From NCBI RefSeq assembly GCF_014643735.1, contig NZ_BMKA01000010.1, forward strand, positions 17,797 to 81,796: a stretch of 64,000 bases of DNA. Reading direction: 5' to 3'. This stretch comes from Neptunicoccus cionae (GTDB taxonomy: Bacteria > Pseudomonadota > Alphaproteobacteria > Rhodobacterales > Rhodobacteraceae). Under the pieces are notes generated by a model. That model did no database searches. It was not told where the DNA came from and saw nothing but the letters and a program-made list of their open reading frames with translations. A program made the translations under genes and the position numbers. Position 1 is the first letter of the stretch; the number at the start of each line of letters is the position of its first letter. Of this stretch, positions 1-64,000 are shown one piece after another.

Positions 1-594
1 GTGTTCACTGTCTTTATCCTGACGCTGGCATTGGGTATCGCGCTCAGGGCGGTTGCAGGGATAATTTGGGGGTTTGGCAACTATTCGTTGCCTGCTCCGG
101 TTGATGGCAATCTTACACTGGGCCCAGTGATCATTTCTTGGGCCAGCGTGTTGTCGATTGTTGTCACCGCGGTTGTCGCCAGCGCGCTGTACCTGTTTTT
201 CCGTTACGCTCGGCAGGGTGTCGCCATGCAGGCGTTGTCCCTGAACCAGTTAGCAGCGTTCTACATGGGTATTCCTGTGAAACGGCTGACATCCTCGATC
301 TGGGCAATGTCCGCGATCTTTGGCGGGATTGCCGGACTGCTCCTGGGGCCAATGACGTTGGTTTCGACGCAGATGGGTTTTATCGGGTTCAAGGCATTTG
401 CAGGGGCAATTGTCGGTGGTTTCGGCTCCATCCCCGGTGCGGTGATCGGTTGCTTGCTGATCGGTGTGACGGAACCGTTTTTCGATATCATGTTCCCGAC
501 CCTCAAAGGAATTGGTGCCTACTTGATCATGTTCCTTGTGCTGTTGATCCGTCCGCAAGGCCTGCTGGCCCAAATTTATGCAAAGAAGGTCTAA
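1..594 (+). CDS. livH: Branched-chain amino acid-type ABC permease LivH, 3' part
   Basis: This is the C-terminal 197 residues of an inner-membrane permease of the HAAT (branched-chain amino acid) ABC importers. At least five hydrophobic segments are visible, and the C-terminal stretch with GAIVGGFGSIPGAVIG followed by LLIRPQGLL is typical of the LivH family. Family members are about 290-310 residues and the frame is open to the left edge, so the gene is cut by the window and the GTG at base 1 should not be read as the real start. It ends 3 bp before livM and is the first visible gene of a tightly packed importer operon. The substrate cannot be read from the sequence; the acyl-CoA ligase in the same operon hints at an organic acid rather than an amino acid (inference). 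Confidence 0.9.
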   Translation: MFTVFILTLALGIALRAVAGIIWGFGNYSLPAPVDGNLTLGPVIISWASVLSIVVTAVVASALYLFFRYARQGVAMQALSLNQLAAFYMGIPVKRLTSSIWAMSAIFGGIAGLLLGPMTLVSTQMGFIGFKAFAGAIVGGFGSIPGAVIGCLLIGVTEPFFDIMFPTLKGIGAYLIMFLVLLIRPQGLLAQIYAKKV

Positions 595-597
595 GCC

Positions 598-1677
598 ATG
601 CGCGTAATTTTTCGCAAATCCTATGTTCAGGACATCCAGCTTTTCCGCGACCGTGGACAGGCATTCTGGTATCTGCTGTTTGCCGCGATCGCACTGGCCG
701 CGCCGCTGTTTCTGGACGGCTATTTTCTGGATGAACTCTCATTCGTATTCATCTATGCTATCGCGGGTCTCGGGCTAATGGTGCTGACCGGATTTTCCGG
801 GCAGGTGAGTTTCGGACAGGCGGCGTTTGTCGCAATCGGTGCCTACACTCACACGATCCTGCTGACCCGTTACAGCGTGCCGTGGCTTTTGTCGCTGCCG
901 ATAGCGGCATTGGTGGCTGGGCTGGTCGGGTTGGCCGTCGGACGGATCTGCGGAAAGATGCACGGGCTGTATCTGGCGATTGCCACGCTTTCGATTGCGA
1001 TTGTGACCGAACGGCTCATCGGTGGTGCGGGCGATTTCACAGGCGGTCATCGTGGCCTTTCGGTGCCGGAAATCAATATTCTCGGGCTGGCCATCGACGA
1101 AAGCTGGAAAGTTTATCTGCTGAATTTTGTCATCTTCGTGGGTTGTATCCTGATCGTTCGCAACCTGACACGCACAAGGTCGGGTCGCGCCATGATTGCG
1201 ATCCGCGACTCCGAAGTGTCGGCGCGGGCGTTGGGAACCAATGTGGCCTTCTTCAAGGCATATGCGTTCTTCATCTCGGCAGTTTTTGCGGGCCTCGCGG
1301 GCGGGCTGCTGGCGCACGCCTTCTTCTACATCACGCCGGAAACCTTCGGAATGGGGGAATCCATCCGTCTGCTGTTGATGATCGTCGTCGGCGGGATCGG
1401 AACCATCCACGGCGCGGTTTTTGGGGCGTTCTTTATCGTGCTGCTGCCAACCGTGTTGAGCTGGGTCAAGATCGTGCTGCCCAGTGCAGTCGCCACGTCC
1501 GGCGGTTTCGATAGTCTTGCATTCGGTCTGATCCTGCTGGGGTTCATCCTGTTCGAACCTGACGGACTTTATGGACGCTGGACCAAGATCCATCACTATT
1601 TCAACGTGTTCCCGATGTACAAGAAGCGCAGTTTCCAGCGTCAGAAGACATTCCTCAAAACGGAGCGTTTAAGATGA
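598..1677 (+). CDS. livM: ABC transporter permease LivM
   Basis: A 359-residue inner-membrane permease of the LivM family, the second channel subunit of the HAAT importer. Multiple membrane segments are seen, with the family signature GLMVLTGFSGQVSFGQAAF near residues 58-76 and VVGGIGTIHGAVFGAFFI near residue 262. The C-terminal tail is basic and extends beyond the usual LivM end. The ATG follows the livH stop closely, and the stop overlaps the livG start in an ATGA arrangement, so the subunits are probably translationally coupled. Confidence 0.93.
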   Translation: MRVIFRKSYVQDIQLFRDRGQAFWYLLFAAIALAAPLFLDGYFLDELSFVFIYAIAGLGLMVLTGFSGQVSFGQAAFVAIGAYTHTILLTRYSVPWLLSLPIAALVAGLVGLAVGRICGKMHGLYLAIATLSIAIVTERLIGGAGDFTGGHRGLSVPEINILGLAIDESWKVYLLNFVIFVGCILIVRNLTRTRSGRAMIAIRDSEVSARALGTNVAFFKAYAFFISAVFAGLAGGLLAHAFFYITPETFGMGESIRLLLMIVVGGIGTIHGAVFGAFFIVLLPTVLSWVKIVLPSAVATSGGFDSLAFGLILLGFILFEPDGLYGRWTKIHHYFNVFPMYKKRSFQRQKTFLKTERLR

Positions 1678-2441
1678 ACGGGTTGGAGATAGATAACGTA
1701 TCGCTTTCCTTTGGTGGTTTGAAAGCGGTGGATGGCTTGAGCTTTTCAGTTGAACCGGGGTCGGTGTTCACCATCATTGGCCCCAATGGCGCGGGCAAAA
1801 GCACGGTGTTCAACCTCATCTGCCGGATTTACGATCCGTCGCAAGGCGACATCCGGTTCAACGGCAAAAGCCTGCGAAAAGCGAAATCCCATGAGGTAAT
1901 CAACCACGGCATTGCGCGGACGTTCCAGAATATCGAACTGTTCGAACATGCGTCATTGCTTGATAACTTGCTGATCGGGCGCATCCGTCACGGCAAATTC
2001 GGGCCTCTGAGTGAGCTGTTTTTTACCCGTTCGCAGATGCGTCAGGAACTGGCCCACCGCCGCAAAGCCGAAGAAATAATCGAGTTTCTTGATCTCGAAG
2101 GCTACCGTCATGCACGGGTTGCGGATTTGCCGTATGGCGTGCGCAAAAAGACCGAAATGGCCCGCGCGTTGGTGTCGGAGCCAAAGATCCTGTTGCTGGA
2201 CGAACCGTCAAGCGGACTGACCAGCGAGGAAACCGACGATACTGCTTTTGTGATTGAAGATATCCGCGAGGTCCTGGGTGTCACCGTTGTTATGATCGAA
2301 CACGACATGAAACTGGTGAACAAAGTTTCGGACATGGTGCTGGCCATCAACGAAGGCCGGTTTCTTGCAAGCGGCAGCGCATCCGAAGTTCAAAGCGATC
2401 CCGATGTTCAGGCGGCATATCTGGGAGGGCAGGCAGCATGA
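1674..2441 (+). CDS. livG: ABC transporter ATP-binding protein LivG
   Basis: A 255-residue cytoplasmic ATPase that powers the importer together with LivF. The Walker A motif GPNGAGKST lies near residues 36-44, the Walker B LLLDEPSSGL near 178, and the H-loop IEHDM near 205. The segment GIARTFQNIELF is characteristic of LivG. The canonical LSGGQ signature is replaced by a degenerate sequence (LPYGVRKK), as is common in the LivG branch. Both ends overlap the neighbouring genes by 4 bp (ATGA), which points to one polycistronic message. Confidence 0.93.
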   Translation: MNGLEIDNVSLSFGGLKAVDGLSFSVEPGSVFTIIGPNGAGKSTVFNLICRIYDPSQGDIRFNGKSLRKAKSHEVINHGIARTFQNIELFEHASLLDNLLIGRIRHGKFGPLSELFFTRSQMRQELAHRRKAEEIIEFLDLEGYRHARVADLPYGVRKKTEMARALVSEPKILLLDEPSSGLTSEETDDTAFVIEDIREVLGVTVVMIEHDMKLVNKVSDMVLAINEGRFLASGSASEVQSDPDVQAAYLGGQAA

Positions 2442-3208
2442 CCGAGGTACTGCGCGCCAGCAACGTCGAAACGATGTATGGCAGGGTGATGGCCATTCGC
2501 GGCATCAGCCTGACGGTCAAGGAAGGGTCGGTCGTTACGGTCATGGGCTCCAATGGGGCGGGCAAAACGACGATTTTGAAAACCATCTCCGGCGCGCTTG
2601 ATCCGTTCAAGGGGCAGGTGGAATTTGAAGGGCGCGATATCACCGCGCTTGACCCAGATGTCATCGCGCGCGTCGGCATCGCCCATTCACCCGAAGGGCG
2701 CGAAGTGTTTTCCCTCTTGTCGGTCAAGGACAACCTGATGATGGGTGCCTATTGCCGCAAGGATCGCGATGAAGTGGCGCGTGACTTGGAAAAGGTGCTG
2801 GGCTGGTTTCCCGTGCTGCGCACCTTTCTGGAAAAGCAGGCGATCTATCTATCTGGTGGGCAACAACAGATGTTGGCTTTGGGTCGCGCGTTTATGCAGC
2901 GTCCGCGCGTGATGTTGCTGGACGAGCCGTCGCTGGGCCTGTCACCGCTCCTGATTTCCGAGATTTTCCAGATCATCAAACGGATCAACGTCGAAGAAGG
3001 CGTGACCATGTTGCTGGTTGAACAGAACGCCAGTGTTGCGCTGCCGGCCGCCGATTTCGGGTACGTCCTTGAAACCGGCCGGATCGTTATGGAAGGTGAA
3101 CGCGACGTTCTCATGAAAAGTGCTGACATTCGCGAATTCTACCTTGGCATCAAAGCAGAAAGTGCGCGCGGCGACCGCCGCTGGAAAGCAAGAAAGACGT
3201 GGCGATGA
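2438..3208 (+). CDS. livF: ABC transporter ATP-binding protein LivF
   Basis: A 256-residue ABC ATPase, partner of LivG. It carries Walker A GSNGAGKTT near residue 33, the signature LSGGQQQML near residue 138 and Walker B MLLDEPSLGLSP near residue 157, all typical of LivF. The start overlaps livG by 4 bp. The C-terminal 15 residues are unusually basic and run into the start of the acyl-CoA ligase gene, which is again joined through an ATGA overlap. Confidence 0.93.
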   Translation: MTEVLRASNVETMYGRVMAIRGISLTVKEGSVVTVMGSNGAGKTTILKTISGALDPFKGQVEFEGRDITALDPDVIARVGIAHSPEGREVFSLLSVKDNLMMGAYCRKDRDEVARDLEKVLGWFPVLRTFLEKQAIYLSGGQQQMLALGRAFMQRPRVMLLDEPSLGLSPLLISEIFQIIKRINVEEGVTMLLVEQNASVALPAADFGYVLETGRIVMEGERDVLMKSADIREFYLGIKAESARGDRRWKARKTWR

Positions 3209-5052
3209 ACACAATGCAAGACCAATCCACCGCAGGATGGACGCCGCCGCCGGTCCAGATTGACGGCTGTGACACGTTCTCCAAACTGTTCCGGCAGAAC
3301 TGCAAGAAGTTCGGCAACAAAATCGCAATCCGCGAAAAGGATTTCGGCATCTGGAAAGAATTCAGCTGGCTGGACTATTACGCATCCGCGCGCAGGGTCG
3401 GGTGTTCACTTATGGCGTTGGGCTACCGTGAAGGTGACGTGGCCGCGATCATTAGTGAAGACAACAAGGAGTGGGTGTTTGCCGACCTTGGCATCCAGTG
3501 CATCGGGGCCACGACTCACGGGCTATATCCTACTTTGCAGGAAAAGCAAGTTGCCTATCAGTTGAACGATAGCGGAGCGAAGGTGCTATTCGTTGAGGAT
3601 GAAGAGCAGCTAGATAAGTATCTGGGTGTGGAGGACCAGCTTGATCATCTCGAAAAAGTTATCGTATTTGATATGGAAGGGTTGCGCAGTTTCCAGCATG
3701 ACAAAGTCATAGGCTGGGAAGAATTTCTCGCACTGTCGGACGCTAAAATCGAAGAACTGAGCGTTGAATTTGAGCGCCGCGTTGATGCGGGCGATCCCGA
3801 AGATATCGCAACGCTGATCTATACGTCCGGCACAACCGGTGCTCCCAAAGGTGCCGCGATGTCGCACCGCTTCTTTCTAGCGCAATCGGATAATTACCCC
3901 GAATTGCCGCTCGGACCGGGCGATGAAGTTTTGACGTTCCTGCCGCTGTGTCACGCGGCCGAACGGATCCTGTCTGTCTGCGTGCCGATCCGTCACGGCA
4001 TAACCATCAACATCGCGGAAAGCGGCGATACATTTGCCGCTGACATTCAGGAAGTCGCGCCAACATTCATCTTTGCGGTGCCGCGCGTGTGGGAAAAATT
4101 CTATTCCCGTATCAATTTTGTGATGAATGATGCCACCGCATTTGGCCGGTTTGCCTATGACCAAGCCCTGAAAACGGCTGGACGCAGGGAGGCATTGATT
4201 GCTGCGGGAAAATCTGTGCCGACGATGCTTAGGCTTAGGCATAAGGTGCTGGACTTTCTGGTGCTTCGAAATATCAGGGTCGAACTGGGACTGGCGCGCG
4301 CGCATACGATCGTATCGGGTGCGGCACCGATTTCAGCCCGACTGCTCAGCTGGTTCAATGCCCTTGGGGTGACAGTACAAGAGGCATATGGCCAGACCGA
4401 AACCGGCATTGTGACTGCAACCATACCGGGCAGATCACCGATCGGTTCCATCGGCCGGGCAATGCGCAATGTCGAAGCGAAACTGGCCGATGACGGTGAA
4501 ATCCTCATTCGCTCATCCAGCAATTTTTCGGGTTATCTGAACCAGCCTGAAAAGACGGCGGAAACCGTGGTCGATGGCTGGGTCTATACGGGTGATGTTG
4601 GGACGATGGATGCCAATGGTGACCTAACTATTCTGGACCGCAAGAAGGACATCATCATCACCGCAGGCGGCAAGAACATTACGCCTTCGCAGTTGGAAAA
4701 CGAGCTCAAATTCTCGCCCTATATTTCTGATGCGGTGATCATCGGGGACAAGCGCAAATACCTGAGCGTGCTGATCATGATCGACCACGAAAACGTTGAA
4801 AAATACGCGCAGGAAAAGCGTATCCCGTTTTCCAACTACAAATCCCTGTGCGCAAACACCCAAATCCAGGACTTGATCGAAGGCGAGGTGGAACAGGCGA
4901 ACAGCGGTTTCGCGCCGGTCGAGCAGGTAAAGAAATTCCGGCTGATCGACGTACTTTTGACAGCCGAAGACGACGAGCTGACTCCGACGATGAAGCTTAA
5001 GCGCAACGAGATCGAGCGCAAATACAAAGACCTGATCGAAACGATGTATTGA
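3205..5052 (+). CDS. AMP-dependent acyl-CoA synthetase (long-chain type)
   Basis: A 615-residue ANL-superfamily ligase that activates a carboxylic acid to its acyl-AMP and then to the CoA thioester. The P-loop-like motif LIYTSGTTGAPKG lies near residue 205, followed by YGQTETG near residue 396, TGDVG near residue 457, and the hinge DRKKD with the A10-type lysine region ITAGGKNI. Length and the C-terminal region resemble long-chain fatty acid ligases (FadD15/AAE type). The ATG at 3205 overlaps the livF stop (ATGA); a GTG at 3199 is in frame but has no better ribosome site. Placement inside a liv operon suggests that the imported acid is trapped as its CoA ester (inference). The exact acid is unknown. 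Confidence 0.88.
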   Translation: MNTMQDQSTAGWTPPPVQIDGCDTFSKLFRQNCKKFGNKIAIREKDFGIWKEFSWLDYYASARRVGCSLMALGYREGDVAAIISEDNKEWVFADLGIQCIGATTHGLYPTLQEKQVAYQLNDSGAKVLFVEDEEQLDKYLGVEDQLDHLEKVIVFDMEGLRSFQHDKVIGWEEFLALSDAKIEELSVEFERRVDAGDPEDIATLIYTSGTTGAPKGAAMSHRFFLAQSDNYPELPLGPGDEVLTFLPLCHAAERILSVCVPIRHGITINIAESGDTFAADIQEVAPTFIFAVPRVWEKFYSRINFVMNDATAFGRFAYDQALKTAGRREALIAAGKSVPTMLRLRHKVLDFLVLRNIRVELGLARAHTIVSGAAPISARLLSWFNALGVTVQEAYGQTETGIVTATIPGRSPIGSIGRAMRNVEAKLADDGEILIRSSSNFSGYLNQPEKTAETVVDGWVYTGDVGTMDANGDLTILDRKKDIIITAGGKNITPSQLENELKFSPYISDAVIIGDKRKYLSVLIMIDHENVEKYAQEKRIPFSNYKSLCANTQIQDLIEGEVEQANSGFAPVEQVKKFRLIDVLLTAEDDELTPTMKLKRNEIERKYKDLIETMY

Positions 5053-5072
5053 AACACCAAAGGGAGAGACCA

Positions 5073-6236
5073 ATGAAGAAACTAGCAACAGCACTTGCGT
5101 TTACCGCAATGACAGCCACCGGCGCGATGGCCGAGGGGCTGCAGGGCGTGACCGACGACATGATCACGCTTGGCACCTATACGGACCTAAGCGGGCCGTT
5201 GGCAGTCTGGGGTGTGCCCGAGGCGAATGGCCTGCGCATGCGCGTGGACGAGATCAATGCGGCGGGCGGCATTCACGGTCGCCAGCTTGAGATTATAATC
5301 GAGGACACGCAATATCAGGTGCCCCGCGCGATTCAGGTTGCAAACAAACTGATGCGCCGCGACCAGATTTTTGCGATGGTTGGCGCGCTTGGCACACCGA
5401 TGAACCTAGCGATCATGCCGCAACAAATTGAAGCGGGAATTCCCAACATGTTCCCGATGTCGGCCGAGGTCGAGATGTATGAACCATTGGATCCGATGAA
5501 ATACGCATTTTTTCGCAGCTATACAGACCAGTTTCGCGCGGGCGTTGCATACTTCAAGGAAAATGGTGATTTCTCAACACCCTGCATTGCGCAACTCGCA
5601 AATGAAGCTGGTGAATCAATGGCGCTTGGCGTCACGCAGCAATTGGCAGAGTATGACATGAAAGTCGCGGCCAAAACGGAGCATTCGGCAACCGAATCCG
5701 ATATGCTCTCGTCTGTAACCACATTGAAAAACGCCGGTTGCGATATCGTGTTTCTGGCGGGTGGGGTGCGCGATACAATTCTAGTTGTTGCAACATCTAA
5801 AAAGCTTGGTTTTGAACCGACTTTCGTGACTGGAATGGTGTCCTATATGGATGCAGTTGCGACTGCCGCTGATGGCGCGATGGATGGTCTATATCTGGTA
5901 TCGCCTTTTGTTTTTGCGAACGCAGGAGACTCCGAAGGGGAAGCAAAACGTATCCTGGAGAGTTACAGCGAAATTTACGGTGAAAAGATGGCCCCACAAG
6001 CGCAGCTTGGTTACGTTTTCATCGACCTGATTGCCGTGGCGCTCGAAGCTGCTGGTCGCGATCTGACGACCGAAGGATTTCTGGCCGCAACCGAAGCGAT
6101 CACTAGCTATGTTGATCCGATCGGCGGCCAGTCGGTCAGCTTTGGCCCGGAAGACCATCAGGGCATCGAAAGTCTGATTATGGCAAAAGTCGAAGACGGT
6201 AAATGGACTATTGCGGCCCGCGGGCTCGACTACTAA
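5073..6236 (+). CDS. ABC transporter periplasmic substrate-binding protein (LivK/Peripla_BP_6 type)
   Basis: A 387-residue exported protein with a clear Sec signal (MKKLATALAF, cleavage near AMA-EG) followed by a type I periplasmic binding fold. The opening segment ITLGTYTDLSGPLAVWG and the stretch INAAGGIHGRQLEIIIEDTQYQ are typical for this family. A strong ribosome site AGGGAGAG at 5061-5068 fixes the ATG at 5073; an upstream TTG at 5049 is in frame but would hide the signal peptide. It completes the importer encoded upstream, and an intrinsic-type hairpin follows the stop. The ligand is not deducible. Confidence 0.9.
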   Translation: MKKLATALAFTAMTATGAMAEGLQGVTDDMITLGTYTDLSGPLAVWGVPEANGLRMRVDEINAAGGIHGRQLEIIIEDTQYQVPRAIQVANKLMRRDQIFAMVGALGTPMNLAIMPQQIEAGIPNMFPMSAEVEMYEPLDPMKYAFFRSYTDQFRAGVAYFKENGDFSTPCIAQLANEAGESMALGVTQQLAEYDMKVAAKTEHSATESDMLSSVTTLKNAGCDIVFLAGGVRDTILVVATSKKLGFEPTFVTGMVSYMDAVATAADGAMDGLYLVSPFVFANAGDSEGEAKRILESYSEIYGEKMAPQAQLGYVFIDLIAVALEAAGRDLTTEGFLAATEAITSYVDPIGGQSVSFGPEDHQGIESLIMAKVEDGKWTIAARGLDY

Positions 6237-6252
6237 TCTGTCAGTGATAAAT

Positions 6253-6278
6253 GCGGGCGGTGCTTCGGTTCCGCCCGT
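6253..6278 (+). terminator. Hairpin terminator after the importer operon
   Basis: A GC-rich stem of about eight pairs, GCGGGCGG (6253-6260) against CCGCCCGT (6271-6278), is closed by a 10-nt loop and followed by the T-rich run TTGGTTTTG. It lies between the binding-protein stop and the regulator start and probably ends the liv message. Confidence 0.6.
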
Positions 6279-6297
6279 TGGTTTTGAAAGAGTAGCT

Positions 6298-6918
6298 TTG
6301 ACTAGAATCCATTGGCACAAAAAAACCAAAGATGCCAAAGGCCAGCAAAAGCTGAAACGGCGGGCCATGCTCAATCTGGCCGCGCATTCGTTTTCAACAG
6401 TCGGATACAAACAGACATCGATGGATGACATCGCAGCGGCACTCGCAGTCACCAAGCCCGCGCTTTATTATTACGCCAAAAACAAAGAAGATATCCTGAT
6501 GCAATGCGCCCGCATCTCGCTGGAGCGGGTCGAGCTATGCTTCACATCGGCAAAGGAAGTTCAGGGTAACGGGCTTGATCGTATCCGCGTATTCTTTAGA
6601 GTCTATGCGAACATGGTTGTGAGCGAATTCGGCTCTGCCTTGATGCGCGAAGCGCGGCGCAATCTGACCGGAGAAAATCAGAAGAATTTGCGTCAGACAA
6701 TGATAGACGGTCAGAATTTTCTTGAAAGTATTATCGCAGAAGGGATCAAAGACGGTTCTATCCGCGATTGCGACTCAAAGCGCCTCGCACATGTGCTTTT
6801 TTCGGCCTTCAACCAGATGCCGATCTGGTATAATCCGAAAGGGCCGCTTAACCCAGAGAGTATTGCAGATGAAATGCTGGAACTAATCATCCATGGCGTG
6901 GGTGCGAAGAATACTTGA
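6298..6918 (+). CDS. TetR-family transcriptional regulator
   Basis: A 206-residue regulator with an N-terminal TetR helix-turn-helix: the segment TSMDDIAAALAVTKPALYYYAKNKEDIL is the classic recognition-helix region. The C-terminal ligand domain is helical and not specific. The frame is open from 6211, but the TTG at 6298 is preferred because GAAAGAG sits 5 nt upstream and the preceding hairpin (6253-6278) would otherwise be inside the gene. An ATG at 6367 would remove the first DNA-binding helix. Its position directly after the importer/ligase operon suggests it senses the acyl-CoA or its precursor and controls that operon (inference). Confidence 0.85.
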   Translation: MTRIHWHKKTKDAKGQQKLKRRAMLNLAAHSFSTVGYKQTSMDDIAAALAVTKPALYYYAKNKEDILMQCARISLERVELCFTSAKEVQGNGLDRIRVFFRVYANMVVSEFGSALMREARRNLTGENQKNLRQTMIDGQNFLESIIAEGIKDGSIRDCDSKRLAHVLFSAFNQMPIWYNPKGPLNPESIADEMLELIIHGVGAKNT

Positions 6919-7066
6919 TTCTAAATTTGTTGCCTATTCAAACAGCGCCGATTTTATTAAAGATTTAACATAAGATGGACTCTCGGATTTTTGAAGGAGC
7001 ACTTTCATAATTAACATAAACTTCATTATGCGAATCTATCATGTACGCGGGCACATTCTAATCTGG

Positions 7067-8121
7067 GTTGCGAATTTTCCCCTATCTTGCTGGAAAGCAA
7101 GGAGAATGAAAGATGGCGCATACTGAGCTAAACGTGCGTGAACGACGCAGGATCGAGGATATGCTGAATGCTAAGATGTCAGTCGGTGAAATTGCCGCTG
7201 ATATTGGCAGGCATAGATCCACCGTCTATCGCGAGATCAAGCGGAACTATTACCACGATGAAGAGATCCCGTATCTGAATGGGTATTACGGATTGAACGC
7301 GCAAGACTACGCAACGGATCGACGCGCGCGGCGGCGCAAGCTAGTGCGTTTGGATGAACTTCGAAAAGCCGTCATCACGCAGCTTAAAGAAGGATGGTCG
7401 CCCGAACAAATCGCAGGCCGCCTTAAATTTGAAGGTCAAACAATCCGTGTGAGCCATGAGACGATCTATGCCTACGTTTACGGCCCCGATGGCCAATCCA
7501 GAGAACTTGCCCGTTACCTGCCAAACCGCCGCAAGAAACGAAGGCCGCATCATTCGCGTAAGCCACGTGGCCTTGTGTTTCCACCGGATCGATCCATCCA
7601 TGAACGCCCAGACTACGTTGATGGCCGGGAGACGTTTGGCGAATGGGAAGGCGATCTGATGATCTTTGAACGCGCCCAAGGCAAAGCAAATGTTGCCTCT
7701 CTGGTAGAACGTAAGACCCGCTTTGCCGTCCTATTCCGCAACAACGACCGGAGCACGACGCACCTGATGAACCGGCTGATGAGCGTGATGGAACGCGTCC
7801 CCCAGCCCGCTCGCAAATCCATCACCTTTGATCGTGGGATTGAGTTCAGGAATTGGCGCAAACTGAAGCCAGGGATCGGAACGGAGGCTTGGTTCTGTGA
7901 TCCTCAAGCCCCGTGGCAAAAGGGTTCTGTTGAGAACCTGAACAAACGTGCGCGCCGTTACTTGCCACGCGATGCGCCTGTAGCCGCGTTCTCAGATCGA
8001 GATATGAAGTCGATCTGTGACCGCTTGAACGGCACCCCCAGAAAGTGTCTGGGATGGCGCACACCAACCGAAGCCTTCAGAGAAGAACTAATGAAACTGA
8101 GATAGCGGAAACCGTCGCAAC
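7067..8121 (+). mobile_element. IS30-family insertion sequence
   Basis: A roughly 1.05-kb element bounded by imperfect inverted repeats: GTTGCGAATTTTCCCCTATC at 7067-7086 on the left and, read on the other strand, GTTGCGACGGTTTCCGCTATC from 8121 to 8101 on the right. The shared blocks are GTTGCGA, TTTCC and CTATC. The right repeat overlaps the transposase stop codon, as in other IS30 members. A flanking target duplication is not obvious. It stands where the chromosomal-type operon gives way to accessory genes. Confidence 0.75.
7113..8105 (+). CDS. IS30-family transposase
   Basis: A 330-residue DDE transposase. The N-terminal helix-turn-helix includes LNVRERRRIEDML and IGRHRSTVYREIKRN (residues 25-45), followed by WSPEQIAGRLK and the catalytic core with GEWEGDLM near residue 174 and TFDRGIEF near residue 240. 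The last core block reads WQKGSVENLNKRARRYLPR, which is typical of IS30. GGAG at 7101-7104 precedes the ATG. It appears intact, so the element may be mobile. Confidence 0.93.
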   Translation: MAHTELNVRERRRIEDMLNAKMSVGEIAADIGRHRSTVYREIKRNYYHDEEIPYLNGYYGLNAQDYATDRRARRRKLVRLDELRKAVITQLKEGWSPEQIAGRLKFEGQTIRVSHETIYAYVYGPDGQSRELARYLPNRRKKRRPHHSRKPRGLVFPPDRSIHERPDYVDGRETFGEWEGDLMIFERAQGKANVASLVERKTRFAVLFRNNDRSTTHLMNRLMSVMERVPQPARKSITFDRGIEFRNWRKLKPGIGTEAWFCDPQAPWQKGSVENLNKRARRYLPRDAPVAAFSDRDMKSICDRLNGTPRKCLGWRTPTEAFREELMKLR

Positions 8122-8323
8122 GACACTTGAGTATCCAGCGGGTGCGCGCTACCCCCGACTGCGACTCTTGTTAGAAAACAAAAGGCGCAAGATAGAAGGT
8201 TGGCGGTACGCTGGGGTGCCGGTGAACGTGATGGCGCTCGACCATATTCCGCGAGTTCAAGCGCAATCCTTCTCCGATCCATGCATCCCGCTGGTCGAGG
8301 TGCCATAGAGTGTCACGCAGCAT

Positions 8324-9529
8324 CTATTGCGGCATCTCCCCCGAAATCCGTTTGAGTCCGGCAGCGCGGGGATCATAGTGATAGCCCGTTATTGTGCCGT
8401 CCCTGATCTTTTCGACAGCGTCGTTGATTACAAAGAGAGGAACGAGGAACCATTCTCGCGGGACCACAGGCCTTCCAAAGCGATCCATGATCTCGATCTC
8501 GAGCCGTGCAGGTTCGAAAATGCGGTGGATCAGGTTCTCCAACTTGGACCGATTGATGTTGTAGAGCTCGTATGTCGCGACCACCTCGACATTCGCCATC
8601 AGAAACGTCGGCTGCAACTGCGCGCCGGCGATCCGCTTCTCGACGCTCATATTGGTAACGCCGATCTTGTGCACCAGTTCCCGGTTTTCCGTGACGAGTG
8701 GATGATCGGATTTGCTGCGAAGCACATAAATGATCCCGCTCGCCTCATCACCATCGATTGTCTGGTCCGAAAAAAGTGGGCCTGCCGATGGGTCAGTGAT
8801 TCGGCGTCCCGCGCCGTCCTTGTTCAACGCGCGCTGGAGCGAGCGCATCAGCATGTTGCTCTCGGTGCCGTTGTCAAAAATCACCCGCAGACGAGCATCG
8901 GTACGACCTTGCTCATTCGTGATGGTCTCACCCTTTTCAGTAACATAGGCTTTCTGACCGCCGACGATGAAAAAGCGGCCCTTCTCAATCTCGGCTTTCA
9001 TCTCGAAAGGGCGGGTCTCCCGCAAACCGCTATCCAGTTCTTTCTGGACCATCTCGAACAATGGCTTGAACTTCGAAAAATCTTCGCATTTTTCGCGATT
9101 GGCGACCTCGTCGGCGGCCTTTTTCTCGGCTGTAGAGCGGACATGCTTCAATTCTGTGAGTGGTGACTTGGCTACTTCTACGCCCAACTCAGCGAGCAGG
9201 GCATCGTCTTCTAGATCTTCGGCGCCCGACGTTGAGGCCGCAAAGGTTTCTGCAAGAAGACCTTGCTCGTCCAGTGGGGCAAGGAGATCGCGGCACTCCT
9301 GCAAGTCGCGGATCCGATCAAGACGCACGGCGTAGAGGCGTTCAAAGATATCAAGATCCTCCCCGTGTTGGGGAGGCTGGCCATGCTCCTCTGCAAATCG
9401 CGAGATTCCCTCAAAACCTGCGACGATGCGTTCTTCGCGTGGTGTGCGGCTGAGCTGCTTCTTGACTTCGACCTCGACGCCAAGCTCAGCAAGGAGGGCA
9501 TCATCTTCGTCGGTGAAACTCTTAGCCAT
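8324..9529 (-). CDS. GIY-YIG nuclease-domain protein of the defence-like operon
   Basis: A 401-residue protein with a C-terminal GIY-YIG (T5orf172/MUG113-like) endonuclease fold: GIIY at residues 265-268, HKIG at 287-290, R299, a glutamate in the LENLIH helix near 331 and the closing REWF at 358-361. The N-terminal half has no recognised catalytic domain. It contains the 12-residue sequence DDALLAELGVEV twice, at residues 9-20 and 108-119. The start overlaps the end of the helicase gene by 8 bp, so the two are probably coupled and may act as a helicase-nuclease pair. It would be the likely DNA-cutting component of the cluster (inference). Confidence 0.8.
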   Translation of the reverse strand: MAKSFTDEDDALLAELGVEVEVKKQLSRTPREERIVAGFEGISRFAEEHGQPPQHGEDLDIFERLYAVRLDRIRDLQECRDLLAPLDEQGLLAETFAASTSGAEDLEDDALLAELGVEVAKSPLTELKHVRSTAEKKAADEVANREKCEDFSKFKPLFEMVQKELDSGLRETRPFEMKAEIEKGRFFIVGGQKAYVTEKGETITNEQGRTDARLRVIFDNGTESNMLMRSLQRALNKDGAGRRITDPSAGPLFSDQTIDGDEASGIIYVLRSKSDHPLVTENRELVHKIGVTNMSVEKRIAGAQLQPTFLMANVEVVATYELYNINRSKLENLIHRIFEPARLEIEIMDRFGRPVVPREWFLVPLFVINDAVEKIRDGTITGYHYDPRAAGLKRISGEMPQ

Positions 9530-11570
9530 TGGCAGCTTCCTGCTTCATGCGCGCGAGATAAGCCACACCTTCGGCCATTTTCTTTTCCCACGGGTCCGGT
9601 GAAGTAATCGACGGCAGGCGGCCTCGCTCTTGCTTGAACTTGACGGCTCGCTTCGCAAGATCGCGCGCCTCATCCGGTGACAGTTGCACTTTTTTCGCCG
9701 AGATGACGGCCTGGACCTGCCGAAGGCTTTCCTCGCTCATAGTCTTTGCCAGAATCGAGTAGGCTTCGCCGAACGGGTTGATGCGATCAATCAGGTCGAT
9801 GTCGAGTTCGCGCACGTCCATTGCGAATTTGCGCACCCCGTCGATCAAGGCGGTATTGCCGGTTGTTTCTGTGTCATCGCGGTTCGACAGCGCGATCTCT
9901 TTTGCCTTTTGGGTCAGGTTCAGCGCAGCAACTGCGTGTTGGCGCACCGCTTCCTGATCCTCTGCATCTAGCTCTGGGAACCTAGCACCGACAATCTTGC
10001 CCATGCGGACCTGCGTCAGTTCCTCCGGCACCAGCTCTTCGTCGAAGAGACCCCGTTCGATCGTAGTCTTGTCCTGAACGAAAGCTGTGATGACCTCATT
10101 GAGGTCCTCTTGGCAGATGCGCTTGGCTTCCTTGCTCTTGGGTTCGACCAGGCCTTTGATTTCGATCTGGAACTGCCCGCTGGCCTCGTCGAAGCCGACG
10201 TTTTCCTTGTTGGGATCATAGCCGCCCTCACCGTAATCAAACCCTTCGACAGGGCCACTTTTCACGGTCTTGGGTGTGAAGTTGAAACGCGGGGCCAGCA
10301 CCTGTTCCATCAGCAGGCTCGCTGCGATCGCTTTCAGTGTATCGTTGACTGCCTCGGTCACGGCTTCGGCCGCGGCGTCGGGCTCCGCGATAAGGTTGGT
10401 GAAGCGCGCGCGCATCTTGCCCTCGGCATCGCGGGTGGCACGGCCGATGATCTGCACGATCTCCGTCAGGCTGGCGCGATAACCCACCGTCAGGGCGTGT
10501 TCGCACCAGATCCAGTCAAACCCTTCTTTCGCCATCCCGAGGGCGATGATGATGTCGACATGGTCGCGGTTGTTCTTATGCGCAGGGTCCTTCAGTGCGT
10601 TGGACACCTTGTCCCGCTTGGCCGGTTCATCATCGACCAGATCGGCGATGCGCAGCACCCGCTCCTCGGGCGTCTTGACCAGCTGAAAGCCTGTGATGGG
10701 ATCCGCTCCCTGCCAATCGCCCAGGGCGTCAATGATATGCTCGACCTCGCGATGCTTGTCCTTGGTGCTTTCGCGCGAGTTCACGTTCGGGATGTGAAGG
10801 ATCGTCTTCTCGGTCGGATCCAAAACCTTGAGAATGTCGTCCGCATAGGACCCGGAATAGAAGAAATAACCGATGTCAAGCGTCTTGAGGTATTTGTAGC
10901 CATTCAATTGCTGATAGTAGGTATAGGTGAAGGTATCGAACTTTGCCTCATCTTCGGGCGACAGAACGGCTTCGGCATCGCCGCGGAAATAGGACCCGGT
11001 CATCGCAACCAGATGCACCTTGTCGCGCGCGACAAGGGCGCCCAGATGCGTGCCCAGCTTATTATCAGGGTTGGCAGAGACGTGGTGAAACTCGTCTACC
11101 GCGATGAGCCGATCGTCAAACGCTTCAATCCCGAACTTGTCCACGGCGAACCGAAAGGTCGCGTGGGTGCAGACCAGAACCTTGTCGTCGCTCGCCAAGA
11201 ACTTGCCGACAGCGCCCACTTTGCCATCATCCCCGCCGGGAGCGTTGCACAGGTTCCATCGCGGTTGCACGGTCCAGTCTGCCCAGAAGCCGTACTTGCT
11301 CAGTGGCTCGTCGTTGAAGCTGGACCCGATGGATTTTTCTGGCACCACGACGATGGCCTGACGCAGGCCCTGGTTGTATAGCTTGTCGAGTGCTATGAAC
11401 ATGAGCGCGCGGCTTTTGCCAGATGCCGGCGGCGACTTGATCAGCAGGTATTGCTCGCCCCGCTTCTCATAGGCACCCTCTTGCATTTCGCGCATGCCAA
11501 GCTCGTTCGATTTGGTCGAGCTTCCATTGGCCGCGTAATTGACAGAGACGGAAGGAACTTGCTTTGTCAT
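9522..11570 (-). CDS. SF2 DEAD/DEAH-type helicase of the defence-like operon
   Basis: A 682-residue ATP-dependent helicase or translocase. Motif I is SPPASGKS at residues 46-53, motif II reads DEFHH near 158, and motif VI is QIIGRATRD near 373, giving the two RecA-like lobes of superfamily 2 in restriction-type order. The C-terminal 250 residues are helical with no recognised domain. Ribosome site AGGA lies before the ATG. It is separated from the upstream AlbA_2 gene by 175 bp containing an 18-bp direct repeat and may therefore have its own promoter. Its first 37 residues are mirrored in the mini-ORF at 13215-13364. Confidence 0.85.
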   Translation of the reverse strand: MTKQVPSVSVNYAANGSSTKSNELGMREMQEGAYEKRGEQYLLIKSPPASGKSRALMFIALDKLYNQGLRQAIVVVPEKSIGSSFNDEPLSKYGFWADWTVQPRWNLCNAPGGDDGKVGAVGKFLASDDKVLVCTHATFRFAVDKFGIEAFDDRLIAVDEFHHVSANPDNKLGTHLGALVARDKVHLVAMTGSYFRGDAEAVLSPEDEAKFDTFTYTYYQQLNGYKYLKTLDIGYFFYSGSYADDILKVLDPTEKTILHIPNVNSRESTKDKHREVEHIIDALGDWQGADPITGFQLVKTPEERVLRIADLVDDEPAKRDKVSNALKDPAHKNNRDHVDIIIALGMAKEGFDWIWCEHALTVGYRASLTEIVQIIGRATRDAEGKMRARFTNLIAEPDAAAEAVTEAVNDTLKAIAASLLMEQVLAPRFNFTPKTVKSGPVEGFDYGEGGYDPNKENVGFDEASGQFQIEIKGLVEPKSKEAKRICQEDLNEVITAFVQDKTTIERGLFDEELVPEELTQVRMGKIVGARFPELDAEDQEAVRQHAVAALNLTQKAKEIALSNRDDTETTGNTALIDGVRKFAMDVRELDIDLIDRINPFGEAYSILAKTMSEESLRQVQAVISAKKVQLSPDEARDLAKRAVKFKQERGRLPSITSPDPWEKKMAEGVAYLARMKQEAANG

Positions 11571-11616
11571 GATGTTTTCCTTCTGAGGGGCGCAGAATCA
11601 TTCGCTTTAGGGCAGG

Positions 11617-11733
11617 CAATCAAAACCCGATCAAGTAGCGATACCGCACCACGCCTATCGTAACAGTATGATTTATATGTATTTTCCAATTTACGCCCTC
11701 TAGCCCACATACGCACAATCAAAACCCGATCAA
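11617..11733. repeat. Pair of 18-bp direct repeats in the helicase leader
   Basis: The sequence CAATCAAAACCCGATCAA occurs perfectly at 11617-11634 and again at 11716-11733, a period of 99 bp. Both copies lie in the 175-bp gap between the AlbA_2 gene and the helicase gene, with an AT-rich promoter-like stretch between them. This arrangement suits an operator bound by a regulator, or a footprint of recombination. Confidence 0.7.
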
Positions 11734-11745
11734 ATGTTATCCCTG

Positions 11746-13218
11746 TCACGCCCATGAGGGGACATAGCCAGCACGAGGGCGTTCAGCATCCGCAGGACGG
11801 ATCAGACCAGCATCCAGCGTTGCGCGAATAACCCGCGACGCCTGCGCAGCGTTCTGGTCGTCGATGCCGAGCCGCTCCCGAAGTGTCGCGTTCGTCATCT
11901 TCTGACCGCCTACGTATTTGAGCGCGGCATGTTGGTAACACGCTCGCACGGCTTCTTCCGGTGTCATGTCCGCAAAGCGGCGTGGTGCAAACAGAACCAC
12001 GCGCACGGCGTCTCCCTCCATGCGGAAATCCGGTGGGGGCAACTGGTGTAGCTCAACCGCCGAGATCACCTTGTCGATGCCGGTGCCTTGTTCTTCGCAA
12101 AGTTTCATGCGCCGCATCAAGGAAGCAAGAGCTTCATTTCGGGAACGCGGGGGCGAGTCCAAAAACCGGTCGGGGCTAACCAAGGGGGCGCCCGGGTTCG
12201 TGATCTCCATGCGATCGCTGAATAACTCGATGAGTGGACCGGCACCGGTGATCGTCATGTCCTGGTGGATCAATGCGTTGGCGATCAATTCGCGGATCGC
12301 TATCGACGGGTAGAGCGGACGCTCCTCGCGGAATGCTTTACCAATCAATTCGTTGCGGGGCAGAAGGCCGTCGATGTAATCCACCAGCCCCTGAAATCCC
12401 GCTGCATAGCCGCGCTGGCCGTCCTGGCGGTGGCTCACGTCATCTGCACGTCCGGTGCCAGCATAGGCCACGAAACGAACCCCTTTGCGCTCTACAGAGG
12501 GGCCGAAATCGGAAAGTTTCTTGGCATACAGGATTGCGCCCAGATTGGTAATGTTCCAGCGGTCGCTTACATCTTTCTGGATCAGACGATCTGCCAATAG
12601 CTTGTCGAAGATCCCCTGCCTGTTATCCGGCAAGGGCTGGCCCGTAAGATCGAAGTAGTTGGCGTAATTCAGCCGCGCAAGAACGTCGTCGCCGGACAGG
12701 AACTGCGCCGCGACGCCTGTCTCCCAAGCGTAGGGCTGCAACTTGCTCCAGAGGGCACGCAGGCGTTCCGGATGGTCGGACAGGCGCGGCGTGGCACTGC
12801 CGATGCGCAAATAGGCGGTCCGGTCAAACTCTACCGGAGCGGTTGCGGCGGCGGGGATAGTCAGCAGGATCAGGCGCTGCCCGTCATGATCGACCTCTTC
12901 GAACCGGAACTCGATGCCCGGCTGGAGGTGGTTGGCCACCCACAGTTCGAGCGGCTGCCCCTTCTCCTTTTTCACGGTCGGCTCGAAACTCGTGCCGACA
13001 ACCGCATGATCGCCGTCTCGCACCCCCCAGACCACATAGGCATAGTGCTGATCGGCCAGCCGTGCAGCATTGGACAAGGCAGAGATCAGCTTGCCGATCA
13101 ACGGCCCGTCGGCATTGTTTTCCTTGAACTCGATCCATGTGGTTTCCGCTGGTTTGGCACGCAGATCGTCCACCAACCTGCGGGTGCGTTCCGCGCTCAT
13201 GACAGGGTCAAGGGTCAT
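11746..13218 (-). CDS. AlbA_2 / RecG-like ATP-binding protein
   Basis: A 490-residue protein with an N-terminal Schlafen-type AlbA_2 domain (TTWIEFKENNADGPLIGK, then ALSNAARLADQHYAYVVWGV, residues 25-75) and a central GHKL-like ATP-binding region with AIRELIANALIHQD near residue 300. The C-terminus is a winged-helix-like segment with NATLRERLG. Such proteins are usually annotated as transcriptional regulators or RecG-related ATPases and recur in phage-defence neighbourhoods. The ATG at 13218 overlaps the stop of the mini-ORF (ATGA). It could sense DNA ends or act as regulator of the operon; the role is inferred. Confidence 0.8.
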   Translation of the reverse strand: MTLDPVMSAERTRRLVDDLRAKPAETTWIEFKENNADGPLIGKLISALSNAARLADQHYAYVVWGVRDGDHAVVGTSFEPTVKKEKGQPLELWVANHLQPGIEFRFEEVDHDGQRLILLTIPAAATAPVEFDRTAYLRIGSATPRLSDHPERLRALWSKLQPYAWETGVAAQFLSGDDVLARLNYANYFDLTGQPLPDNRQGIFDKLLADRLIQKDVSDRWNITNLGAILYAKKLSDFGPSVERKGVRFVAYAGTGRADDVSHRQDGQRGYAAGFQGLVDYIDGLLPRNELIGKAFREERPLYPSIAIRELIANALIHQDMTITGAGPLIELFSDRMEITNPGAPLVSPDRFLDSPPRSRNEALASLMRRMKLCEEQGTGIDKVISAVELHQLPPPDFRMEGDAVRVVLFAPRRFADMTPEEAVRACYQHAALKYVGGQKMTNATLRERLGIDDQNAAQASRVIRATLDAGLIRPADAERPRAGYVPSWA

Positions 13219-13364
13219 AGTGTGTCCACTTTCTGACCCACCACGCCTGGGTAGCGTTTGTCGTAGGGGCATTCCTGTATTGCTCGCCGGCCCAGGTCGT
13301 TCGGCTTGGCCGGGCTACCGTTGGTGGCATAAATAATCGAAATGGAGGGAAAACCTTTGATCAT
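13215..13364 (-). pseudogene. 49-codon mini-ORF duplicating the helicase N-terminus
   Basis: A 49-residue reading frame beginning MIKGFPSISIIYATNG and ending GQKVDTL. Its first 37 residues align without gaps to the first 37 of the helicase at 11570, with 20 identities that include YA-NGS, LG, QE and Y-KR. The remainder differs. Its ATG overlaps the stop of the 294-aa gene and its TGA overlaps the AlbA_2 start, so it fills the gap with coupled ATGA junctions. It is most simply the stump of a helicase gene disrupted when the AlbA_2 gene arrived, but a functional small peptide cannot be excluded. Confidence 0.7.
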
Positions 13365-14245
13365 TGACCTCTCACCCGCTTATCAAAACGTCTTAAAAAT
13401 ATGCGGGCTGTGATCAGGATTATTTGAAACCGAAAAGCACAATCTTCTTCATCTGACAGGCCCGGATGGCTGCCGTGCGGATGCAATCTTGCCCACAACC
13501 CCAATACGTACGCAGGTTTGCCTCTGTCGTTCTCCCACTCATTGTATTCGTGAAGTAGGAACGGTCCCGATTTTGTATCTGCAAGATATTGCCTCTTTGC
13601 GTCATCGCTAACCTTAGGATCACATCCAAAATACTCCGCAATTTTGTCCAGCAGTTCCTGATAGAAATCTCTGATCATCGCGTTGGCGGAAGACCAGTTC
13701 CCTTGCGAAAAGTTCTGAATCGCTTGATCCAAATGCCCCTTGGCGGCGCCCAACCCGTGCCGACCAAGTAAGGCCTCAATTTCGCTGGTCGCCTCTCGAA
13801 AATCTGTCTCAGGTACATCCTCAGGCAGCATCCGCCTGAGAACAGTCTGTGTAATGACCCTTGGAGCGTCATCGAAAATGGAAGATCTGCCCATTGGGTC
13901 TGGAACCTCCTCTTCCACAAGTGTGAAGCCATCCATTTTCAGACCAGCAAGAAGACGCAACCAGACATCTGGCTTGTTGCGCTTGCTTTGCTCGGATGCC
14001 GTAATTGCATGCTCAATCATGGCTCTGCTTAGGTCACAGTTTCCGTTGACCGTCGGAACAGAACGTCCCCCCATACTGCTTCTTGCGAACCGAACCATTT
14101 CAATGGCCTTCGATGCTACCGATCCAGAACCACAGAATTCGTCAACACCCCACCCTAGGGTGAGAGACGAGAAAGCGGTTTGTGTCGACATTTCAGCAAT
14201 CATCTCGCCCGCTGCCATCAACGTCATGCTGTTAAAGTCGCTCAT
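13361..14245 (-). CDS. Unknown 294-aa protein between methyltransferase and AlbA_2 gene
   Basis: I do not recognise a named family. The protein is soluble and mostly helical. It has a glycine/serine-rich segment (FCGSGSVASKAIEM) near residue 38 and a conserved-looking C-terminal helix FRFQIILITARIFLRRFDKR reminiscent of the end of Abi-like and HEPN-type proteins, though no RxxxxH motif is seen. Both ends are ATGA overlaps with neighbours, so it is made in step with the methyltransferase. It is probably a structural or regulatory subunit of the same system. Confidence 0.7.
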   Translation of the reverse strand: MSDFNSMTLMAAGEMIAEMSTQTAFSSLTLGWGVDEFCGSGSVASKAIEMVRFARSSMGGRSVPTVNGNCDLSRAMIEHAITASEQSKRNKPDVWLRLLAGLKMDGFTLVEEEVPDPMGRSSIFDDAPRVITQTVLRRMLPEDVPETDFREATSEIEALLGRHGLGAAKGHLDQAIQNFSQGNWSSANAMIRDFYQELLDKIAEYFGCDPKVSDDAKRQYLADTKSGPFLLHEYNEWENDRGKPAYVLGLWARLHPHGSHPGLSDEEDCAFRFQIILITARIFLRRFDKRVRGQ

Positions 14246-16965
14246 GCGCTCACCTTCGTCGTCATCTTCGTGTACATCTCGAACAGTTTTTCCAGCCGTT
14301 CGGTGTCGTTGCGGAAACGGCGGCCGATGTAGATGCGTTCCAGCACCTCGTCGTTGTGGTCATGCGCTGCGCGGAGGTTGGCGGGCATTTTTTCGGGGTC
14401 GTAGAGGTCGGCGATGGTGGCGGGGAAATGCGCCTCGCGGGCCAGAAGGATACCTTCGGCCGCCGCTGTCAGGTCGGCGCGGTTCTTTTCGGTCAGTTTC
14501 GGGACGGGGAAGGTGTTCCAGCCCATGGTGTTAGAGTAGCGATATCGAGTTTCCAGCTTCCCGCAAACCGTGGCGATCCAGACCAGATGCAGGCGCGAGG
14601 CGATCAGCGCCATGTTCCAGAGCGGGGCATCGTATAATGCGAGAGCGAGATTGGATACGCGAACGTCACTGGGCATCAAGCCACACGGCAGGTATTCTCG
14701 ACGTTCAGAGGATACGCTTGGAACGACGATGGAATTTACTTCTCCAATGATTGTTCGCTCGAACTTGTACGGCGTCAGCAAGCCCGCTTTGCCGCGCTCG
14801 CTCCCACCCTGTCGGTAGATTCGAATGCGCTCCAAACGTTCCGCAATCGGAGGTATTGAGAATGCAAGTTCTGCTTGGTGATCTTCAATCCAAAGACAAT
14901 ATCTTTGTTGCCCATTGATGAACTCGCTCGATCCTACAATTGGCTTCACGAGAGGAGATGCCTGAGGGAAACCTTCCAAGAGATCGTTCGCTTCGTCAGG
15001 CGACAGTAACAGGTTGCCCTGATCCCGCGGTATGTTGCCGCCGAACATTGTCGCTATCTCTGCAATTGGTTCAGAGGCACGTTCAACAATAATATTGGCC
15101 CCTTCGGTGAGGTATGCATTTATGGCTTCGACTGACTTCATGAAGTCAGCTCCATAAATAGCTTTGGACCGTTCACCAACAGCGGCGATCCCAACGATCA
15201 CACAGGTGACCTGAGCATTCTTGCTCGCATTATTGCCCCAAAGAAAGTTCTGATGTCCGAAAAATATTTCTTGTCCGTTCTGAAAAATTCGGGGCCAGAT
15301 CAACGGAACTTGGACACCTTGGCAAATCGAGTTTGTAGAAACAAACGCGAAACAGCCGCCATACTTGATGAAGTCCGATGCCTTCCAGAACCAACCCGCG
15401 ATGTAGTCAATTGCACGTACTTTTTTGTTTCCTGGTAGCAGCGCGTTCAGATCGTCCTTTTGCTCCTTGGTCTGATATTTGTCGCCGACATAAGGCGGGT
15501 TTCCGCAAACATACGTCTCGCCTCCTTCATTCGCGAAATCGATCTGCGCCTGATCCAGCGGCGACATGAACAAGTCATCCGCTTGAAACTTCACCCCCGT
15601 CCCCGTGGGCGGGCAGACCGACAGCCAGTCCAGCCGCAGGGCGTTGCCACAGGTGATCCAGTTCTGCGCGTCTAGCGGCAGGAACTCGGCCAACGCCTCT
15701 TTCTGGCCGCGATAGGTCACGTCGCATTGATATTCCGCGATGATCAGCGCCAGCCGCGCGATCTCGGCCGAGAAGTCGCGTAGTTCGATCCCGCGATAGT
15801 TGGTCAGGGGAATGTCGGTGCGGCGCAGCGGCTCGCCCCGGCGCTTGTTGATCTCATACTCGATCGCGCGCATTTCCTTGTAGGCGATCACAAGGAAGTT
15901 GCCCGACCCGCAGGCGGGGTCGAACACGCGGATCTTGGCCATGCGGGCGCGCAGATTGGCCAGCTTGCGGGCGTTGTCGCCCGCCGCCTCCAGTTCTGCC
16001 CGCAGATCATCTAGGAAGAGCGGGTTCAGCACCTTCAGAATGTTCGGCACGGACGTGTAGTGCATGCCGAGGACCGAGCGTTCCACCTCATCCGCGACGG
16101 CCTGGATCATCGAGCCGAAAATATCGGGGTTGATCTGTGTCCAGTCGAGGCTGCCGATATGGGACAGGTAGCGCTGCGCGATCTTGGAAAAGCGCGGCAC
16201 ATCGGTGCTGCCCGAGAAGAGGCCACCGTTCACATAGGGAAAGGTGTCGGCCCAGCGGGGCAGCTTGGCCTCGGCCCGTTTGGGGATGGCGGTGTTCATC
16301 GCACGGAAGATCTCGCCGATGACTTCGTGCGTGTTCGACCCGTCGCGGTTCGCCATCTGGTCGATGGTGGCGGTGAACAGGTTGTCGCTGACGAAGATGT
16401 CGGTGTCTTCGGCGAAGAAGCAGAAGATCAGCCGCGCCATGAAATGGTTCATGTCGTGGCGTTTTTCGGCGCTGCCCCAGTCGGGGTTGTCCTTGATCAG
16501 CTCGACATAGAGCCGGTTGAGGCGGCTGGTGGCGCGGATGTCAAACGCACTTTCGCGGATCTGCTTGACGGTAGAGATGCCGGCGAGCGGCAGGAAGAAG
16601 CCGAAGTGATCGGGGAAATCGGTGTAGCGGCAGGCGATGGTCTCGCCGGTGGTGATGTCCTCGGCCTCGAGGTCGATGCCGTCAGTGGCGAGGATGAACT
16701 TCGCCTTGGCGCGGGAGGTGGCAGGGCTTTCGCGCAGGGCGGCGAGGGTTGCCGCGATTTCGCCCGGGACGCAGGTCGCAAGGTGGATGTTGTTGGTCTG
16801 CAGGACGCCGCCGATGTCGGACTTGTTCGATGCGCCGGTGCGCAGGCGCTTGATTGTCGTCTCCTTGTTTCCGAAGGCCATGAGGAAGGCATAGGGGAAC
16901 TCTGCCGCATCAAAGGGCTGCTCGGCGAGTTCGGAAACGGCTTGTTCAATCTCAACGGCGTTCAT
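14242..16965 (-). CDS. Large class I DNA methyltransferase (MmeI/YeeA-like)
   Basis: A 907-residue N6-adenine-type DNA methyltransferase. The SAM-binding motif DPACGSGNF lies near residue 348 and the catalytic NPPY near residue 485, in the order used by gamma-class type IIG and YeeA-like enzymes. A target-recognition-like domain follows, and the C-terminus is helical (AAHDHNDEVLERIY). The N-terminal 180 residues sit where MmeI carries its nuclease; a segment KAKFILATDG is present but a complete PD-(D/E)XK set is not evident. The ATG at 16965 overlaps the vapC stop as ATGA. With a helicase and GIY-YIG protein downstream, methylation probably protects host DNA (inference). Confidence 0.88.
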   Translation of the reverse strand: MNAVEIEQAVSELAEQPFDAAEFPYAFLMAFGNKETTIKRLRTGASNKSDIGGVLQTNNIHLATCVPGEIAATLAALRESPATSRAKAKFILATDGIDLEAEDITTGETIACRYTDFPDHFGFFLPLAGISTVKQIRESAFDIRATSRLNRLYVELIKDNPDWGSAEKRHDMNHFMARLIFCFFAEDTDIFVSDNLFTATIDQMANRDGSNTHEVIGEIFRAMNTAIPKRAEAKLPRWADTFPYVNGGLFSGSTDVPRFSKIAQRYLSHIGSLDWTQINPDIFGSMIQAVADEVERSVLGMHYTSVPNILKVLNPLFLDDLRAELEAAGDNARKLANLRARMAKIRVFDPACGSGNFLVIAYKEMRAIEYEINKRRGEPLRRTDIPLTNYRGIELRDFSAEIARLALIIAEYQCDVTYRGQKEALAEFLPLDAQNWITCGNALRLDWLSVCPPTGTGVKFQADDLFMSPLDQAQIDFANEGGETYVCGNPPYVGDKYQTKEQKDDLNALLPGNKKVRAIDYIAGWFWKASDFIKYGGCFAFVSTNSICQGVQVPLIWPRIFQNGQEIFFGHQNFLWGNNASKNAQVTCVIVGIAAVGERSKAIYGADFMKSVEAINAYLTEGANIIVERASEPIAEIATMFGGNIPRDQGNLLLSPDEANDLLEGFPQASPLVKPIVGSSEFINGQQRYCLWIEDHQAELAFSIPPIAERLERIRIYRQGGSERGKAGLLTPYKFERTIIGEVNSIVVPSVSSERREYLPCGLMPSDVRVSNLALALYDAPLWNMALIASRLHLVWIATVCGKLETRYRYSNTMGWNTFPVPKLTEKNRADLTAAAEGILLAREAHFPATIADLYDPEKMPANLRAAHDHNDEVLERIYIGRRFRNDTERLEKLFEMYTKMTTKVSA

Positions 16966-17384
16966 GCGGTAGTCCAGGGGTTGATCAGGTCGATCTCGCA
17001 ACCCTCGAAGTCAGGCGTGTTGCGCGTGGCGACGGAGGCACCACGGGTGTGGGCAATTGAGGCAATCTGGCAATCGGCCTGGGTGATCGGTCGCCCGGCG
17101 GACCGTCGTGCGGCGGAGATGGCGGCATAGGACTGCGCGGCGGCGCTGTCGAAAGGCAGAATGCGCCCCGCAAGGTCCTCACGCAGGATGCTGTCCACTG
17201 CATCAACCAGCGCGGCGCGCCGCTTGCCGTTCCCCATGATCGCGAGGCCGTAGCGCAGTTCCGCTTCCGATATCGAGGTCAGGTAGACGTTGAGCCCGTC
17301 CTGCGCCGACAGCCATTGCTCGACCCTCGGCTCGGGAGCCGGGCGCAACAGCTCAGAGAGGACATTCGTGTCGAGGATGATCAT
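16962..17384 (-). CDS. vapC: VapC/FitB-type PIN toxin
   Basis: A 140-residue PIN-domain ribonuclease. It begins MIILDTNVLSELL with the first catalytic aspartate at residue 5, has SEAELRYG near residue 40, and QADCQIASIA near residue 101 with a further acidic residue. This is the FitB/VapC type used with ribbon-helix-helix antitoxins. The antitoxin gene lies immediately upstream (3-bp gap), and the TGA overlaps the methyltransferase ATG. The toxin would cleave RNA when the antitoxin is lost. Direct coupling to a methyltransferase is unusual. Confidence 0.88.
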   Translation of the reverse strand: MIILDTNVLSELLRPAPEPRVEQWLSAQDGLNVYLTSISEAELRYGLAIMGNGKRRAALVDAVDSILREDLAGRILPFDSAAAQSYAAISAARRSAGRPITQADCQIASIAHTRGASVATRNTPDFEGCEIDLINPWTTA

Positions 17385-17387
17385 GCG

Positions 17388-17636
17388 TCAGGCCTGGTCG
17401 AACGCGGGCGGTTCACGCATGGCTTCACGCTGCGGAAGGTCGAGATCAACGCCACCCAGAGGCGCGACCCGCTCGCGGATGGCCGCGGCAAGATCGTGGG
17501 ATGGCTTCGCTTCGCCGACAACATGGCGCAAGATCTCGCGCGCCTCCTCTTCCATCGAACGGCCGTGCTCAGCCGCACGGATGCGAAGGCGGCGCTTCAC
17601 GTCATCGTCAAGGTTCCGGATGGTAATGCTTGCCAT
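17388..17636 (-). CDS. vapB: FitA/VapB-type ribbon-helix-helix antitoxin
   Basis: An 82-residue DNA-binding antitoxin. The N-terminus ASITIRNLDDDVKRRLRIRAAEHGRSMEEEAREIL is a typical FitA ribbon-helix-helix, and the acidic/proline-rich tail would wrap the toxin. A very strong ribosome site (AGGAGGAG on the - strand) precedes the ATG. The promoter upstream holds a short palindrome likely bound by this protein for autorepression. Confidence 0.88.
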   Translation of the reverse strand: MASITIRNLDDDVKRRLRIRAAEHGRSMEEEAREILRHVVGEAKPSHDLAAAIRERVAPLGGVDLDLPQREAMREPPAFDQA

Positions 17637-17653
17637 GATCTCCTCCTGATAGG

Positions 17654-17682
17654 AGTGTAATCATCGCAATCAATGCGATCAA
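17654..17682 (-). promoter_or_regulatory. Promoter and operator of the vapBC-methyltransferase operon
   Basis: On the - strand TTGATC (17682-17677) and TACACT (17659-17654) are separated by 17 bp, a good sigma70-type layout. The palindrome ATCGCA-ATCAA-TGCGAT (17663-17679) fills the spacer, so a bound antitoxin would block polymerase. Because the genes that follow are overlapping, this may be the main promoter for at least five of them. Confidence 0.55.
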
Positions 17683-17782
17683 GGCTAATCGCTGGAACGC
17701 ATGGTTTCCTCAGGGTGGGCAAGCCGACGCTGTCAGCTCGCGATCTTGCTGATCACCGCAACTGTTATACGCATCATCAATG

Positions 17783-17811
17783 TTGCAATAGTATATTTTC
17801 GTATGTATGCT
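17783..17811 (+). promoter_or_regulatory. Predicted promoter of the first T4SS-side gene
   Basis: TTGCAA (17783-17788) and TATGCT (17806-17811) are spaced by 17 bp containing TAGTATATTTTCG. The layout and the TAGTAT core resemble the predicted promoters at 19848 and, on the other strand, at 43246. Confidence 0.5.
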
Positions 17812-17838
17812 GGGTGAAGATTGTCAAGGGTCCTTGCC

Positions 17839-18594
17839 ATGCGTTTCGAATTCAAAAACCTCGCTCTGGCGGCCTTTTTAGCTCTCGCCTTGTCCGGCCC
17901 AACAGTTCCCACGCAAGCCCGCGCCCAAACCTATCCGATCGACTGCGCCATCTTGCTGTGTTTGTCCGGTGGCTGGCCGGCTTCTGTGCCATGCGCACGC
18001 GCGCGGGCCGAGTTCATCCGGCGCATCACACCTTGGCCGGTGGAGCCGCCGCTTCAGATTTGGCGCTGCCCCATGGGTGCGTCTTACGATGGTCCTGCCA
18101 GGTCGCGCCCCACGGACCGGATCTTCGATGCCCTATATGGTGGTTCAGGAACCCCACCAAACTCTTCAACCCCGCTTTTTGATCAGGCAGCCGAGGCAGG
18201 CGGAATGCTCGGGCTGAAAGGCTCCAACGCGGCTTGGGACAACCTCGTAAGGGCTGATTACGCCCTCCAGCTCGTAGAAGACCGCGCCGACATCGATATC
18301 AGCGGGCCGGAATTCAATTTCGTGCGCTCTATTCGCGTCTTTGACGTTCGTTATGCTCGCCAGCACGAATCCGGGCGAGATGGCGACTGCAACCGCAGTG
18401 CCGTCGTTGTCCTCGGCACCTACGGGATCCAGGGCGATTTTTCCTGGAGGGCGTCGTCACCCGCAGCGCTGCCTGCTGCGCATGCCGGTCTCGAGCGATG
18501 GGGCGAGCACTGTCCGAGCATTTATCACAGATCCGTCTTCGCGGAGTGGCGTGACTATAGCGGGAATTACGGCTTCGAGCAGGTCAATTACTGA
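17839..18594 (+). CDS. Exported protein of unknown function at the head of the T4SS region
   Basis: A 251-residue protein with a Sec signal (FKNLALAAFLALALSG, cleavage near ARA-QT). The mature part has several cysteines, including PIDCAILLC and IWRCPMG, which could form disulfides in the periplasm. The ATG at 17839 has AAGGG 8 nt upstream; an upstream TTG at 17821 is less likely. No known domain is recognised. Location ahead of virB genes suggests an accessory conjugation role. Confidence 0.72.
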   Translation: MRFEFKNLALAAFLALALSGPTVPTQARAQTYPIDCAILLCLSGGWPASVPCARARAEFIRRITPWPVEPPLQIWRCPMGASYDGPARSRPTDRIFDALYGGSGTPPNSSTPLFDQAAEAGGMLGLKGSNAAWDNLVRADYALQLVEDRADIDISGPEFNFVRSIRVFDVRYARQHESGRDGDCNRSAVVVLGTYGIQGDFSWRASSPAALPAAHAGLERWGEHCPSIYHRSVFAEWRDYSGNYGFEQVNY

Positions 18595-18696
18595 CTGTTG
18601 AGGCGCCGCGACGTCGCACAGAGCCTTGTAAAGATTAAACCTGTAACGCAGGCACAAGCACACAATCGACGGCCATAAAGGCCATAGTCTTCCATG

Positions 18697-18921
18697 TCAG
18701 TCGTCGCGACAGGGCAGCTGCGTGAGAGACGCGAAGTCGATTTCAGCTTTATCGGCATCGCTAAGATCCGGGTAAATCCTTGAGACGCGCTGTGGGCCAT
18801 GCATGTCCCACCGGATTGCCAGAGCACCTGTGTTCCAGCGATATACCCAGCCGACAATGGTTTTTTCATCGGCTGCGATCAAATTGGCGATCGCGACGCC
18901 TTCACCGTTATCATCGTTCAC
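18697..18921 (-). CDS. Small conserved-looking protein, 74 aa
   Basis: A 74-residue acidic protein starting at a GTG, with AGGAAG 10 nt upstream on the - strand. It contains VGWVYRWNTGALAIRWD and no signal peptide or known domain. It lies between the exported protein and the XRE regulator, opposite in strand to the T4SS. The ribosome site and protein-like composition support a real gene, but function is unknown. Confidence 0.55.
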   Translation of the reverse strand: MNDDNGEGVAIANLIAADEKTIVGWVYRWNTGALAIRWDMHGPQRVSRIYPDLSDADKAEIDFASLTQLPCRDD

Positions 18922-19089
18922 TGTTTACTGACTTCCTGCACTGTGGCGCTTAATTTGCGGCATGGTGTCATAAGGCGCTCACTTGCGCCGCAGGCCGCAC
19001 ATGGTGGATGTTGGCTAACTGCTATTCCTTGAGGAAGCTGATCTCACGAGGGCACACCCCAAAGCGGTACTCCTCAAAATGCATTGTTC

Positions 19090-19347
19090 TCAAATTCTAT
19101 GGTCGGGCTCCGTGGCGGCTTCGACGATCGCCAGAACCTCGAACGGGTCAAAGCCGATGGCACGCGCCAAAACGACCAGCTCGACAACGTCGACCCGGCG
19201 TTCGCCGCTTTCGAGGCGGGCGATAAGGGACTGGTGGCATCTGAGCCTGTCTGCCAGGTTTTTCTGACCAAGGCCCGCTTTGACACGGGCGTCGACCAAT
19301 GCCTGACAGAGTGCCACTTGTCCCTTGCTTCTGATTGTTTTCGACAC
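19090..19347 (-). CDS. XRE-family HTH regulator, 85 aa
   Basis: An 85-residue Cro/C1-type DNA-binding protein with the helix-turn-helix in QKNLADRLRCHQSLIARLESGERRVDVVELVVLARAIG (residues 27-65). It starts at GTG with AAAGG about 10 nt upstream. An inverted repeat CGTCAC/GTGACG begins 1 bp upstream of the start, a likely autoregulatory site. It is a good candidate to control the palindrome-bearing promoter of the T4SS operon. Confidence 0.85.
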   Translation of the reverse strand: MSKTIRSKGQVALCQALVDARVKAGLGQKNLADRLRCHQSLIARLESGERRVDVVELVVLARAIGFDPFEVLAIVEAATEPDHRI

Positions 19348-19348
19348 G

Positions 19349-19369
19349 CGTCACATACCTTTTGTGACG
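19349..19369. promoter_or_regulatory. Inverted repeat at the XRE gene start
   Basis: CGTCAC (19349-19354) and GTGACG (19364-19369) form a perfect 6-bp inverted repeat around a 9-bp centre, directly upstream of the XRE gene start. A dimeric repressor bound here would occlude its own leader. Confidence 0.5.
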
Positions 19370-19471
19370 TCGCTAGCGGATGAAATCCGTTATCTAAAAA
19401 GTAGATATTTGAGGGTGTTATCGGCGTCTGGTTTCCACGGGGTGCAAGTCTGGTGCATGCCCAGTGGCCCA

Positions 19472-19792
19472 TCAATCCCCCACCAGCTCCAGAAACCGAC
19501 CATAGTCCTGACTGACCTCACGGGCTTCCTCAAAAGCACGCGCACGCTCCTGCTCGAGGCAGCGGAAGTAGCTCTGGATATCCTGAATGTAATCTTCGAA
19601 GTCGCCGCGGATGATATCCGCATAGTCCCGCGCGGCCTGCGAATCGCTTGGCAGGAAAGGACGGGATGGCGCAAAGCAGGATTCCGCGAAAACCAGCTCG
19701 GGAACGCAGATTAGAAGGACCATAGCTTGCAATGGGAGCAGGCATGTCAACCTTGGGTTTCTCAAACCTGTTATCTCCTTGATCGCAGACAC
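19472..19792 (-). CDS. Small exported protein, 106 aa
   Basis: A 106-residue protein with a hydrophobic N-terminal segment (LPLQAMVLLICVPELVFA, cleavage before ESC) and a highly charged helical mature domain (ARDYADIIRGDFEDYIQDIQ, then CLEQERARAFEEA). Two cysteines could pair in the periplasm. It is divergent from the T4SS operon, next to its predicted promoter. No family name is recognised; a role in conjugation is plausible by position only. Confidence 0.65.
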   Translation of the reverse strand: MSAIKEITGLRNPRLTCLLPLQAMVLLICVPELVFAESCFAPSRPFLPSDSQAARDYADIIRGDFEDYIQDIQSYFRCLEQERARAFEEAREVSQDYGRFLELVGD

Positions 19793-19847
19793 TGGCCGTG
19801 ACTAGTGTTTGCGTGACCAAACTACAGCTAAAGCACGATATTACATC

Positions 19848-19876
19848 TTGCGGTTGATAGTATACTATCGTAACTC
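19848..19876 (+). promoter_or_regulatory. Predicted T4SS operon promoter with palindromic operator
   Basis: TTGCGG (19848-19853) and TAACTC (19871-19876) are spaced by exactly 17 bp. The spacer contains the perfect 14-bp palindrome GATAGTATACTATC (19856-19869). A dimer bound here would sit between the -35 and -10 elements and block initiation. The operon that follows runs from 19922 to 31619. Confidence 0.6.
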
Positions 19877-19921
19877 TGGGCTTCAAGTAGGAATGCCCGG
19901 GGTTGCGCCATTGGAGAAAGC

Positions 19922-20302
19922 GTGAGCCGGGCCATGAACTGGGACATCGAAGCACCAAATGTGGTTACGGAAGCCAGGTTCCGCGAGCTCGTGGAAAGCG
20001 GCTATAGCGCAGAAATCCTGTGCCAGGAGTCGGCACATAAGAAAGGCCCCAGCTATTACGGGGTCTGGATCATGCGCGTTGTCTCTGATGACGGCGTGGA
20101 AAAGCTCCTCGTCACCGCCCGCACGCGGACGACCTACAACGATATCAAGATCCGCGAGTTCAAGACGATCTCCGGCGTGGTGTCTTTCTTCATTGGCCTT
20201 GGCTTTGCGCATGTCGACCTGCCGCTTGAGGCGGGTACAAGCCGCACGCATAAACTCGCCCCGCCAGACAAAGCCCCATCAGACTTGGGCACTGGCAACT
20301 AA
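19922..20302 (+). CDS. Conserved-type protein of unknown function, first gene of the T4SS operon
   Basis: A 126-residue soluble protein starting at GTG with GGAG 5 nt upstream; an ATG at 19934 is an alternative. It contains YYGVWIMRVVSDDGVEKLLVTARTR, a beta-rich stretch, and a proline-rich tail. No catalytic motif is visible. It precedes virB1 in the same orientation with overlap, so it is likely an operon member of unknown role. Confidence 0.65.
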   Translation: MSRAMNWDIEAPNVVTEARFRELVESGYSAEILCQESAHKKGPSYYGVWIMRVVSDDGVEKLLVTARTRTTYNDIKIREFKTISGVVSFFIGLGFAHVDLPLEAGTSRTHKLAPPDKAPSDLGTGN

Positions 20303-20966
20303 CCTCGTCTGTCTCTGTCTGGTCGCAGCACCTGCCTCAGCGCAAATGGTCCTGATCATGGAGAGCGACGGCTCTCTGACCCCGTCGCGGTCTCAGAGCG
20401 GTTTTGCTCGAAACTACAATGACGGCGTTGGTCTGGGATCGGCGTCCGATGGTTTGGCCATTCTTGGTGAGACTGAAGCAGCTTCCGAACTTGACTCGCT
20501 GACGTTTGCGGCACTCGCCCAGCCAGTACCCCTGCCCCGCGCAGACGTTCTCTTGGGCATCGAGGCAACAGCCCTGCGCTATGTCGGCCATCCCGGCCTG
20601 CGCCGCGCGGGACTGTCCGTCACGGATTGGCTGGCTCTCTACCGGGCCAATATCGAGGTGGAAAGCGCCTACAGGCAGAATGCCGTCTCGAGCGCGGGCG
20701 CCATTGGTCTGGGCCAATTGATGCCTGCTACTGCCCGAGATCTCGGTGTGGATCCTCATGACGCGCTGCAGAACCTCGACGGCTCCGCCCGCTACCTGAC
20801 AATGATGCTGGAAAGCTTCGGCGATCCACATCTGGCGCTGGCAGCCTACAACGCCGGGCCGGACGCCGTACGCCAGTACGGTGGCATTCCCCCTTACAGA
20901 GAAACCCAGAACCACGTAGCCCGCGTCATGGCTGTCGTGGCCCGATTGGAAGGATCAAATTCATGA
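20226..20966 (+). CDS. virB1: VirB1-type lytic transglycosylase
   Basis: A soluble lytic transglycosylase that opens peptidoglycan for the secretion channel. The SLT signature is clear: the catalytic glutamate in NIEVESAYRQNAVSSAGAIGLGQLMPATA, followed by YLTMMLESFGDPHLALAAYNAGPDAV and IPPYRETQNHV. A signal-like segment NLVCLCLVAAPASA precedes the mature protein. The start is uncertain because no ATG precedes the signal; TTG at 20226 is used here, inside the preceding gene. The stop overlaps virB2. Confidence 0.85.
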   Translation: MRRVQAARINSPRQTKPHQTWALATNLVCLCLVAAPASAQMVLIMESDGSLTPSRSQSGFARNYNDGVGLGSASDGLAILGETEAASELDSLTFAALAQPVPLPRADVLLGIEATALRYVGHPGLRRAGLSVTDWLALYRANIEVESAYRQNAVSSAGAIGLGQLMPATARDLGVDPHDALQNLDGSARYLTMMLESFGDPHLALAAYNAGPDAVRQYGGIPPYRETQNHVARVMAVVARLEGSNS

Positions 20967-21358
20967 TGTCCCAACCTTTTTGGAAATCATTCCTCAAAAC
21001 ACTTATCGGCAATGTCACGAGAGCGCGCAGCGCGGCAGTGCATTGGCGATACCGCTTTTTCCAAACAAGTTGGTTTTCAATCCTCTTTGTCGCCTCGCTG
21101 GCGCTATTCCTGCTGATTGCCGAGCCCGCCCTCGCCCAGAGCATTGATCTCTCCCCGATCCAGAGCCTGTTACAGGGCATCGTCGATGCGCTGACCGGCC
21201 CACTTGGCGTTGTCATCGCGACGCTCGCCGTTCTCGGGGTCTTTCTCAGCTGGTTCTTCAACATCATCGATCTGCGCCAGGCGCTTTGGGTGCTTGTCGG
21301 GATCGCCGGTGTCGCCGCCGCCCCCACCATCGTTGCTGCGGTCTTTGCCGGTGGCTGA
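20963..21358 (+). CDS. virB2: VirB2-like (TrbC family) major pilin
   Basis: A 131-residue membrane protein with a long signal region ending in AEPALAQS and two further hydrophobic helices (LGVVIATLAVLGVFLSWFF and ALWVLVGIAGVAAAPTIVAAVF). This is the usual VirB2/TrbC pilin layout. The start overlaps virB1 (ATGA) and the end overlaps virB3. The long basic N-terminus is compatible with a cleaved leader. Confidence 0.85.
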   Translation: MMSQPFWKSFLKTLIGNVTRARSAAVHWRYRFFQTSWFSILFVASLALFLLIAEPALAQSIDLSPIQSLLQGIVDALTGPLGVVIATLAVLGVFLSWFFNIIDLRQALWVLVGIAGVAAAPTIVAAVFAGG

Positions 21359-21629
21359 GCGCGCACCTCTCTTTCTCGGCCTCGTGCGCCCGCCCAAGCT
21401 TCTGGGCCTGCCCATCATGTATGCGATGGTCTGGCTCTTTGGCTCGGTGCTCTTGTTCGTCTGGGTCCAGCACATCGCGGTGCTGGGTTTCGCCGCCCTG
21501 CTCTATCCGGTGCTGTGGAAGGCCGCGGATTGGGACCCGCGTTTCATCGACGTGATGATGACGGCCCTGCAGGAGACACCGCCCACGCGCAACAGGTCCA
21601 TCCATGGCGGGGACAGCTATGCGCCCTGA
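21351..21629 (+). CDS. virB3: VirB3-like inner-membrane protein
   Basis: A 92-residue protein beginning at GTG 21351 inside the virB2 end. It shows the VirB3 pattern: a short N-terminus with APLFLGLVRPPKLLGLPI, then a long hydrophobic hairpin, then a C-terminal DPRFIDVMMTAL. It overlaps the start of virB4, with which VirB3 normally works. Confidence 0.85.
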   Translation: MAERAPLFLGLVRPPKLLGLPIMYAMVWLFGSVLLFVWVQHIAVLGFAALLYPVLWKAADWDPRFIDVMMTALQETPPTRNRSIHGGDSYAP

Positions 21630-23994
21630 TGAAGCTCGGGACGCTGCGCTCGATCCCCGAACAATGACGCCAGACTGGTATGCGCGCGAGACCCGCCTCG
21701 CGCATATGCTGCCCTATGTGAGCCTCGTTGACGACCAGACCGTGCGGACCCGGGTGAACGAACTCTTCCGCTGCATCCGGCTCGAGGGGATCAACAGCTA
21801 CACGACCGAGGATGCCTATCTCGACAAGGTGACGGCGCTCTTTGCCCGCATCGTCGCGCAGCTCGGGCCGGAATTCAGCTATTACGTCCACAAGGTCTCC
21901 AAGGCCATCAGACCGGATCTGGACCCGATCCGTGAGGACAGCTTCGCAGGTGAGGTTGACCGGCGCTGGCGCGCGAAACTCGAGACCAGCGGGCTCCGCG
22001 ACAAAACACTGACGCTCACCGTCATTCACCGCCCGCCCCCGAAAAGCCTCCTGCCGTTTCTGAGCCGCAGCGCCCCGGACCGCCTTAGAGAGGAGACCCG
22101 CAAACGCCTGCAGCGACTGGGCGAGGCCGTGAACGTCTTCCTCTCGGGCCTCACCGAGCTCAAGCCGCGGCTTCTCTCCGCCGCATCTGGGGAGTTGGTG
22201 GGATTTTTGGGCGCGCTCAATACGGGCACCGAGCTGCCGCTCTACCCGGCAAACACCTACGGCTTTCTGTCCTTCAACGTGGCCAATACCCGCGTGACGT
22301 TTCATGGCGATCATTTCGAGCTCTCTGAAGGCGTCGTGGGGCATCGCTACGGCAAGAGTTTCACCATCGGGGAATACTCGGAAGGCACCTCCTGCACCAT
22401 GTTCGACATGCTGAACCTGCCGGTCGACATGATCGTCACGCAGTCCTTCACGCCGATCAATTCGAACCTCATGGCGGGCCGCATCAAGCGGCAAAAGCGC
22501 CAGATGCAGGCGAGCCAGGATGCGGCCCTCTCGCTCCTGGAAGCGCTCGACATCGCCGCCGATGATCTCGAGGCCAAGCGCCAGAGCTTTGGCGAGCACC
22601 ACATGGTCGTGACGCTCTTCTGCGACACGCTCGAAGAGCTGCAAACCCTCAGCGCCGAGATCGTGAATGCCGCCGCGACCGAAGGCGTGAAGATGATTGG
22701 CGAGCGGGTCGCGGCCAAGGCGCATTACCTCAGCCAGCATCCCGGCAACCAGTCCAAGCGGGTGCGTGCCAGCGCCGTCACCAATCGCAACTTCGCGGAT
22801 TTCGCGGCCTTTCACCGGACACAGCTCGGCAAACCCGCCGAGAAAACCCCATGGGGCCGGGTCGTCACTTATTTGCCCACGCCGGAGCAGAGCGCCTACC
22901 GGTTTTCTTATCACGAGCAGGGATCGCCCGACAAAGAACCGACCAGCGGTCATACGCTGATCATGGGACGGCCCGGGTCGGGCAAATCGGTGCTTTCGGC
23001 CTTCCTGATGACCCAGGTCCGTCGCGCAGGGGCGCGGATCTTCGTCTTCGATTACCGTCTTGGCATGGAGATGGCGGTCCGCGCGAATGGCGGGCGCTAC
23101 GCGTCCCTGAACGCCGGTCAGCCCACGGGCCTCAACCCGCTCTGGACAGAGACCGATGCCCGCGGCACCGCCTGGCTCTCGGACTGGCTTGCCACCCTGC
23201 TCTACCGCGCTGACAAGCCCCTGACGCCCGCACAGACCAACCGCATCCAGGAAGTCGTGCGCCAGAATGCCCAGGCCTCCAATCCGGCCCTGCGGAACTG
23301 GCGGGATTTCGCGTCGCTTTTTGTGTCCACCGATGATGGCGGCGATCTGCACCAGCGCCTGCTCGAGTGGTCTGAAGACGGCCGCTATGGTTGGATCTTC
23401 GGGCAGAGCCTCGAGGACACGTTCTCGCTCAAAGGCGATGTGGTGGGCTTCGATCTGACCGGCATTCTCGACAGCGAGGCCGACAAGGAACGGATGGCGG
23501 TTCTCTCCTATCTTTTCCGCCGGGTCGAGCGCGAGATCGAGGACCGCCGCCCCACCATCATCGTGATCGACGAGGCCTGGAAGGCGCTCGACAACGCATA
23601 TTTCGCCGAGCGGCTATCGAACTGGCTGGTGACCGCGCGCAAGCAGAACACCGTCGCGGTGATGATGACGCAATACGCAAGCCAGCTTGAGCGCACCCGG
23701 ACCGGCAAGACCATCGTCGAAGCCGTTCCGACGCAGATCCTGCTGCCCAATATCCGCGCGCAGCCTGCGGATTACGCCATGCTGAACCTCACGGAGAAGG
23801 AACTCGACGTCCTTCTCAACACGGGCAGCAACAGCCGCTTGGCGCTGATCCGCGACGATCAGGGCTCAATCGTCGTCGATGCCGATCTGAGCGCCCTTGG
23901 ACTCAATCTCACCATTCTTGGCGGCATGGAGAAAGGCGAAGCGCTTGTTGGGGCCGACTACCGCGACCGCCCAGACTTCTGGAGGCTTTCATGA
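21604..23994 (+). CDS. virB4: VirB4 ATPase of the type IV secretion system
   Basis: A 796-residue AAA+-type ATPase that energises pilus assembly and transfer. Walker A GRPGSGKS lies near residue 456 and Walker B TIIVIDEAWK near residue 652; the N-terminal 400 residues form the CagE/TrbE/VirB domain. Two starts are possible, ATG 21604 and ATG 21619; the latter has GGGGACAG just upstream. It overlaps the lipoprotein gene by 4 bp. Length and motif placement are normal for the family. Confidence 0.93.
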   Translation: MAGTAMRPDEARDAALDPRTMTPDWYARETRLAHMLPYVSLVDDQTVRTRVNELFRCIRLEGINSYTTEDAYLDKVTALFARIVAQLGPEFSYYVHKVSKAIRPDLDPIREDSFAGEVDRRWRAKLETSGLRDKTLTLTVIHRPPPKSLLPFLSRSAPDRLREETRKRLQRLGEAVNVFLSGLTELKPRLLSAASGELVGFLGALNTGTELPLYPANTYGFLSFNVANTRVTFHGDHFELSEGVVGHRYGKSFTIGEYSEGTSCTMFDMLNLPVDMIVTQSFTPINSNLMAGRIKRQKRQMQASQDAALSLLEALDIAADDLEAKRQSFGEHHMVVTLFCDTLEELQTLSAEIVNAAATEGVKMIGERVAAKAHYLSQHPGNQSKRVRASAVTNRNFADFAAFHRTQLGKPAEKTPWGRVVTYLPTPEQSAYRFSYHEQGSPDKEPTSGHTLIMGRPGSGKSVLSAFLMTQVRRAGARIFVFDYRLGMEMAVRANGGRYASLNAGQPTGLNPLWTETDARGTAWLSDWLATLLYRADKPLTPAQTNRIQEVVRQNAQASNPALRNWRDFASLFVSTDDGGDLHQRLLEWSEDGRYGWIFGQSLEDTFSLKGDVVGFDLTGILDSEADKERMAVLSYLFRRVEREIEDRRPTIIVIDEAWKALDNAYFAERLSNWLVTARKQNTVAVMMTQYASQLERTRTGKTIVEAVPTQILLPNIRAQPADYAMLNLTEKELDVLLNTGSNSRLALIRDDQGSIVVDADLSALGLNLTILGGMEKGEALVGADYRDRPDFWRLS

Positions 23995-24260
23995 TTCGTA
24001 TATGGCGTATCGAGATTTCACCAATAAATCCTGCATCGTTTTTCGCGTTCGAGCGAAGCGAGAGGCAGCGAACAAACGATTCAAGACAATCTCGAAACGC
24101 CAAATTGTTGGCTTTGGCTGCGCTCGGCGCGCTGGCCTCCTGCACCCAGTATCGGGAGCCGCAGGCCAATTGCTTTTCCTTTCTCGCCTCGACGGCAGCG
24201 ACAGCCCAGGATTGCCACTTCGCACCGCTCGGCGCGCCGGAGGGCGACGTTGAAGTCTAG
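23991..24260 (+). CDS. VirB7-like small lipoprotein with an in-frame insertion
   Basis: An 89-residue protein. A lipobox-type signal LLALAALGALASC puts the lipidated cysteine near residue 51, followed by a short mature part with two cysteines (ANCFSF and QDCHF). Its place after virB4 and its size fit VirB7, which anchors the outer-membrane complex. The signal is preceded by about 34 unusual residues rich in R, S, E and N that are encoded by a palindromic DNA element. Without it the protein would begin MIR-KLLALAALG, a normal lipoprotein signal. Whether the extended form is still exported is unknown. Confidence 0.7.
   Translation: MIRIWRIEISPINPASFFAFERSERQRTNDSRQSRNAKLLALAALGALASCTQYREPQANCFSFLASTAATAQDCHFAPLGAPEGDVEV
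24000..24102. repeat. Approximately 100-bp palindromic element inserted in frame
   Basis: The outer arms TGGCGTATCGAGATT (24003-24017) and AATCTCGAAACGCCA (24088-24102) are inverted copies matching at 14 of 15 positions. Inner arms ATCGTTTTTCGC (from 24035) and CAGCGAACAAACGAT (24066-24080) also pair in part. Removing 34 codons at this place restores a standard lipoprotein signal. The element keeps the frame open. It resembles in concept the palindromic elements found in Rickettsia genes. Confidence 0.7.
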
Positions 24261-25404
24261 CCTGCCTCATATCCTCGCGTTTTGCCTGCTGCCCGGTCTC
24301 GCCTTGTCTCAAGGCGTGCCGACCAATGACAGTGGGCTGACCGCGCGTGACATCGTCGAGACTGGCGATCGCGAGGCTGACTTGGCCGTTCAGGCGGACA
24401 AGCTTGCCGTGCGCGAACTCATTGCCGAGATCGAACGGGAGCAGCTGGAAACCCTCCGACGCATCCTCGATGCGCAGACCAGCTTCGGCGGTCAGGGACT
24501 GCCCGCCATGGTCTCGGGGCTGGAAAACGGCAGCGGCGATCCCGACCGCGCCGTAGAAGCCGTTTATGGCACGGGCGAGATCGATCCCAATCCCGGCGGT
24601 GCGCAGATGTTCGGGGATGCGTCTGAGACCATCGAGCAACTCATCATCCGCGTGGCTCAGGAGACCAGCGGCTTTGCGGGTGTTGGCCGCGCAGGGCTCT
24701 CGCCCGTCCAGTGGCGCGCGTTGCTGCAAGCGCTGATCTGGCAGGAAAGCCGGTTTACGATTGGGGCACGGTCTCCCGTCGGCGCCTATGGTCTCACCCA
24801 GATCATGCCGGGCACCGCCAGCGATCTCGGCATCAACCCGGAATACTATGACAGCCCCTATCTGCAGGTGCATGGCGGCGCGCGCTATCTCGCGACTCAG
24901 CTCAACACATTCGATGGCAACATCATCAACGCCCTCGCGGCCTATAACGCCGGACCCGGCCGGGTTTTCGAGTATGGCGGCGTGCCACCCTTCCGCGAGA
25001 CCCAGCACTACGTGTCGGTCATCCCTGAACGCTACAATCTCTATTTGACCCGTATCGGCGGGATCGATGCGCTTGGCACGATCGACCCCGCGCTTCTGGC
25101 CAATGCCAACCTCTCAATCACCGGGCACGGCGCGGCCTTCTATGGCAACAACTCGCCCGCCGCGATCAGGCAAGCCGCCCTGCGTATTGCGGATATCGTC
25201 GAACGGATTTCCGAAACGGAAGACGTGCAGGAAAGCATCGCACTCAACACCTATGCCCGCGCCGAACTCGGGCGCCTCGTCGCTGCCCGCATCCGGCTTC
25301 AGGCCGCCCGCACCCGCGTGCTCTCCGCCGGAGAGCTGGCCCAGGCCAGCGCCCGCATGGCCGAAGGCGCGTTCATGGATTTTACGATCAGGGAGATTGA
25401 ATGA
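24250..25404 (+). CDS. Second lytic transglycosylase with VirB5-like ends
   Basis: A 384-residue exported protein starting at TTG. After a signal ending LALS comes QGVPTNDSG and a helical segment, then a full SLT domain (WQESRFTIGARSPVGAYGLTQIMPGTA near residue 160; NALAAYNAGPGRVFEYGG near 225). The C-terminal 90 residues are helical and end FMDFTIREIE. Both the mature start and the end resemble the next gene, VirB5 (QGVPVVDTQ and FMDFTLPEL, with ESI-LNT upstream in each). It may be a VirB5 paralogue that acquired a transglycosylase core. Confidence 0.82.
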   Translation: MKSSLPHILAFCLLPGLALSQGVPTNDSGLTARDIVETGDREADLAVQADKLAVRELIAEIEREQLETLRRILDAQTSFGGQGLPAMVSGLENGSGDPDRAVEAVYGTGEIDPNPGGAQMFGDASETIEQLIIRVAQETSGFAGVGRAGLSPVQWRALLQALIWQESRFTIGARSPVGAYGLTQIMPGTASDLGINPEYYDSPYLQVHGGARYLATQLNTFDGNIINALAAYNAGPGRVFEYGGVPPFRETQHYVSVIPERYNLYLTRIGGIDALGTIDPALLANANLSITGHGAAFYGNNSPAAIRQAALRIADIVERISETEDVQESIALNTYARAELGRLVAARIRLQAARTRVLSAGELAQASARMAEGAFMDFTIREIE

Positions 25405-26213
25405 TGAGACGGAAGTTTCTGAGAGCGGCCTTGGCCACAACGCTTGGAATTGGCCTGCATCTGGGAGCCCTCTCCCCTGCCGCAGCGCAGGGCGTGCCCG
25501 TCGTCGACACCCAGAACATCGCGCAAAGCATCCAGCAGCTCCGGCAGATGATCGAAGACGAGATCCTGCAAAACGAGCAGCTGGTCCAGCTTCGCGAACA
25601 GCTGGCCACCCTCACGGATCAACTCGCGGAGCTGCAAAGAACCTATGAAGCGCTCACCCGCCTCGCCGAGCTTCCAGAAATCATCCGCACCGAGATGGAA
25701 GACGAACTCAATGGCCTGCTCGACCAGGAGTTCGGGGACATCCTCGCCACGATTGAGGCGATCAAGACTGGGGATTTCTCCGGCCTGTCCGGTTCTGGCG
25801 CAGGCGAGATCGAAACCCAGATGGACCGGGTGCTGGCCGACCTCGGCTTTGACGAGGACACGCTCTCGGAAATGGCCACCAGCGGCAATCCCGGGGCCAA
25901 CCGTGTGGCCACGCAGGCAACAACCGGCGCGCTCGTCTCAGCCGCCGCCCAGAACAGCTACGAGGACGCCGGCCAATCGCTCGAGCGGGTCGACCGCCTT
26001 GTCGGACTCATCGACGACATGGACGAACTCAAGGAAAGCATCGATCTCAACACGCGCGTGACCGCGGAGCTCGCCATTGCGCTGGTCGCCATGTGGCAAC
26101 TCGAAGCGATTCAAACCGTGGGCGATGGCACCGGCGGCGTGATCGATGCCGCCACCATCGCCGAGGAGCAGCGCTTCATGGATTTCACGCTGCCCGAGCT
26201 GCGGGCCGAGTGA
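25401..26213 (+). CDS. virB5: VirB5-like minor pilin / T4SS protein
   Basis: A 270-residue exported protein with a signal ending PAAAQ and a long helical, coiled-coil-rich mature part (SIQQLRQMIEDEILQNEQL onward). This is the general form of VirB5/TrbJ proteins at the pilus tip. GGGAG lies ahead of the ATG, which overlaps the preceding stop. Assignment rests on fold-like features and on position before virB8. Confidence 0.75.
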   Translation: MMRRKFLRAALATTLGIGLHLGALSPAAAQGVPVVDTQNIAQSIQQLRQMIEDEILQNEQLVQLREQLATLTDQLAELQRTYEALTRLAELPEIIRTEMEDELNGLLDQEFGDILATIEAIKTGDFSGLSGSGAGEIETQMDRVLADLGFDEDTLSEMATSGNPGANRVATQATTGALVSAAAQNSYEDAGQSLERVDRLVGLIDDMDELKESIDLNTRVTAELAIALVAMWQLEAIQTVGDGTGGVIDAATIAEEQRFMDFTLPELRAE

Positions 26214-26229
26214 GTGCGGGGTGTGACGC

Positions 26230-26883
26230 GTGGCGAGTGAACAAGAGATCATCGAGGAAGAGCTGGTCTACGGTGCCCTGCGCCGTGAACGGCTTTGGCA
26301 GCGTCTTGGCCTGATAGGCCTTGTCTTCGGCATCATCGGCTGTCTGAGCGCGGCAGCTGTCTCGATCCTCGATGTCAATCCGCCCCCCGTCGTTGTCCCC
26401 TATGATCCCGCCACCGGCTTTGCACTCCCCGAAGCATCGGTGGGCGCTTCCTCGGTGACCGCCAACCAGGCGATCATCGAGGCGGAAGTGTTCCGCTATG
26501 TGACCGACCGCGAGGTCTACAACCAGCTCGACAACGACCTGCGCATCCGCAGCGTCCTGCGCCGCTCTGACGGGGCTGCCGAGAGCGGGCTACGCCAGAT
26601 CTGGAACAGCGCAAATGAAAACTATCCGCCGACCGTCTATGGCCCCAATGCCCGGCTCGACGTGGAAATCCTCAGCATCAACCGGATCGGCACCAACCGC
26701 GCCACGGTGCGCCTGCGCAAGCGTCTGACCTCCATCAACGGCACCCAAACCGGGCTCTTCACCGCGACCCTTCTCTTCGAGTTCCGTCCCGAAACCCGTC
26801 GCTCCATCGACGAGGTCTGGACCAATCCATTTGGGTTTACCGTGCGCGAATATTCCATCCGCTCCGACAGATTGGAGAATTAG
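26230..26883 (+). CDS. virB8: VirB8 inner-membrane assembly protein
   Basis: A 217-residue bitopic protein. A single membrane segment (LIGLVFGIIGCLSAAAVSIL) lies near residues 27-46 after a short charged cytoplasmic tail, followed by a periplasmic NTF2-like domain with VTANQAIIEAEVFRYVTDREVYN. Length and layout match VirB8. Start is GTG 26230. It bridges the inner-membrane complex and the VirB9/10 core. Confidence 0.9.
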   Translation: MASEQEIIEEELVYGALRRERLWQRLGLIGLVFGIIGCLSAAAVSILDVNPPPVVVPYDPATGFALPEASVGASSVTANQAIIEAEVFRYVTDREVYNQLDNDLRIRSVLRRSDGAAESGLRQIWNSANENYPPTVYGPNARLDVEILSINRIGTNRATVRLRKRLTSINGTQTGLFTATLLFEFRPETRRSIDEVWTNPFGFTVREYSIRSDRLEN

Positions 26884-26884
26884 T

Positions 26885-27580
26885 TTGATCAATAAGTTCT
26901 TTGTTGCTGCCATATTTGTTTTGCTGCCCGGCCTTGCCTTTGCCGAAGCGATCCCGCGCGGTGGTCCAAATGACAGTCGTGTGCGGCTGGCCACCTACCA
27001 GGAAGGCCAGGTCTACCGCCTCAGCGTCTCGCTCACCCATGTCACCACCATCGAGTTTGGAGAGGGTGAAAGCATCCGCTCGATTATCGCGGGCGACACG
27101 GAAGGGTTTGAGATCGATGGCGTCCCCGGTGGTCAGGCATTCGCGATCAAGCCCGTCGCGCGCGGTGTCCATACCAATGTGACCGTCTACACGAACCGGC
27201 GCAGCTACTATTTCAACGTCGAGGAGGTCCGCAGCCCCACCTTCTATGTGGTGCAGTTCCGCTATCCTGACGACGCTGCGCGCCCGACCCGGGCCATCGC
27301 GGCCCAAGCGCCGAACTACAACTACGGTGCCAGCGCGCGGACCGAGTTCACACCAACCCGCATCTGGGATGACGGGACGTTCACGTATTTCGCCTTTCCA
27401 AGAAACGCGCCTGTGCCCGCGATCTTCCGCTACGCGGGCGGCCGCGAGCGCACGGTCAACACGCAAACCCCTGAAGACGGCGTGATCCGCGTCAGCGGCG
27501 TAAATCGCCAATGGGTCCTGCGACTTGGCGAAGAGGTGGTCTGCATCGAGGCGATCCCGCCCGCGGAGGCCACCTCATGA
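26885..27580 (+). CDS. virB9: VirB9 outer-membrane complex protein
   Basis: A 231-residue CagX/VirB9 family protein. A TTG start at 26885 with GGAG 7 nt upstream gives a clean signal peptide (FFVAAIFVLLPGLAFA). The family stretch with DDGTFTYFAFPRNAPVPAIF lies near residue 160. The frame is open upstream to 26831, but that extension would spoil the signal. The end overlaps virB10 by 4 bp. Confidence 0.9.
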   Translation: MINKFFVAAIFVLLPGLAFAEAIPRGGPNDSRVRLATYQEGQVYRLSVSLTHVTTIEFGEGESIRSIIAGDTEGFEIDGVPGGQAFAIKPVARGVHTNVTVYTNRRSYYFNVEEVRSPTFYVVQFRYPDDAARPTRAIAAQAPNYNYGASARTEFTPTRIWDDGTFTYFAFPRNAPVPAIFRYAGGRERTVNTQTPEDGVIRVSGVNRQWVLRLGEEVVCIEAIPPAEATS

Positions 27581-28956
27581 GCGATACCGGGAACACCGAG
27601 CTGGAAAAACGCCTCGCCGCCCTTGAGAAAGGCAGTGCCCGCGCCCCCACGGCGGCGCAGCGCCGGTCGCCCCTTCTCGCGCTGATCGTGGTCCTCCTCA
27701 TCGGCGCGGGTAGTGCCCTGCTTTATCTCCTCTCACAGCCCGACGAAGAGGTAGCCTTGCCAACGGCCACCCCAGACGTCTTCCAAAACGAGGGGGACGG
27801 CTTTGGCGCCATCGAGACCTTGCCCCCGCCCGAGCCCGAGGTTGTTTTCGTCGCACCTGATCCGGTTGAGCCCAACACCGAGCTTCTGGCGCAGATCACC
27901 GCCCTGCAGGCTCAGATCGAGGAATTGCGCAACGCGCCCGAACCGGTCGTCGAGGAAGACACCGCCGCCGCAGAGGCGATCGACGCGCTGACCGCTCAGA
28001 TCGCGGCGCTGCAAGCTGCCTCGGAAGCCGCACAGCAACGGTTCCAGGACGAACTGACGGCGCGGGATCGCAGCCTTGAGCAACTCCGCATGGATCTGGA
28101 ACTGGCCCAACTCGAGGCCAGCCGACCCCAACCCGCCCCAGCGGGCCCCACGGAAGATGAGCTGCGCGCACGCGAGCAAGAGCGACTGCGCCGGGAGGAA
28201 GAAGCCCGGCGCATGGCCGAGCTGGAGCGCCGCGCCGCGGAGGAACGCGCCTTCCAGGAGCGGCGCATCGCCTCGCCCACCATCGCGTTTGGCGGTGCCT
28301 CCGGAGCGAATGAAACGGCTCTGACCGAACGCACTTTTGGCGAGGTGACGGATTTCGTGCTGAATGGTGCGTTGCCCTCCACCGTGACGCAGGCCCAGGT
28401 GATCGCCAATCCCTCCAACACGATTTTACAGGGCACCATGATCCAGGCCGTCATGGAAACCGCCCTCGACAGCTCCCTTCCCGGCCAGACCCGTGCCGTG
28501 GTGTCCGAGGATGTTTACAGCGTCGATGGCGCGCGCCTCCTAATCCCGCGCGGATCCCGTCTCATCGGGCGCTACCGCGCCGGCGTCGATATCGCGCAGC
28601 GCCGCGTCACGATCGCCTGGGACCGGATTATCCTGCCTGACAATCAGACCGTCCAGATCAGCTCCTTCGGGGGCGATGAACTGGGCCGTTCCGGTGTCAC
28701 AGGTTTCGTGGACACGCGCTTTGCCGAGCGTTTCGGGTCGGCCGCCCTGATCTCGCTGATTTCGGCTGCACCCAGTGCCGCCGCCTCCGAGGTCCAGGAT
28801 GAGACTGCCGCCGACGCTCTCGAAGACGTTGGCGATGATCTGGCAGATGCCACGGACAGCGTCATAGGCGATTACCTCTCCATCGGCCCCGTCATCTATG
28901 TCGACCAGGGCGCCCGCGTCACGGTCATGGTCGACCGCGATCTGGAGATATTCTGA
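27577..28956 (+). CDS. virB10: VirB10 (TrbI family) channel protein
   Basis: A 459-residue protein spanning from inner membrane to outer-membrane cap. It has a short cytoplasmic region, one membrane segment (LLALIVVLLIGAGSALLYLL), a long glutamate/alanine/arginine-rich coiled coil (about residues 95-230) and the C-terminal TrbI domain with IPRGSRLIGRYRAGV and RVTIAWDRIILPDNQ. The ATG at 27577 overlaps the virB9 stop. All hallmarks of the family are present. Confidence 0.93.
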   Translation: MSDTGNTELEKRLAALEKGSARAPTAAQRRSPLLALIVVLLIGAGSALLYLLSQPDEEVALPTATPDVFQNEGDGFGAIETLPPPEPEVVFVAPDPVEPNTELLAQITALQAQIEELRNAPEPVVEEDTAAAEAIDALTAQIAALQAASEAAQQRFQDELTARDRSLEQLRMDLELAQLEASRPQPAPAGPTEDELRAREQERLRREEEARRMAELERRAAEERAFQERRIASPTIAFGGASGANETALTERTFGEVTDFVLNGALPSTVTQAQVIANPSNTILQGTMIQAVMETALDSSLPGQTRAVVSEDVYSVDGARLLIPRGSRLIGRYRAGVDIAQRRVTIAWDRIILPDNQTVQISSFGGDELGRSGVTGFVDTRFAERFGSAALISLISAAPSAAASEVQDETAADALEDVGDDLADATDSVIGDYLSIGPVIYVDQGARVTVMVDRDLEIF

Positions 28957-28960
28957 GCCC

Positions 28961-29947
28961 ATGTCGCTGAGCTATCTCGAAACCTCGCTCGACCGGATCG
29001 ACGCCGCCGCCCGCGACGACGTCATCGAGATCTGCATCAACCCTGATGGCACCTGCTGGGGCGAATTCCAGGGTGATCACTTCATGCGCGCGCTGGACCA
29101 GAGGCTGACGGGCGTTCAGGTCAGGGACCTCGGCAACCAGATCGCGTCCTCTGCCAACACCACGATGAGCAAGGACCGCCCCATCGTCTCGGTCTCGATC
29201 ACCTATAAGGGGCGCCCGATCCGCGCACAGGTCATCACCCCGCCCGCCGTGCTCTCGGCCATGTCGATCAGCCTGAGGTTCTTCTCAAGCCTGCCACTCG
29301 AGGGCATTGCGCTCGATTTCCTCTACGGAAAAGAGCGCAAGCTTGAAGACCTGCGCGTGGAAAAGAAGCGCGCCTTGCGCGCTGTGGTGGCCGCGGGTTT
29401 GATTGATGATGCGCTTGCCTTCTGCGTCGAGAACAAACTCAACATGATCGTCTCGGGTGGCACCTCCACCGGCAAGACCGTAGCCGCGCGCAAGATCCTT
29501 TCTCACGTGCTAGCCGAGGAACGCATCGTCACCATCGAAGAAGCCGCCGAGCTTCTGCCGACCCAGCCAAATGCCGTGACCCTCATCGCCAATCGCGATG
29601 CGGAATTCCAGACCGCCGATGTGCTTCTCACCGCCACGCTGCGCATGCGCCCCGACCGGATCATCCTGGGCGAGGTCCGCGGCAAAGAGGCCATGACCTT
29701 TCTGGAAGCCATCAACACCGGCCATGGCGGCTCGATGACCACGCTGCATGCCGAAACCCCGCAATTGGCCGTGCAGCGCCTCGCGATTGCGGCCCTCAAG
29801 ACCGAGATCCCGATGACCTATGCCGACATGATCCAATACATCGAGAATTCCATCGACGTGATCATCCAGGCCGGTCGCCATGACGGCAAACGCGGCATCA
29901 CGGAATTCTACCTCCCCGGCGCAACTGAGATTGGAGCTTCCCCATGA
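28961..29947 (+). CDS. virB11: VirB11 traffic ATPase
   Basis: A 328-residue hexameric secretion ATPase. Walker A GGTSTGKT lies near residues 166-173, and the Asp and His boxes are seen as VTIEEAAELL and INTGHGGSMTTLHA. The N-terminal domain is of normal length. It directs pilus assembly and DNA transfer with VirB4 and VirD4. The next gene overlaps its stop. Confidence 0.93.
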   Translation: MSLSYLETSLDRIDAAARDDVIEICINPDGTCWGEFQGDHFMRALDQRLTGVQVRDLGNQIASSANTTMSKDRPIVSVSITYKGRPIRAQVITPPAVLSAMSISLRFFSSLPLEGIALDFLYGKERKLEDLRVEKKRALRAVVAAGLIDDALAFCVENKLNMIVSGGTSTGKTVAARKILSHVLAEERIVTIEEAAELLPTQPNAVTLIANRDAEFQTADVLLTATLRMRPDRIILGEVRGKEAMTFLEAINTGHGGSMTTLHAETPQLAVQRLAIAALKTEIPMTYADMIQYIENSIDVIIQAGRHDGKRGITEFYLPGATEIGASP

Positions 29948-30132
29948 AGACGTTTGAATACGATATCCTGTCCTTTCCGGTGAAGAAGCAAAAGGACTAC
30001 GACGAGATGCGACGTGTCTTGAATCAGCGCGGCGCGGAAGGGTGGGAGGTCATCACCGCCGAAGTCGGCGATTACGGCTACACCACTTTCTTGAAGCGTG
30101 AGACTGGTACAATGAAGGCGGCATCGGAATGA
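29944..30132 (+). CDS. DUF4177-type small protein
   Basis: A 62-residue protein with the pattern FEYDILSFPV, NQRGAEGWEVI and TTFLKRE, which is characteristic of DUF4177. It overlaps virB11 and the next gene by 4 bp each, so it is an integral operon member. Function is unknown. Confidence 0.75.
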   Translation: MKTFEYDILSFPVKKQKDYDEMRRVLNQRGAEGWEVITAEVGDYGYTTFLKRETGTMKAASE

Positions 30133-30533
30133 CACAGACTATTGCAGTCGCTGGCCTGCTCTTGATCTTTGGCACAACTGCTGGCGTAGCAGAGTGGAAC
30201 CTGATCCCAACGCTCGACAACCACCCAAATGTTTGCCCAGACCAACCACCCGAGCCGGAATGGATGCAGAACATCAATGTGCGCGAATCCTACAAGCGCC
30301 TTTTGATCCAACAGATATATCGGGCTCAAAGCATGGAGCGCGTCGTAGACTCGCAAAACTGCGACTGTCCCACACGGTATCCAACTTGGGAGGACGCCGT
30401 ACGCTTCTACACCGAGCGCTATGCTTCATCTGAATACTGGGACGTTGTCGAAGCGACGTCCGAATACCGACGGCAGGCAAATGAACTGCGCCGCGCCGCC
30501 ATGCCAATCTGCGTAGCAGCTGGCAACTGGTAG
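30129..30533 (+). CDS. Exported protein of unknown function in the T4SS operon
   Basis: A 134-residue protein with an N-terminal signal (IAVAGLLLIFGTTAGVA) and four cysteines in the mature part, including NCDCPTRYPTWEDAV. It overlaps the DUF4177 gene and precedes virB6. A periplasmic accessory role, possibly at the place of an entry-exclusion or VirB7-like component, is a guess from position. Confidence 0.7.
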   Translation: MTQTIAVAGLLLIFGTTAGVAEWNLIPTLDNHPNVCPDQPPEPEWMQNINVRESYKRLLIQQIYRAQSMERVVDSQNCDCPTRYPTWEDAVRFYTERYASSEYWDVVEATSEYRRQANELRRAAMPICVAAGNW

Positions 30534-30539
30534 CAATCC

Positions 30540-31619
30540 ATGAGTGTCGTCACCTACTTCGTGGAAACGTCCGAAGGGTATCTAGATACCGCTGCCGAAA
30601 CTCAGTTTGGTGCGGTCGCAGCAACGGTCGGTACGTTGCTGGTTCTGGGCACAACACTAGTTGTCATTCTGGTCTTCATCAACATGATCTACCAGTATCG
30701 CGCCATGGACGGCCGAACTGCCTTTTGGCTGGCCGTAAAGGTCGGACTGATAGGGGTCTTCGCGGCCAACTGGGTCCAGTTCAATGCGCTTGCCTCAGCA
30801 ATACTGAACGGAATCGACAGCATTGCCGGGGCCCTTGTGGCTTCTGTCGGCGGCGGATCACCTGGCCCGTCCGGTACCTTTGCAGAGGAATTTGACGAAT
30901 TGATTGCAGCGCTCGGGGACTATCTGAATGCTGCGGGGTCCGAGCTGAACTGGATGGCCGGTGCCTTGTTGGACACACTCGGGGTTCTGCTGCTCTCGAT
31001 TCTTGGCGGGTTGGCGGCGTTCATTGTTGTGGCGTCCCGGCTCATGATCGCTCTGCTAATTGGCATTGCGCCAGTGATGATTTTCTTGACCCTGTTCGAG
31101 GTGACCAAGGATTATTTCGCGCGCTGGTTATCCGCGTTCATTTCATTCGCGATGTATCCGATCGTCGTCGCCGGAGTGTTCGCGACGATCACGGGGGTCT
31201 CTCGGGCGCTTCTTGCCGAGCTTGGCGACCCGGAGGGAGCCTCGAACATAGGGGCCCTTATCCCATTTTTCATGATGGTGCTGATGGCAAAGGGTTTCAT
31301 CATAGCAACGCCTTTCTTGGTTCGTGCGATTTCCGGAAACATCATGATGCCAGCGCTCTCTGCCGGGTTCGGTGGCAGCTATGCATTTGCCCGAGGGCTG
31401 GCAGGTAGCCAACAGGTTTACAACCGTTACGCCATCGGTGGTGCGACGGGGGCGGAATACGCAGCCCTGCGCGCGCGCCAATTCTTCGGTGTGCAAGCGT
31501 TGCCAAGCCGACCCAATACTGCCGGAGGACCAACTGCGGCTCGTCCGGGTGACGCAAACGGAACAGGTGCCCGAATGCTGGCACAGCTTTCAAGACTTGG
31601 TAGATTGGGCAAGCGGTGA
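30540..31619 (+). CDS. virB6: VirB6 polytopic inner-membrane channel protein
   Basis: A 359-residue TrbL/VirB6 protein with about six membrane segments, among them LLVLGTTLVVILVFINMIYQY, LLLSILGGLAAFIVVASRLM and IALLIGIAPVMIFLTLFEVT. The last of these is followed by the conserved ARWLSAFISFAMYPIV. The tail is polar and glycine-rich. It closes the virB operon; stem-loops follow downstream. The order places virB6 last rather than between virB5 and virB8. Confidence 0.88.
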   Translation: MSVVTYFVETSEGYLDTAAETQFGAVAATVGTLLVLGTTLVVILVFINMIYQYRAMDGRTAFWLAVKVGLIGVFAANWVQFNALASAILNGIDSIAGALVASVGGGSPGPSGTFAEEFDELIAALGDYLNAAGSELNWMAGALLDTLGVLLLSILGGLAAFIVVASRLMIALLIGIAPVMIFLTLFEVTKDYFARWLSAFISFAMYPIVVAGVFATITGVSRALLAELGDPEGASNIGALIPFFMMVLMAKGFIIATPFLVRAISGNIMMPALSAGFGGSYAFARGLAGSQQVYNRYAIGGATGAEYAALRARQFFGVQALPSRPNTAGGPTAARPGDANGTGARMLAQLSRLGRLGKR

Positions 31620-31947
31620 CAGACCGGTGCTAAAAACTTGCCAAAACAGCAAAGGGTTTGCCTGGGGCTTTTGTCATAGCTAACTGCTTGATCCTTCTCG
31701 ACGCAAGGCGAGCGGCCAGAAACGACATCGTGTGATTGCGGCGGTCGGTTTTCTCGGACCTGACAGGACCACAGGCGGATCAACATAATAGGGAAAATGT
31801 CAAGGTAGGGGTGGGCCGGCGTCAGCCCGTCGATCCCCTGCCCTACCTATGCTCAAAGCGAACTCGGCATAGACGTTGGGGTTGCGGGATTTCTATAGCT
31901 ACTTCATTTCTATAAAATGAAGCTGACTTAAGCGACGAAAATCAACA
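31620..31947. other. Gap after virB6 with two inverted repeats
   Basis: No gene is supported here. AGGTAGGG (31803-31810) and CCCTACCT (31841-31848) are perfect inverted arms around a GC-rich centre. CTTCATTT (31902-31909) and AAATGAAG (31915-31922) make an 8-bp stem with a 5-nt loop. The two probably terminate the converging virB6 and ImmA transcripts. Confidence 0.5.
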
Positions 31948-32832
31948 TTACCGGCCATACGCAAATCTAGGTGTCCAGCTTGCAACAAGCTTCTCTTCCT
32001 CATCCTCAACTTCATAGGGATCCTCGGGGAGCATGTCACTCGACAGGACTGTCAACGTATAGCCATAACTCCCCAGACCTACGATCTCTTCCTCAAGCGC
32101 AATCGTCTTCTCTCCACCAAACCATTCGGCCAGGCGCGTTGAACCACAGATGGACTTCCGATTTGAGATGTTTGCTGCCTCGGAATTGAAATTCCGCGTC
32201 GCAGTGTAGGGAAGGGGATCACCCTTCTTAAGAAAACGCAGGCGATCCAGTCGCTTGAAGCTTTCTGACATAAACCCGTAGGCAATCTGAGTGCCTTGGC
32301 TCACAACAACAGCCATAGGATATGGCGCGCACTCGGCAGCTCGAATTGCTGCCGATGTAAGCGACGTTTCAGCTTCCCCTGCCAAGTGCAGAATTCCTTC
32401 AAGACCAACCGACGCCCCGTAAAGGGCTTCGCGTGTAAGGCGCGTGGGCATAAGCAATCCTGATGCAAAATGATCAGCTTCTATCTCAATGGAATTGTGC
32501 CCCTGCGTGAATCCCGCCTTGGAAAAGTGAACCGGGGCTGTTTTCAGTATCTCTTCGGGATGTCCTTCAAGGAAATAGTGCCCAAGTTCATGCGCTACGG
32601 TGAAGCGCCGAAAGCCCTCACTGCGAATGTGAGTAGCATATATAATGCCAACACCATCATCGTTAAAAACAATGCAGCCACTCATGCCTTCACGGTCAGG
32701 CTTCTTTGCCTCTACTACAATGGCCTCATCTTCTGCTACCTTGAAAGGATCAATGGGAAGCGTCTCGAACCCGAACTGGCTTGCTACCTGTTCGCCTTTC
32801 AGTCGAGACATCTTGAGTCTGAACTTACTCAC
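31948..32832 (-). CDS. ImmA/IrrE-type metalloprotease
   Basis: A 294-residue protein with the zinc-protease motif AHELGHYF near residue 80 and an acidic partner region (SIEIEADHFASGLLMP) about 30 residues later, typical of ImmA/IrrE (COG2856). Such enzymes cut a partner HTH repressor, as ImmA does for ImmR in ICEBs1. The GTG start overlaps the XRE gene stop, so both are made together. It may switch the element on after DNA damage (inference from the family). Confidence 0.85.
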   Translation of the reverse strand: MSKFRLKMSRLKGEQVASQFGFETLPIDPFKVAEDEAIVVEAKKPDREGMSGCIVFNDDGVGIIYATHIRSEGFRRFTVAHELGHYFLEGHPEEILKTAPVHFSKAGFTQGHNSIEIEADHFASGLLMPTRLTREALYGASVGLEGILHLAGEAETSLTSAAIRAAECAPYPMAVVVSQGTQIAYGFMSESFKRLDRLRFLKKGDPLPYTATRNFNSEAANISNRKSICGSTRLAEWFGGEKTIALEEEIVGLGSYGYTLTVLSSDMLPEDPYEVEDEEEKLVASWTPRFAYGR

Positions 32833-33170
32833 TTCTCGCGATCCTCCCGCCGCCTCGCAAGTGTGTCGATCATCAGTTGAATGCTTTCACGATCAGCATG
32901 ATTTAGGCTCTCTTCATTCCTGAATGCTGTCGTAGACCCCTTGATGGTGTCCGCCCTGCCCAAGAGGTAGTCGGATGACACCTCAAGTGCTTTGGCCAGC
33001 GCGCGAATGTTAGCAAAGGACGGCTTCCGGCGGTTCGCTTCAAAGTGACCAATAGCAGCGGGCTGAAGGCCAGCTATCTTTGCAAGTTCTGTCTGGTTCA
33101 GTTCCCGTTGCTCGCGAGCGGTACGCAATCGGGCAGCAAAAACGCCGTCAGTTTCATCGGCAGTTGACAC
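32829..33170 (-). CDS. XRE-family repressor paired with ImmA
   Basis: A 113-residue Cro/C1-type protein with the helix-turn-helix LNQTELAKIAGLQPAAIGHFEANRRKPSF near residues 23-51 and an IRALAKALEVSSDYLLGR extension. The GTG at 33170 is chosen because the frame upstream lacks a protein-like sequence and contains promoter elements. A TATAAT lies 4 nt before this GTG, implying a leaderless or nearly leaderless message. It likely binds the repeated sites at 33190-33208 and 33249-33267. Confidence 0.82.
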   Translation of the reverse strand: MSTADETDGVFAARLRTAREQRELNQTELAKIAGLQPAAIGHFEANRRKPSFANIRALAKALEVSSDYLLGRADTIKGSTTAFRNEESLNHADRESIQLMIDTLARRREDREK

Positions 33171-33267
33171 TACGATTATAAATCCTATATTATGACGATA
33201 TCGTAGGAAGTCTTGTTGGGCCGTTTGGCCCTTTTCTTTGGCGGAATGTCCTACGTTTTCGTCATAA
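33164..33267. promoter_or_regulatory. Overlapping divergent promoters and paired operators
   Basis: On the + strand TTGACA (33164-33169) and TATATT (33186-33191) are spaced by 16 bp. On the - strand TATAAT lies just before the repressor GTG. The 19-bp sequence TCCTACGATATCGTCATAA occurs on the - strand at 33208-33190 and a 17/19 copy on the + strand at 33249-33267. CTACGAT (33170-33176) and ATCGTAG (33200-33206) form a further inverted pair. This is the form of a repressor-controlled switch. Confidence 0.6.
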
Positions 33268-33356
33268 AAACTATAACGGACTGGGATTTTGGTCAAGAGA
33301 GAATCGACCATTTCGGCAAAGTCCAGAGAGAAGAGGAAAGGAAGGAGGTGAACAAC

Positions 33357-33494
33357 ATGGCAAAATCGAACAGCGAAGTAACGAGCGCGAAGGCTGCATC
33401 GGCAGCTTCAAAAGTGCTCAGAAATCCGAAGTCCAGCCCGGCGGCAAAGACAGCGGCGGCTTCTGCGCTTACGCAGCGTCCGAACAAAAAATGA
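33357..33494 (+). CDS. 45-aa alanine/lysine-rich small protein
   Basis: A 45-residue protein starting MAKSNSEVTSAKAAS, rich in Ala, Ser and Lys, preceded by the strong site GGAGGTG (33344-33350). The upstream in-frame ATG at 33213 is not used here because it would span the operator. Small proteins of this general composition with a KAASAASKVL-like centre occur widely in proteobacteria. It is first in a + strand series controlled by the divergent switch. Confidence 0.65.
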   Translation: MAKSNSEVTSAKAASAASKVLRNPKSSPAAKTAAASALTQRPNKK

Positions 33495-33590
33495 CTCTGA
33501 AAAATTGGGGTGCCTGGTGATACCCGGCACTCCTCCAAACAGGGATGGCACAAGCCATACTGAAATTTTTCTTACCAAGGAGTGCCTCGA

Positions 33591-33854
33591 ATGGCCGACA
33601 GACAAGTAACCGCATCAGGAAAAGACAAGGACGGCGACATCACCAAGCTTTGCAAATCAGGCGAAGCATGGTCCCCGCGCCAGAAGACTGATGCGATCCG
33701 CGATATCGAAAACGGCACGCATACCTACTACGTCCAGCAGGCTGGCACGTCTCGTGTCAACATCACCGTGGTGAACGGAACGACCGGCAAATACCTTCGC
33801 TCGACCGCCGATAAATCTTCGAGCAACAACTTGGACAATCTCCCTGATTGCTAA
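33591..33854 (+). CDS. DUF3892-type protein, copy 1
   Basis: An 87-residue protein ending YLRSTADKSSSNNLDNLPDC, which with the middle part TYYVQQAG and the opening VTASGKDKDGDITKLC follows the DUF3892 pattern. AAGGAG (33577-33582) fixes the ATG at 33591. A paralogue follows 102 bp downstream. Function of the family is not established. Confidence 0.75.
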   Translation: MADRQVTASGKDKDGDITKLCKSGEAWSPRQKTDAIRDIENGTHTYYVQQAGTSRVNITVVNGTTGKYLRSTADKSSSNNLDNLPDC

Positions 33855-33956
33855 GCCTATGACCCTACAACATCAGGGCTCGCAGATAGCATCTACCTCT
33901 GCGGGCCCGTTTCAACCCGGCGTCCTTGAATGTCATAAAAAGAAGGATATTACCTC

Positions 33957-34244
33957 ATGCCACAGGATCATCAGATCACCTGTATTATCCCAGACGGCGC
34001 GGACTCTGACCGGCGTATTGACAGCATCGGTGGGGCCACTGGTTCCAAGAGTGGTGGTCCTTGGTGCATTAAGCTCGACGCTGCCATCAAAGGTATCGAA
34101 GACGGCACTTGGCGTTTTTGGACCAGCGTAAATGGCAACTCGGTTTGGGTCATCATCGCTACGCGGAACGGAAAGAAATACCTGAAAACCGAGGCCGATG
34201 GAGCCGAACCGAATAACCTCTTGAGTCTGCCGCACTGTAACTAG
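33957..34244 (+). CDS. DUF3892-type protein, copy 2
   Basis: A 95-residue protein related to the preceding gene: both have an opening strand with a central DxxGxI-like part, an aromatic middle (RFWTSVNGNSVWVII) and the ending YLKTEADGAEPNNLLSLPHC. It has a plausible ribosome site AAGGAT about 10 nt upstream. The pair precedes a DUF2235 hydrolase in the same direction. Confidence 0.75.
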   Translation: MPQDHQITCIIPDGADSDRRIDSIGGATGSKSGGPWCIKLDAAIKGIEDGTWRFWTSVNGNSVWVIIATRNGKKYLKTEADGAEPNNLLSLPHCN

Positions 34245-34473
34245 GCCTCGATTCAGTCCAAGAGAGGCGGTCGAGGCGTCACCGCCTCGGTATGTATCAA
34301 TGGCCCCCCGATCACAGGGTCAGAGGCTGCGCCTTCGGCTTCTGATCGAACAGAATCACACGCCGCATGAGCCATGCGGCAGGAGATCGGATCCGACTTT
34401 TTTGACAGAAGCGTTGACGCTTTGAACCGAGTATTAAATATTGAAACAAATAACGAACGAGCCGCAACCGAGC

Positions 34474-35907
34474 ATGCCCAAGAACATCCTAATATTTTCC
34501 GACGGGACCGGCCAAGTCGGTGGGCTACGACCCGACCAGCGACTATCGAACGTTTACAAGATGTATCGCGCGATGCGTCCCGGACCATCTTCGCCAATCG
34601 ACCCGAAAGAACAGGTCTGTTTCTATTCCGCCGGTCTCGGTGCGGGTGAGGTTGGGGGCTTAACGCTCCGGCGGATTAGGAACATCCTGTCGGCGGCGGT
34701 TGGGACCGGGATCGACGAAAACGTAATCGATTGCTACGAGAAGATCATCTCCTACTACGAGCCCGGTGACCATATCCTTCTCTTCGGATTTTCGAGAGGC
34801 GCCTACACCGTCCGTGCCGTTGCCAACGTGATGAACCTCTGCGGTGTCCCGACAAGGATGCCGGACGGATCGCCGGTTCCGCGCTTCGGACCGCGGCTGA
34901 GGAAGATCGCCAGCGATGCCGTGAATTTCGTCTACAACCATGGAAATGGCTACCCACGCGGGCAGAAGCCCTATTACGAAAGGCGTGAAGAGCTGGGTCG
35001 GCGGTTCCGGCAGAAGTACGAAAGTTTCGTGCCGGATGCGGACGAGGACGTCCAAGGCAACGTCCAGCCGACGTTCATCGGCGTTTTCGACACAGTCGCC
35101 GCACTTGGAAACGCGCAGGTAAGCCTGCTGGCTGGCGTCGTCGCCTTTACGCTCTTTGCCGCGTTCGGTGCGGCACTTTGGTTCTCTTGGCCCTGGTACG
35201 TCTGGCTTCCCCTTCTCGGCTTCCTTGGTCTCATCGGATTCTGGTATGCGAAGCTGAAGTGGTCGCAGTGGAAGTACTTCTCACCGGACGAGACGAAGCC
35301 ACTCAGACTGACCCGTCTCGCCGACTGGCCTGCGATCTGGAAACACGGCCACTACGCTAAGTGGAGTCTTGAAAACTATGACCAGTGGCTCGATTCCGAT
35401 GTCGGCCACGCCCGTCATGCCCTAGCGATAGACGAGCATCGCAAGAACTTTCCCCGCGTGAAATGGGCAATGGCGGCTGAAGCTAGGAAGACCGAAGGCC
35501 GTGACCCACCTTGGTTGAAGCAAGTCTGGTTCGCTGGCTGCCACAGTGACGTTGGCGGCAGCTATCCCGAACCAGAGTCCCGTCTCAGCGACATCGCGCT
35601 CAGCTGGATGCTTGAAGAACTGAAAGCATGCGTGCCTGATGTCCAAATCAACGATAACAAGATCTACGTCATGTCCGATCCGAGGGGCATGCAGCACGAG
35701 GAAACATTCATGTTCGCGTACGGTCCGATCCGGCGGCGGTGGCCGGTTGCGCCGCGCGTAGTAAGCGCCGCTTTCCAGCTCCATCCATCGGTCTTCGAGC
35801 GCCTTGAAGCTGGGCCGGTTTCACACGTAGGAGAGATGCGACCTTACAGACCCGAGCAACTCCGTGACCATCCCTCTACGAAGTCTTACTTCGATGATGG
35901 AGAGTGA
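34474..35907 (+). CDS. DUF2235 alpha/beta hydrolase with membrane segments
   Basis: A 477-residue protein of the DUF2235 family, which includes T6SS phospholipase effectors of the Tle1 type. The opening NILIFSDGTGQ and the nucleophile elbow GFSRGA near residue 107 mark the hydrolase; HSDVGGSYPE near residue 357 carries the probable catalytic histidine/aspartate area. Two membrane helices (residues about 215-256) interrupt the domain. The ATG at 34474 is used; a TTG at 34441 is an alternative. No T6SS genes are near, so a toxin or defence-effector role is possible but inferred. Confidence 0.8.
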   Translation: MPKNILIFSDGTGQVGGLRPDQRLSNVYKMYRAMRPGPSSPIDPKEQVCFYSAGLGAGEVGGLTLRRIRNILSAAVGTGIDENVIDCYEKIISYYEPGDHILLFGFSRGAYTVRAVANVMNLCGVPTRMPDGSPVPRFGPRLRKIASDAVNFVYNHGNGYPRGQKPYYERREELGRRFRQKYESFVPDADEDVQGNVQPTFIGVFDTVAALGNAQVSLLAGVVAFTLFAAFGAALWFSWPWYVWLPLLGFLGLIGFWYAKLKWSQWKYFSPDETKPLRLTRLADWPAIWKHGHYAKWSLENYDQWLDSDVGHARHALAIDEHRKNFPRVKWAMAAEARKTEGRDPPWLKQVWFAGCHSDVGGSYPEPESRLSDIALSWMLEELKACVPDVQINDNKIYVMSDPRGMQHEETFMFAYGPIRRRWPVAPRVVSAAFQLHPSVFERLEAGPVSHVGEMRPYRPEQLRDHPSTKSYFDDGE

Positions 35908-36123
35908 CCAGATTGGTCGTCATATCGGCGTGGAAAGGTTGGCCAGTATCGTAACCGCTGTGAGCGGCCGGCCCCTAGCTGAGCTTTTGGTCGACGCGCA
36001 ACCAGCGGCAGCTTCAAGGCCACAGCCGCGGACCAACATCACATGTCTTGATTGCACTTCTTATTCATCTCCGATCAGAGTGCCGGAACCAATCCACCAA
36101 CCTATTTCCTTGGAGATGCCGGT

Positions 36124-38148
36124 TTGAAACACAAGCGCCTAGATCTAGCATCAGAGATCAAAAGAGCATCGCTTCCGGCTGGCCTTCCGGGCTTTCTATA
36201 TCCGGTCTTCGAAGCAGTCTCCAATGCACTTCATTCGATAGAAGACAAATATACCTTGAGCGCTCACGAAGATGGCTTCATCAGGGTTGAAATTGACATC
36301 GATGCGAAAACCATTGTGGTGGAGGATAACGGAGAGGGATTCAGCGCTGCCAATCTGGACGCTTTTCTGACGCCGTTTACTGGGAACAAGTTACGCCGGA
36401 ACGGAAAAGGGTTTGGGCGTTTTGTTTCCTTCAAGATATTTGACAGTGTATTCTACGCTTCGCCGACGAAATTCTTAGACGGAAGGGTTGCCAATGCCGT
36501 TTTCGAGTACTTGCCGCTTGATCAAGACGACAACCTTAAAGAGTTGAACAGCAGCGAACATCTAGCACCACACAAACACGACACAGGACTTACCGTCAAG
36601 TTTTGCAATCCGAAAGACGAGTACCTCAAATATTTCGATTTTGCCAATGAGGCAAAAGAGGATGACTATACTGAAGAGGAAATATTGATCGCTCTTCTGG
36701 ATCATTTTCTTCTGGAGTTCGTCCAGAAAAAGACGCCTCAGAACTTCTTGTGTGTAATCGGCGGCGCGACTTTCAACCTCTCCGATTATTTCACGGAAAG
36801 CGTGACACAGCGTGACCAGGACACCGTTTTGTTTGAGATAGACGGCGAGCATGTCGAATTTCATCTCCGCTACATGCAGATCGATGCTAAGAAATCGAAA
36901 CGTCACAGCCTTTACTTCTATGCGGACAATAGAGCGACAAGTGACCTTGAAAACATTGCCAAAGGGCTCCGGGACACGCCTTTCAATGACCAGAAGCGGC
37001 GGTACAACTATCTCGTTTCAGTAACCAGTCCCTATTTCAAAGCCACTCAGTCTCGTGATCGAATTGAGAACCTTGGGATTGAGATTCAGCATCAAGGCAA
37101 GCAAAGATCACTGAAAGACGCACTTGCTGTCGAAGCAAAGGCTCGTATTTTAGAACTTGAGCCAATATATACGGGTACAAGGCGTGCGACGATAAAGTCG
37201 AACGTCGAGGAGCTGATTGCGCTCGACCCTGTCCTTCGACGAGGTCTTGGAGGAAAAACTCTTGATGAATTCGTCAGTGAGAGAGGTATCACAGAATCAA
37301 AAGAGCAGTTGGCGCAAGACCTGTTCGTCGAGCGGCTGCGAAGCAAATTCGACTTTCGGAAGATAAACTCAAAGACGCCGCTAGAGGAACTCCAGAGGGT
37401 AGTCAGAGATAACATCCCAGCCGATGCAAAAGAGGCGTTGGCCGTTTACGTGGCCTATCGGAATGACGTAATCAAAGTGCTTACGGAAATGCTTGATCGC
37501 AGGTCTGACGGGTCTGTGGCCAAAGAAGATGCCGTCCACGAGTTGATTTACCCCAGGTATAAGGACAGCGACGAGATCGACTACTCTTCGCACAACCTGT
37601 GGCTAATCGATGACGACCTAGCGTACGCGGAGTATATCTCCAGTGACCGGACCCCAAAGGGCAAGCAACGCGAAAAAGGATCGTTTGCTCACGACATATT
37701 GGTGAACAACGAAAAAGAACTTCTTATTGTTGAAATGAAACGACCACATAAGAAGGGATTTGCCGCCGTCGAAAACGCAGCCAAACCAACTGACAATCCG
37801 GTGCAACAACTCATTTCACAGATCGGAGAAATACGCGATTTTGGTGGCGTGACGACGAGCGGTGACCGAAAAGTTGAGGTCTCTCAAGATAATATGGTGC
37901 GGGGCTACGTCATAGCCGACTGGAACGACGATCTAGAAACATACCTTAAAGACAATGACTTCAAGATCACGAATTTCGGAGGCCCAATGGCCTACAAGTA
38001 CTTTGACACGCGTAACATGATTATCGAAGTATTGGCTTTCGACCGACTGAAAGACCGTGCCGCCAAAAGAAACATGGTGTTTGTCGATATCTTGGAGGGT
38101 AAGACAAATTATGCTGGGCTTCGGATCAGTCGCTTGGCAGGCGAGTAA
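36124..38148 (+). CDS. GHKL ATPase fused to a nuclease-like domain
   Basis: A 674-residue protein. The N-terminal GHKL (Hsp90/MutL-like) ATPase has the N-box EAVSNALHSIED near residues 30-41, DNGEGF at 68-73 and GKGFGRF at 94-100. The C-terminal 200 residues contain LLIVEMKRP near residue 535, which looks like the E-x-K core of a PD-(D/E)XK nuclease, after acidic residues in WLIDDDLAYAEY. TTG 36124 with GGAG (36112-36115) upstream is preferred; the frame is open to 36052. This architecture is typical of stand-alone phage-defence proteins; the exact family is not recognised. Confidence 0.75.
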   Translation: MKHKRLDLASEIKRASLPAGLPGFLYPVFEAVSNALHSIEDKYTLSAHEDGFIRVEIDIDAKTIVVEDNGEGFSAANLDAFLTPFTGNKLRRNGKGFGRFVSFKIFDSVFYASPTKFLDGRVANAVFEYLPLDQDDNLKELNSSEHLAPHKHDTGLTVKFCNPKDEYLKYFDFANEAKEDDYTEEEILIALLDHFLLEFVQKKTPQNFLCVIGGATFNLSDYFTESVTQRDQDTVLFEIDGEHVEFHLRYMQIDAKKSKRHSLYFYADNRATSDLENIAKGLRDTPFNDQKRRYNYLVSVTSPYFKATQSRDRIENLGIEIQHQGKQRSLKDALAVEAKARILELEPIYTGTRRATIKSNVEELIALDPVLRRGLGGKTLDEFVSERGITESKEQLAQDLFVERLRSKFDFRKINSKTPLEELQRVVRDNIPADAKEALAVYVAYRNDVIKVLTEMLDRRSDGSVAKEDAVHELIYPRYKDSDEIDYSSHNLWLIDDDLAYAEYISSDRTPKGKQREKGSFAHDILVNNEKELLIVEMKRPHKKGFAAVENAAKPTDNPVQQLISQIGEIRDFGGVTTSGDRKVEVSQDNMVRGYVIADWNDDLETYLKDNDFKITNFGGPMAYKYFDTRNMIIEVLAFDRLKDRAAKRNMVFVDILEGKTNYAGLRISRLAGE

Positions 38149-38238
38149 GCAATGTCACTTGGCCTCGTAGACCTTTGCGTCGAGCTTAGCAAATGTCCAG
38201 ACGCCGCCCCGTCCGACAGACACGCCATGCCCGCCACC

Positions 38239-40260
38239 CTATCGGGCAACCAGCTTTTCACCACCGTCCTCTCGCAGCATCGCTTCCATTTCATCCAATC
38301 CATCGACAGCAGAGCGCATCTGCGCCTCATCATCCACGCCCACTGTCTCGGCATCCACAACCTGGCCCCCAAAGTCCATTTCTATCTGTCGCTGTTCCTC
38401 GGCGATAACGGCTTGAACGACGGGCGCGGTTTTCTTTGCGTCGATGTCGGTTTGCCCTGAAGATTGGCCGCGGCCCGCAACGTGGCTTGCGCTGTCCACA
38501 ACCGCGTCAGTTTCAGGTCCACTTGGTCCGTTCGCAGGCGGTGTCATCGGCATGGCACGCACACTCAGTGGGAGATTCCCCTGCGGGCCACCTCCCCCCG
38601 GCTTCGGAAACGGCAGCTCCCCCGTCTGTGCCGCGTGGATCGCCTTGAACAGCCGATCGTCGAAGTACTGGATCCGCTTTGCCCGGACCGGCATCTGGGC
38701 ATCGATCACCATGACAATCTCGTCGAGGGGCAGACGGCGCGCTTCATCTTCGGGCAACAAAGAGCTTTCTTCGGTCCGTGTGGATTGGCTGCGGCCCTCG
38801 AAGGGGTTCTTACCGATGGACTGCGAACGCGTGATTACCGTCTTGGTGGTCTTGCCAACCGCCTTGCTCAGCTCCTCGACGGTTTTTTCATCCGAAGGCG
38901 TCAGGTAGAGCTTCACGCCCGCGTTGCCCTGCAGCGCACGGCGGGTGTTCTCGCCATAGATTTCATCGAGGGCGGGGATCGTCTGCGTGACCACGGCAAG
39001 GTGACCGCGATAGGTTCGCAGGGTCTCGATGCTCTCGACCACGATGGGCATCTTGCCGAGACGGTTGAACTCGTCGAGCATGATCATCACTGGCCACGGC
39101 TCGTCTGGCCCGGGATCCTTTTCCTGCATGGCCGAGAGCAGGTCGGAGAAAAACAGCCGGATCAGCGGCGCGAGGGGTTTGACCATCAGCGGCTGGACCA
39201 CGAGATAGACCGAAAAGGGCTTCTTGCGGATTGTCCGGAAATCAAAGTCCGACACCGCCGTCGCCTCATCGATGGCCGGGTTCTGCCACTGGTCCAGCCC
39301 CGAGGTCATCAGGAGCGAGACGTAAGAGGTCAGCGTATCGTTGTTGGTCGAGGCCAGCCGGGTGAAGATCAGCTTGGCGGCCCGGTTATCCACCTCGTGG
39401 CCGCGCGCGAAGTATTCCTTCTGCTTGTTCCCGCCCGACGCCGCGATGCGGTAGATCTCGCCCAAGGTGGGGCGCTTGCGCTGGAACGCCAGCAGGCCTG
39501 CTGCCACGAAGAGATCGATGCCGCCCTTGAGGAGGCCCTGCACCCGGTCATTGTCGCTCTGCAGGAACAGCGTCGCGAGAAGCTGCAATTCCATCTGCTG
39601 GCGCGCGGGATCTTTCAGTTGATAGATGCGCAGGAGCGGGTTGTAACGATGCGTGCGCTTGCCCTCCCAATCGGTGGGGGCAAAGCGATAGACCTTGTCG
39701 CCTTGGGCTGCGCGATGCCGGGCCGTGGCCTCAAAGCACTCGCCCTTCACATCGAGCGTCACGGCAGAGCCTTGCCAGGTCAGCAGGTTCGGAATAACGA
39801 AGCCCGTGGTCTTGCCGCGGCCCGTGGGCGCCACAATCAGCGCATGGGGGAAGACCTTGGAGCAAATGTAATTGGCGCGGGAGCCGGGCGGCCCAAGTTT
39901 GCCGAGGATGAACCCGGTCCCGGGCGCCCCGAAGAACCCATTGGCCTTCATCTCGCGCGCGGTCTGCCAATGGGTCTGGCCAAAGCGTGTCAGGGCGGAC
40001 CCCGAGAGGGCGAGGCTCAGCATCAGGCCGGCGGCGGCAAAGCTGCCGATGATCAGGTGAATAAGTTGTGCGTCCTCCGGGCGGCGATCGAGGATCGCCA
40101 GATAGTTATGCGCGATATAGGCAAAGTCGATCTCGGCCCCGAAGCCGATATCCTGGTAGGTCAGCACCGCGGAGGCGATGGTATAGCCCATGGCGGCGGT
40201 CACCAGCGTCACAAGCAGGACGCCCGTGGCGATCCGCGCTTTTCCCATGGAGGCGCTCAA
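38239..40260 (-). CDS. virD4: VirD4/TraG-type coupling protein
   Basis: A 673-residue type IV coupling protein that brings the relaxase-DNA complex to the T4SS. Two N-terminal membrane segments precede Walker A APTGRGKT (residues 144-151); Walker B MIMLDEFNRLG lies near residue 394, followed by TQTIPALDEIYG. The C-terminal 130 residues are acidic and proline-rich, probably for cargo contact. A TTG start at 40260 overlaps the relaxase stop; ATG 40248 is an alternative. Confidence 0.93.
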   Translation of the reverse strand: MSASMGKARIATGVLLVTLVTAAMGYTIASAVLTYQDIGFGAEIDFAYIAHNYLAILDRRPEDAQLIHLIIGSFAAAGLMLSLALSGSALTRFGQTHWQTAREMKANGFFGAPGTGFILGKLGPPGSRANYICSKVFPHALIVAPTGRGKTTGFVIPNLLTWQGSAVTLDVKGECFEATARHRAAQGDKVYRFAPTDWEGKRTHRYNPLLRIYQLKDPARQQMELQLLATLFLQSDNDRVQGLLKGGIDLFVAAGLLAFQRKRPTLGEIYRIAASGGNKQKEYFARGHEVDNRAAKLIFTRLASTNNDTLTSYVSLLMTSGLDQWQNPAIDEATAVSDFDFRTIRKKPFSVYLVVQPLMVKPLAPLIRLFFSDLLSAMQEKDPGPDEPWPVMIMLDEFNRLGKMPIVVESIETLRTYRGHLAVVTQTIPALDEIYGENTRRALQGNAGVKLYLTPSDEKTVEELSKAVGKTTKTVITRSQSIGKNPFEGRSQSTRTEESSLLPEDEARRLPLDEIVMVIDAQMPVRAKRIQYFDDRLFKAIHAAQTGELPFPKPGGGGPQGNLPLSVRAMPMTPPANGPSGPETDAVVDSASHVAGRGQSSGQTDIDAKKTAPVVQAVIAEEQRQIEMDFGGQVVDAETVGVDDEAQMRSAVDGLDEMEAMLREDGGEKLVAR

Positions 40261-42590
40261 TGGACCTGACCCCGCTCGGTCTCGCCATCCACGTCTGTGG
40301 TGCGGTGTTTTTCGTATTCGGTGTCGGCAAGATCATCGACCACCTGGCGCAAGGCCTCCGTGTTGGCCGTCGCGGCATCCGATTGCAGGTAAACCTTGGC
40401 GACATAGAGCCGGTCGAGGCGGTCCTCGAGAACCTTTTCCAGCGCATCGGCATCGCCGGATGTGAGGCGGCCCAATTGGCGGTCATCCAGCACCCGCGCG
40501 ATCTCCTCGCGGAAGGCGTCCCGCTCCGCCTCGGTCTCGAAGGGCGCGGACAACTCTCCCGCCCGCTCATGGTCCAGGACGCGCGCAATCTCGCCTGCGA
40601 GGCGGTCGGACCGGTCAAACTGCGGTGCAGTTTCACCGCGGGCTGCGAGGAGTGCGTCGCGCGTGCCAGACCCAAGCCCCTCGCGCAACTCGTTTTCGCG
40701 GCGGACCTGATTGATGACCTCCGTGTCGCGGATCTCGACGACGGCCGCATAGGTCGCGCCGAGCCCGCGGGCGAGGTGGGACGGCATGTCCGGATAGCGC
40801 GCGCGCAAGTCATCCGTGACAGCATCTGCAACGGGCGTGCGGAGGTCGCGTCCCTCCATGATCCGGTCGACTTCTCGGGTGATCTCGCTGGCGCGGGCCG
40901 CATCGGTGATGGTCTCCCTGTAGGGCTCAGACCGGTCCATCACATCGCCAGGGCGTGCAAGCAGCTCCGGGTGTGCTTCGAGATACGCGCGCTGCTCCGT
41001 CTCGATCCGGCGCTCCGCTCGCGATACAACCTCCCAATCCCGGTCCTCAATCTGCTGCGCTGTCAGGCCGTCTGCGCGCATCTCCTGACGGATTGTCCCT
41101 TCCATCGCCCGGACCGCGCCCTCATGATAATGGAACCGCTCGCTGTCCGGTTCCGCTTCCATGACACCATCCCGGCGCAGCACCTGTTCGCGTTCCAGCA
41201 GCGTGCCGAGCGCGACATGCACATCGTTGAGAATGTCGCGCGCCTGTTCCAGATCGGCGCGGCGCTCGAGGTTCAGATCGCGCGCCTCGGCCACCTTAGA
41301 GAGATCATCTGCGATCCATTGATGCTCCAGCGCGGCGCTCGAGGCCCCGGTTTCGATCCGGGCCACCACTTCCGATGTGCTGATCCCGGTGCCCCGTAGT
41401 GCTACGTCAATGCGCGATCTCAGATCGGGCTCTGCCAGACGCTCGCGCTGGCTGGCGTCGATATTGGCTTCGGAATAGATCCCGCCCTCCGAGGGAGTCT
41501 CTGACAGCGTGGATGATCGCAAACCGAGAGGCTGCATGTGCTGGACCTGCGTCTGGATGTCGATGAGGCGTTTTTCCAGCACGGGACGTTCCGCGTCAGA
41601 CTTCTCGGCGATCATGCCCTGCACTCGCGCGAGCTTTTCCGCATAGAGGCTTCTCAGATCCTCGAAGCTTTGATCCTCGGCCATATACACATCTCCTGTT
41701 CGGTCCATCTGTCCGCCATGCGCCAGCACCTCGCCCGCGCGGAAGAGTGCCGCGGCGATGTCTGCCCGGGCCTCCCGGGAGGCCTCTGCGGCAAGCGAAT
41801 GGTAGACGGTTCTGGTGTTGGCGATCTCCGCCAGCGTCCGGGTCAGGTCGGCCCCCACACGTTCCCGCTCGCGGGGTGCCCGCCCCTCTTCTTTCGCCGC
41901 ATAAACCTCGCTGGTGCGGGCCGGGTAATGCACGACGCCGCGATCCACCCGCCGCGTGGCCTCCAGCCGCACACCATACTTCTCGGCCTCCTCGACCATG
42001 GCGAGGCGGAAGTCGTCATAGTTGAAGCGGTGGTTGCGCCCCAGAAAGAAGAACTCGCCTTCCTGCGAGCGGCGGTTCAGCACCAGATGCGCATGGGGGT
42101 GATCCCGGTCCTCATGCACCGCGATGATGTAGTCGAAATGCCCCGCGTCGGTCTGGAAGAACCGCTCGGCCACATCCGTTGCGATGTCGCGCACATCCTC
42201 CCCGCGCGTGCCGATGGGGAAGGACATGAGCATGTGTGTGGTCTGGCCCAGCTTGGGCTTGAAGCCCGCATCCCACCGCTTGGCAAAGCGCTCGGTCAGG
42301 TCCTTGATGTCGCCCGCCTCGAGCTTCGCCTTGCCATCGAGGAACCCGCTACTGTCCACGATATGGGTGGACTTGGTCGTGAGGTAATCGAGCTGGTTTG
42401 CGAGCTGCGATTTGGTATGCGTGCCGCCGCCCCGGATCGCCTTGAAGACCGCTGGCCGGTGCCCTGCAGCCGCGCGCACAAGCTGGCTCTGCTTGGCGAC
42501 ATGCAGCCCCTGCATCGAGCCCCGGATCCGGCTCCAGCCGTCCCGGAAGACCTCGCCTGTGACAGCGTCAACCGCATCATTCAGCCGCAT
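40257..42590 (-). CDS. Relaxase (VirD2/MobA type)
   Basis: A 777-residue conjugative relaxase that nicks oriT and pilots the strand. The metal-binding motif III reads HEDRDHPHAHLVL near residues 156-168 and the probable catalytic tyrosine is in NQLDYLTTK near residue 68, both of MOBP/VirD2 type. The long helical C-terminal half (about residues 260-770) has no recognised helicase or primase domain. ATG 42590 overlaps the MobC-like gene by 14 bp. Confidence 0.9.
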   Translation of the reverse strand: MRLNDAVDAVTGEVFRDGWSRIRGSMQGLHVAKQSQLVRAAAGHRPAVFKAIRGGGTHTKSQLANQLDYLTTKSTHIVDSSGFLDGKAKLEAGDIKDLTERFAKRWDAGFKPKLGQTTHMLMSFPIGTRGEDVRDIATDVAERFFQTDAGHFDYIIAVHEDRDHPHAHLVLNRRSQEGEFFFLGRNHRFNYDDFRLAMVEEAEKYGVRLEATRRVDRGVVHYPARTSEVYAAKEEGRAPRERERVGADLTRTLAEIANTRTVYHSLAAEASREARADIAAALFRAGEVLAHGGQMDRTGDVYMAEDQSFEDLRSLYAEKLARVQGMIAEKSDAERPVLEKRLIDIQTQVQHMQPLGLRSSTLSETPSEGGIYSEANIDASQRERLAEPDLRSRIDVALRGTGISTSEVVARIETGASSAALEHQWIADDLSKVAEARDLNLERRADLEQARDILNDVHVALGTLLEREQVLRRDGVMEAEPDSERFHYHEGAVRAMEGTIRQEMRADGLTAQQIEDRDWEVVSRAERRIETEQRAYLEAHPELLARPGDVMDRSEPYRETITDAARASEITREVDRIMEGRDLRTPVADAVTDDLRARYPDMPSHLARGLGATYAAVVEIRDTEVINQVRRENELREGLGSGTRDALLAARGETAPQFDRSDRLAGEIARVLDHERAGELSAPFETEAERDAFREEIARVLDDRQLGRLTSGDADALEKVLEDRLDRLYVAKVYLQSDAATANTEALRQVVDDLADTEYEKHRTTDVDGETERGQVH

Positions 42591-43170
42591 GGGCAAACTC
42601 CCTCAGCGCGGCCGTGGCCTGCAGCTGCATCGCGTCTCGACGGCGGCGCAGGAGCAGATCGATCTCGTCTGCAGAATCCAGAATGAACCTCGCCAGCCCG
42701 CGCATCTGCGCAAGACGCAGTTCCGTGAACTCGGCACTCGTGCCTCCCATGGCCCCCTGCCCTTGCCGGTTGGCCTGCGTCATCTGCTTGGCGATCTGCG
42801 CGACCCCATTGCCGACCTCGTGCAGCGAGGCGCGGTAGCGCGCCATCTCGGCCGCCATCTGCGCGTCCGGAACGAACACCCCACCCGCCGCCTGAATGAG
42901 CCGCCGCAGCCCCTCGGCCCGGCTCTCGATCCCCGCCTTCGCCAACACCGCGTCGAGGACTGCGAGCTCTGCAGTGGTCACCTTCACACTGACAGCGGAG
43001 ACCGGGATCGCAGCATCCACTTGGCGCTCGGCATCGGCTTTGAGCGTGTACTGGATCGCCCGCACCGAAACGCCAAACCGTTCCGCCAGCACTGAAGTGG
43101 AAACGCCTTCCGCAGCTTCGCGAACGATCTCCATGCGGTCCGCATCTGTGAGACGTTTTGAGCGCGACAT
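42577..43170 (-). CDS. mobC: MobC/VirD1-like relaxosome accessory protein
   Basis: A 197-residue protein. The N-terminus is a helix-turn-helix (DRMEIVREAAEGVSTSVLAERFGVSVRAIQYTL), followed by VKVTTAELAVLDAVLAKAGIESRAEGLRRLI and a helical MobC-like part with VGNGVAQIAKQMTQANRQG. It is transcribed just upstream of the relaxase and lies next to the oriT candidate, where such proteins bind. Confidence 0.85.
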   Translation of the reverse strand: MSRSKRLTDADRMEIVREAAEGVSTSVLAERFGVSVRAIQYTLKADAERQVDAAIPVSAVSVKVTTAELAVLDAVLAKAGIESRAEGLRRLIQAAGGVFVPDAQMAAEMARYRASLHEVGNGVAQIAKQMTQANRQGQGAMGGTSAEFTELRLAQMRGLARFILDSADEIDLLLRRRRDAMQLQATAALREFAHAAE

Positions 43171-43218
43171 GCGAAGAAAGACCCCCTATTTCCTGCCACC
43201 TTCATACAAGGCTGCCCC

Positions 43219-43246
43219 ACCATACGATACTATATCCGACTGTCAA
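43219..43246 (-). promoter_or_regulatory. Predicted mobC-relaxase-virD4 promoter
   Basis: On the - strand TTGACA (43246-43241) and TATGGT (43224-43219) are 16 bp apart. The spacer has GATATAGTATCG, which resembles the palindromic operator in the T4SS promoter at 19848. Confidence 0.55.
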
Positions 43247-43391
43247 TAATATACTTACGTTGCTTCTGGTCTCCGCAGCCTTGTATTCCGCTTCAGGCCG
43301 CGGCCCGCAGGGACGCGGCCCTTCTGCCCTCACCACCGGGCAACCCACCTGACCCAAGGGTACCGTCCGCCTGTACCGCCCGAGGGTCTGG

Positions 43392-43700
43392 CCGAACACG
43401 CATGTGTTCGGACGGAAACGCGGGCGGGCGCAAACCCCACCGACAGGGCGGACAGGCAGGGTCAAGGAGGGCCAGATTTGGCTTGCCAAATCTCCGCCGC
43501 AAAAACCGGCAGGCCCCGGCCTGACTGTTTTTGCGGATGGCCCCCTTGAGGCTGGCTGGACGGTCTGTCGCGATCTCTTTGATCTTGGCGGCGTTCGACC
43601 CACGAACGCGCAGCGACCGACACCTGGGGGTCGCCACCGGCAATCAACCCCGCCGGTGACGGCGTCCCTGGAACAGGGACAGGGCCGCCTGACGGCGGCC
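43392..43700. other. Inverted-repeat-rich region, candidate oriT
   Basis: No gene is supported in the 547-bp gap 43171-43717. Perfect inverted pairs are: CCGAACAC/GTGTTCGG (43392-43411), AGATTTGGC/GCCAAATCT (43474-43493), CACCGGC/GCCGGTG (43635-43658), GTCCCTG/CAGGGAC (43664-43680) and GGCCGCC/GGCGGCC (43683-43700). Placement directly upstream of mobC and the relaxase suits an origin of transfer. A nick site was not confirmed. Confidence 0.5.
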
Positions 43701-43717
43701 CATCCTCGTCAGAGGAT

Positions 43718-43924
43718 TTAGTCCTGCGGTTCCTTCGAACTCGGCGGGAACATCACCAGCTCCGAAACCGCGACCGGAAAGTCGAGCTTGAGGCTGAAGA
43801 ACTCCGAGCCGTCCCCGTTGCGGGTGTTGCGGAACATGGCACCCACGCGTTGGAAGCGAGTGCGTTCCTGGCCGTCATTGTCGGTGAACTTGACGGGAAC
43901 GGTGGCGACGTAGTGGTTGGTCAT
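43718..43924 (-). CDS. Small protein of unknown function, 68 aa
   Basis: A 68-residue protein starting MTNHYVATVPVKFTDNDGQERTR, with GGAGAT 9 nt upstream of the ATG. The sequence is beta-rich with RVGAMFRNTRNGDGSEFFSLKLDFPVAV and no known domain name. The frame runs further upstream but without protein-like sequence. Such small proteins are common beside transfer genes. Confidence 0.65.
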   Translation of the reverse strand: MTNHYVATVPVKFTDNDGQERTRFQRVGAMFRNTRNGDGSEFFSLKLDFPVAVSELVMFPPSSKEPQD

Positions 43925-44454
43925 TTGGGTATCTCCTTTTTGCGATGGGGATCTCACAGCACGGGGGCAAGAGGCCCGGTCGCAAGCGCAAATGCGGAGG
44001 GTCCGCGCCAAAGGCGTGGAAGCCGTATTTGTGCTTGCCGGAGCGAAGCGGAGGGCACGGCCGGACCGACCCCGTGCGATCCACATCAGTGAGCAAAAAG
44101 GTGTGACTCGGATGGCCAGTCCCATCACGCAGACGCCACTGGCCTCGTTCATGTCGAGGCGACGCGCCCGGTGGGTTCACACCGCCACATACGGGGGCCA
44201 TGTTCCGGATTGCCATCGATCTGGAGGGGCTGCTCTTCTGCCTCAAGCTCGGCTTTTAGAGCGAGGTATGACTGCGTGGTGAAGGTCCCTCTTTGCGATG
44301 ACCCCAAGCCAATCCACCGGGTATGGGTTGCTGGCAGGGGACCCGGAAACAAGGGTTCAGGAGTAAAGGACAGTGTCGGGCAGTGGTCAGTTCAAGAATT
44401 CTGCGAGCGGTCTGCCAGTAGCACGAAGCAGAGCAACGATCATCGCCTCGACTA
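43925..44454. other. Gene-poor 530-bp stretch
   Basis: No convincing gene. A - strand frame at 44149-44352 contains TTQSYLALKAELEAEEQPLQ and could be a small gene or a remnant, but it lacks a clear ribosome site. No strong repeat or promoter was identified. Confidence 0.4.
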
Positions 44455-45471
44455 TTACGCGCCCAAGCTTTCGAGGATGGACTTCGTCTCCGGCATGCGC
44501 TTCAGCGAATTGTCGATGTGTGCGCGCCAGCGCGGGCCGACCTCTAGTGCGGTGGCATAAGCCTGGGCCAGATCATCAGGGCGGTCCTCGGCCATTGCCT
44601 CGATCAGGAAGGCCGCTTGCTCTCGATCCTTGGCCGACTTGAGGCTGCCGGCCCCGTCACGCCGCCGATCGGCGATGATCAGCTTGTGGATCGCATAGCG
44701 CTCTGGACGCGGGACCTGCACGAGAATGCCGGATCGATAGATCGCCGCCGCATGGATCGGCTCGGCGATCAGGAAGTTGAGATAGTTCAATCCTTGGGCG
44801 TTAACGCCCAATGCTGGCAGATCCCGGATGGTCTCATCTCCGAACGCCGGAGTGAGAAACTCGACCAACTGGCCACTGCCACCCTGGGCCCATCGCCAAG
44901 TCCGACCTTGGTCAAGAGCCGGTAAGGGATCAAATTTGAGTGCCGCGAAGGTCTCGGCCAAACCCGGATCGGCCTGATCCTGCAAGGCGACGCTGAGCTT
45001 CTCGAATTGCGCGATGTCGATATCGCCGGTGTTGGCCATGCCGCCCAGGGGCAGGCGGACGCCAAGCTCGCCTTCATAGAGCCGGAACGCATTCGTCCCG
45101 ACAATCGTACCGCCCAGCCGGAAGGTCCCGGCACCTGCCATTGCGGAGAGGATCGAGCCGGTCGCCCGGTCGGTCGGCGTCATGCCTTCGGCGCGCAAGA
45201 GTCGGACCAGCCGCGACCGCTCAGCCTGTCGGTCCTTGGCAGTCGCGCGCAGCTCCTCGATACGCTCGATGCGCGCGCGCGTCTCATCACTGTTTTCGCC
45301 GATATAGATGAAGCGCATCTCGGTTCCGACACGGCGGGCCGCGTACCAGTAGGCCTTGTCGCCGCGCTCTTTAAGCGTTGGTTTGCCCTCCACACCGGAT
45401 AGGGCGTCATCCTTCAGGAGCCGCACCAGATCGGTGTAGGCGCTCATCGCGATACTGCTAAGAGGGGTCAT
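44455..45471 (-). CDS. GSU2403-like nucleotidyltransferase-fold protein
   Basis: A 338-residue protein. The N-terminal part has AYWYAARRVGTEMRFIYIGENSDET and a helical arginine-rich linker; the middle has GTFRLGGTIVGTNAFRLYE then NTGDIDIAQFEKLSV, in which the G-G and DID pattern matches a nucleotidyltransferase active site. The C-terminal helices include RYAIHKLIIADRRR and AAFLIEAMAEDRP. This matches the family annotated GSU2403 and is reminiscent of AbiEii-like toxins. It stands alone with no visible antitoxin. ATG 45471 is chosen over 45480 from the position of GGAA. Confidence 0.7.
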   Translation of the reverse strand: MTPLSSIAMSAYTDLVRLLKDDALSGVEGKPTLKERGDKAYWYAARRVGTEMRFIYIGENSDETRARIERIEELRATAKDRQAERSRLVRLLRAEGMTPTDRATGSILSAMAGAGTFRLGGTIVGTNAFRLYEGELGVRLPLGGMANTGDIDIAQFEKLSVALQDQADPGLAETFAALKFDPLPALDQGRTWRWAQGGSGQLVEFLTPAFGDETIRDLPALGVNAQGLNYLNFLIAEPIHAAAIYRSGILVQVPRPERYAIHKLIIADRRRDGAGSLKSAKDREQAAFLIEAMAEDRPDDLAQAYATALEVGPRWRAHIDNSLKRMPETKSILESLGA

Positions 45472-45683
45472 GCCTATCATTTCCAAATTTTGCTTGGCAC
45501 ACATATACCTATCAAAACAGGAAATTGCTAGGCAAGGCGAAAAATAGACTTCAGCGATGCGCGCTCCGCACCTCAAGACCACCCCGAAACCGGACACCAG
45601 GAAACGCAAAGGCCAGGCCCCCACTGACACGTCTCTTGATCAGCGTTGAGCGATGAAGCAGCGACACCCGCCTCTGAGAAACG

Positions 45684-45709
45684 AAAAAGGGCCGCGCCAC
45701 GCGCGACCC
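45684..45709 (-). terminator. Terminator after the DUF2493 gene
   Basis: On the - strand GGGTCGCGC and GCGCGGCCC form a 9-bp stem with a 3-nt loop, followed by TTTTT (45688-45684). It lies directly after the DUF2493 gene stop. Confidence 0.75.
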
Positions 45710-45716
45710 TCTCAGT

Positions 45717-46646
45717 TCATGTCTCCGAAGTCTTCTTCGCCGGATCGGCGACCCGCATGACCGTCAGCCCTTTCGCCTCGGCCTTCTGCCCGAGGTTCAG
45801 CGCCACGCCATTGCCGCCGAAGAGAACAACCCCCGTCGCGGCAAACTTGTCGTCCAGCAACTCGTCGTTGCACTTGAAGGGTGCCGCCCGCCCGTGTGCA
45901 GACCAGCGCGGATCGAACCGGGCCTGCGCGACCCCACGCGCCCGGGCCCACCGGGCCGCGATCATCTCCGCCCCATGCTTGCCACCCTTGTGGCAGAGGA
46001 AGATTTCCTGATTGCGGTTCTGTTTGATCCGCTCGCGAACCTTGTCGAGCGTGTTGAAGATCACATCGATATCGGTCCAGTCGGTCGCGCCCGAGACGAT
46101 CAAGGGGACCCCCTCGACCTTCGACTTCGCAGCCGTCTCGCGATCATGCTGCTCCAGGAGCTGACGGGCCTCGAAGACGGCCCCGGTCTCTTGCGCCCGA
46201 GCGCTGGCGCGTGACCCTGCCGCCGGGATGAAGGCATGGCCCGTCTCGATCTCGTAGCATTCCGCCGCCGCCTCGCTCATCACCTCGATGGCGCTGACGA
46301 TCTCCCGCAGGTGCAGGAAGCGGGCTTGCGCTTCTTCGAGAGCAGTTTCAGCAATCTCCGATCCATCGTGGGATTTTGCCAGGGCACCGATCTTGTCGGC
46401 GGTGCGATCCACTTCCTTGCCAAGCGCCACCTTGCGCCGCTGCAGGATCGTGGCGAGCCCGTGGGCCAGCGGTTCGATTTCTGCCTCGAGGCCGGTGCTG
46501 CGCAACTGCCCGAGCAAGGTCTCGAAGGTTTCGCGGATGATGCTGTCCTTCAGGATGTGATCTTCCGGGATCGGCAGATGGGCGTCCTTCTCGGTCAGCC
46601 CGAAAAGCTCGATGGTCTCGTAGGTGTTCGCTTGATCGTAAGCCAT
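45717..46646 (-). CDS. DUF2493 / SLOG-domain protein
   Basis: A 309-residue protein with a helical N-terminal part (AEIEPLAHGLATILQRRKVALGKEVD) and a C-terminal DUF2493 (YspA/cpYpsA-like SLOG) nucleotide-binding domain containing FLCHKGGKHGAEMIAARWA near residue 217 and VLFGGNGVALNL near residue 272. GGAG lies before ATG 46646. It is common on plasmids of this group; a ligand has not been assigned. Confidence 0.8.
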   Translation of the reverse strand: MAYDQANTYETIELFGLTEKDAHLPIPEDHILKDSIIRETFETLLGQLRSTGLEAEIEPLAHGLATILQRRKVALGKEVDRTADKIGALAKSHDGSEIAETALEEAQARFLHLREIVSAIEVMSEAAAECYEIETGHAFIPAAGSRASARAQETGAVFEARQLLEQHDRETAAKSKVEGVPLIVSGATDWTDIDVIFNTLDKVRERIKQNRNQEIFLCHKGGKHGAEMIAARWARARGVAQARFDPRWSAHGRAAPFKCNDELLDDKFAATGVVLFGGNGVALNLGQKAEAKGLTVMRVADPAKKTSET

Positions 46647-47237
46647 GTTCATTCTCCAGATATTGGGTTCGACCACCACGTGAGTGTGGTGGCATGGCCG
46701 AATGTCTGGTTTCCGAATCTGCCCGGGTCAGGGACGGCGCAGCCGCCGGCTTGCCGGGCGCAAAAGTTTTCCGAGCGCAGCACCCGACACATGCGCGCGC
46801 TCACGCACGGGTTCACTCCGCGCCACAGGCCCCGCCCTCGTCGAAAAGTTTTGCGATCCTTGAGGCGGGCTGATTTGGGGGCCATCCGGAGGATATGCTT
46901 CCGCGCTCATGTGTGTGTGTTTTGACGGTAGGTTTGCCCGACACGAGCAGGCAAACGGCGCGAGCGGACGCGGAAGACGGATGGAGCGGCGGGATCGTTT
47001 TGCCCAGCAAAACAGACCGCAGCGCAATCCGGCGGAGCGGCCGGGGAGCGACGTGCTCGCGAGACGGGCAAACCGGGATGCCGGGTGCTGCGCCGCGGTG
47101 AGGCCGCATGGCCGAATGCGCGACGGACCGAAGGGCCGTTCTCACCTGCGACACGCGAAGCCGAACAGGGGAGGCCGCAAGGCTAAACCAAAGAAAAACT
47201 TGGCAACAAGTTCCTTCAAGCAAGCCGAATAAACAAG
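46647..47237. other. GC-rich noncoding stretch with small palindromes
   Basis: About 590 bp without a supported gene. GTTTGCC/GGCAAAC (46932-46956) and GTTTTGC/GCAAAAC (46997-47013, 3-nt loop) are perfect inverted pairs. A + strand frame at 46909-47232 is open but its arginine-rich product looks like chance translation of GC-rich DNA. Confidence 0.45.
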
Positions 47238-47723
47238 TTAGTGTCTCGCAAGGCGCCTATTGATCTCCCTGATGGGAAGTCTGCATCTTGGGTGATCACG
47301 AACCGCTTCGAGACCCGACATGAGGAGGGCGGTCGAACAAACCTCGTGACGTTCCATCTCATCGAAGACCCACAAGACGCCGTGCATCGCGATTTCTTGG
47401 CGCTCGGCCTCAGCCCTGAGCGCACCGTCTCCGGTAAGGAGAACCCAATCCCTTCCAGCCGCCAGGCAAAATGCAAAGACATCTGGCGTCGATAACATAG
47501 CTTTCGCCCGCTTCAGCTCTGTCGCACGTGCGGTTTCTTCTGGCGTGAGCTCTTCCACTCTCAGACCCAGATCGATCAGATCAGGACCCATCCAGTCGAG
47601 GAGTTCCGCTTCATAAAGAATATCTGGGACAACAAAATCATAGGGGAGATCAAAGAGCCTCGCCGTCAGCGAGGCTCTTTCAATGTCGATCAGGACGGAG
47701 GTATCAGAAACAAGAACTTGCAC
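47238..47723 (-). CDS. PIN-domain protein, probable toxin
   Basis: A 161-residue PIN-type nuclease. The N-terminal VSDTSVLIDIERASL has the first aspartate at residue 7, STPDVFAFCLAA lies near residue 80 and WVLLTGDGALRAEA near residue 93, giving the acidic active site. It follows the HTH-ImmA gene by 7 bp. A PIN partner for an HTH-ImmA protein is a known toxin-antitoxin arrangement, so the preceding gene is the probable antitoxin. Confidence 0.78.
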   Translation of the reverse strand: MQVLVSDTSVLIDIERASLTARLFDLPYDFVVPDILYEAELLDWMGPDLIDLGLRVEELTPEETARATELKRAKAMLSTPDVFAFCLAAGRDWVLLTGDGALRAEAERQEIAMHGVLWVFDEMERHEVCSTALLMSGLEAVRDHPRCRLPIREINRRLARH

Positions 47724-47730
47724 ATGGGCA

Positions 47731-48792
47731 CTATGCCATGTGGTCCAACCGTTCTTCCAGTTCTTTTACTCGTATTTCGAGAAGCTCAGCCGCGCGAGAC
47801 AACCCAATCAATCCCTCGGAGAGGGCACGAAAACACAACCTCTGAAAGCGGTCCGGTTCTTCTCGCTCCCACGGAATGGAATTTGGCTCCTCGAACGGCT
47901 CATCCCGCCAACCACGTTGCTTATAGACCTTGAACAGGCGCGCAAAGGTTGCCTGGTTGATAATCTCCAAATCCTTGCATCGATACGTCAGCGCTTGAAT
48001 GCTGACGCCAAACCGATCCTTCAGACTAATGAGCTCACCAATGCTTATGTCCGTTCTGCGGGCACCAATCTCCTGCCGTAGCACTTCTGCCGGAACGAGG
48101 AATGCACCAGCAAATCGATTTGCGGCGCGTTCTGAATCGCACCCTTCGGCGACTTTAAGAACCATGTGGCCCAATTCGTGAGCTAAACTGAAGCGCTTCC
48201 GCTCAGACCAGGTCTTCTTCTTGATCATGATAACACGGGCGGAGTGATGCTCTTTTCGACGCACTTTCGCCGCAAGCCCGTCAATCCGATCGACATCCAA
48301 AGATAGCACTTTGATCCCGTGCTCCTCGAGGAGTTCGGCAAGCATTGGAATCGGGTCATGACCCAGCTGCCAAGAAGCACGCATGTTGCGAGCCGCGTCC
48401 TCGGCATCACGAACATCGGCCACCCAATAGGGTGCTTCGTGCGGGGCATCCCATTCCTGGCTCGAAAGATTCAGCAAGCTTTCGACAGCTAGGTACTTTT
48501 CAACCATATTGAGCGTCTTGGCTTCGATCGTCGCGATCTCTTTGGCTGACGAGCTGGCTGACTTGCGAAACTCAACGCCCTCCAACTCAAGCTCATCATC
48601 GCTGAGCAGGAAATCCACAGAGACGCCGAGTGCTCGGGCAAGACTCAGCAGCACGCCCGATCCAGGCATGCCTTCATTGCGCTCGTACTTGCCTATGGCT
48701 TGAGCGGACACCTTGTTCTCCATGGCATCGGAAAGTGCACGTAGCGAGAGGCCAGATGCCGCCCGGGCTCCTTTGAGTCTCTTGCCAATCAT
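47731..48792 (-). CDS. HTH-ImmA/IrrE protein, probable antitoxin
   Basis: A 353-residue protein joining an N-terminal XRE helix-turn-helix (SLRALSDAMENKVSAQAIGKYERNEG) to an ImmA/IrrE-like domain with LAHELGHMVLK near residue 204. The zinc-protease motif HELGH is intact. Three TGTAAAC-type sites upstream are likely its operators. It differs from the two-gene ImmA pair at 32 kb by being one polypeptide. Confidence 0.82.
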   Translation of the reverse strand: MIGKRLKGARAASGLSLRALSDAMENKVSAQAIGKYERNEGMPGSGVLLSLARALGVSVDFLLSDDELELEGVEFRKSASSSAKEIATIEAKTLNMVEKYLAVESLLNLSSQEWDAPHEAPYWVADVRDAEDAARNMRASWQLGHDPIPMLAELLEEHGIKVLSLDVDRIDGLAAKVRRKEHHSARVIMIKKKTWSERKRFSLAHELGHMVLKVAEGCDSERAANRFAGAFLVPAEVLRQEIGARRTDISIGELISLKDRFGVSIQALTYRCKDLEIINQATFARLFKVYKQRGWRDEPFEEPNSIPWEREEPDRFQRLCFRALSEGLIGLSRAAELLEIRVKELEERLDHMA

Positions 48793-48811
48793 AACGTCCT
48801 CCCAGTGGGTG

Positions 48812-48921
48812 GTTTACATTTCACCCATATGATTGATATTTTGTAAACTACAACGCTTGAAAGCGCGGCAGATTGTCCCTAAGTTGTAACACGAAGCCAA
48901 AACGAAGGCAAATTTGTAAAC
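48812..48921. promoter_or_regulatory. Three TGTAAAC sites between the TA pair and CBASS
   Basis: GTTTACA at 48812-48818 and TGTAAAC at 48842-48848 form a perfect 7-bp inverted pair; a third TGTAAAC is at 48915-48921. All lie in the 181-bp gap between the divergent HTH-ImmA and CBASS genes, so one regulator could act on both. Confidence 0.55.
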
Positions 48922-48973
48922 CGCCAAGTCGCCCCAAGAGGCGCTGAACAGGCAAAGAACCGAGGAAGCAGCC

Positions 48974-49879
48974 ATGAACGCACCGTTTGCGGGCGACCTG
49001 CCGAAAGGAATTCAGAAGATTACGGCACTGCCGGACCCCGGTCTGGCAGAACTCTGGGACTCAATCATCGTCGAAGCCGAGATGAAGGAGCGCCTGCTCT
49101 CTCAGGCGGTGCTAAATTTCACAATGCGACCAAAGATGAGCCGAGCCGTGTTGCCGCTCCATGGCGTCCTTCTCCTGGTTGGCGCACCCGGGACGGGCAA
49201 GACTTCGCTCGCGCGAGGGTTGGCCAACCGAACAGCGGCGGCTTTCAAGGGTGGAAGCTTTCAACTGGTTGAGGTGGAAGCGCATGGATTGACGAGTTCC
49301 GCCATGGGGAAAACGCAACGGGCGGTTTCTGACCTTTTTGCGCAGACCCTCTCAGAACTTGCTAATGCAGGTCCGACGATTGTGCTGCTGGATGAGGTGG
49401 AAACACTTGCGGTCGACCGGTCTAGGCTCAGCCTTGATGCCAACCCTGTTGACATTCATCGAGCCACGGACGCCGTACTGGTACAGCTCGACCTGCTGGC
49501 AGAATCTCACAAAAACCTGCTATTTGTGGCGACCAGTAACTACCCGGAAGCCGTGGACGATGCCTTCGTTTCCCGATGCGATCTGGTACTTGAAGTACCT
49601 CTTCCAGGGAAAGAAGCCTGCAAGACGATTTTGCGGGAGTGTCTCTTGGGGCTTGGCAGCACCTATCCTGAGATTGAAGAGCTGACCAAGGACCATGGCT
49701 TCGATACATGCGCCGGCGAATTCGTCGGTCTTGACGGAAGGGCGATCCGAAAAACGGTTGCGAACGCGCTCGCCTCGAACACTCAGGTGGCACTGAACCC
49801 CGGCTCGGTAACACTGTCTCAGTTGGTAAAAGCCGCGAAATCAGCCCAAATCAACAAAAAAGCAAATCGGGGGAAGTGA
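48974..49879 (+). CDS. cap6: CBASS TRIP13/Pch2-like AAA+ ATPase (Cap6)
   Basis: A 301-residue AAA+ remodeller. Walker A GAPGTGKT lies at residues 70-77, Walker B LLDEVETL at 138-145, and the sensor/arginine-finger region VATSNYPEAVDDAFVSRCD near 177. It belongs to the bacterial TRIP13 group, which disassembles HORMA-CD-NTase complexes to hold type III CBASS in check. GAGGAAG precedes the ATG. It is first in a five-gene operon. Confidence 0.88.
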   Translation: MNAPFAGDLPKGIQKITALPDPGLAELWDSIIVEAEMKERLLSQAVLNFTMRPKMSRAVLPLHGVLLLVGAPGTGKTSLARGLANRTAAAFKGGSFQLVEVEAHGLTSSAMGKTQRAVSDLFAQTLSELANAGPTIVLLDEVETLAVDRSRLSLDANPVDIHRATDAVLVQLDLLAESHKNLLFVATSNYPEAVDDAFVSRCDLVLEVPLPGKEACKTILRECLLGLGSTYPEIEELTKDHGFDTCAGEFVGLDGRAIRKTVANALASNTQVALNPGSVTLSQLVKAAKSAQINKKANRGK

Positions 49880-50349
49880 TGGCAACTGTAACCCGCAGAA
49901 CATTCCGGAGCTCACCGCATCGCGACGCCGTGGCCACATGGGCGACCATCAGCGACTTGCTCACCCGGACAAATACCGGCGCGCAACAGGAACTCGGCAT
50001 TGTCGCTGGCATTGCAAGCAGCGTTATCGCGGACAAAGCCTGCGAAAACTCACCAATCATTGTCAGCTGTGAGGGACCGCAAACGCGCATCTACTGCATT
50101 TACGACGACGATGCGATCGATGGGTCGGATGCAAACGAAGACGTGCTCGGTTTTGATCCGCTGAAAGGTGATTGGTCGATTTCACTGCCATGTGAACCCG
50201 ATGACCTCGATTGGGTCCAATCAGCTCTGAAACAGAAGGGTGAGCGCATCACGGCCCGCGACAAAACTGAAACCAAGAAGCAAGACACCATGAACAGTTC
50301 GCAAGGTGCGGCGCTCGAAATTGATCTCGAGGGGTTGTTGAAACCATGA
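49879..50349 (+). CDS. cap8: Second CBASS HORMA-like protein (Cap8 position)
   Basis: A 156-residue protein between the TRIP13 and HORMA genes. It has [42 protein letters not shown] and a polar, flexible C-terminal tail. Type III CBASS operons with two HORMA genes encode such a divergent second protein, whose tail can serve as closure peptide for the first. The ATG overlaps the Cap6 stop; a GTG at 49876 is also possible. Assignment is by position and size more than by motif. Confidence 0.6.
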
Positions 50350-50849
50350 CATCGGTCATCACGTATTCCCGCACCCAGTCCGTCACGTATGTGGCCGACA
50401 ACGTCCTAAAAAGTCTGAAGGATATCATTAGGCTAAGCGGCATGAACCCGGCCAACCTTATGGACACGGCCGAGAGCAAAATGCGGGCACTGAAGACCTG
50501 GCTAGGCACTGGTGATCTCGAACGGATTACGCTGGAAATCTACGATCCCAGAACTGACAAGCTAGTTCGCAAGTGGGATATCGAGGTGACATACAGCTGG
50601 TCGGCCGGAGACGGATCGTTTTACACCGACACGGATCAGTTGAGGTTTGCAATCAAGAAAGCGGGGCTTGCGCCAGAAAACGCCGCATATCGCGTGCTCC
50701 TTTACACCAGAGATGGCAGGCCAGACGTCGAAGGTTGGAGCCCCACGACAGCCCGCTCCACCGATGGCATGGTTCGCCAAAGTCTCGGGTCCACAATTGA
50801 ACACAATGGATTGGGCGCTTCGGCGTCCTATTGGAGGCAGGCATCATGA
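50346..50849 (+). CDS. cap7: CBASS HORMA-domain protein (Cap7)
   Basis: A 167-residue bacterial HORMA protein. The segment [21 protein letters not shown] begins the fold and [28 protein letters not shown] gives its central beta-sheet; [19 protein letters not shown] forms the C-terminal safety-belt area. On sensing a phage peptide it would bind and activate the CD-NTase. Both ends overlap neighbours by 4 bp. Confidence 0.82.
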
Positions 50850-51745
50850 TTTCACTCCCGGACGCATTCAAGAAATTCAAAAGCCGAATGGAGTTGAACG
50901 AAAAGGAGCGGCAGAACGCATCCAAGCGTCAGAAAGAAGTCCGCGAACACCTGGATGCCGCCTTTCGGATTGACCGCAGCTTTTTGACAGGAAGCTATGC
51001 CCGCTGGACCAAAACCAAGCCACTGAAGGATGTCGATATCTTCTTCGTTCTCGGAGAGGATGAAGAACACTATCGAGACAAACACCCCGACAAGATACTG
51101 ACCGCGTTCCACGACACGCTGGTTGACGTTTATGGAAGAAGCGCCGTCAAAAAACAGGGCCGCTCCGTGGGTGTGGACTTTGGTGTTGTCGTCGATTCCG
51201 ACGACAACACAGATTATCGGGTTGTAAGCGTGGATACTGTGCCCGCATTCGCAAAGGGAGACGACTACGAAATCCCAAACAACACAACCGGGAAGTGGAT
51301 GGGCACAAACCCCGAAATTCATGCACAGAAAGCCGTCGAAGCCCACCAAGCCTATGGCAATGAGTGGAAGGGCTTGGTGCGCATGGTCAAGTACTGGAAC
51401 CAGAACAGCCGCCACGGAGAAAAACCCATCAAGCCGTCCTTTCTGATCGAGGTGATGGCGATGGAATGCCTTCATGGTGGTTGGGGAGGTTCACACGACC
51501 GCGAAATCCAAGCGTTCTTCGCGACGCTGCGCGACCGAATTCACGAGGATTGGCCAGATCCGGCCGGGCTCGGGTCTCCTGTTAGCGATCGAATGGACGC
51601 GGCGATGGTAAAGCGCGCCCAGACAATTCTGGATCAGGCAAACCGCGACATCGCTGCCGCAATCCACTTGGCGCGCCAGGGAAAGAACGGAGACGCTCTG
51701 AAAGCGTGGCGCGCTTTCTTCGGACCAAAATTCCCGCTGTCTTAG
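50846..51745 (+). CDS. CBASS CD-NTase (cyclic oligonucleotide synthase)
   Basis: A 299-residue cGAS/DncV-like nucleotidyltransferase. The active site is [16 protein letters not shown] with Asp62 and Asp64, and a third aspartate near 130 in VSVDTVPAF. It resembles clade C/D enzymes that make cyclic tri-AMP for NucC. ATG 50846 has GGAGG upstream and overlaps the HORMA stop; the frame upstream (MEAGI) is not needed. Confidence 0.88.
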
Positions 51746-51757
51746 AAGGAAAAATTA

Positions 51758-52480
51758 ATGGCTGAATGGTCGCTATCACAACTTCTATCGTCGTTGCACG
51801 AGGATATTCAGCATCGGCTGTCGACAGCGCGAAAGTCGTTCAAGCATCCTGTTGCGAAAGGAGATGCCAGCGAAGCCATATGGATGGGCATGCTCGCCCA
51901 GTACCTGCCCGAAAGGTATCAGGTCGCAAGCGCACACGTGGTGGACAGCCAGGGAAACTTCAGCGACCAGATTGATGCCGTGGTCTTTGACCGCCAGTAT
52001 TCGCCATTCATCTTCACGTACGAAGAACAACTCATCGTTCCAGCTGAGAGCGTCTATGCAGTATTCGAGGCAAAGCAGACGGCAGATGCCGGTCTTGTGA
52101 AGTATGCCCAAGACAAGGTCGCATCTGTCCGAAACCTGCATCGGACCAGCCTACCAATCCCGCATGCTGGCGGGGTCTACCCACCAAAACAACTCATTCC
52201 CATCATTGGCGGGCTTCTGACATTCGAGAGCGAGTGGAAACCTCCCTTGGGTGCATCGTTCGAAAGGGTCCTAAACGAAGGCGAAGATGATAGACGGTTG
52301 GACATCGGGTGTGTTGCCTCCCACGGGCATTTTGTGTTCGACGAAGACAAGGGTTACGACCTGGTTGAGGGTGCGAAACCGGCAACTGCCTTCTTGTTCG
52401 CGTTGATCTCGCACCTCCAGTTCAGCGGCACTGTGCCGATGATCGATATCGACGCCTATGGAGATTGGCTGACCAAATAG
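51758..52480 (+). CDS. nucC: CBASS effector nuclease NucC
   Basis: A 240-residue endonuclease. The opening WSLSQLLSSLHEDIQ and the catalytic set Asp73 (DQIDAVVFD), Glu104 and Lys106 (VFEAKQ) match the numbering recalled for NucC of E. coli. The C-terminal ATAFLFALISHLQFSGTVPMIDIDAYG is also diagnostic. NucC trimers bind a cyclic tri-nucleotide and then degrade DNA, killing the infected cell. AAGGA lies 10 nt upstream. It ends the operon. Confidence 0.92.
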   Translation: MAEWSLSQLLSSLHEDIQHRLSTARKSFKHPVAKGDASEAIWMGMLAQYLPERYQVASAHVVDSQGNFSDQIDAVVFDRQYSPFIFTYEEQLIVPAESVYAVFEAKQTADAGLVKYAQDKVASVRNLHRTSLPIPHAGGVYPPKQLIPIIGGLLTFESEWKPPLGASFERVLNEGEDDRRLDIGCVASHGHFVFDEDKGYDLVEGAKPATAFLFALISHLQFSGTVPMIDIDAYGDWLTK

Positions 52481-52481
52481 T

Positions 52482-52546
52482 TGCCGCAAAGGTTCTCTAT
52501 CTGCGGCCGTCAATTCAAGGGCGTATTTCGGTCTCATCGGGTTCAT
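52482..52546 (-). pseudogene. Possible IS630-type transposase N-terminal remnant
   Basis: The - strand encodes MRPKYALELTAADREPLRQL close to a ribosome-site-like GGAGAG, then runs into the nucC end. The pattern Y-L-LT--DRE-L--L resembles the start of IS630-family transposases. Only about 20 codons remain, so this is a weak call. Confidence 0.35.
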
Positions 52547-52725
52547 GGTTCTCTCCGAGGTCGGTGTTGCCGCCTCATAGTGGCGTCGGGGACTGGTGCC
52601 TCAAAACGGTCCGCTGCGAGGTCGCCTGGGGTCAGGCGCATCGACATTCGACAGCGAGGTCATCCTGCCACCGTCCCGATGGGACGTCTTTACACCCGGA
52701 CGGGCGTATTCGGTTTTGAGCTATC

Positions 52726-53769
52726 TCATGCGGGCAGCTCCTCTTTGGTCCAGGCGAAGGTCGTCCCGTCGCGCCAGATGCGTGTCAAGATGACAGCCAG
52801 CTTTCTGGCCGTTGCGACGATGGCTTTCTTCATTCCCTTCCGCGCGACAAGCCGCATGGCCCAGGCTTTGAGGGGTGAGAAGCGCGACACTCGTTGGATC
52901 AGGATGTTGGCCGCTTCGTAAAGCAGCTTGCGCATTGTGCCGTCACCGCGTTTGGAGATGCGCCCCGACCAATCCATTTCGCCGGATTGATATCGCCTCG
53001 GGGTCAGTCCCAAATAAGCTCCAACGTCTGTTGCTTTGCGGAAGCGTGTCACATCATCAATCGTCGCGATGAAGCGCAGGCTCACGATCGGCCCAACGCC
53101 GGGAATGCTGGTCAGCCGCCGCGCCAGTGGGACGTCCTTCGCAAGCTGCTGCACCTTTGCGTCAATCGCTGTGGCTTCAAGACAGACAGTTTCATGCACG
53201 GTGATCAATGAGGCGAAGATCATCTCCAAGCTTGGTTCGCCCTTTATTGCCGCCCCAAGCTGGTCGCGGAAGCTCTGTCGGCTATACCCGGCATTTACCG
53301 GCCCAAGTCGGATCCCATAAGCCTTCAAAAGTCCACGCACTTGGCCTTCAATATCCATCCGGATGCGGATCAACCGCTCTCGTGCCGAAAGTATGAGGCG
53401 CAACTGATCGCTCGCCTCGCTCTTTACATGAACTTCACCATACCAACCCGTGCGGGCCAGTTGCGCCAGACCGACAGCATCCGATTTGTCAGACTTGTTC
53501 ATCCGCGCTGAGAGCACTTTGTGGGCGGCGCGCGCATCAATGCAGACAACCGGCGCCCCCCGTTTGGCCAATTCCCGCGTCAACCAGGTCGACAGCGGGC
53601 CAGACTCGTGCACGATCTTCTCAACATCACCAACCGCTGTAGCGATGGTTCGAACAATCTCATCCGGATCGGTCGGGCAAGTGCTCTCAAGAATGATCGC
53701 GCCCGTATCATCCACAATACAAAGCGCACTTTGCTCTTGCGCGACATCAATTCCAACGTACCGTTTCAT
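52726..53769 (-). CDS. IS110-family transposase
   Basis: A 347-residue DEDD transposase. The N-terminal RuvC-like block MKRYVGIDVAQEQSALCIVD and SDAVGLAQLARTGWY precede the C-terminal Tnp_20 domain with LTSIPGVGPIVSLRFIATI and VGAYLGLTPRRYQSG. ATG 53769 has AGGAG 8 nt upstream; the frame is open further upstream but not protein-like. It appears complete. Confidence 0.92.
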   Translation of the reverse strand: MKRYVGIDVAQEQSALCIVDDTGAIILESTCPTDPDEIVRTIATAVGDVEKIVHESGPLSTWLTRELAKRGAPVVCIDARAAHKVLSARMNKSDKSDAVGLAQLARTGWYGEVHVKSEASDQLRLILSARERLIRIRMDIEGQVRGLLKAYGIRLGPVNAGYSRQSFRDQLGAAIKGEPSLEMIFASLITVHETVCLEATAIDAKVQQLAKDVPLARRLTSIPGVGPIVSLRFIATIDDVTRFRKATDVGAYLGLTPRRYQSGEMDWSGRISKRGDGTMRKLLYEAANILIQRVSRFSPLKAWAMRLVARKGMKKAIVATARKLAVILTRIWRDGTTFAWTKEELPA

Positions 53770-54087
53770 GGTGGTTCTCCTGTGGCTCTGAAGTTTCATC
53801 ATCGACACTAACGATGTTCGAAACCTCGAAGCCGGATTCGCCGCAGATACGCCATGTCCGCTAACGTGTGCCGCATCGCAGTGGGCCAATCGCTGCTGAG
53901 TGGCAGATTCGAGCCGTCCATGATCTGACGATCCGACCGCAGATGATGGCTCCCGGTTCCGCAAAGGACACCTCCTGCGCATCGCTGTTGCCTGCATATC
54001 CCCGGCGATTTGCGATTTTGACCCAATTCCCTCGCCAGCTGAATCAACTCACGAATTACCAAAACGGGGAGCCGGTTTATCGTGATC
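53770..54087 (-). ncRNA. Noncoding region upstream of IS110 transposase, candidate bridge RNA
   Basis: About 318 bp without a supported gene precede the transposase. In IS110-group elements the noncoding end next to the transposase start encodes a structured bridge RNA that pairs with target and donor. The position and length fit, but no secondary structure was computed and element ends were not located. Confidence 0.35.
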
Positions 54088-54624
54088 TTACACGGTGTTG
54101 CCAGGCCGCAGGGGCATGGTTTCTCGCTCGGGGCGCTTCAAGGCTTCGGCAAGTTTGCGAGCATTGTCGTCAATCGTGCCGTGCCAGAGCTTCGAGACAA
54201 ACGCCCGGGCGTCTTGCACCTTCATGTCGTTCAGCGAAGAGGACAGCGCCATGAAGAGCTCGTCCTCGCTGATGGTGGACGCACGGTGCATGGCGTCCGC
54301 GTAAAATGACGGATCGTTCAGGACCTGCTCGCTCAGCGGCATCAGCGCGAGGTTCTCTTCCGGTATCGCCATGAAGATCGTGTCCTGCAGGTCGGTCAGA
54401 TAAGCACGCCGCGATGTGGACACCGGCTTGCCCGCCGCCTTGGCCTCTCTGTATGCCAGCCTTGTCGTCTCGAGCTTCGACTTGGCAAAAGACATGATAA
54501 CATCGCGCTTTCGGGCGGGTAGCGCGAATTCGGTCCAGCGCTCGATATGGGCGGTGAGGATCTCAACCTCGGCCGCGACATCAAAGTTGTCAAACCATGG
54601 AACCGTCCCTGATCTCGCCGCCAC
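54088..54624 (-). CDS. Unknown 178-aa protein
   Basis: A helical 178-residue protein with VEILTAHIERWTEFALPARKRDVIMSFAK near residue 20 and a charged C-terminus. No known domain is recognised. It lies between the IS110 element and the DUF736 gene and is of the sort seen on conjugative plasmids. Its end is close to the likely IS110 border, so slight truncation is possible. Confidence 0.65.
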   Translation of the reverse strand: MAARSGTVPWFDNFDVAAEVEILTAHIERWTEFALPARKRDVIMSFAKSKLETTRLAYREAKAAGKPVSTSRRAYLTDLQDTIFMAIPEENLALMPLSEQVLNDPSFYADAMHRASTISEDELFMALSSSLNDMKVQDARAFVSKLWHGTIDDNARKLAEALKRPERETMPLRPGNTV

Positions 54625-54715
54625 GCGCCCGCCCCCGATACTACGTTAATATATTATTGTATAGCAATCGCACCAGATTGCAAGCGGGTGGGCTCCTTCA
54701 CGCAAACGGACATGG

Positions 54716-54746
54716 AAAAAGGGAAACCGTGATCCCACGGCTCCCC
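54716..54746 (-). terminator. Terminator after the DUF736 gene
   Basis: On the - strand GGGGAGCCGTG (54746-54736) and CACGGTTTCCC (54731-54721) pair with a 4-nt loop and run into TTTTT (54720-54716). It follows the DUF736 gene stop at 54780 closely. Confidence 0.65.
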
Positions 54747-54779
54747 TTGCTACTCGAATGTTCAAGCCTCGTGATATGA

Positions 54780-55508
54780 TCAGGCGACCAGCGACAGCCC
54801 CGCGCCTCCATCCTGCGGCTGCTCACCACCGTCGATGAACGGGATGATCGAGAAGGTCTTGCCGCCGCGCTGTTCTTCGTTCTGCACGGCGTTGACCCGC
54901 AGATCGCCATCGGGCGTGTTGATCAGCAGCGACAGGTAGTCATTGCCCGTGCGGCTGCTCTTGGCCATCCAGGCAGACCCGACGCGGATCGGCTTGCCGC
55001 GGGGCGAGCTGACCTCGACCCGGTAATCGGGATGGGTGTCCTCGGACTTGTAGTCGTTCTCGATCAGCATGAAATCGAGGTCGAACATCATGTTGGCGAT
55101 GTAACCCGCGAAGGCGTTGTCGGCGTCCATCGCGGTCAACTCGCCCGAGATTGAGCCGGATTTCATGAGGCCGTTCGAGACAAGCGGGATGATCTCGAAT
55201 TCGCCGCTCTGCGCCGCACGCGCCTCCTGGGTCTGCACCGCATTGACACGGAACGGGCCGAGACCCACGTCGATCTGCATCGAGATGTAGGGGTTGCCAC
55301 TGGTATTGCCGGTCTCGTTCCAGGCCGTACCGATGCGCACCTTGCGGCCCGACTTGTTGACCGCGGTCACGTCGTAATCCGGGCTGCGCGCGGACATCTT
55401 CGGGCGTTTTTCAAGCTGGATGGCGATATCGAAACGCGTCGAATGGATCACGCCAGAGTATTGAGCGGCTGCGGTCTCGACATTGCGGGTGAGGGTTCCT
55501 GCGAACAT
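54780..55508 (-). CDS. Tandem DUF736 protein
   Basis: A 242-residue protein made of two related halves. Each has a strand motif with DYDVTAVNKSGRKVRIGTAW or DYRVEVSSPRGKPIRVGSAW, then GNPYISMQID or GNDYLSLLIN, then FRVNAV or LRVNAV. This is the DUF736 pattern found on alphaproteobacterial plasmids. The start ATG 55508 has AGGAAC upstream. Most relatives are single-domain, so the tandem form is notable. Function unknown. Confidence 0.8.
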   Translation of the reverse strand: MFAGTLTRNVETAAAQYSGVIHSTRFDIAIQLEKRPKMSARSPDYDVTAVNKSGRKVRIGTAWNETGNTSGNPYISMQIDVGLGPFRVNAVQTQEARAAQSGEFEIIPLVSNGLMKSGSISGELTAMDADNAFAGYIANMMFDLDFMLIENDYKSEDTHPDYRVEVSSPRGKPIRVGSAWMAKSSRTGNDYLSLLINTPDGDLRVNAVQNEEQRGGKTFSIIPFIDGGEQPQDGGAGLSLVA

Positions 55509-55632
55509 GGGATGGTTCCTTTTGGATTGGCCGGTGCCTGACGTCCTTGCCAGCGCATCCGGGATTGCTTTTTCGACCCCTCCTGGGATCACAAACCAGA
55601 AAGCTCGCTTTCCTTTCTTCCCAACCTTCAGT

Positions 55633-55938
55633 TCAGCGCTGGTGCCTGAGAGATTGTGCCACCTCCCCGCCGTGTACGACGCCCCTCCCCTGCCCGTCTG
55701 GTCTCAAATGGCTGTCCTGGGTATTCTCGTCGCCCTCCTCCGGTCCCGCGATGAAGAACTCTGCCTCATCCCCGTTCAACCGCTGCCCGCTGCGGTCGGT
55801 CAGCCCGATGGTGCTGCCGTTCGGCTCAAACGTGATCAGGTACTGGCCGAATCTGTCCTTGTGCACGCGGTAGCCGGTGTTGGCCCAATGTACGGTCTGA
55901 CCTGCATCGATGGCGGCTTTAATCTCTTCGAGTGTCAT
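55633..55938 (-). CDS. Small protein of unknown function, 101 aa
   Basis: A 101-residue protein starting MTLEEIKAAIDAGQTVHWANTGYRV, with GGGGA 7 nt upstream. The N-terminal 65 residues look like a folded beta-rich domain; the last 35 are polar. It lies 14 bp after the large helicase gene, probably in one transcript. Confidence 0.65.
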   Translation of the reverse strand: MTLEEIKAAIDAGQTVHWANTGYRVHKDRFGQYLITFEPNGSTIGLTDRSGQRLNGDEAEFFIAGPEEGDENTQDSHLRPDGQGRGVVHGGEVAQSLRHQR

Positions 55939-55952
55939 GATCGTCCCCTCGC

Positions 55953-58900
55953 CTATTCTGCTGCCACTGAAGTTACGTCCCGCGTGGCGTCTGGTCCGGT
56001 TCCAACAATCCGGGAGAGGATGCCCAATATGTCGACACCGTCCCCATGCGGCAGGAACACACGAAGCTGGAAGGCGATGATCTCCGTGAAACACCCCATG
56101 GCCTTGAGACCCTCGATCATGCCCTTGTCGGCGCCGCACAGCTCGAGGCGCACCTCGCCTGCCACCCGACGGCGGGTCAGGGTCAGGCCGTGGCCCAAAT
56201 CGACCTGGGCAGTGGTGCCCAGGGCGGCGGTCAGCATTTCTTCTGGGGTTTGTGGGTTGGAGACGAGGAAGCGTGCGCGCAGCGCTGCCGCCCCTTCCTC
56301 GCTCAGCGTGCGGCCGATCATGCTGGTTCCGCCGTCGGGCGTGACCCGGTAGATGCGCTCATTGGTGGTCGGGATGTCCTTCCAGATCGGCAAGAGCAGC
56401 CCGGTCAGCAGGTAGAGCTTGGTCGTGGTGGTTTTTGGCAGAGCAGCTGCTTCATCATCCCAGAGCCGGATGAATTCGGACTTCCCGATCTTTTCCCAGG
56501 CGGAGGCTTCAAACCGGGTCTCCTCGAGATAACTGGACCCGTTGGGCCGCACCGCCTTGCGCATCAGTGTGACGATATCCTCGTCATACATCTGCATGGG
56601 CCGCGCCGAGACGAGCGCCGCGCGGCCAGACGCGCGGTTGACCATCGGCTGTTTGTCCGGATCGCGCGAGAGCGCTTCATCCGCGGACAGCACATGCACC
56701 GGGTCCGTCACCTCGAGCCCGATGATCCGCGTCACCGCGCCGGATTTCGGGCAGGTCCAGAGGTCCTCCGCCCCGACCTGTTCGATCTTTTCGCCGCGCA
56801 GGGTTTCGACGCCGAGATCGAGCGTACCCGCCGCCCGCGCCCGTTCGGTCTGATCGGCGATCCGCCTCATGAACTCTGTAAAGAGCGCGTTCTGCATGTG
56901 GATCGGCAGCGCCAGCACCCGGTTGAGGAACCGTTGGATCGGGGGAAGCTCTTCGAGCAGCACCCCGTCCTTGTCGATCAGCCGCAGGGCTGTCCAGTCG
57001 GTGAAGCTCTCGTAGCTCATCGCGGCGGCGCGTCCGGCGGCAAGATCGGCGTAGTAGCCGCGCAGCGCCGCCCGCGCGATCGGGCTTTCGAGATTGTCCT
57101 CCTCGCGGAACATGCCTTGCGAGCCGGTTTCTCGCTGGCCCTTGGTGAGCGCCCCCAGCTGGTCGAGCCGTTTGCTGATCGTCGAAGTAAAACGCTTCTC
57201 GCCATGCACATCCGAGGTGCAGACCCGGAAGAAGGGCGCGCTGACCTGGGCCGAGCGATGCGTGCGGCCCAGCCCCTGGATGGCGGCATCCGCGCGCCAG
57301 CCGGGCTCAAGCAGGTAGTGCCGTCGCCGCTTCTGGTTCTTCGCGGTCTGAGCTGCATGATAGGACCGGCCCGTGCCGCCCGCATCGGAGAAGATCAGGA
57401 CATCCTTCTCGCCGTCCATGAAGGCTTGGGTCTCGGAGGAATTGCTGCTGGCGGCGCGCTTCTCGATGAAGAGATGACCGTCCTCGGCCTTCAGTGGCCG
57501 GATCGATCGGCCCGTGACTTCCGCCACGGCCTCGTCGCCGAAGGCCCAGAGGATCTGATCGAGCGCCGAGGGGATCGGCGCCAGCGTCATCAGTTCCATC
57601 ATTGCCGCATCGCGCAGGGCGAGCGCCTCGCGCGAGACGACCAGCGCGCCGGTCTCGTCGCGCAAGGGTTCCGCAACCATGTTGCCGTCGATCTCGACCA
57701 GCTTTTGCGCATGGATCGGGAAGGCCTGCTCAAGATAACCCAGCACGTAGTCGCGAGGCGTCAGGGCACCCTCAACGAGTTCATCCTCCGGATCCATGGT
57801 CTCAAGTCGCCGCTTCAACAGGCTCTCACCCGTCGAGACCACCTGGATGACGCAAGCCTTGCCTGCCGACAGATCTTCCTCGATGGCACGGACGATGCTC
57901 GGGGCCTTCATGCCCATTAGGAGATGATTGAAGAACCGTTGTTTCGTGCCCTCGAAGCGGGACTTAGCCGAGGCGCGTGCGGCGGAGGCATTGGTCTCGC
58001 CCGAGGCGTCATTGACGCCGGTGGCAGTCAGGGCTGCCTCGAGATTTCGGTGGATCGTGCGAAACGCACCCGCATAGGCGTCGTAGATCTCGGTTTGGGC
58101 CGGGGTCAGCGCATGTTCCAGCACGTCATATTCCACCCCGTCAAAGCTGAGCGCGCGGGCCGTGTAGAGCCCGAGCGTCTTGAGATCGCGTGCGACCACC
58201 TCCATGGCAGCCACGCCGCCGGCTTCCATCGCCGAGACGAAACTCTCGCGGCTCGGGAAGGGGTATTCGGGACCCTGACCCCAGAGCCCCAGCCGCGCGG
58301 CATAGGCGAGGTTGTGCACGCTCGTCGCCCCCGTGGCCGATATGTAGAAGACGCGGACGCGGGGCGCGGCAAGTTGCAACCGCAGCCCGGCGAGGCCCTG
58401 CTGGGAGGGTTTGACCCCCCTGCCCTGCTCGGACCCGGCCGCGTTCTGCATGGCATGCGCCTCATCAAAAGCCAGCACGCCCTCGAACCCGTCACCCATC
58501 CAGTCGAGGATCTGGCTGAGCCGTGTGGTACCGCATTTGCCCGCCGAACGCAGCGTGGCGTAGGTCACGAAAAGGATGCCGTCACCCATCGGGATGGGCT
58601 GATCCGGTTTCCATTTCGACAGCGGCTGAATGTCGGCGGGCGAGCCGCCGAGATCGGTCCAGTCGCGGATGGCGTCCTCGATGAGCGTGGCGGACTTCGA
58701 GACCCAGACGGCCTTACGGCGTCCGGCGAGCCATCCCGCGAGGATCAGCCCCGCACATTCGCGGCCCTTGCCGCAGCCGGTGCCGTCACCGAGAAAGTAG
58801 CCGAGGCGATAGGAGCGCGCATCCGGGTCATGATCGGCACGCGTCAGCTTGGTCTGGTCGTCATCGATGGTGAAACGCCCTGGCAGATCGCACCCATGGG

Positions 58901-60227
58901 CATCATTGGCCATGATGATGGTCTCAAGCTGCGCCTCGGAGAGGTGGCCCTCTTCGATAAGGCGGGCGGGCAGCCGCAACGGCTCGGTGGCCTCATAGGA
59001 TGGCACCGGCGGCGCGACCGAGGCCATGGCGATGCTTTCAACGAGCGGCGTGGGGTGTTCCCGTGCGCCCATGATCTCGATCCGCTGCGGACGGTAGCGC
59101 GCATAGATGTCCGAGACCGGCGTGTTGTCGCGCGGGGCCTCAAGGCTTGTGAAGTTGAGCGGGATAGCGGCATTGGCCCGGGGTTTGGAGGCGGCGACAG
59201 CACCGGCGGCGGTCTTGCGCGCGACAGATGCTGGAACGACCGGCCGCCCGTGAGAGATCGCTGCCGCCCGTTGGGCGGGGCGCATCTCGGGCCGGCTCGC
59301 AGCCACGGCGTCGACATATGGCAAGGCCTCTTGGAGATCGTGCACTTCGGTGCGGATCAGCTCATCCTCTTCCTGCACCTTGTCGAAGACCAAGAGCTGG
59401 GTCTCCACTGAGGTGCCGAGCTTGCGATACACCTGCCCCGGGAGGGTCAGCGCGAGGCGTGGGGTCAGGAGCCCACAGGCGCGCGACCAATGCGCGGCAT
59501 CACGGTCGGGTGTGAACCCAGGCGGCATAATCGCCACCAGCCGCCCCCCGGGCGCGAGGCGCTTCGCGGCAGCGATGAGATGCTTGGCGGCGATGTGCTT
59601 GTCCCTTGAGCGATCGACCGAAGAGGCAAAGGGCGGGTTCATGACCACGACATCGGGCAGGCTCGGGGTCTGCAGAATATCGTCGATATGCTCGCCGTCA
59701 TGACCCGTCACGTCGCCCCCGAAGACGGCCCGCAGCAGGCGCTGGCGAAAGGGATCGATCTCGTTGAGCAGAAGCTTGGCACCGGCGCGGGTGGCGAAAG
59801 CGGCCAGGGCGCCAGTTCCGGCGGATGGTTCGAGCACGGTCTCGCCCTTGCGGACCGCAGCCGCCCGCACGGCCAGGGACGCGAATGGCAACGGCGTGGA
59901 GAATTGCTGCAACCGGATCTGCTGCTCTGACCGGCGGGTTTCCGTCAGGAGCCGCGAGGCGAGCAGCTTTGCAGCGGCAATACCACCCTCGGTGCCGTCA
60001 CCACGCAGCAACCCCTGAACAGCCGCAGCCTGCATCATGTCATAGGCCATGCGCCAGTCCCACGCGCCACTGGCATCGCTGCCATGAAACGCCTCCCGCA
60101 TGATACGGGCAAGCGCCGAACTGCGCAGGGGCTGGTGATCAATCTCCGCTCCAATCTGCCTCAGAGCGGTGGAAAGATCGGGATCGGAGAAGGTAAGAAC
60201 TGGGTTTGTTGGGGTTGGCTTGGCCAT
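55953..60227 (-). CDS. Methyltransferase-strawberry-notch helicase fusion, 1424 aa
   Basis: A very large protein. The N-terminal third is a methyltransferase-like domain with LEPSAGTG (residues 132-139) and NPPF (197-200). The rest is a strawberry-notch-type SF2 helicase with GDGTGCGKG near 480, AFDEAHAM near 586 and QGLGRTHRSAQ near 982, and an SBNO-type C-terminal domain. Proteins of this form are widespread on conjugative plasmids of alphaproteobacteria and may protect or process incoming DNA; the role is not established. ATG 60227 has AGGAC upstream. Confidence 0.88.
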   Translation of the reverse strand: MAKPTPTNPVLTFSDPDLSTALRQIGAEIDHQPLRSSALARIMREAFHGSDASGAWDWRMAYDMMQAAAVQGLLRGDGTEGGIAAAKLLASRLLTETRRSEQQIRLQQFSTPLPFASLAVRAAAVRKGETVLEPSAGTGALAAFATRAGAKLLLNEIDPFRQRLLRAVFGGDVTGHDGEHIDDILQTPSLPDVVVMNPPFASSVDRSRDKHIAAKHLIAAAKRLAPGGRLVAIMPPGFTPDRDAAHWSRACGLLTPRLALTLPGQVYRKLGTSVETQLLVFDKVQEEDELIRTEVHDLQEALPYVDAVAASRPEMRPAQRAAAISHGRPVVPASVARKTAAGAVAASKPRANAAIPLNFTSLEAPRDNTPVSDIYARYRPQRIEIMGAREHPTPLVESIAMASVAPPVPSYEATEPLRLPARLIEEGHLSEAQLETIIMANDAHGCDLPGRFTIDDDQTKLTRADHDPDARSYRLGYFLGDGTGCGKGRECAGLILAGWLAGRRKAVWVSKSATLIEDAIRDWTDLGGSPADIQPLSKWKPDQPIPMGDGILFVTYATLRSAGKCGTTRLSQILDWMGDGFEGVLAFDEAHAMQNAAGSEQGRGVKPSQQGLAGLRLQLAAPRVRVFYISATGATSVHNLAYAARLGLWGQGPEYPFPSRESFVSAMEAGGVAAMEVVARDLKTLGLYTARALSFDGVEYDVLEHALTPAQTEIYDAYAGAFRTIHRNLEAALTATGVNDASGETNASAARASAKSRFEGTKQRFFNHLLMGMKAPSIVRAIEEDLSAGKACVIQVVSTGESLLKRRLETMDPEDELVEGALTPRDYVLGYLEQAFPIHAQKLVEIDGNMVAEPLRDETGALVVSREALALRDAAMMELMTLAPIPSALDQILWAFGDEAVAEVTGRSIRPLKAEDGHLFIEKRAASSNSSETQAFMDGEKDVLIFSDAGGTGRSYHAAQTAKNQKRRRHYLLEPGWRADAAIQGLGRTHRSAQVSAPFFRVCTSDVHGEKRFTSTISKRLDQLGALTKGQRETGSQGMFREEDNLESPIARAALRGYYADLAAGRAAAMSYESFTDWTALRLIDKDGVLLEELPPIQRFLNRVLALPIHMQNALFTEFMRRIADQTERARAAGTLDLGVETLRGEKIEQVGAEDLWTCPKSGAVTRIIGLEVTDPVHVLSADEALSRDPDKQPMVNRASGRAALVSARPMQMYDEDIVTLMRKAVRPNGSSYLEETRFEASAWEKIGKSEFIRLWDDEAAALPKTTTTKLYLLTGLLLPIWKDIPTTNERIYRVTPDGGTSMIGRTLSEEGAAALRARFLVSNPQTPEEMLTAALGTTAQVDLGHGLTLTRRRVAGEVRLELCGADKGMIEGLKAMGCFTEIIAFQLRVFLPHGDGVDILGILSRIVGTGPDATRDVTSVAAE

Positions 60228-60260
60228 GGGGTTTGTCCTTTGGATCAGGGTCTGAGTTCC

Positions 60261-60306
60261 AAAAGACAAAAAGCCCCCTCTACACTTTGTAAGAGCAGAG
60301 AGGGCT
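60261..60306 (-). terminator. Terminator or attenuator ahead of the helicase-methyltransferase gene
   Basis: On the - strand the arms AGCCCTCTCT and AGAGGGGGCT pair and are followed by TTTTTGTCTTTT (60271-60261). It lies after the DUF6927-like gene and 34 bp before the large gene, so it either ends the first transcript or attenuates the second. Confidence 0.6.
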
Positions 60307-60340
60307 CGAAGGAAGCGCCGGTGCCTGATGGTCTAGTCGT

Positions 60341-60997
60341 TCAATCCTCCTGCCCCGCCAGGAACTCCGCCAACACCGGGCTGGCCGCGCCCTTTGCGGA
60401 GCTGAGGAGCACCGATCCAGTAAGCGAGGCTTTCGACAGGCGCACGAGACCGCGCGTTTCTTCGATGCGGTAACAGCGGCGTTTCTGCCGACCGCGCCTG
60501 TAGTGGGTCACGGTGACGATCTGGCAGGTGCTGCCATCGGTGAGCGTCACAGGGGCGGCGAGCTTGATCCTGTCACCTTCCTCGTAGTCCGGGATCGCAG
60601 CCCAGTCCCGGCAGCGCCGGCGCCAGGCATGGGCATAGCTGTCGGGGTCCTTGAGTTCGGACAGCAGGGCGAGGAGGTTGAGCGGCGCGCGGGACTCGAT
60701 GGGACCAACGCTTTCCTCCATGTCCTTGTAGCCCCAGCAGCCGTCATCGTATCGGGTGAGGAATACGGCACCGAAGGTGATGGAGCCGTCAGGGTCTGTG
60801 ACATAGGTCGCATCCTCGACCGGAGATCCGTGGGGGTTTGTGACCCTCGCTGCCGCGTACCAGGTTGAACCCACCTTGCAGGCCTTGAGCAGTTCTGTCT
60901 TTCGGATGTCGGTCTCGAAGGTACAGAGCCGTGTCATTTCCGCTTTCTCATCCGCGTAGGTCTGGACTCGGCGGTCGGTGTAAAAGAGCCATCCCAC
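60341..60997 (-). CDS. DUF6927-like plasmid protein
   Basis: A 218-residue soluble protein starting (GTG) MGWLFYTDRRVQTYADEKAEM, which matches the opening I associate with DUF6927. It has STWYAAARVTNPHG and CWGYKDMEESVGP. The start overlaps the preceding stop by one base (TAGTG). It probably forms an operon with the next upstream gene. Function is unknown. Confidence 0.68.
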   Translation of the reverse strand: MGWLFYTDRRVQTYADEKAEMTRLCTFETDIRKTELLKACKVGSTWYAAARVTNPHGSPVEDATYVTDPDGSITFGAVFLTRYDDGCWGYKDMEESVGPIESRAPLNLLALLSELKDPDSYAHAWRRRCRDWAAIPDYEEGDRIKLAAPVTLTDGSTCQIVTVTHYRRGRQKRRCYRIEETRGLVRLSKASLTGSVLLSSAKGAASPVLAEFLAGQED

Positions 60998-61590
60998 TAT
61001 GCCGCCCTCCGATCATCGAGCTCCATCAGCGCATCGAGCGGCACGCGATAGGGCTGCATCGTGTCGAAATCCTCGCAATTGCCGCAGTTCTGGACGATCG
61101 CGAAGGTGTCACAGGCATCCTTGAGGATGACTCGGAAGGTACCCCCGAGACCCGAGGGCACATCATAGGCTCCGCCGATGAGATAGTCCGAGGCCCGGCG
61201 CACGAAGACGCGGATGCTGTGACCATCCGTGGCGAGCCGGATCGTGCCCTGCCCCCGGTCGATGAGCACCTGCACGTCGTCCAGGATGTCCGTGTAGAAC
61301 TGCCCGGTCAGGTCGCGAAACGCCATGCGGCGCTGCGCCATCCAGTCGGTGTCCCGAAACGGGTTCATGCCATCGGCAAAGGCGAAGGAGGGATCCGCCT
61401 GCTCGGTGGTGACAATGCGCGTGGTCGTGCCGTCGATGCCGTTCGAGCGCAGATGCACGCCATTGCCGACGATGAGGATCAGGGCGGGCCTGTCCACGGG
61501 TCCGTTCCAGTTGGGAAGGAAGGTCTTGCAGGCGCGCGCATGGGCGATCTGCGCCGCGACGGCGGAGGCGGAGAACTTGAGAATAGCCAT
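60997..61590 (-). CDS. Unknown 197-aa plasmid protein, possibly DUF3085-like
   Basis: A 197-residue protein with ALILIVGNGVHLRSNGIDGTTTR near residue 36, similar in outline to the DUF3085 core, and three cysteines in DACDTFAIVQNCGNCEDF. It is coupled to the DUF6927-like gene. No enzymatic motif is seen, and the family name is tentative. Confidence 0.65.
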   Translation of the reverse strand: MAILKFSASAVAAQIAHARACKTFLPNWNGPVDRPALILIVGNGVHLRSNGIDGTTTRIVTTEQADPSFAFADGMNPFRDTDWMAQRRMAFRDLTGQFYTDILDDVQVLIDRGQGTIRLATDGHSIRVFVRRASDYLIGGAYDVPSGLGGTFRVILKDACDTFAIVQNCGNCEDFDTMQPYRVPLDALMELDDRRAA

Positions 61591-61667
61591 GGGGATGTCT
61601 TTCTGTTCGGTGTGGGAAAGGGTCGACCCGCGCGGTGGTTGAGCCTTGCGCGGGTCGAGGGGGTCGC

Positions 61668-63641
61668 TCAGGCCGCTTTCGCGACGTCAGTGTCAGGCTC
61701 CGAGGTTTCTACCGTGGGCGCTTCGTCCGTCGCGCTTCCGACGGTCTGCATCATCGGCGGGCACCAGGCGGCCACCGCGGCGCGCTGCGCGTAGGTGAGC
61801 GTGGCGAAGGGCTCGGCGAAGAGCTTGTCGCAGAAGGCGACGATCTCCTTCTTGCTCGACGAGGCCAGCGTCACCGCCTCCTGGGCAAGGCCCAGATCTT
61901 CTCCGAGGATTTTCAGGAGCCAGGCCTTCTTGAAGCGGTTGAACAGAGCCGCGTTCGGCGTCCAGTGGGCGCGGATGTCGGGCATGATCTCGATCTCGAA
62001 GTCATGCATGAGGCTGTCGCGCCGAGGATCCCGCGCGAAGCAGGATTGCGTGGTGCTTGCGGTGGCATAGGCGACAAGCTTGGCCTTCTCGCCTGCCTCC
62101 AGCGCGCGGAACGCCGCGAACTGATCGGCGGGCGCGCGGGTGTCATCGAGCCAGGACAGATCAAGCGCATCATGCGCCGCGGCCGCCTGCTCGAGCGAGG
62201 TGCCATCGATGTCGTCCATCTTGGCATGGCTGCGGTATTCCTTGCGGGCTTCGACCTTGATCGCCTGCGTGACATTCATGCCGCTGCCCAGAACGTCGCT
62301 CACCAGCTTGAAGAGGGTCAGATCGAGCGTGGCCTCGGGCTGCAACGCCATCGCGGCGCCAAGGGCCATCGCACGTTCGGTCTTGAGATCCTCGGCCAGC
62401 GACACCGGATAGGTGATCTCGCTTGGGTCGGGCTCGTCCTTGCCGGTCTGGTTCCCGGAAGGGCTGCGAGACGCCTCCTGCTTGTCCTCAGGGCGCACGA
62501 GGCCCACATGCAGCGTCACCTGTCCACTCGACCACGACGCAACCACGCCTGCGCGGGCGAGATCATCGGCGCTGTATGCCTCCTGAAGATCGCGTGCTTC
62601 GTCTTCCAAAGCGTCCACGCGTTCGTAGAGGGCGTTGTAGGCATCGTCCTCGAGGCCCTCATCCTCCATTTCGCGCTGCAGTTTCTCGAGCTCGGCGGTG
62701 ATCTCATCCACGCGTTTCTGGACGGCCTCATCCGGCTCGACGGGGCCGGGGTAGACCCGGCCATACTCGGCCATCGTCGCGTAGTCATAGCGGATCATCG
62801 CATCGGCCCAGGCGAAGCCCATCTTCGCGCGCGCCTCCTCGGCGGCGACACCGAGCTTCTCGAGCAGGATCGTCTCGACCAGCGCGGCATCCTCGAGCAC
62901 CGAATGCTCTTCCAGAAGGTCAGCCGCAACGGCGCCACCCCGTGCCTCGTAGTCCGCGCGCACGAAGGCCCCGATATCGTCGCTGACCTGCACGCCGCGG
63001 GATTTGAGAGCCTGACGGACGGTGTAGGCCTGCAGATAGCTGTCTTCCGTCGTGAGCGCCTCGAAGACCTCCTTCTGCACCTCCTGACTCGGATGCTCGG
63101 CAAAGGCCTTCATCGTATCGAGCGTGATCGCTTTGGCCCGGGCTGCGGCGCGGATGTCAGGGTGAATGAGGCCGTAGCGCAGCCGCCCCTTCACGGCGGC
63201 AACGGTGGTACCGAAGGTCTTGGCGATGGTCTCAGGCGTCTGGCCGTCGACCTCCATCATCCGGGCGAAGGCCTCGAACTCGTCGATCGCGTTCATCGGC
63301 GCCTGGGTGATGTTTTCGGCGAGCGACAGGGCCGTGGTCACGTCGCAATCCTCCGGCACAAGGCGGCAGTCGACCTTGGTTTTCGCGGTGACCCCTTTGG
63401 CGGCCTTGTCCGCGACCAGCTCCTTCAGCGCGGCATGGCGTCGGCCGCCGGCAAGCACAGCGTATTTGCCGTCGATCTTCTGGACCAGGAGCGGCTGCAG
63501 GAGACCCAGAACGGCGATACTGGCTTTCAGATGCGCGATGTTCTCGGAGTCATAGGTTTCCGGGGAGTTACTGCGCACGTTGGCGGGGTGGGCAGTCAGA
63601 TCGCCAATAGCGACGGAGACGGGTTTGAAGCTTGCGGTCAT
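61668..63641 (-). CDS. ParB/Srx-fold protein (ParB-like)
   Basis: A 657-residue protein. The N-terminal ParB/Srx domain reads AIGDLTAHPANVRSNSPETYDSENIAHLKASIAVLGLLQPLLVQ and includes the nucleotide-binding box GGRRHAAL near residue 70. A helix-turn-helix follows (GQTPETIAKTFGTTVAAVKGRLRYG). The remaining 450 residues are helical with coiled coil and have no ParB counterpart, so it is much longer than partition ParB (about 300 residues). No parA or replication gene is visible, so partition is not proven. ATG 63641 has AGGACA upstream. Confidence 0.85.
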   Translation of the reverse strand: MTASFKPVSVAIGDLTAHPANVRSNSPETYDSENIAHLKASIAVLGLLQPLLVQKIDGKYAVLAGGRRHAALKELVADKAAKGVTAKTKVDCRLVPEDCDVTTALSLAENITQAPMNAIDEFEAFARMMEVDGQTPETIAKTFGTTVAAVKGRLRYGLIHPDIRAAARAKAITLDTMKAFAEHPSQEVQKEVFEALTTEDSYLQAYTVRQALKSRGVQVSDDIGAFVRADYEARGGAVAADLLEEHSVLEDAALVETILLEKLGVAAEEARAKMGFAWADAMIRYDYATMAEYGRVYPGPVEPDEAVQKRVDEITAELEKLQREMEDEGLEDDAYNALYERVDALEDEARDLQEAYSADDLARAGVVASWSSGQVTLHVGLVRPEDKQEASRSPSGNQTGKDEPDPSEITYPVSLAEDLKTERAMALGAAMALQPEATLDLTLFKLVSDVLGSGMNVTQAIKVEARKEYRSHAKMDDIDGTSLEQAAAAHDALDLSWLDDTRAPADQFAAFRALEAGEKAKLVAYATASTTQSCFARDPRRDSLMHDFEIEIMPDIRAHWTPNAALFNRFKKAWLLKILGEDLGLAQEAVTLASSSKKEIVAFCDKLFAEPFATLTYAQRAAVAAWCPPMMQTVGSATDEAPTVETSEPDTDVAKAA

Positions 63642-63724
63642 GGGATGTCCTTTTCGATGGGTAGGGTGCGGCCAGCGCGACCTGCTGCGCGACCAATCCC
63701 CGGGTTCGGGGATCAAAAGGACAA

Positions 63725-63761
63725 AAGGCCCGCTTTGCCTTTTGAGGGGGCAGCGGGCCTT
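63725..63761 (-). terminator. Strong hairpin ahead of the ParB-like gene
   Basis: AAGGCCCGCT (63725-63734) and AGCGGGCCTT (63752-63761) form a perfect 10-bp stem with a 17-nt loop, followed on the - strand by TTTTGTCCTTTT. The form matches an intrinsic terminator placed 84 bp before the ParB-like start. Confidence 0.65.
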
Positions 63762-63798
63762 AGGAGGCTGAGAAATAGGTCTTGAGGCTACCCCTCGC

Positions 63799-64000
63799 CT
63801 ACCAGTCGCGCGCCATCATGATGGTCAGCACACGCATGGTGGTTTCCGGGTTATCCGGGGCCTCGGCACCGTAGCGAAAATCGGAATCTGACTCATAGAA
63901 GTTTCCATGCAGGAGGTCGCGCTTAGCGGATAGGTTTGGCGCACAATCAAAAGAGAGGAGATTTCCAAGATGATGACACCATCTATTGCGGCGACCTGCT
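63799..64000 (-). CDS. Possible 3' end of a gene cut by the right edge
   Basis: A - strand frame is open from the right edge for 66 codons and ends NPETTMRVLTIMMARDW before the TAG at 63801-63799. The last 34 residues look protein-like and the hairpin at 63725 follows, suiting a gene end. The N-terminal part is beyond the window. A competing + strand start overlaps it. Confidence 0.35.
   Translation of the reverse strand, partial: AGRRNRWCHHLGNLLSFDCAPNLSAKRDLLHGNFYESDSDFRYGAEAPDNPETTMRVLTIMMARDW
63970..64000 (+). CDS. Possible gene start at the right edge
   Basis: AGAGGAGA (63953-63960) lies 9 nt before ATG 63970, which opens MMTPSIAATC before the window ends. The ribosome site is good, but only ten codons are visible, so identity is unknown. 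Confidence 0.4.
   Translation, partial: MMTPSIAATC

Follow-up and report, generated by a model that had tools for sequence, protein, structure and literature searches.

A plasmid-borne operon of the DnmA-YeeB-YeeC restriction-modification type with a predicted cargo-exchange slot in Neptunicoccus cionae

The window (the whole 64,000-nt stretch of Neptunicoccus cionae DNA that was analysed) contains an operon that we interpret, with a probability of roughly three in four, as a plasmid-borne restriction-modification operon of the DnmA/YeeB/YeeC type that carries a cargo-exchange slot, a fossil of its helicase gene, a set of repeats associated with an AlbA_2 gene and a FitAB module. By homology, the core of the locus belongs to the known DnmA-YeeB-YeeC kind and is not a new composite system, with the Bacillus subtilis proteins likened through their published descriptions. 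The initial annotation had presented the locus as an unclassified composite system, but the same arrangement in B. subtilis and relatives is described in the portions of PMC7261158 and PMC9973331 used here, which cite Morgan 2009 and Makarova 2011.

Gene order and overlaps were read from the sequence, and the initial coordinates, strand and ATGA, 3-bp and 8-bp junctions were all reproduced, with the whole operon on the minus strand. A gene for a FitA-like ribbon-helix-helix antitoxin (82 aa, 17636-17388; Pfam FitA-like_RHH, E 2.9e-21) is followed after a 3-bp gap by the gene for a FitB/VapC-type PIN-domain toxin (140 aa, 17384-16962; PIN, E 1.1e-14). ATGA overlaps then link the toxin gene to an MmeI-family, DnmA-like methyltransferase gene without an N-terminal nuclease motif (907 aa, ATG at 16965 to 14242), the methyltransferase gene to P294 (first slot gene, 294 aa, no family match, 14245-13361), P294 to a mini-ORF (49 aa, 13364-13215) and the mini-ORF to the gene for a SLFN_AlbA_2 and HATPase_c_4 protein, here AlbA_2 (second slot gene, 490 aa, 13218-11746; Pfam E 4.6e-15 and 6.5e-25). 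After a gap of 175 bp come a YeeB-like SF2 helicase gene (682 aa, 11570-9522), recognised by its motifs and weak DEAD/ResIII matches, and, overlapping it by 8 bp, a YeeC-like T5orf172/MUG113 GIY-YIG nuclease gene (401 aa, 9529-8324; Pfam E 1.4e-11 and 9.4e-16). Matches above the curated Pfam cut-offs support the methyltransferase, AlbA_2, PIN and T5orf172 assignments. Six Roseobacteraceae plasmids carry the identical gene set in identical order, so the layout is not due to chance, and the suggestion that five of the genes might never co-occur outside this strain does not hold. The single predicted promoter has no evidential value, because 2 sigma-70-like sites were found in 12 kb where 5.0 are expected by chance.

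The three core genes recur together. Among the best 80 of at least 557 loci, the GIY-YIG gene follows the helicase gene in all 80 and the methyltransferase gene precedes the helicase gene in 77, which supports the original view of one conserved restriction-like unit. Between helicase and nuclease genes the junction never exceeds 55 bp, except for a single locus among these 80 with 263 bp. The order is also kept in 23/23 loci with a full-length helicase match, a second set that partly overlaps the 80 and whose counts were not added to theirs. In the methyltransferase, MmeI_N, MmeI_hel, MmeI_Mtase, MmeI_TRD and MmeI_C each scored above the Pfam cut-off, and the PADLOC model PDLC03598 gave 961 bits. 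Alignment to the MmeI structure 5hr4 begins at residue 85 and leaves the nuclease region unaligned, and a loose PD-ExK-like pattern occurs in just 6 of 71 methyltransferase N-termini. An MmeI-family methyltransferase without a PD-ExK motif, with an SF2 helicase and then a T5orf172/GIY-YIG gene downstream, is the composition and order that define the DnmA-YeeB-YeeC cluster; an enzyme of this type would be expected to place m6A at a non-palindromic site. The helicase itself matched Pfam weakly (DEAD 21.6 and ResIII 21.1 bits, both under the cut-off); searches by sequence against solved structures returned nothing for helicase or nuclease, and searches of phage records with the helicase nothing beyond two short partial matches. 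The helicases of three Bacillota loci (L104, L111 and L119) are 78-79% identical.

These core genes could nevertheless be a relic, with an inactive restriction half, an operon kept for gene regulation by the methyltransferase or through FitAB addiction, and slot genes that are passengers. The authors of PMC9973331 and PMC7261158 call the B. subtilis cluster a relic, and the sections drawn on here report that single deletions in dnmA-yeeB-yeeC left the plating of three phages unaltered, as deletion of dnmA did plasmid uptake. Loss is also seen on the two Pearl River plasmids read, which have a truncated helicase gene and, within the stretch, no remaining GIY-YIG gene but keep the methyltransferase, so the methyltransferase can persist alone. 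However, pN/pS in the window lineage is low (0.06 for the helicase, 0.075 for AlbA_2). The helicase motifs PPASGKS, DEFH, TGSYFRGD and GRATRD, which we presume to be the corresponding named motifs, show little or no variation across 23 sequences (window plus 22 relatives), and G265, Y268, G290, R299 and E331 of the GIY-YIG protein, which we take to be its catalytic positions, are kept in 74/75 sequences. Moreover, PMC9973331, in the part used here, relays that deletion of dnmA and yeeB homologues in Vibrio crassostreae led to higher sensitivity to some phage subclades. We consider a relic unlikely and favour a restriction-modification operon with exchangeable cargo.

Comparison of the loci shows that the methyltransferase-helicase junction behaves as an exchange slot, at which whole genes have been added, lost and swapped. 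The gap is -4 to 10 bp (empty) in 30 of 77 loci and 411-3655 bp (filled) in 47, with none intermediate; three of the 80 loci (L058, L102 and L113), in which no methyltransferase turned up ahead of the contig end, were dropped, and the proportions hold for close relatives only, as the loci are the best 80 of at least 557. Gaps in the second set were <150 bp in 7 loci, 273 bp in one and at least 300 bp in 15. On a quick helicase tree (25 of 74 inner branches open), the empty state requires at least 18 changes, 11 of them forced by well-supported branches. Shuffling the labels gives a mean of 24.0 changes for this state, so that cargo labels show slight clustering on the tree. The filling differs between close relatives, with sharp edges: L056 and L059 share a 3.4-kb match up to the methyltransferase stop codon and a 5.0-kb match from the helicase fossil on, with unrelated cargo between. 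The methyltransferase tail is shorter in filled than in empty loci (median 11 vs 17 aa, p 0.002, 47 vs 29 loci with one empty locus dropped and kinship ignored), which fits cassette edges. We did not find this slot described in the open-licence literature searched; the excerpts of PMC9973331 used mention uncharacterised genes near the DnmA cluster as possible further members.

The slot fillings are very different, and many are predicted to be defence- or toxin-like. Cargo, assigned through ORFs and blast clusters, included CcdAB, AbiE, BrnT, zeta, HEPN, RhuM, YhcG, GmrSD and AlbA_2 genes across the loci examined. Of 20 representatives searched against Pfam, 12 scored above the cut-off and 6 had no match, and some slot gaps (L040, L042, L060) held no plus-strand ORF of at least 50 aa. 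In the window, the slot holds P294 and AlbA_2 with the mini-ORF between them. Among the 77 loci (again from the best 80 of at least 557), 8 have an AlbA_2 gene as slot cargo and 5 a P294 gene, P294 homologues occupying the same slot in L057, L059, L063, L078 and L130. Each can occur apart from the other, P294 with no AlbA_2 gene in L063, L078 and L130 and AlbA_2 with no P294 gene in L056, L080, L093, L101, L105 and L133. P294 homologues are also found on plasmids without core genes nearby, and AlbA_2 homologues without core genes in the stretches fetched. For P294, no significant match was obtained in Pfam, PADLOC or NCBIfam, nor any by sequence among solved structures. A Foldseek search with its predicted fold (model pLDDT 74) gave no row with E <1; the HEPN chains 1o3u and 3o10 are among the rows. 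R253-x6-H260 is invariant in five P294 sequences (two of them 98% identical), and the HEPN motif is R-x4-6-H, a weak hint that P294 may be HEPN-like. AlbA_2 had a single match among solved structures, the uncharacterised 3lmm.

The toxin-antitoxin pair upstream is FitAB: the closest solved structure of the toxin is FitB (2h1c, E 1.7e-28), and a FitA-like ribbon-helix-helix antitoxin directly before a PIN toxin is the FitAB/VapBC arrangement. FitB lies directly upstream of the methyltransferase in 6 of 69 loci (70 of the best 80 of at least 557 had a methyltransferase start, one of them at a contig edge and the rest readable). FitAB is one among several antitoxin-like DNA-binding modules at this position, an occasional and not a regular companion. 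These counts also bear on the proposal that all eight genes form one integrated defence machine with AlbA_2, P294 and FitAB as required parts. Tight overlaps and the shared layout on six plasmids favour such a machine. Nevertheless, most relatives lack each of the three modules, which also turn up independently of one another, with P294 and AlbA_2 homologues found away from the core. The claim that they belong to the core is thus not borne out, and we regard an integrated machine as highly improbable compared with a three-gene core carrying exchangeable modules.

A probable trace of past exchange is retained between the two slot genes. The mini-ORF matches the helicase N-terminus (54% identity over 35 aa, E 8e-9; a separate search also found the match in genome G001), which marks it as a fossil of a helicase 5´ end. 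The helicase-derived part is the first ~37 codons (13364-13254), and the remainder runs into the AlbA_2 leader. Four of the six Roseobacteraceae plasmids have this ORF annotated, and it is open in the other two. Helicase-start fossils were detected in the window lineage, L056, L180 and L123. The L056 copy is 95% identical to the helicase start of L031; in L123, a different lineage with different cargo, 14 of 30 residues match its own helicase start, and the stretch begins at an ATG just behind the first cargo gene. Fossils are seen in few of the two-cargo loci, none being found at E up to 0.05 in L078, L091, L098 and L130. The mini-ORF could instead encode a small protein with a function of its own, such as that of a helicase decoy or regulator, given that 6/6 translated sequences keep it open and flanked by ATGA overlaps and that its pN/pS is <1. 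That value, however, is 0.69, far above the 0.06-0.17 of its neighbours (few sites, pairs not independent), the ORF stops before the helicase Walker A motif, and related stretches vary widely in their identity to helicase starts (54-95%) and are still shorter in L123 and L080. We consider a functional protein very unlikely and retain the fossil reading.

The spacer between AlbA_2 and the helicase contains an operator-like element, two copies of TTGATCGGGTTTTGAT on the minus strand (11733-11718 and 11634-11619, spanning 11619..11733). Each copy is a pair of direct repeats spaced by 11 bp, and the copy starts are 99 bp apart. In 3.70 Mb of loci, both strands counted, 25 of 28 matches to the pattern fall within AlbA_2-helicase spacers, and in the 4.4-Mb genome G001 the two copies are the only matches with one mismatch allowed. 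Both copies are also kept behind AlbA_2 in L181 and L182, where the helicase is missing, so the repeat pairs may serve AlbA_2 itself. AlbA_2 probably binds the two direct-repeat pairs. An RNA element was set aside, as single folds of seven spacers disagree with one another and conservation is lacking between the two copies; Rfam searches over 7900-18000 at E up to 0.1 gave nothing. The association of tandem repeats with AlbA_2/HATPase_c_4 genes in general is suggestive: behind these genes, 10-12-bp tandem repeats rank 11 of 32 distinct loci among the highest 5% relative to controls from the same locus (~1.6 expected by chance). Five of the 11 are closely related to the window gene, and L093/L105 and L167/L175 form pairs of kin. 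The group to which the window belongs fails this test (0.19 for the G001 copy, 0.17 for L056) because its repeat is short.

Taken together with published relatives, homology suggests that both recognition and methylation of the target site fall to the MmeI-like protein and that the helicase and GIY-YIG nuclease would form a distinct restriction half acting on DNA without this modification; the content of the single MmeI chain would thus be split over three genes. Slot exchange would most simply proceed by recombination in which the 3´ end of the methyltransferase gene and the 5´ end of the helicase gene serve as homology arms. A second cargo entering beside the helicase could then leave a piece of the old helicase start between cargo genes, and the ~37 surviving codons would now couple P294 and AlbA_2 translation through the ATGA overlaps. 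Since then the first cargo appears to have been swapped, being either P294, a HEPN protein or a protein of 138 aa, next to a fossil-AlbA_2 module that stayed constant. The two repeat pairs would have come with AlbA_2 and could place the helicase-nuclease half under separate control, and FitAB probably supplies a regulated promoter and possibly plasmid retention. The cargo would most simply be second-line, growth-arresting or DNA-targeting defences, like PrrC in a type I locus, and we infer a defence function for the operon as a whole. A bolder generalisation, which we offer tentatively and with more doubt than belief, is that DnmA-type junctions are general ports into which second-line immune or toxin genes plug via fixed homology arms, with stacking leaving helicase fossils, and that AlbA_2 is a self-contained local controller that binds its co-travelling repeat pairs and gates the helicase-nuclease half, timing restriction apart from methylation.

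An apparent new system thus becomes a known, little-studied restriction type whose unusual feature is a measurable exchange slot within the operon, marked by sharp cassette edges, by insertion scars and by cargo families that recur. Uncharacterised defence genes may be sought in this slot, such as P294, the 138-aa family and cargo clusters 5 and 7. It can now be tested whether restriction loci as a rule carry back-up immune genes that are exchanged by way of common flanks, and whether proteins of the AlbA_2/HATPase_c_4 type are local DNA-binding controllers.

Compared with other systems, the locus is neither BREX, DISARM nor type I restriction-modification, as the initial annotation had judged. 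NCBIfam PglX models gave 23-24 bits against cut-offs of 400-900, with no PglZ or BrxC among the operon proteins scanned; DrmMI gave the methyltransferase 88.5 bits against 961 for REase_MTase_IIG, with no DrmB or DrmC among these proteins; and no type I specificity subunit was matched, with ResIII under its cut-off on the helicase and N6_Mtase barely above its own on the methyltransferase (21.6 vs 20.4 bits, compared with 370 bits for MmeI_Mtase). The type IIL enzyme MmeI (5hr4) shares the methyltransferase, TRD, spacer and C-terminal domains. Its nuclease, however, sits in the same chain, whereas the window protein has no alignable nuclease region; a single-chain type IIL enzyme was rejected, as methyltransferase and PD-ExK nuclease are not joined in one chain. 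Type II controller (C) proteins are small helix-turn-helix proteins, and the locus resembles them in having a presumed DNA-binding protein and repeats just upstream of a restriction gene; AlbA_2 differs in being larger, with an ATPase-like domain, and its DNA binding is presumed. Campylobacter type I restriction loci carry embedded rlo/mlo genes, and one AlbA_2 homologue is annotated MloB. PrrC likewise sits within the type I locus ecoprrI, according to the part of PMC12707154 used here. Such loci also hold growth-arrest or AlbA_2-type accessory genes inside a restriction operon, but with other core enzymes, whereas the present kind displays cargo-exchange edges and insertion scars. The closest counterpart is DnmA-YeeB-YeeC, with a nuclease-motif-less MmeI-like methyltransferase, SF2 helicase and T5orf172/GIY-YIG protein encoded in the same order and on the same strand. 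Unlike it, the window locus lies on a Roseobacteraceae-type plasmid and has FitAB in front, two slot genes, the helicase-start fossil and the operator-like element.

The ORFs listed in the initial annotation were all found, occupying minus-strand positions 17636 to 8324: a toxin-antitoxin pair, an MmeI-like methyltransferase, a 294-aa protein (P294), a 49-aa mini-ORF, a 490-aa protein with SLFN_AlbA_2 and HATPase_c_4 domains (AlbA_2), an SF2 helicase and a T5orf172 GIY-YIG nuclease. The one promoter predicted for this operon carries no weight, with 2 sites found versus 5.0 expected. Positions 7800-19000 match plasmid pSMR1-7 of Pseudosulfitobacter pseudonitzschiae (99.9% over 96%), and conjugation genes (VirB4-type, coupling protein and relaxase) lie elsewhere in the window, indicating that the window is plasmid DNA of marine Roseobacteraceae; the identical gene arrangement occurs on six named plasmids. 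An IS30-family transposase gene (7113-8105, plus strand) separates a TetR gene from the operon. On pSMR1-7 the TetR gene follows the GIY-YIG gene with no annotated transposase between them, so the window copy is probably a recent insertion. The window also encodes a 488-aa ORF with a Tle1-like phospholipase effector domain (34441-35907, plus strand; E 9.1e-64) and a 1438-aa ORF with AAA_34 and Strawberry-notch helicase C-terminal domains (55953-60269, minus strand).

A helicase profile retrieved at least 557 relatives, and the best 80 of these were taken with up to 10 kb per side. The GIY-YIG gene followed the helicase in all 80 and the methyltransferase preceded it in 77, the contig end being reached first in the other three. 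For these 77, the distance between methyltransferase and helicase was bimodal: 30 loci had -4 to 10 bp and 47 had 411 to 3655 bp, with no intermediate values. The helicase-nuclease junction, serving as internal control, did not exceed 55 bp in 79 of the 80 and measured 263 bp in one. In 33 of the 47 filled loci, an ORF of at least 100 aa overlapped the methyltransferase stop by 4 bp, joining the cargo genes of this slot into the operon. Mapped on a quick helicase tree, empty against filled required a minimum of 18 changes, of which well-supported branches force 11; for 25 cargo states the number was 42. Loci L056 and L059 align as far as the methyltransferase stop codon and resume matching at the helicase-like start; between these flanks L056 carries a 138-aa gene and L059 carries P294; matching flanks around differing cargo were also seen in L062/L063, L121/L122, L088/L091 and L098/L108. 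What distinguishes such close relatives is the whole cassette in the slot. In the last four pairs, the stretch encoding the methyltransferase target-recognition domain likewise had no nucleotide match, or a weak one over part of its length, and target specificity thus seems to be exchanged independently of the slot cargo.

The filled loci of both sets, together with the six plasmids, supplied 115 cargo ORFs in 37 clusters, and 20 representatives were named by Pfam. Twelve scored above the cut-off, with CcdA, CcdB, BrnT, DUF6088 and AbiEii (one pair), zeta toxin, RhuM, YhcG/DUF1016, DUF559, GmrSD_N, PDDEXK_4 and DarT; two matched only below it (PLD/NgoFVII and T5orf172) and six had no Pfam match. 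The RhuM and YhcG cargo also match PADLOC PDC families, PDC standing for phage-defence candidate. AlbA_2 and P294 are additional cargo families, and the slot of plasmid L180 is occupied by a HEPN protein. Most recognisable cargo, though not all, is therefore defence- or toxin-like.

P294 could be assigned to no family, and a structure model of it (five sequences; pLDDT 74, pTM 0.57) gave no significant match. HEPN domains recurred among the insignificant rows, and R253-x6-H260 is invariant in the five sequences; that P294 is a HEPN-like growth-arrest protein is a guess to which we give clearly less than even odds. Distant homologues lie without the core genes on six other plasmids, some adjoining AbiE, ScpB or queC-like genes. 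Those on Rhizobium, Agrobacterium, Xanthobacter and Bradyrhizobium plasmids (L144, L145, L149, L146 and L147), which no family model covers, have nearby a queC-like gene with an XRE regulator, ScpB or an AbiE pair.

The mini-ORF resembles the N-terminus of the adjacent helicase (54% over 35 aa, E 8e-9), and the copy in the 4.4-Mb genome G001 was found by a separate search. The L056 copy of this fossil shares 95% identity with the helicase start of L031, which has no AlbA_2. An unbroken match between the two loci spans the methyltransferase end, the 138-aa gene and the first helicase codons, and matching resumes at the true helicase start; identity is 94.9% in the left part and 86.6% in the right, so the halves differ in history. 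In L180 the fossil comes after the HEPN gene. In three contexts (the window lineage, L056 and L180) the helicase-like stretch stops at the same codon, ~37, and a shared AlbA_2 leader comes next. The simplest order would be a single AlbA_2 insertion at the helicase start, with later exchange of the first cargo. In L123 (Cognatishimia) and its near-identical copy L039, 14 of 30 residues of the locus's own helicase start, from an ATG, lie between the first cargo and a gene of the 138-aa family, a second case, independent of AlbA_2. A short helicase-like stretch in L080, MRPVTVVPPVSVN, spotted by eye only, may be a third. L101 and L133 contain AlbA_2; no fossil was found in them, nor in L078, L091, L098 or L130 (two cargo genes each). 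In the window lineage (five sequences, pooled pairs) the fossil evolves faster than its neighbours, with a pN/pS of 0.69 versus 0.061 for the helicase, 0.075 for AlbA_2, 0.125 for the toxin and 0.165 for P294.

The AlbA_2-helicase spacer, the sole sizeable gap in the operon, holds two copies of TTGATCGGGTTTTGAT, 99 bp apart, with unconserved sequence between them. A loose form had 28 matches across 3.70 Mb of locus sequence (counting both strands), 25 of them within this spacer; many of the loci are near-copies, and the distinct lineages are the window group, L080, L101 (a single copy by this pattern) and L133. In G001 the element is confined to the spacer with one mismatch allowed. On other plasmids, two AlbA_2 homologues (80-81% identity) whose fetched surroundings include neither a methyltransferase nor a helicase retain both copies at a spacing of 98-99 bp. 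The element would thus look like a candidate binding site belonging to AlbA_2. We infer that it controls the helicase; as it also occurs with no helicase downstream, it may primarily serve AlbA_2 itself. Viral contig L201 (IMGVR_UViG_3300027782_000184) has two exact repeat-pair copies, 98 bp apart, in a stretch that excludes the possible upstream AlbA_2 position. L093, L105 and L185 have runs of 10-11-bp tandem repeats, unlike the window's in sequence, right after the stop codon of AlbA_2/HATPase_c_4 genes.

The leading pair, initially called vapBC, is indeed a toxin-antitoxin pair, of FitAB type (a FitA-like ribbon-helix-helix protein and a PIN protein whose nearest solved structure is FitB, 2h1c). 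Across 69 readable loci, FitB lay immediately upstream of the methyltransferase in six; the upstream ORF had a representative weakly matching an RHH family (below cut-off) in seven and one matching HTH_3 in seven. A DNA-binding, antitoxin-like module therefore recurs upstream, the toxin being occasional.

L180 (9646-10302) and L183, two Pearl River plasmids of Pseudosulfitobacter read out of 30 listed as carrying a 98.2% identical AlbA_2, have a truncated helicase and lack the GIY-YIG gene, retaining FitAB, methyltransferase, HEPN and AlbA_2; their methyltransferase would be an orphan in the making.

The initial proposal of a composite defence operon was borne out as to a restriction-like core, but this core is of an already known kind. 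The methyltransferase matches all five MmeI domain families (Pfam) and the PADLOC type IIG model (961 bits), although it aligns with MmeI only from residue 85; no PD-ExK-like pattern was common to 71 N-termini (window and 70 relatives), a loose one occurring in six. Its arrangement (methyltransferase, SF2 helicase, T5orf172 GIY-YIG protein) is shared with DnmA-YeeB-YeeC of B. subtilis, whose gene order is conserved (PMC9973331). PMC7261158 mentions the suggestion of a Type I-like system and describes plasmid uptake as unaffected by dnmA. According to PMC9973331, the cluster made no difference to three phages in B. subtilis; the paper also cites increased sensitivity to some phage subclades after deletion of the homologues in Vibrio crassostreae. 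A defence role of the DnmA-type core is thus reported for one organism and not found in another, and from such relatives we infer the function of the window operon. Beyond the known core, the locus is distinguished by its exchange slot, by insertion scars and by the element linked to AlbA_2.
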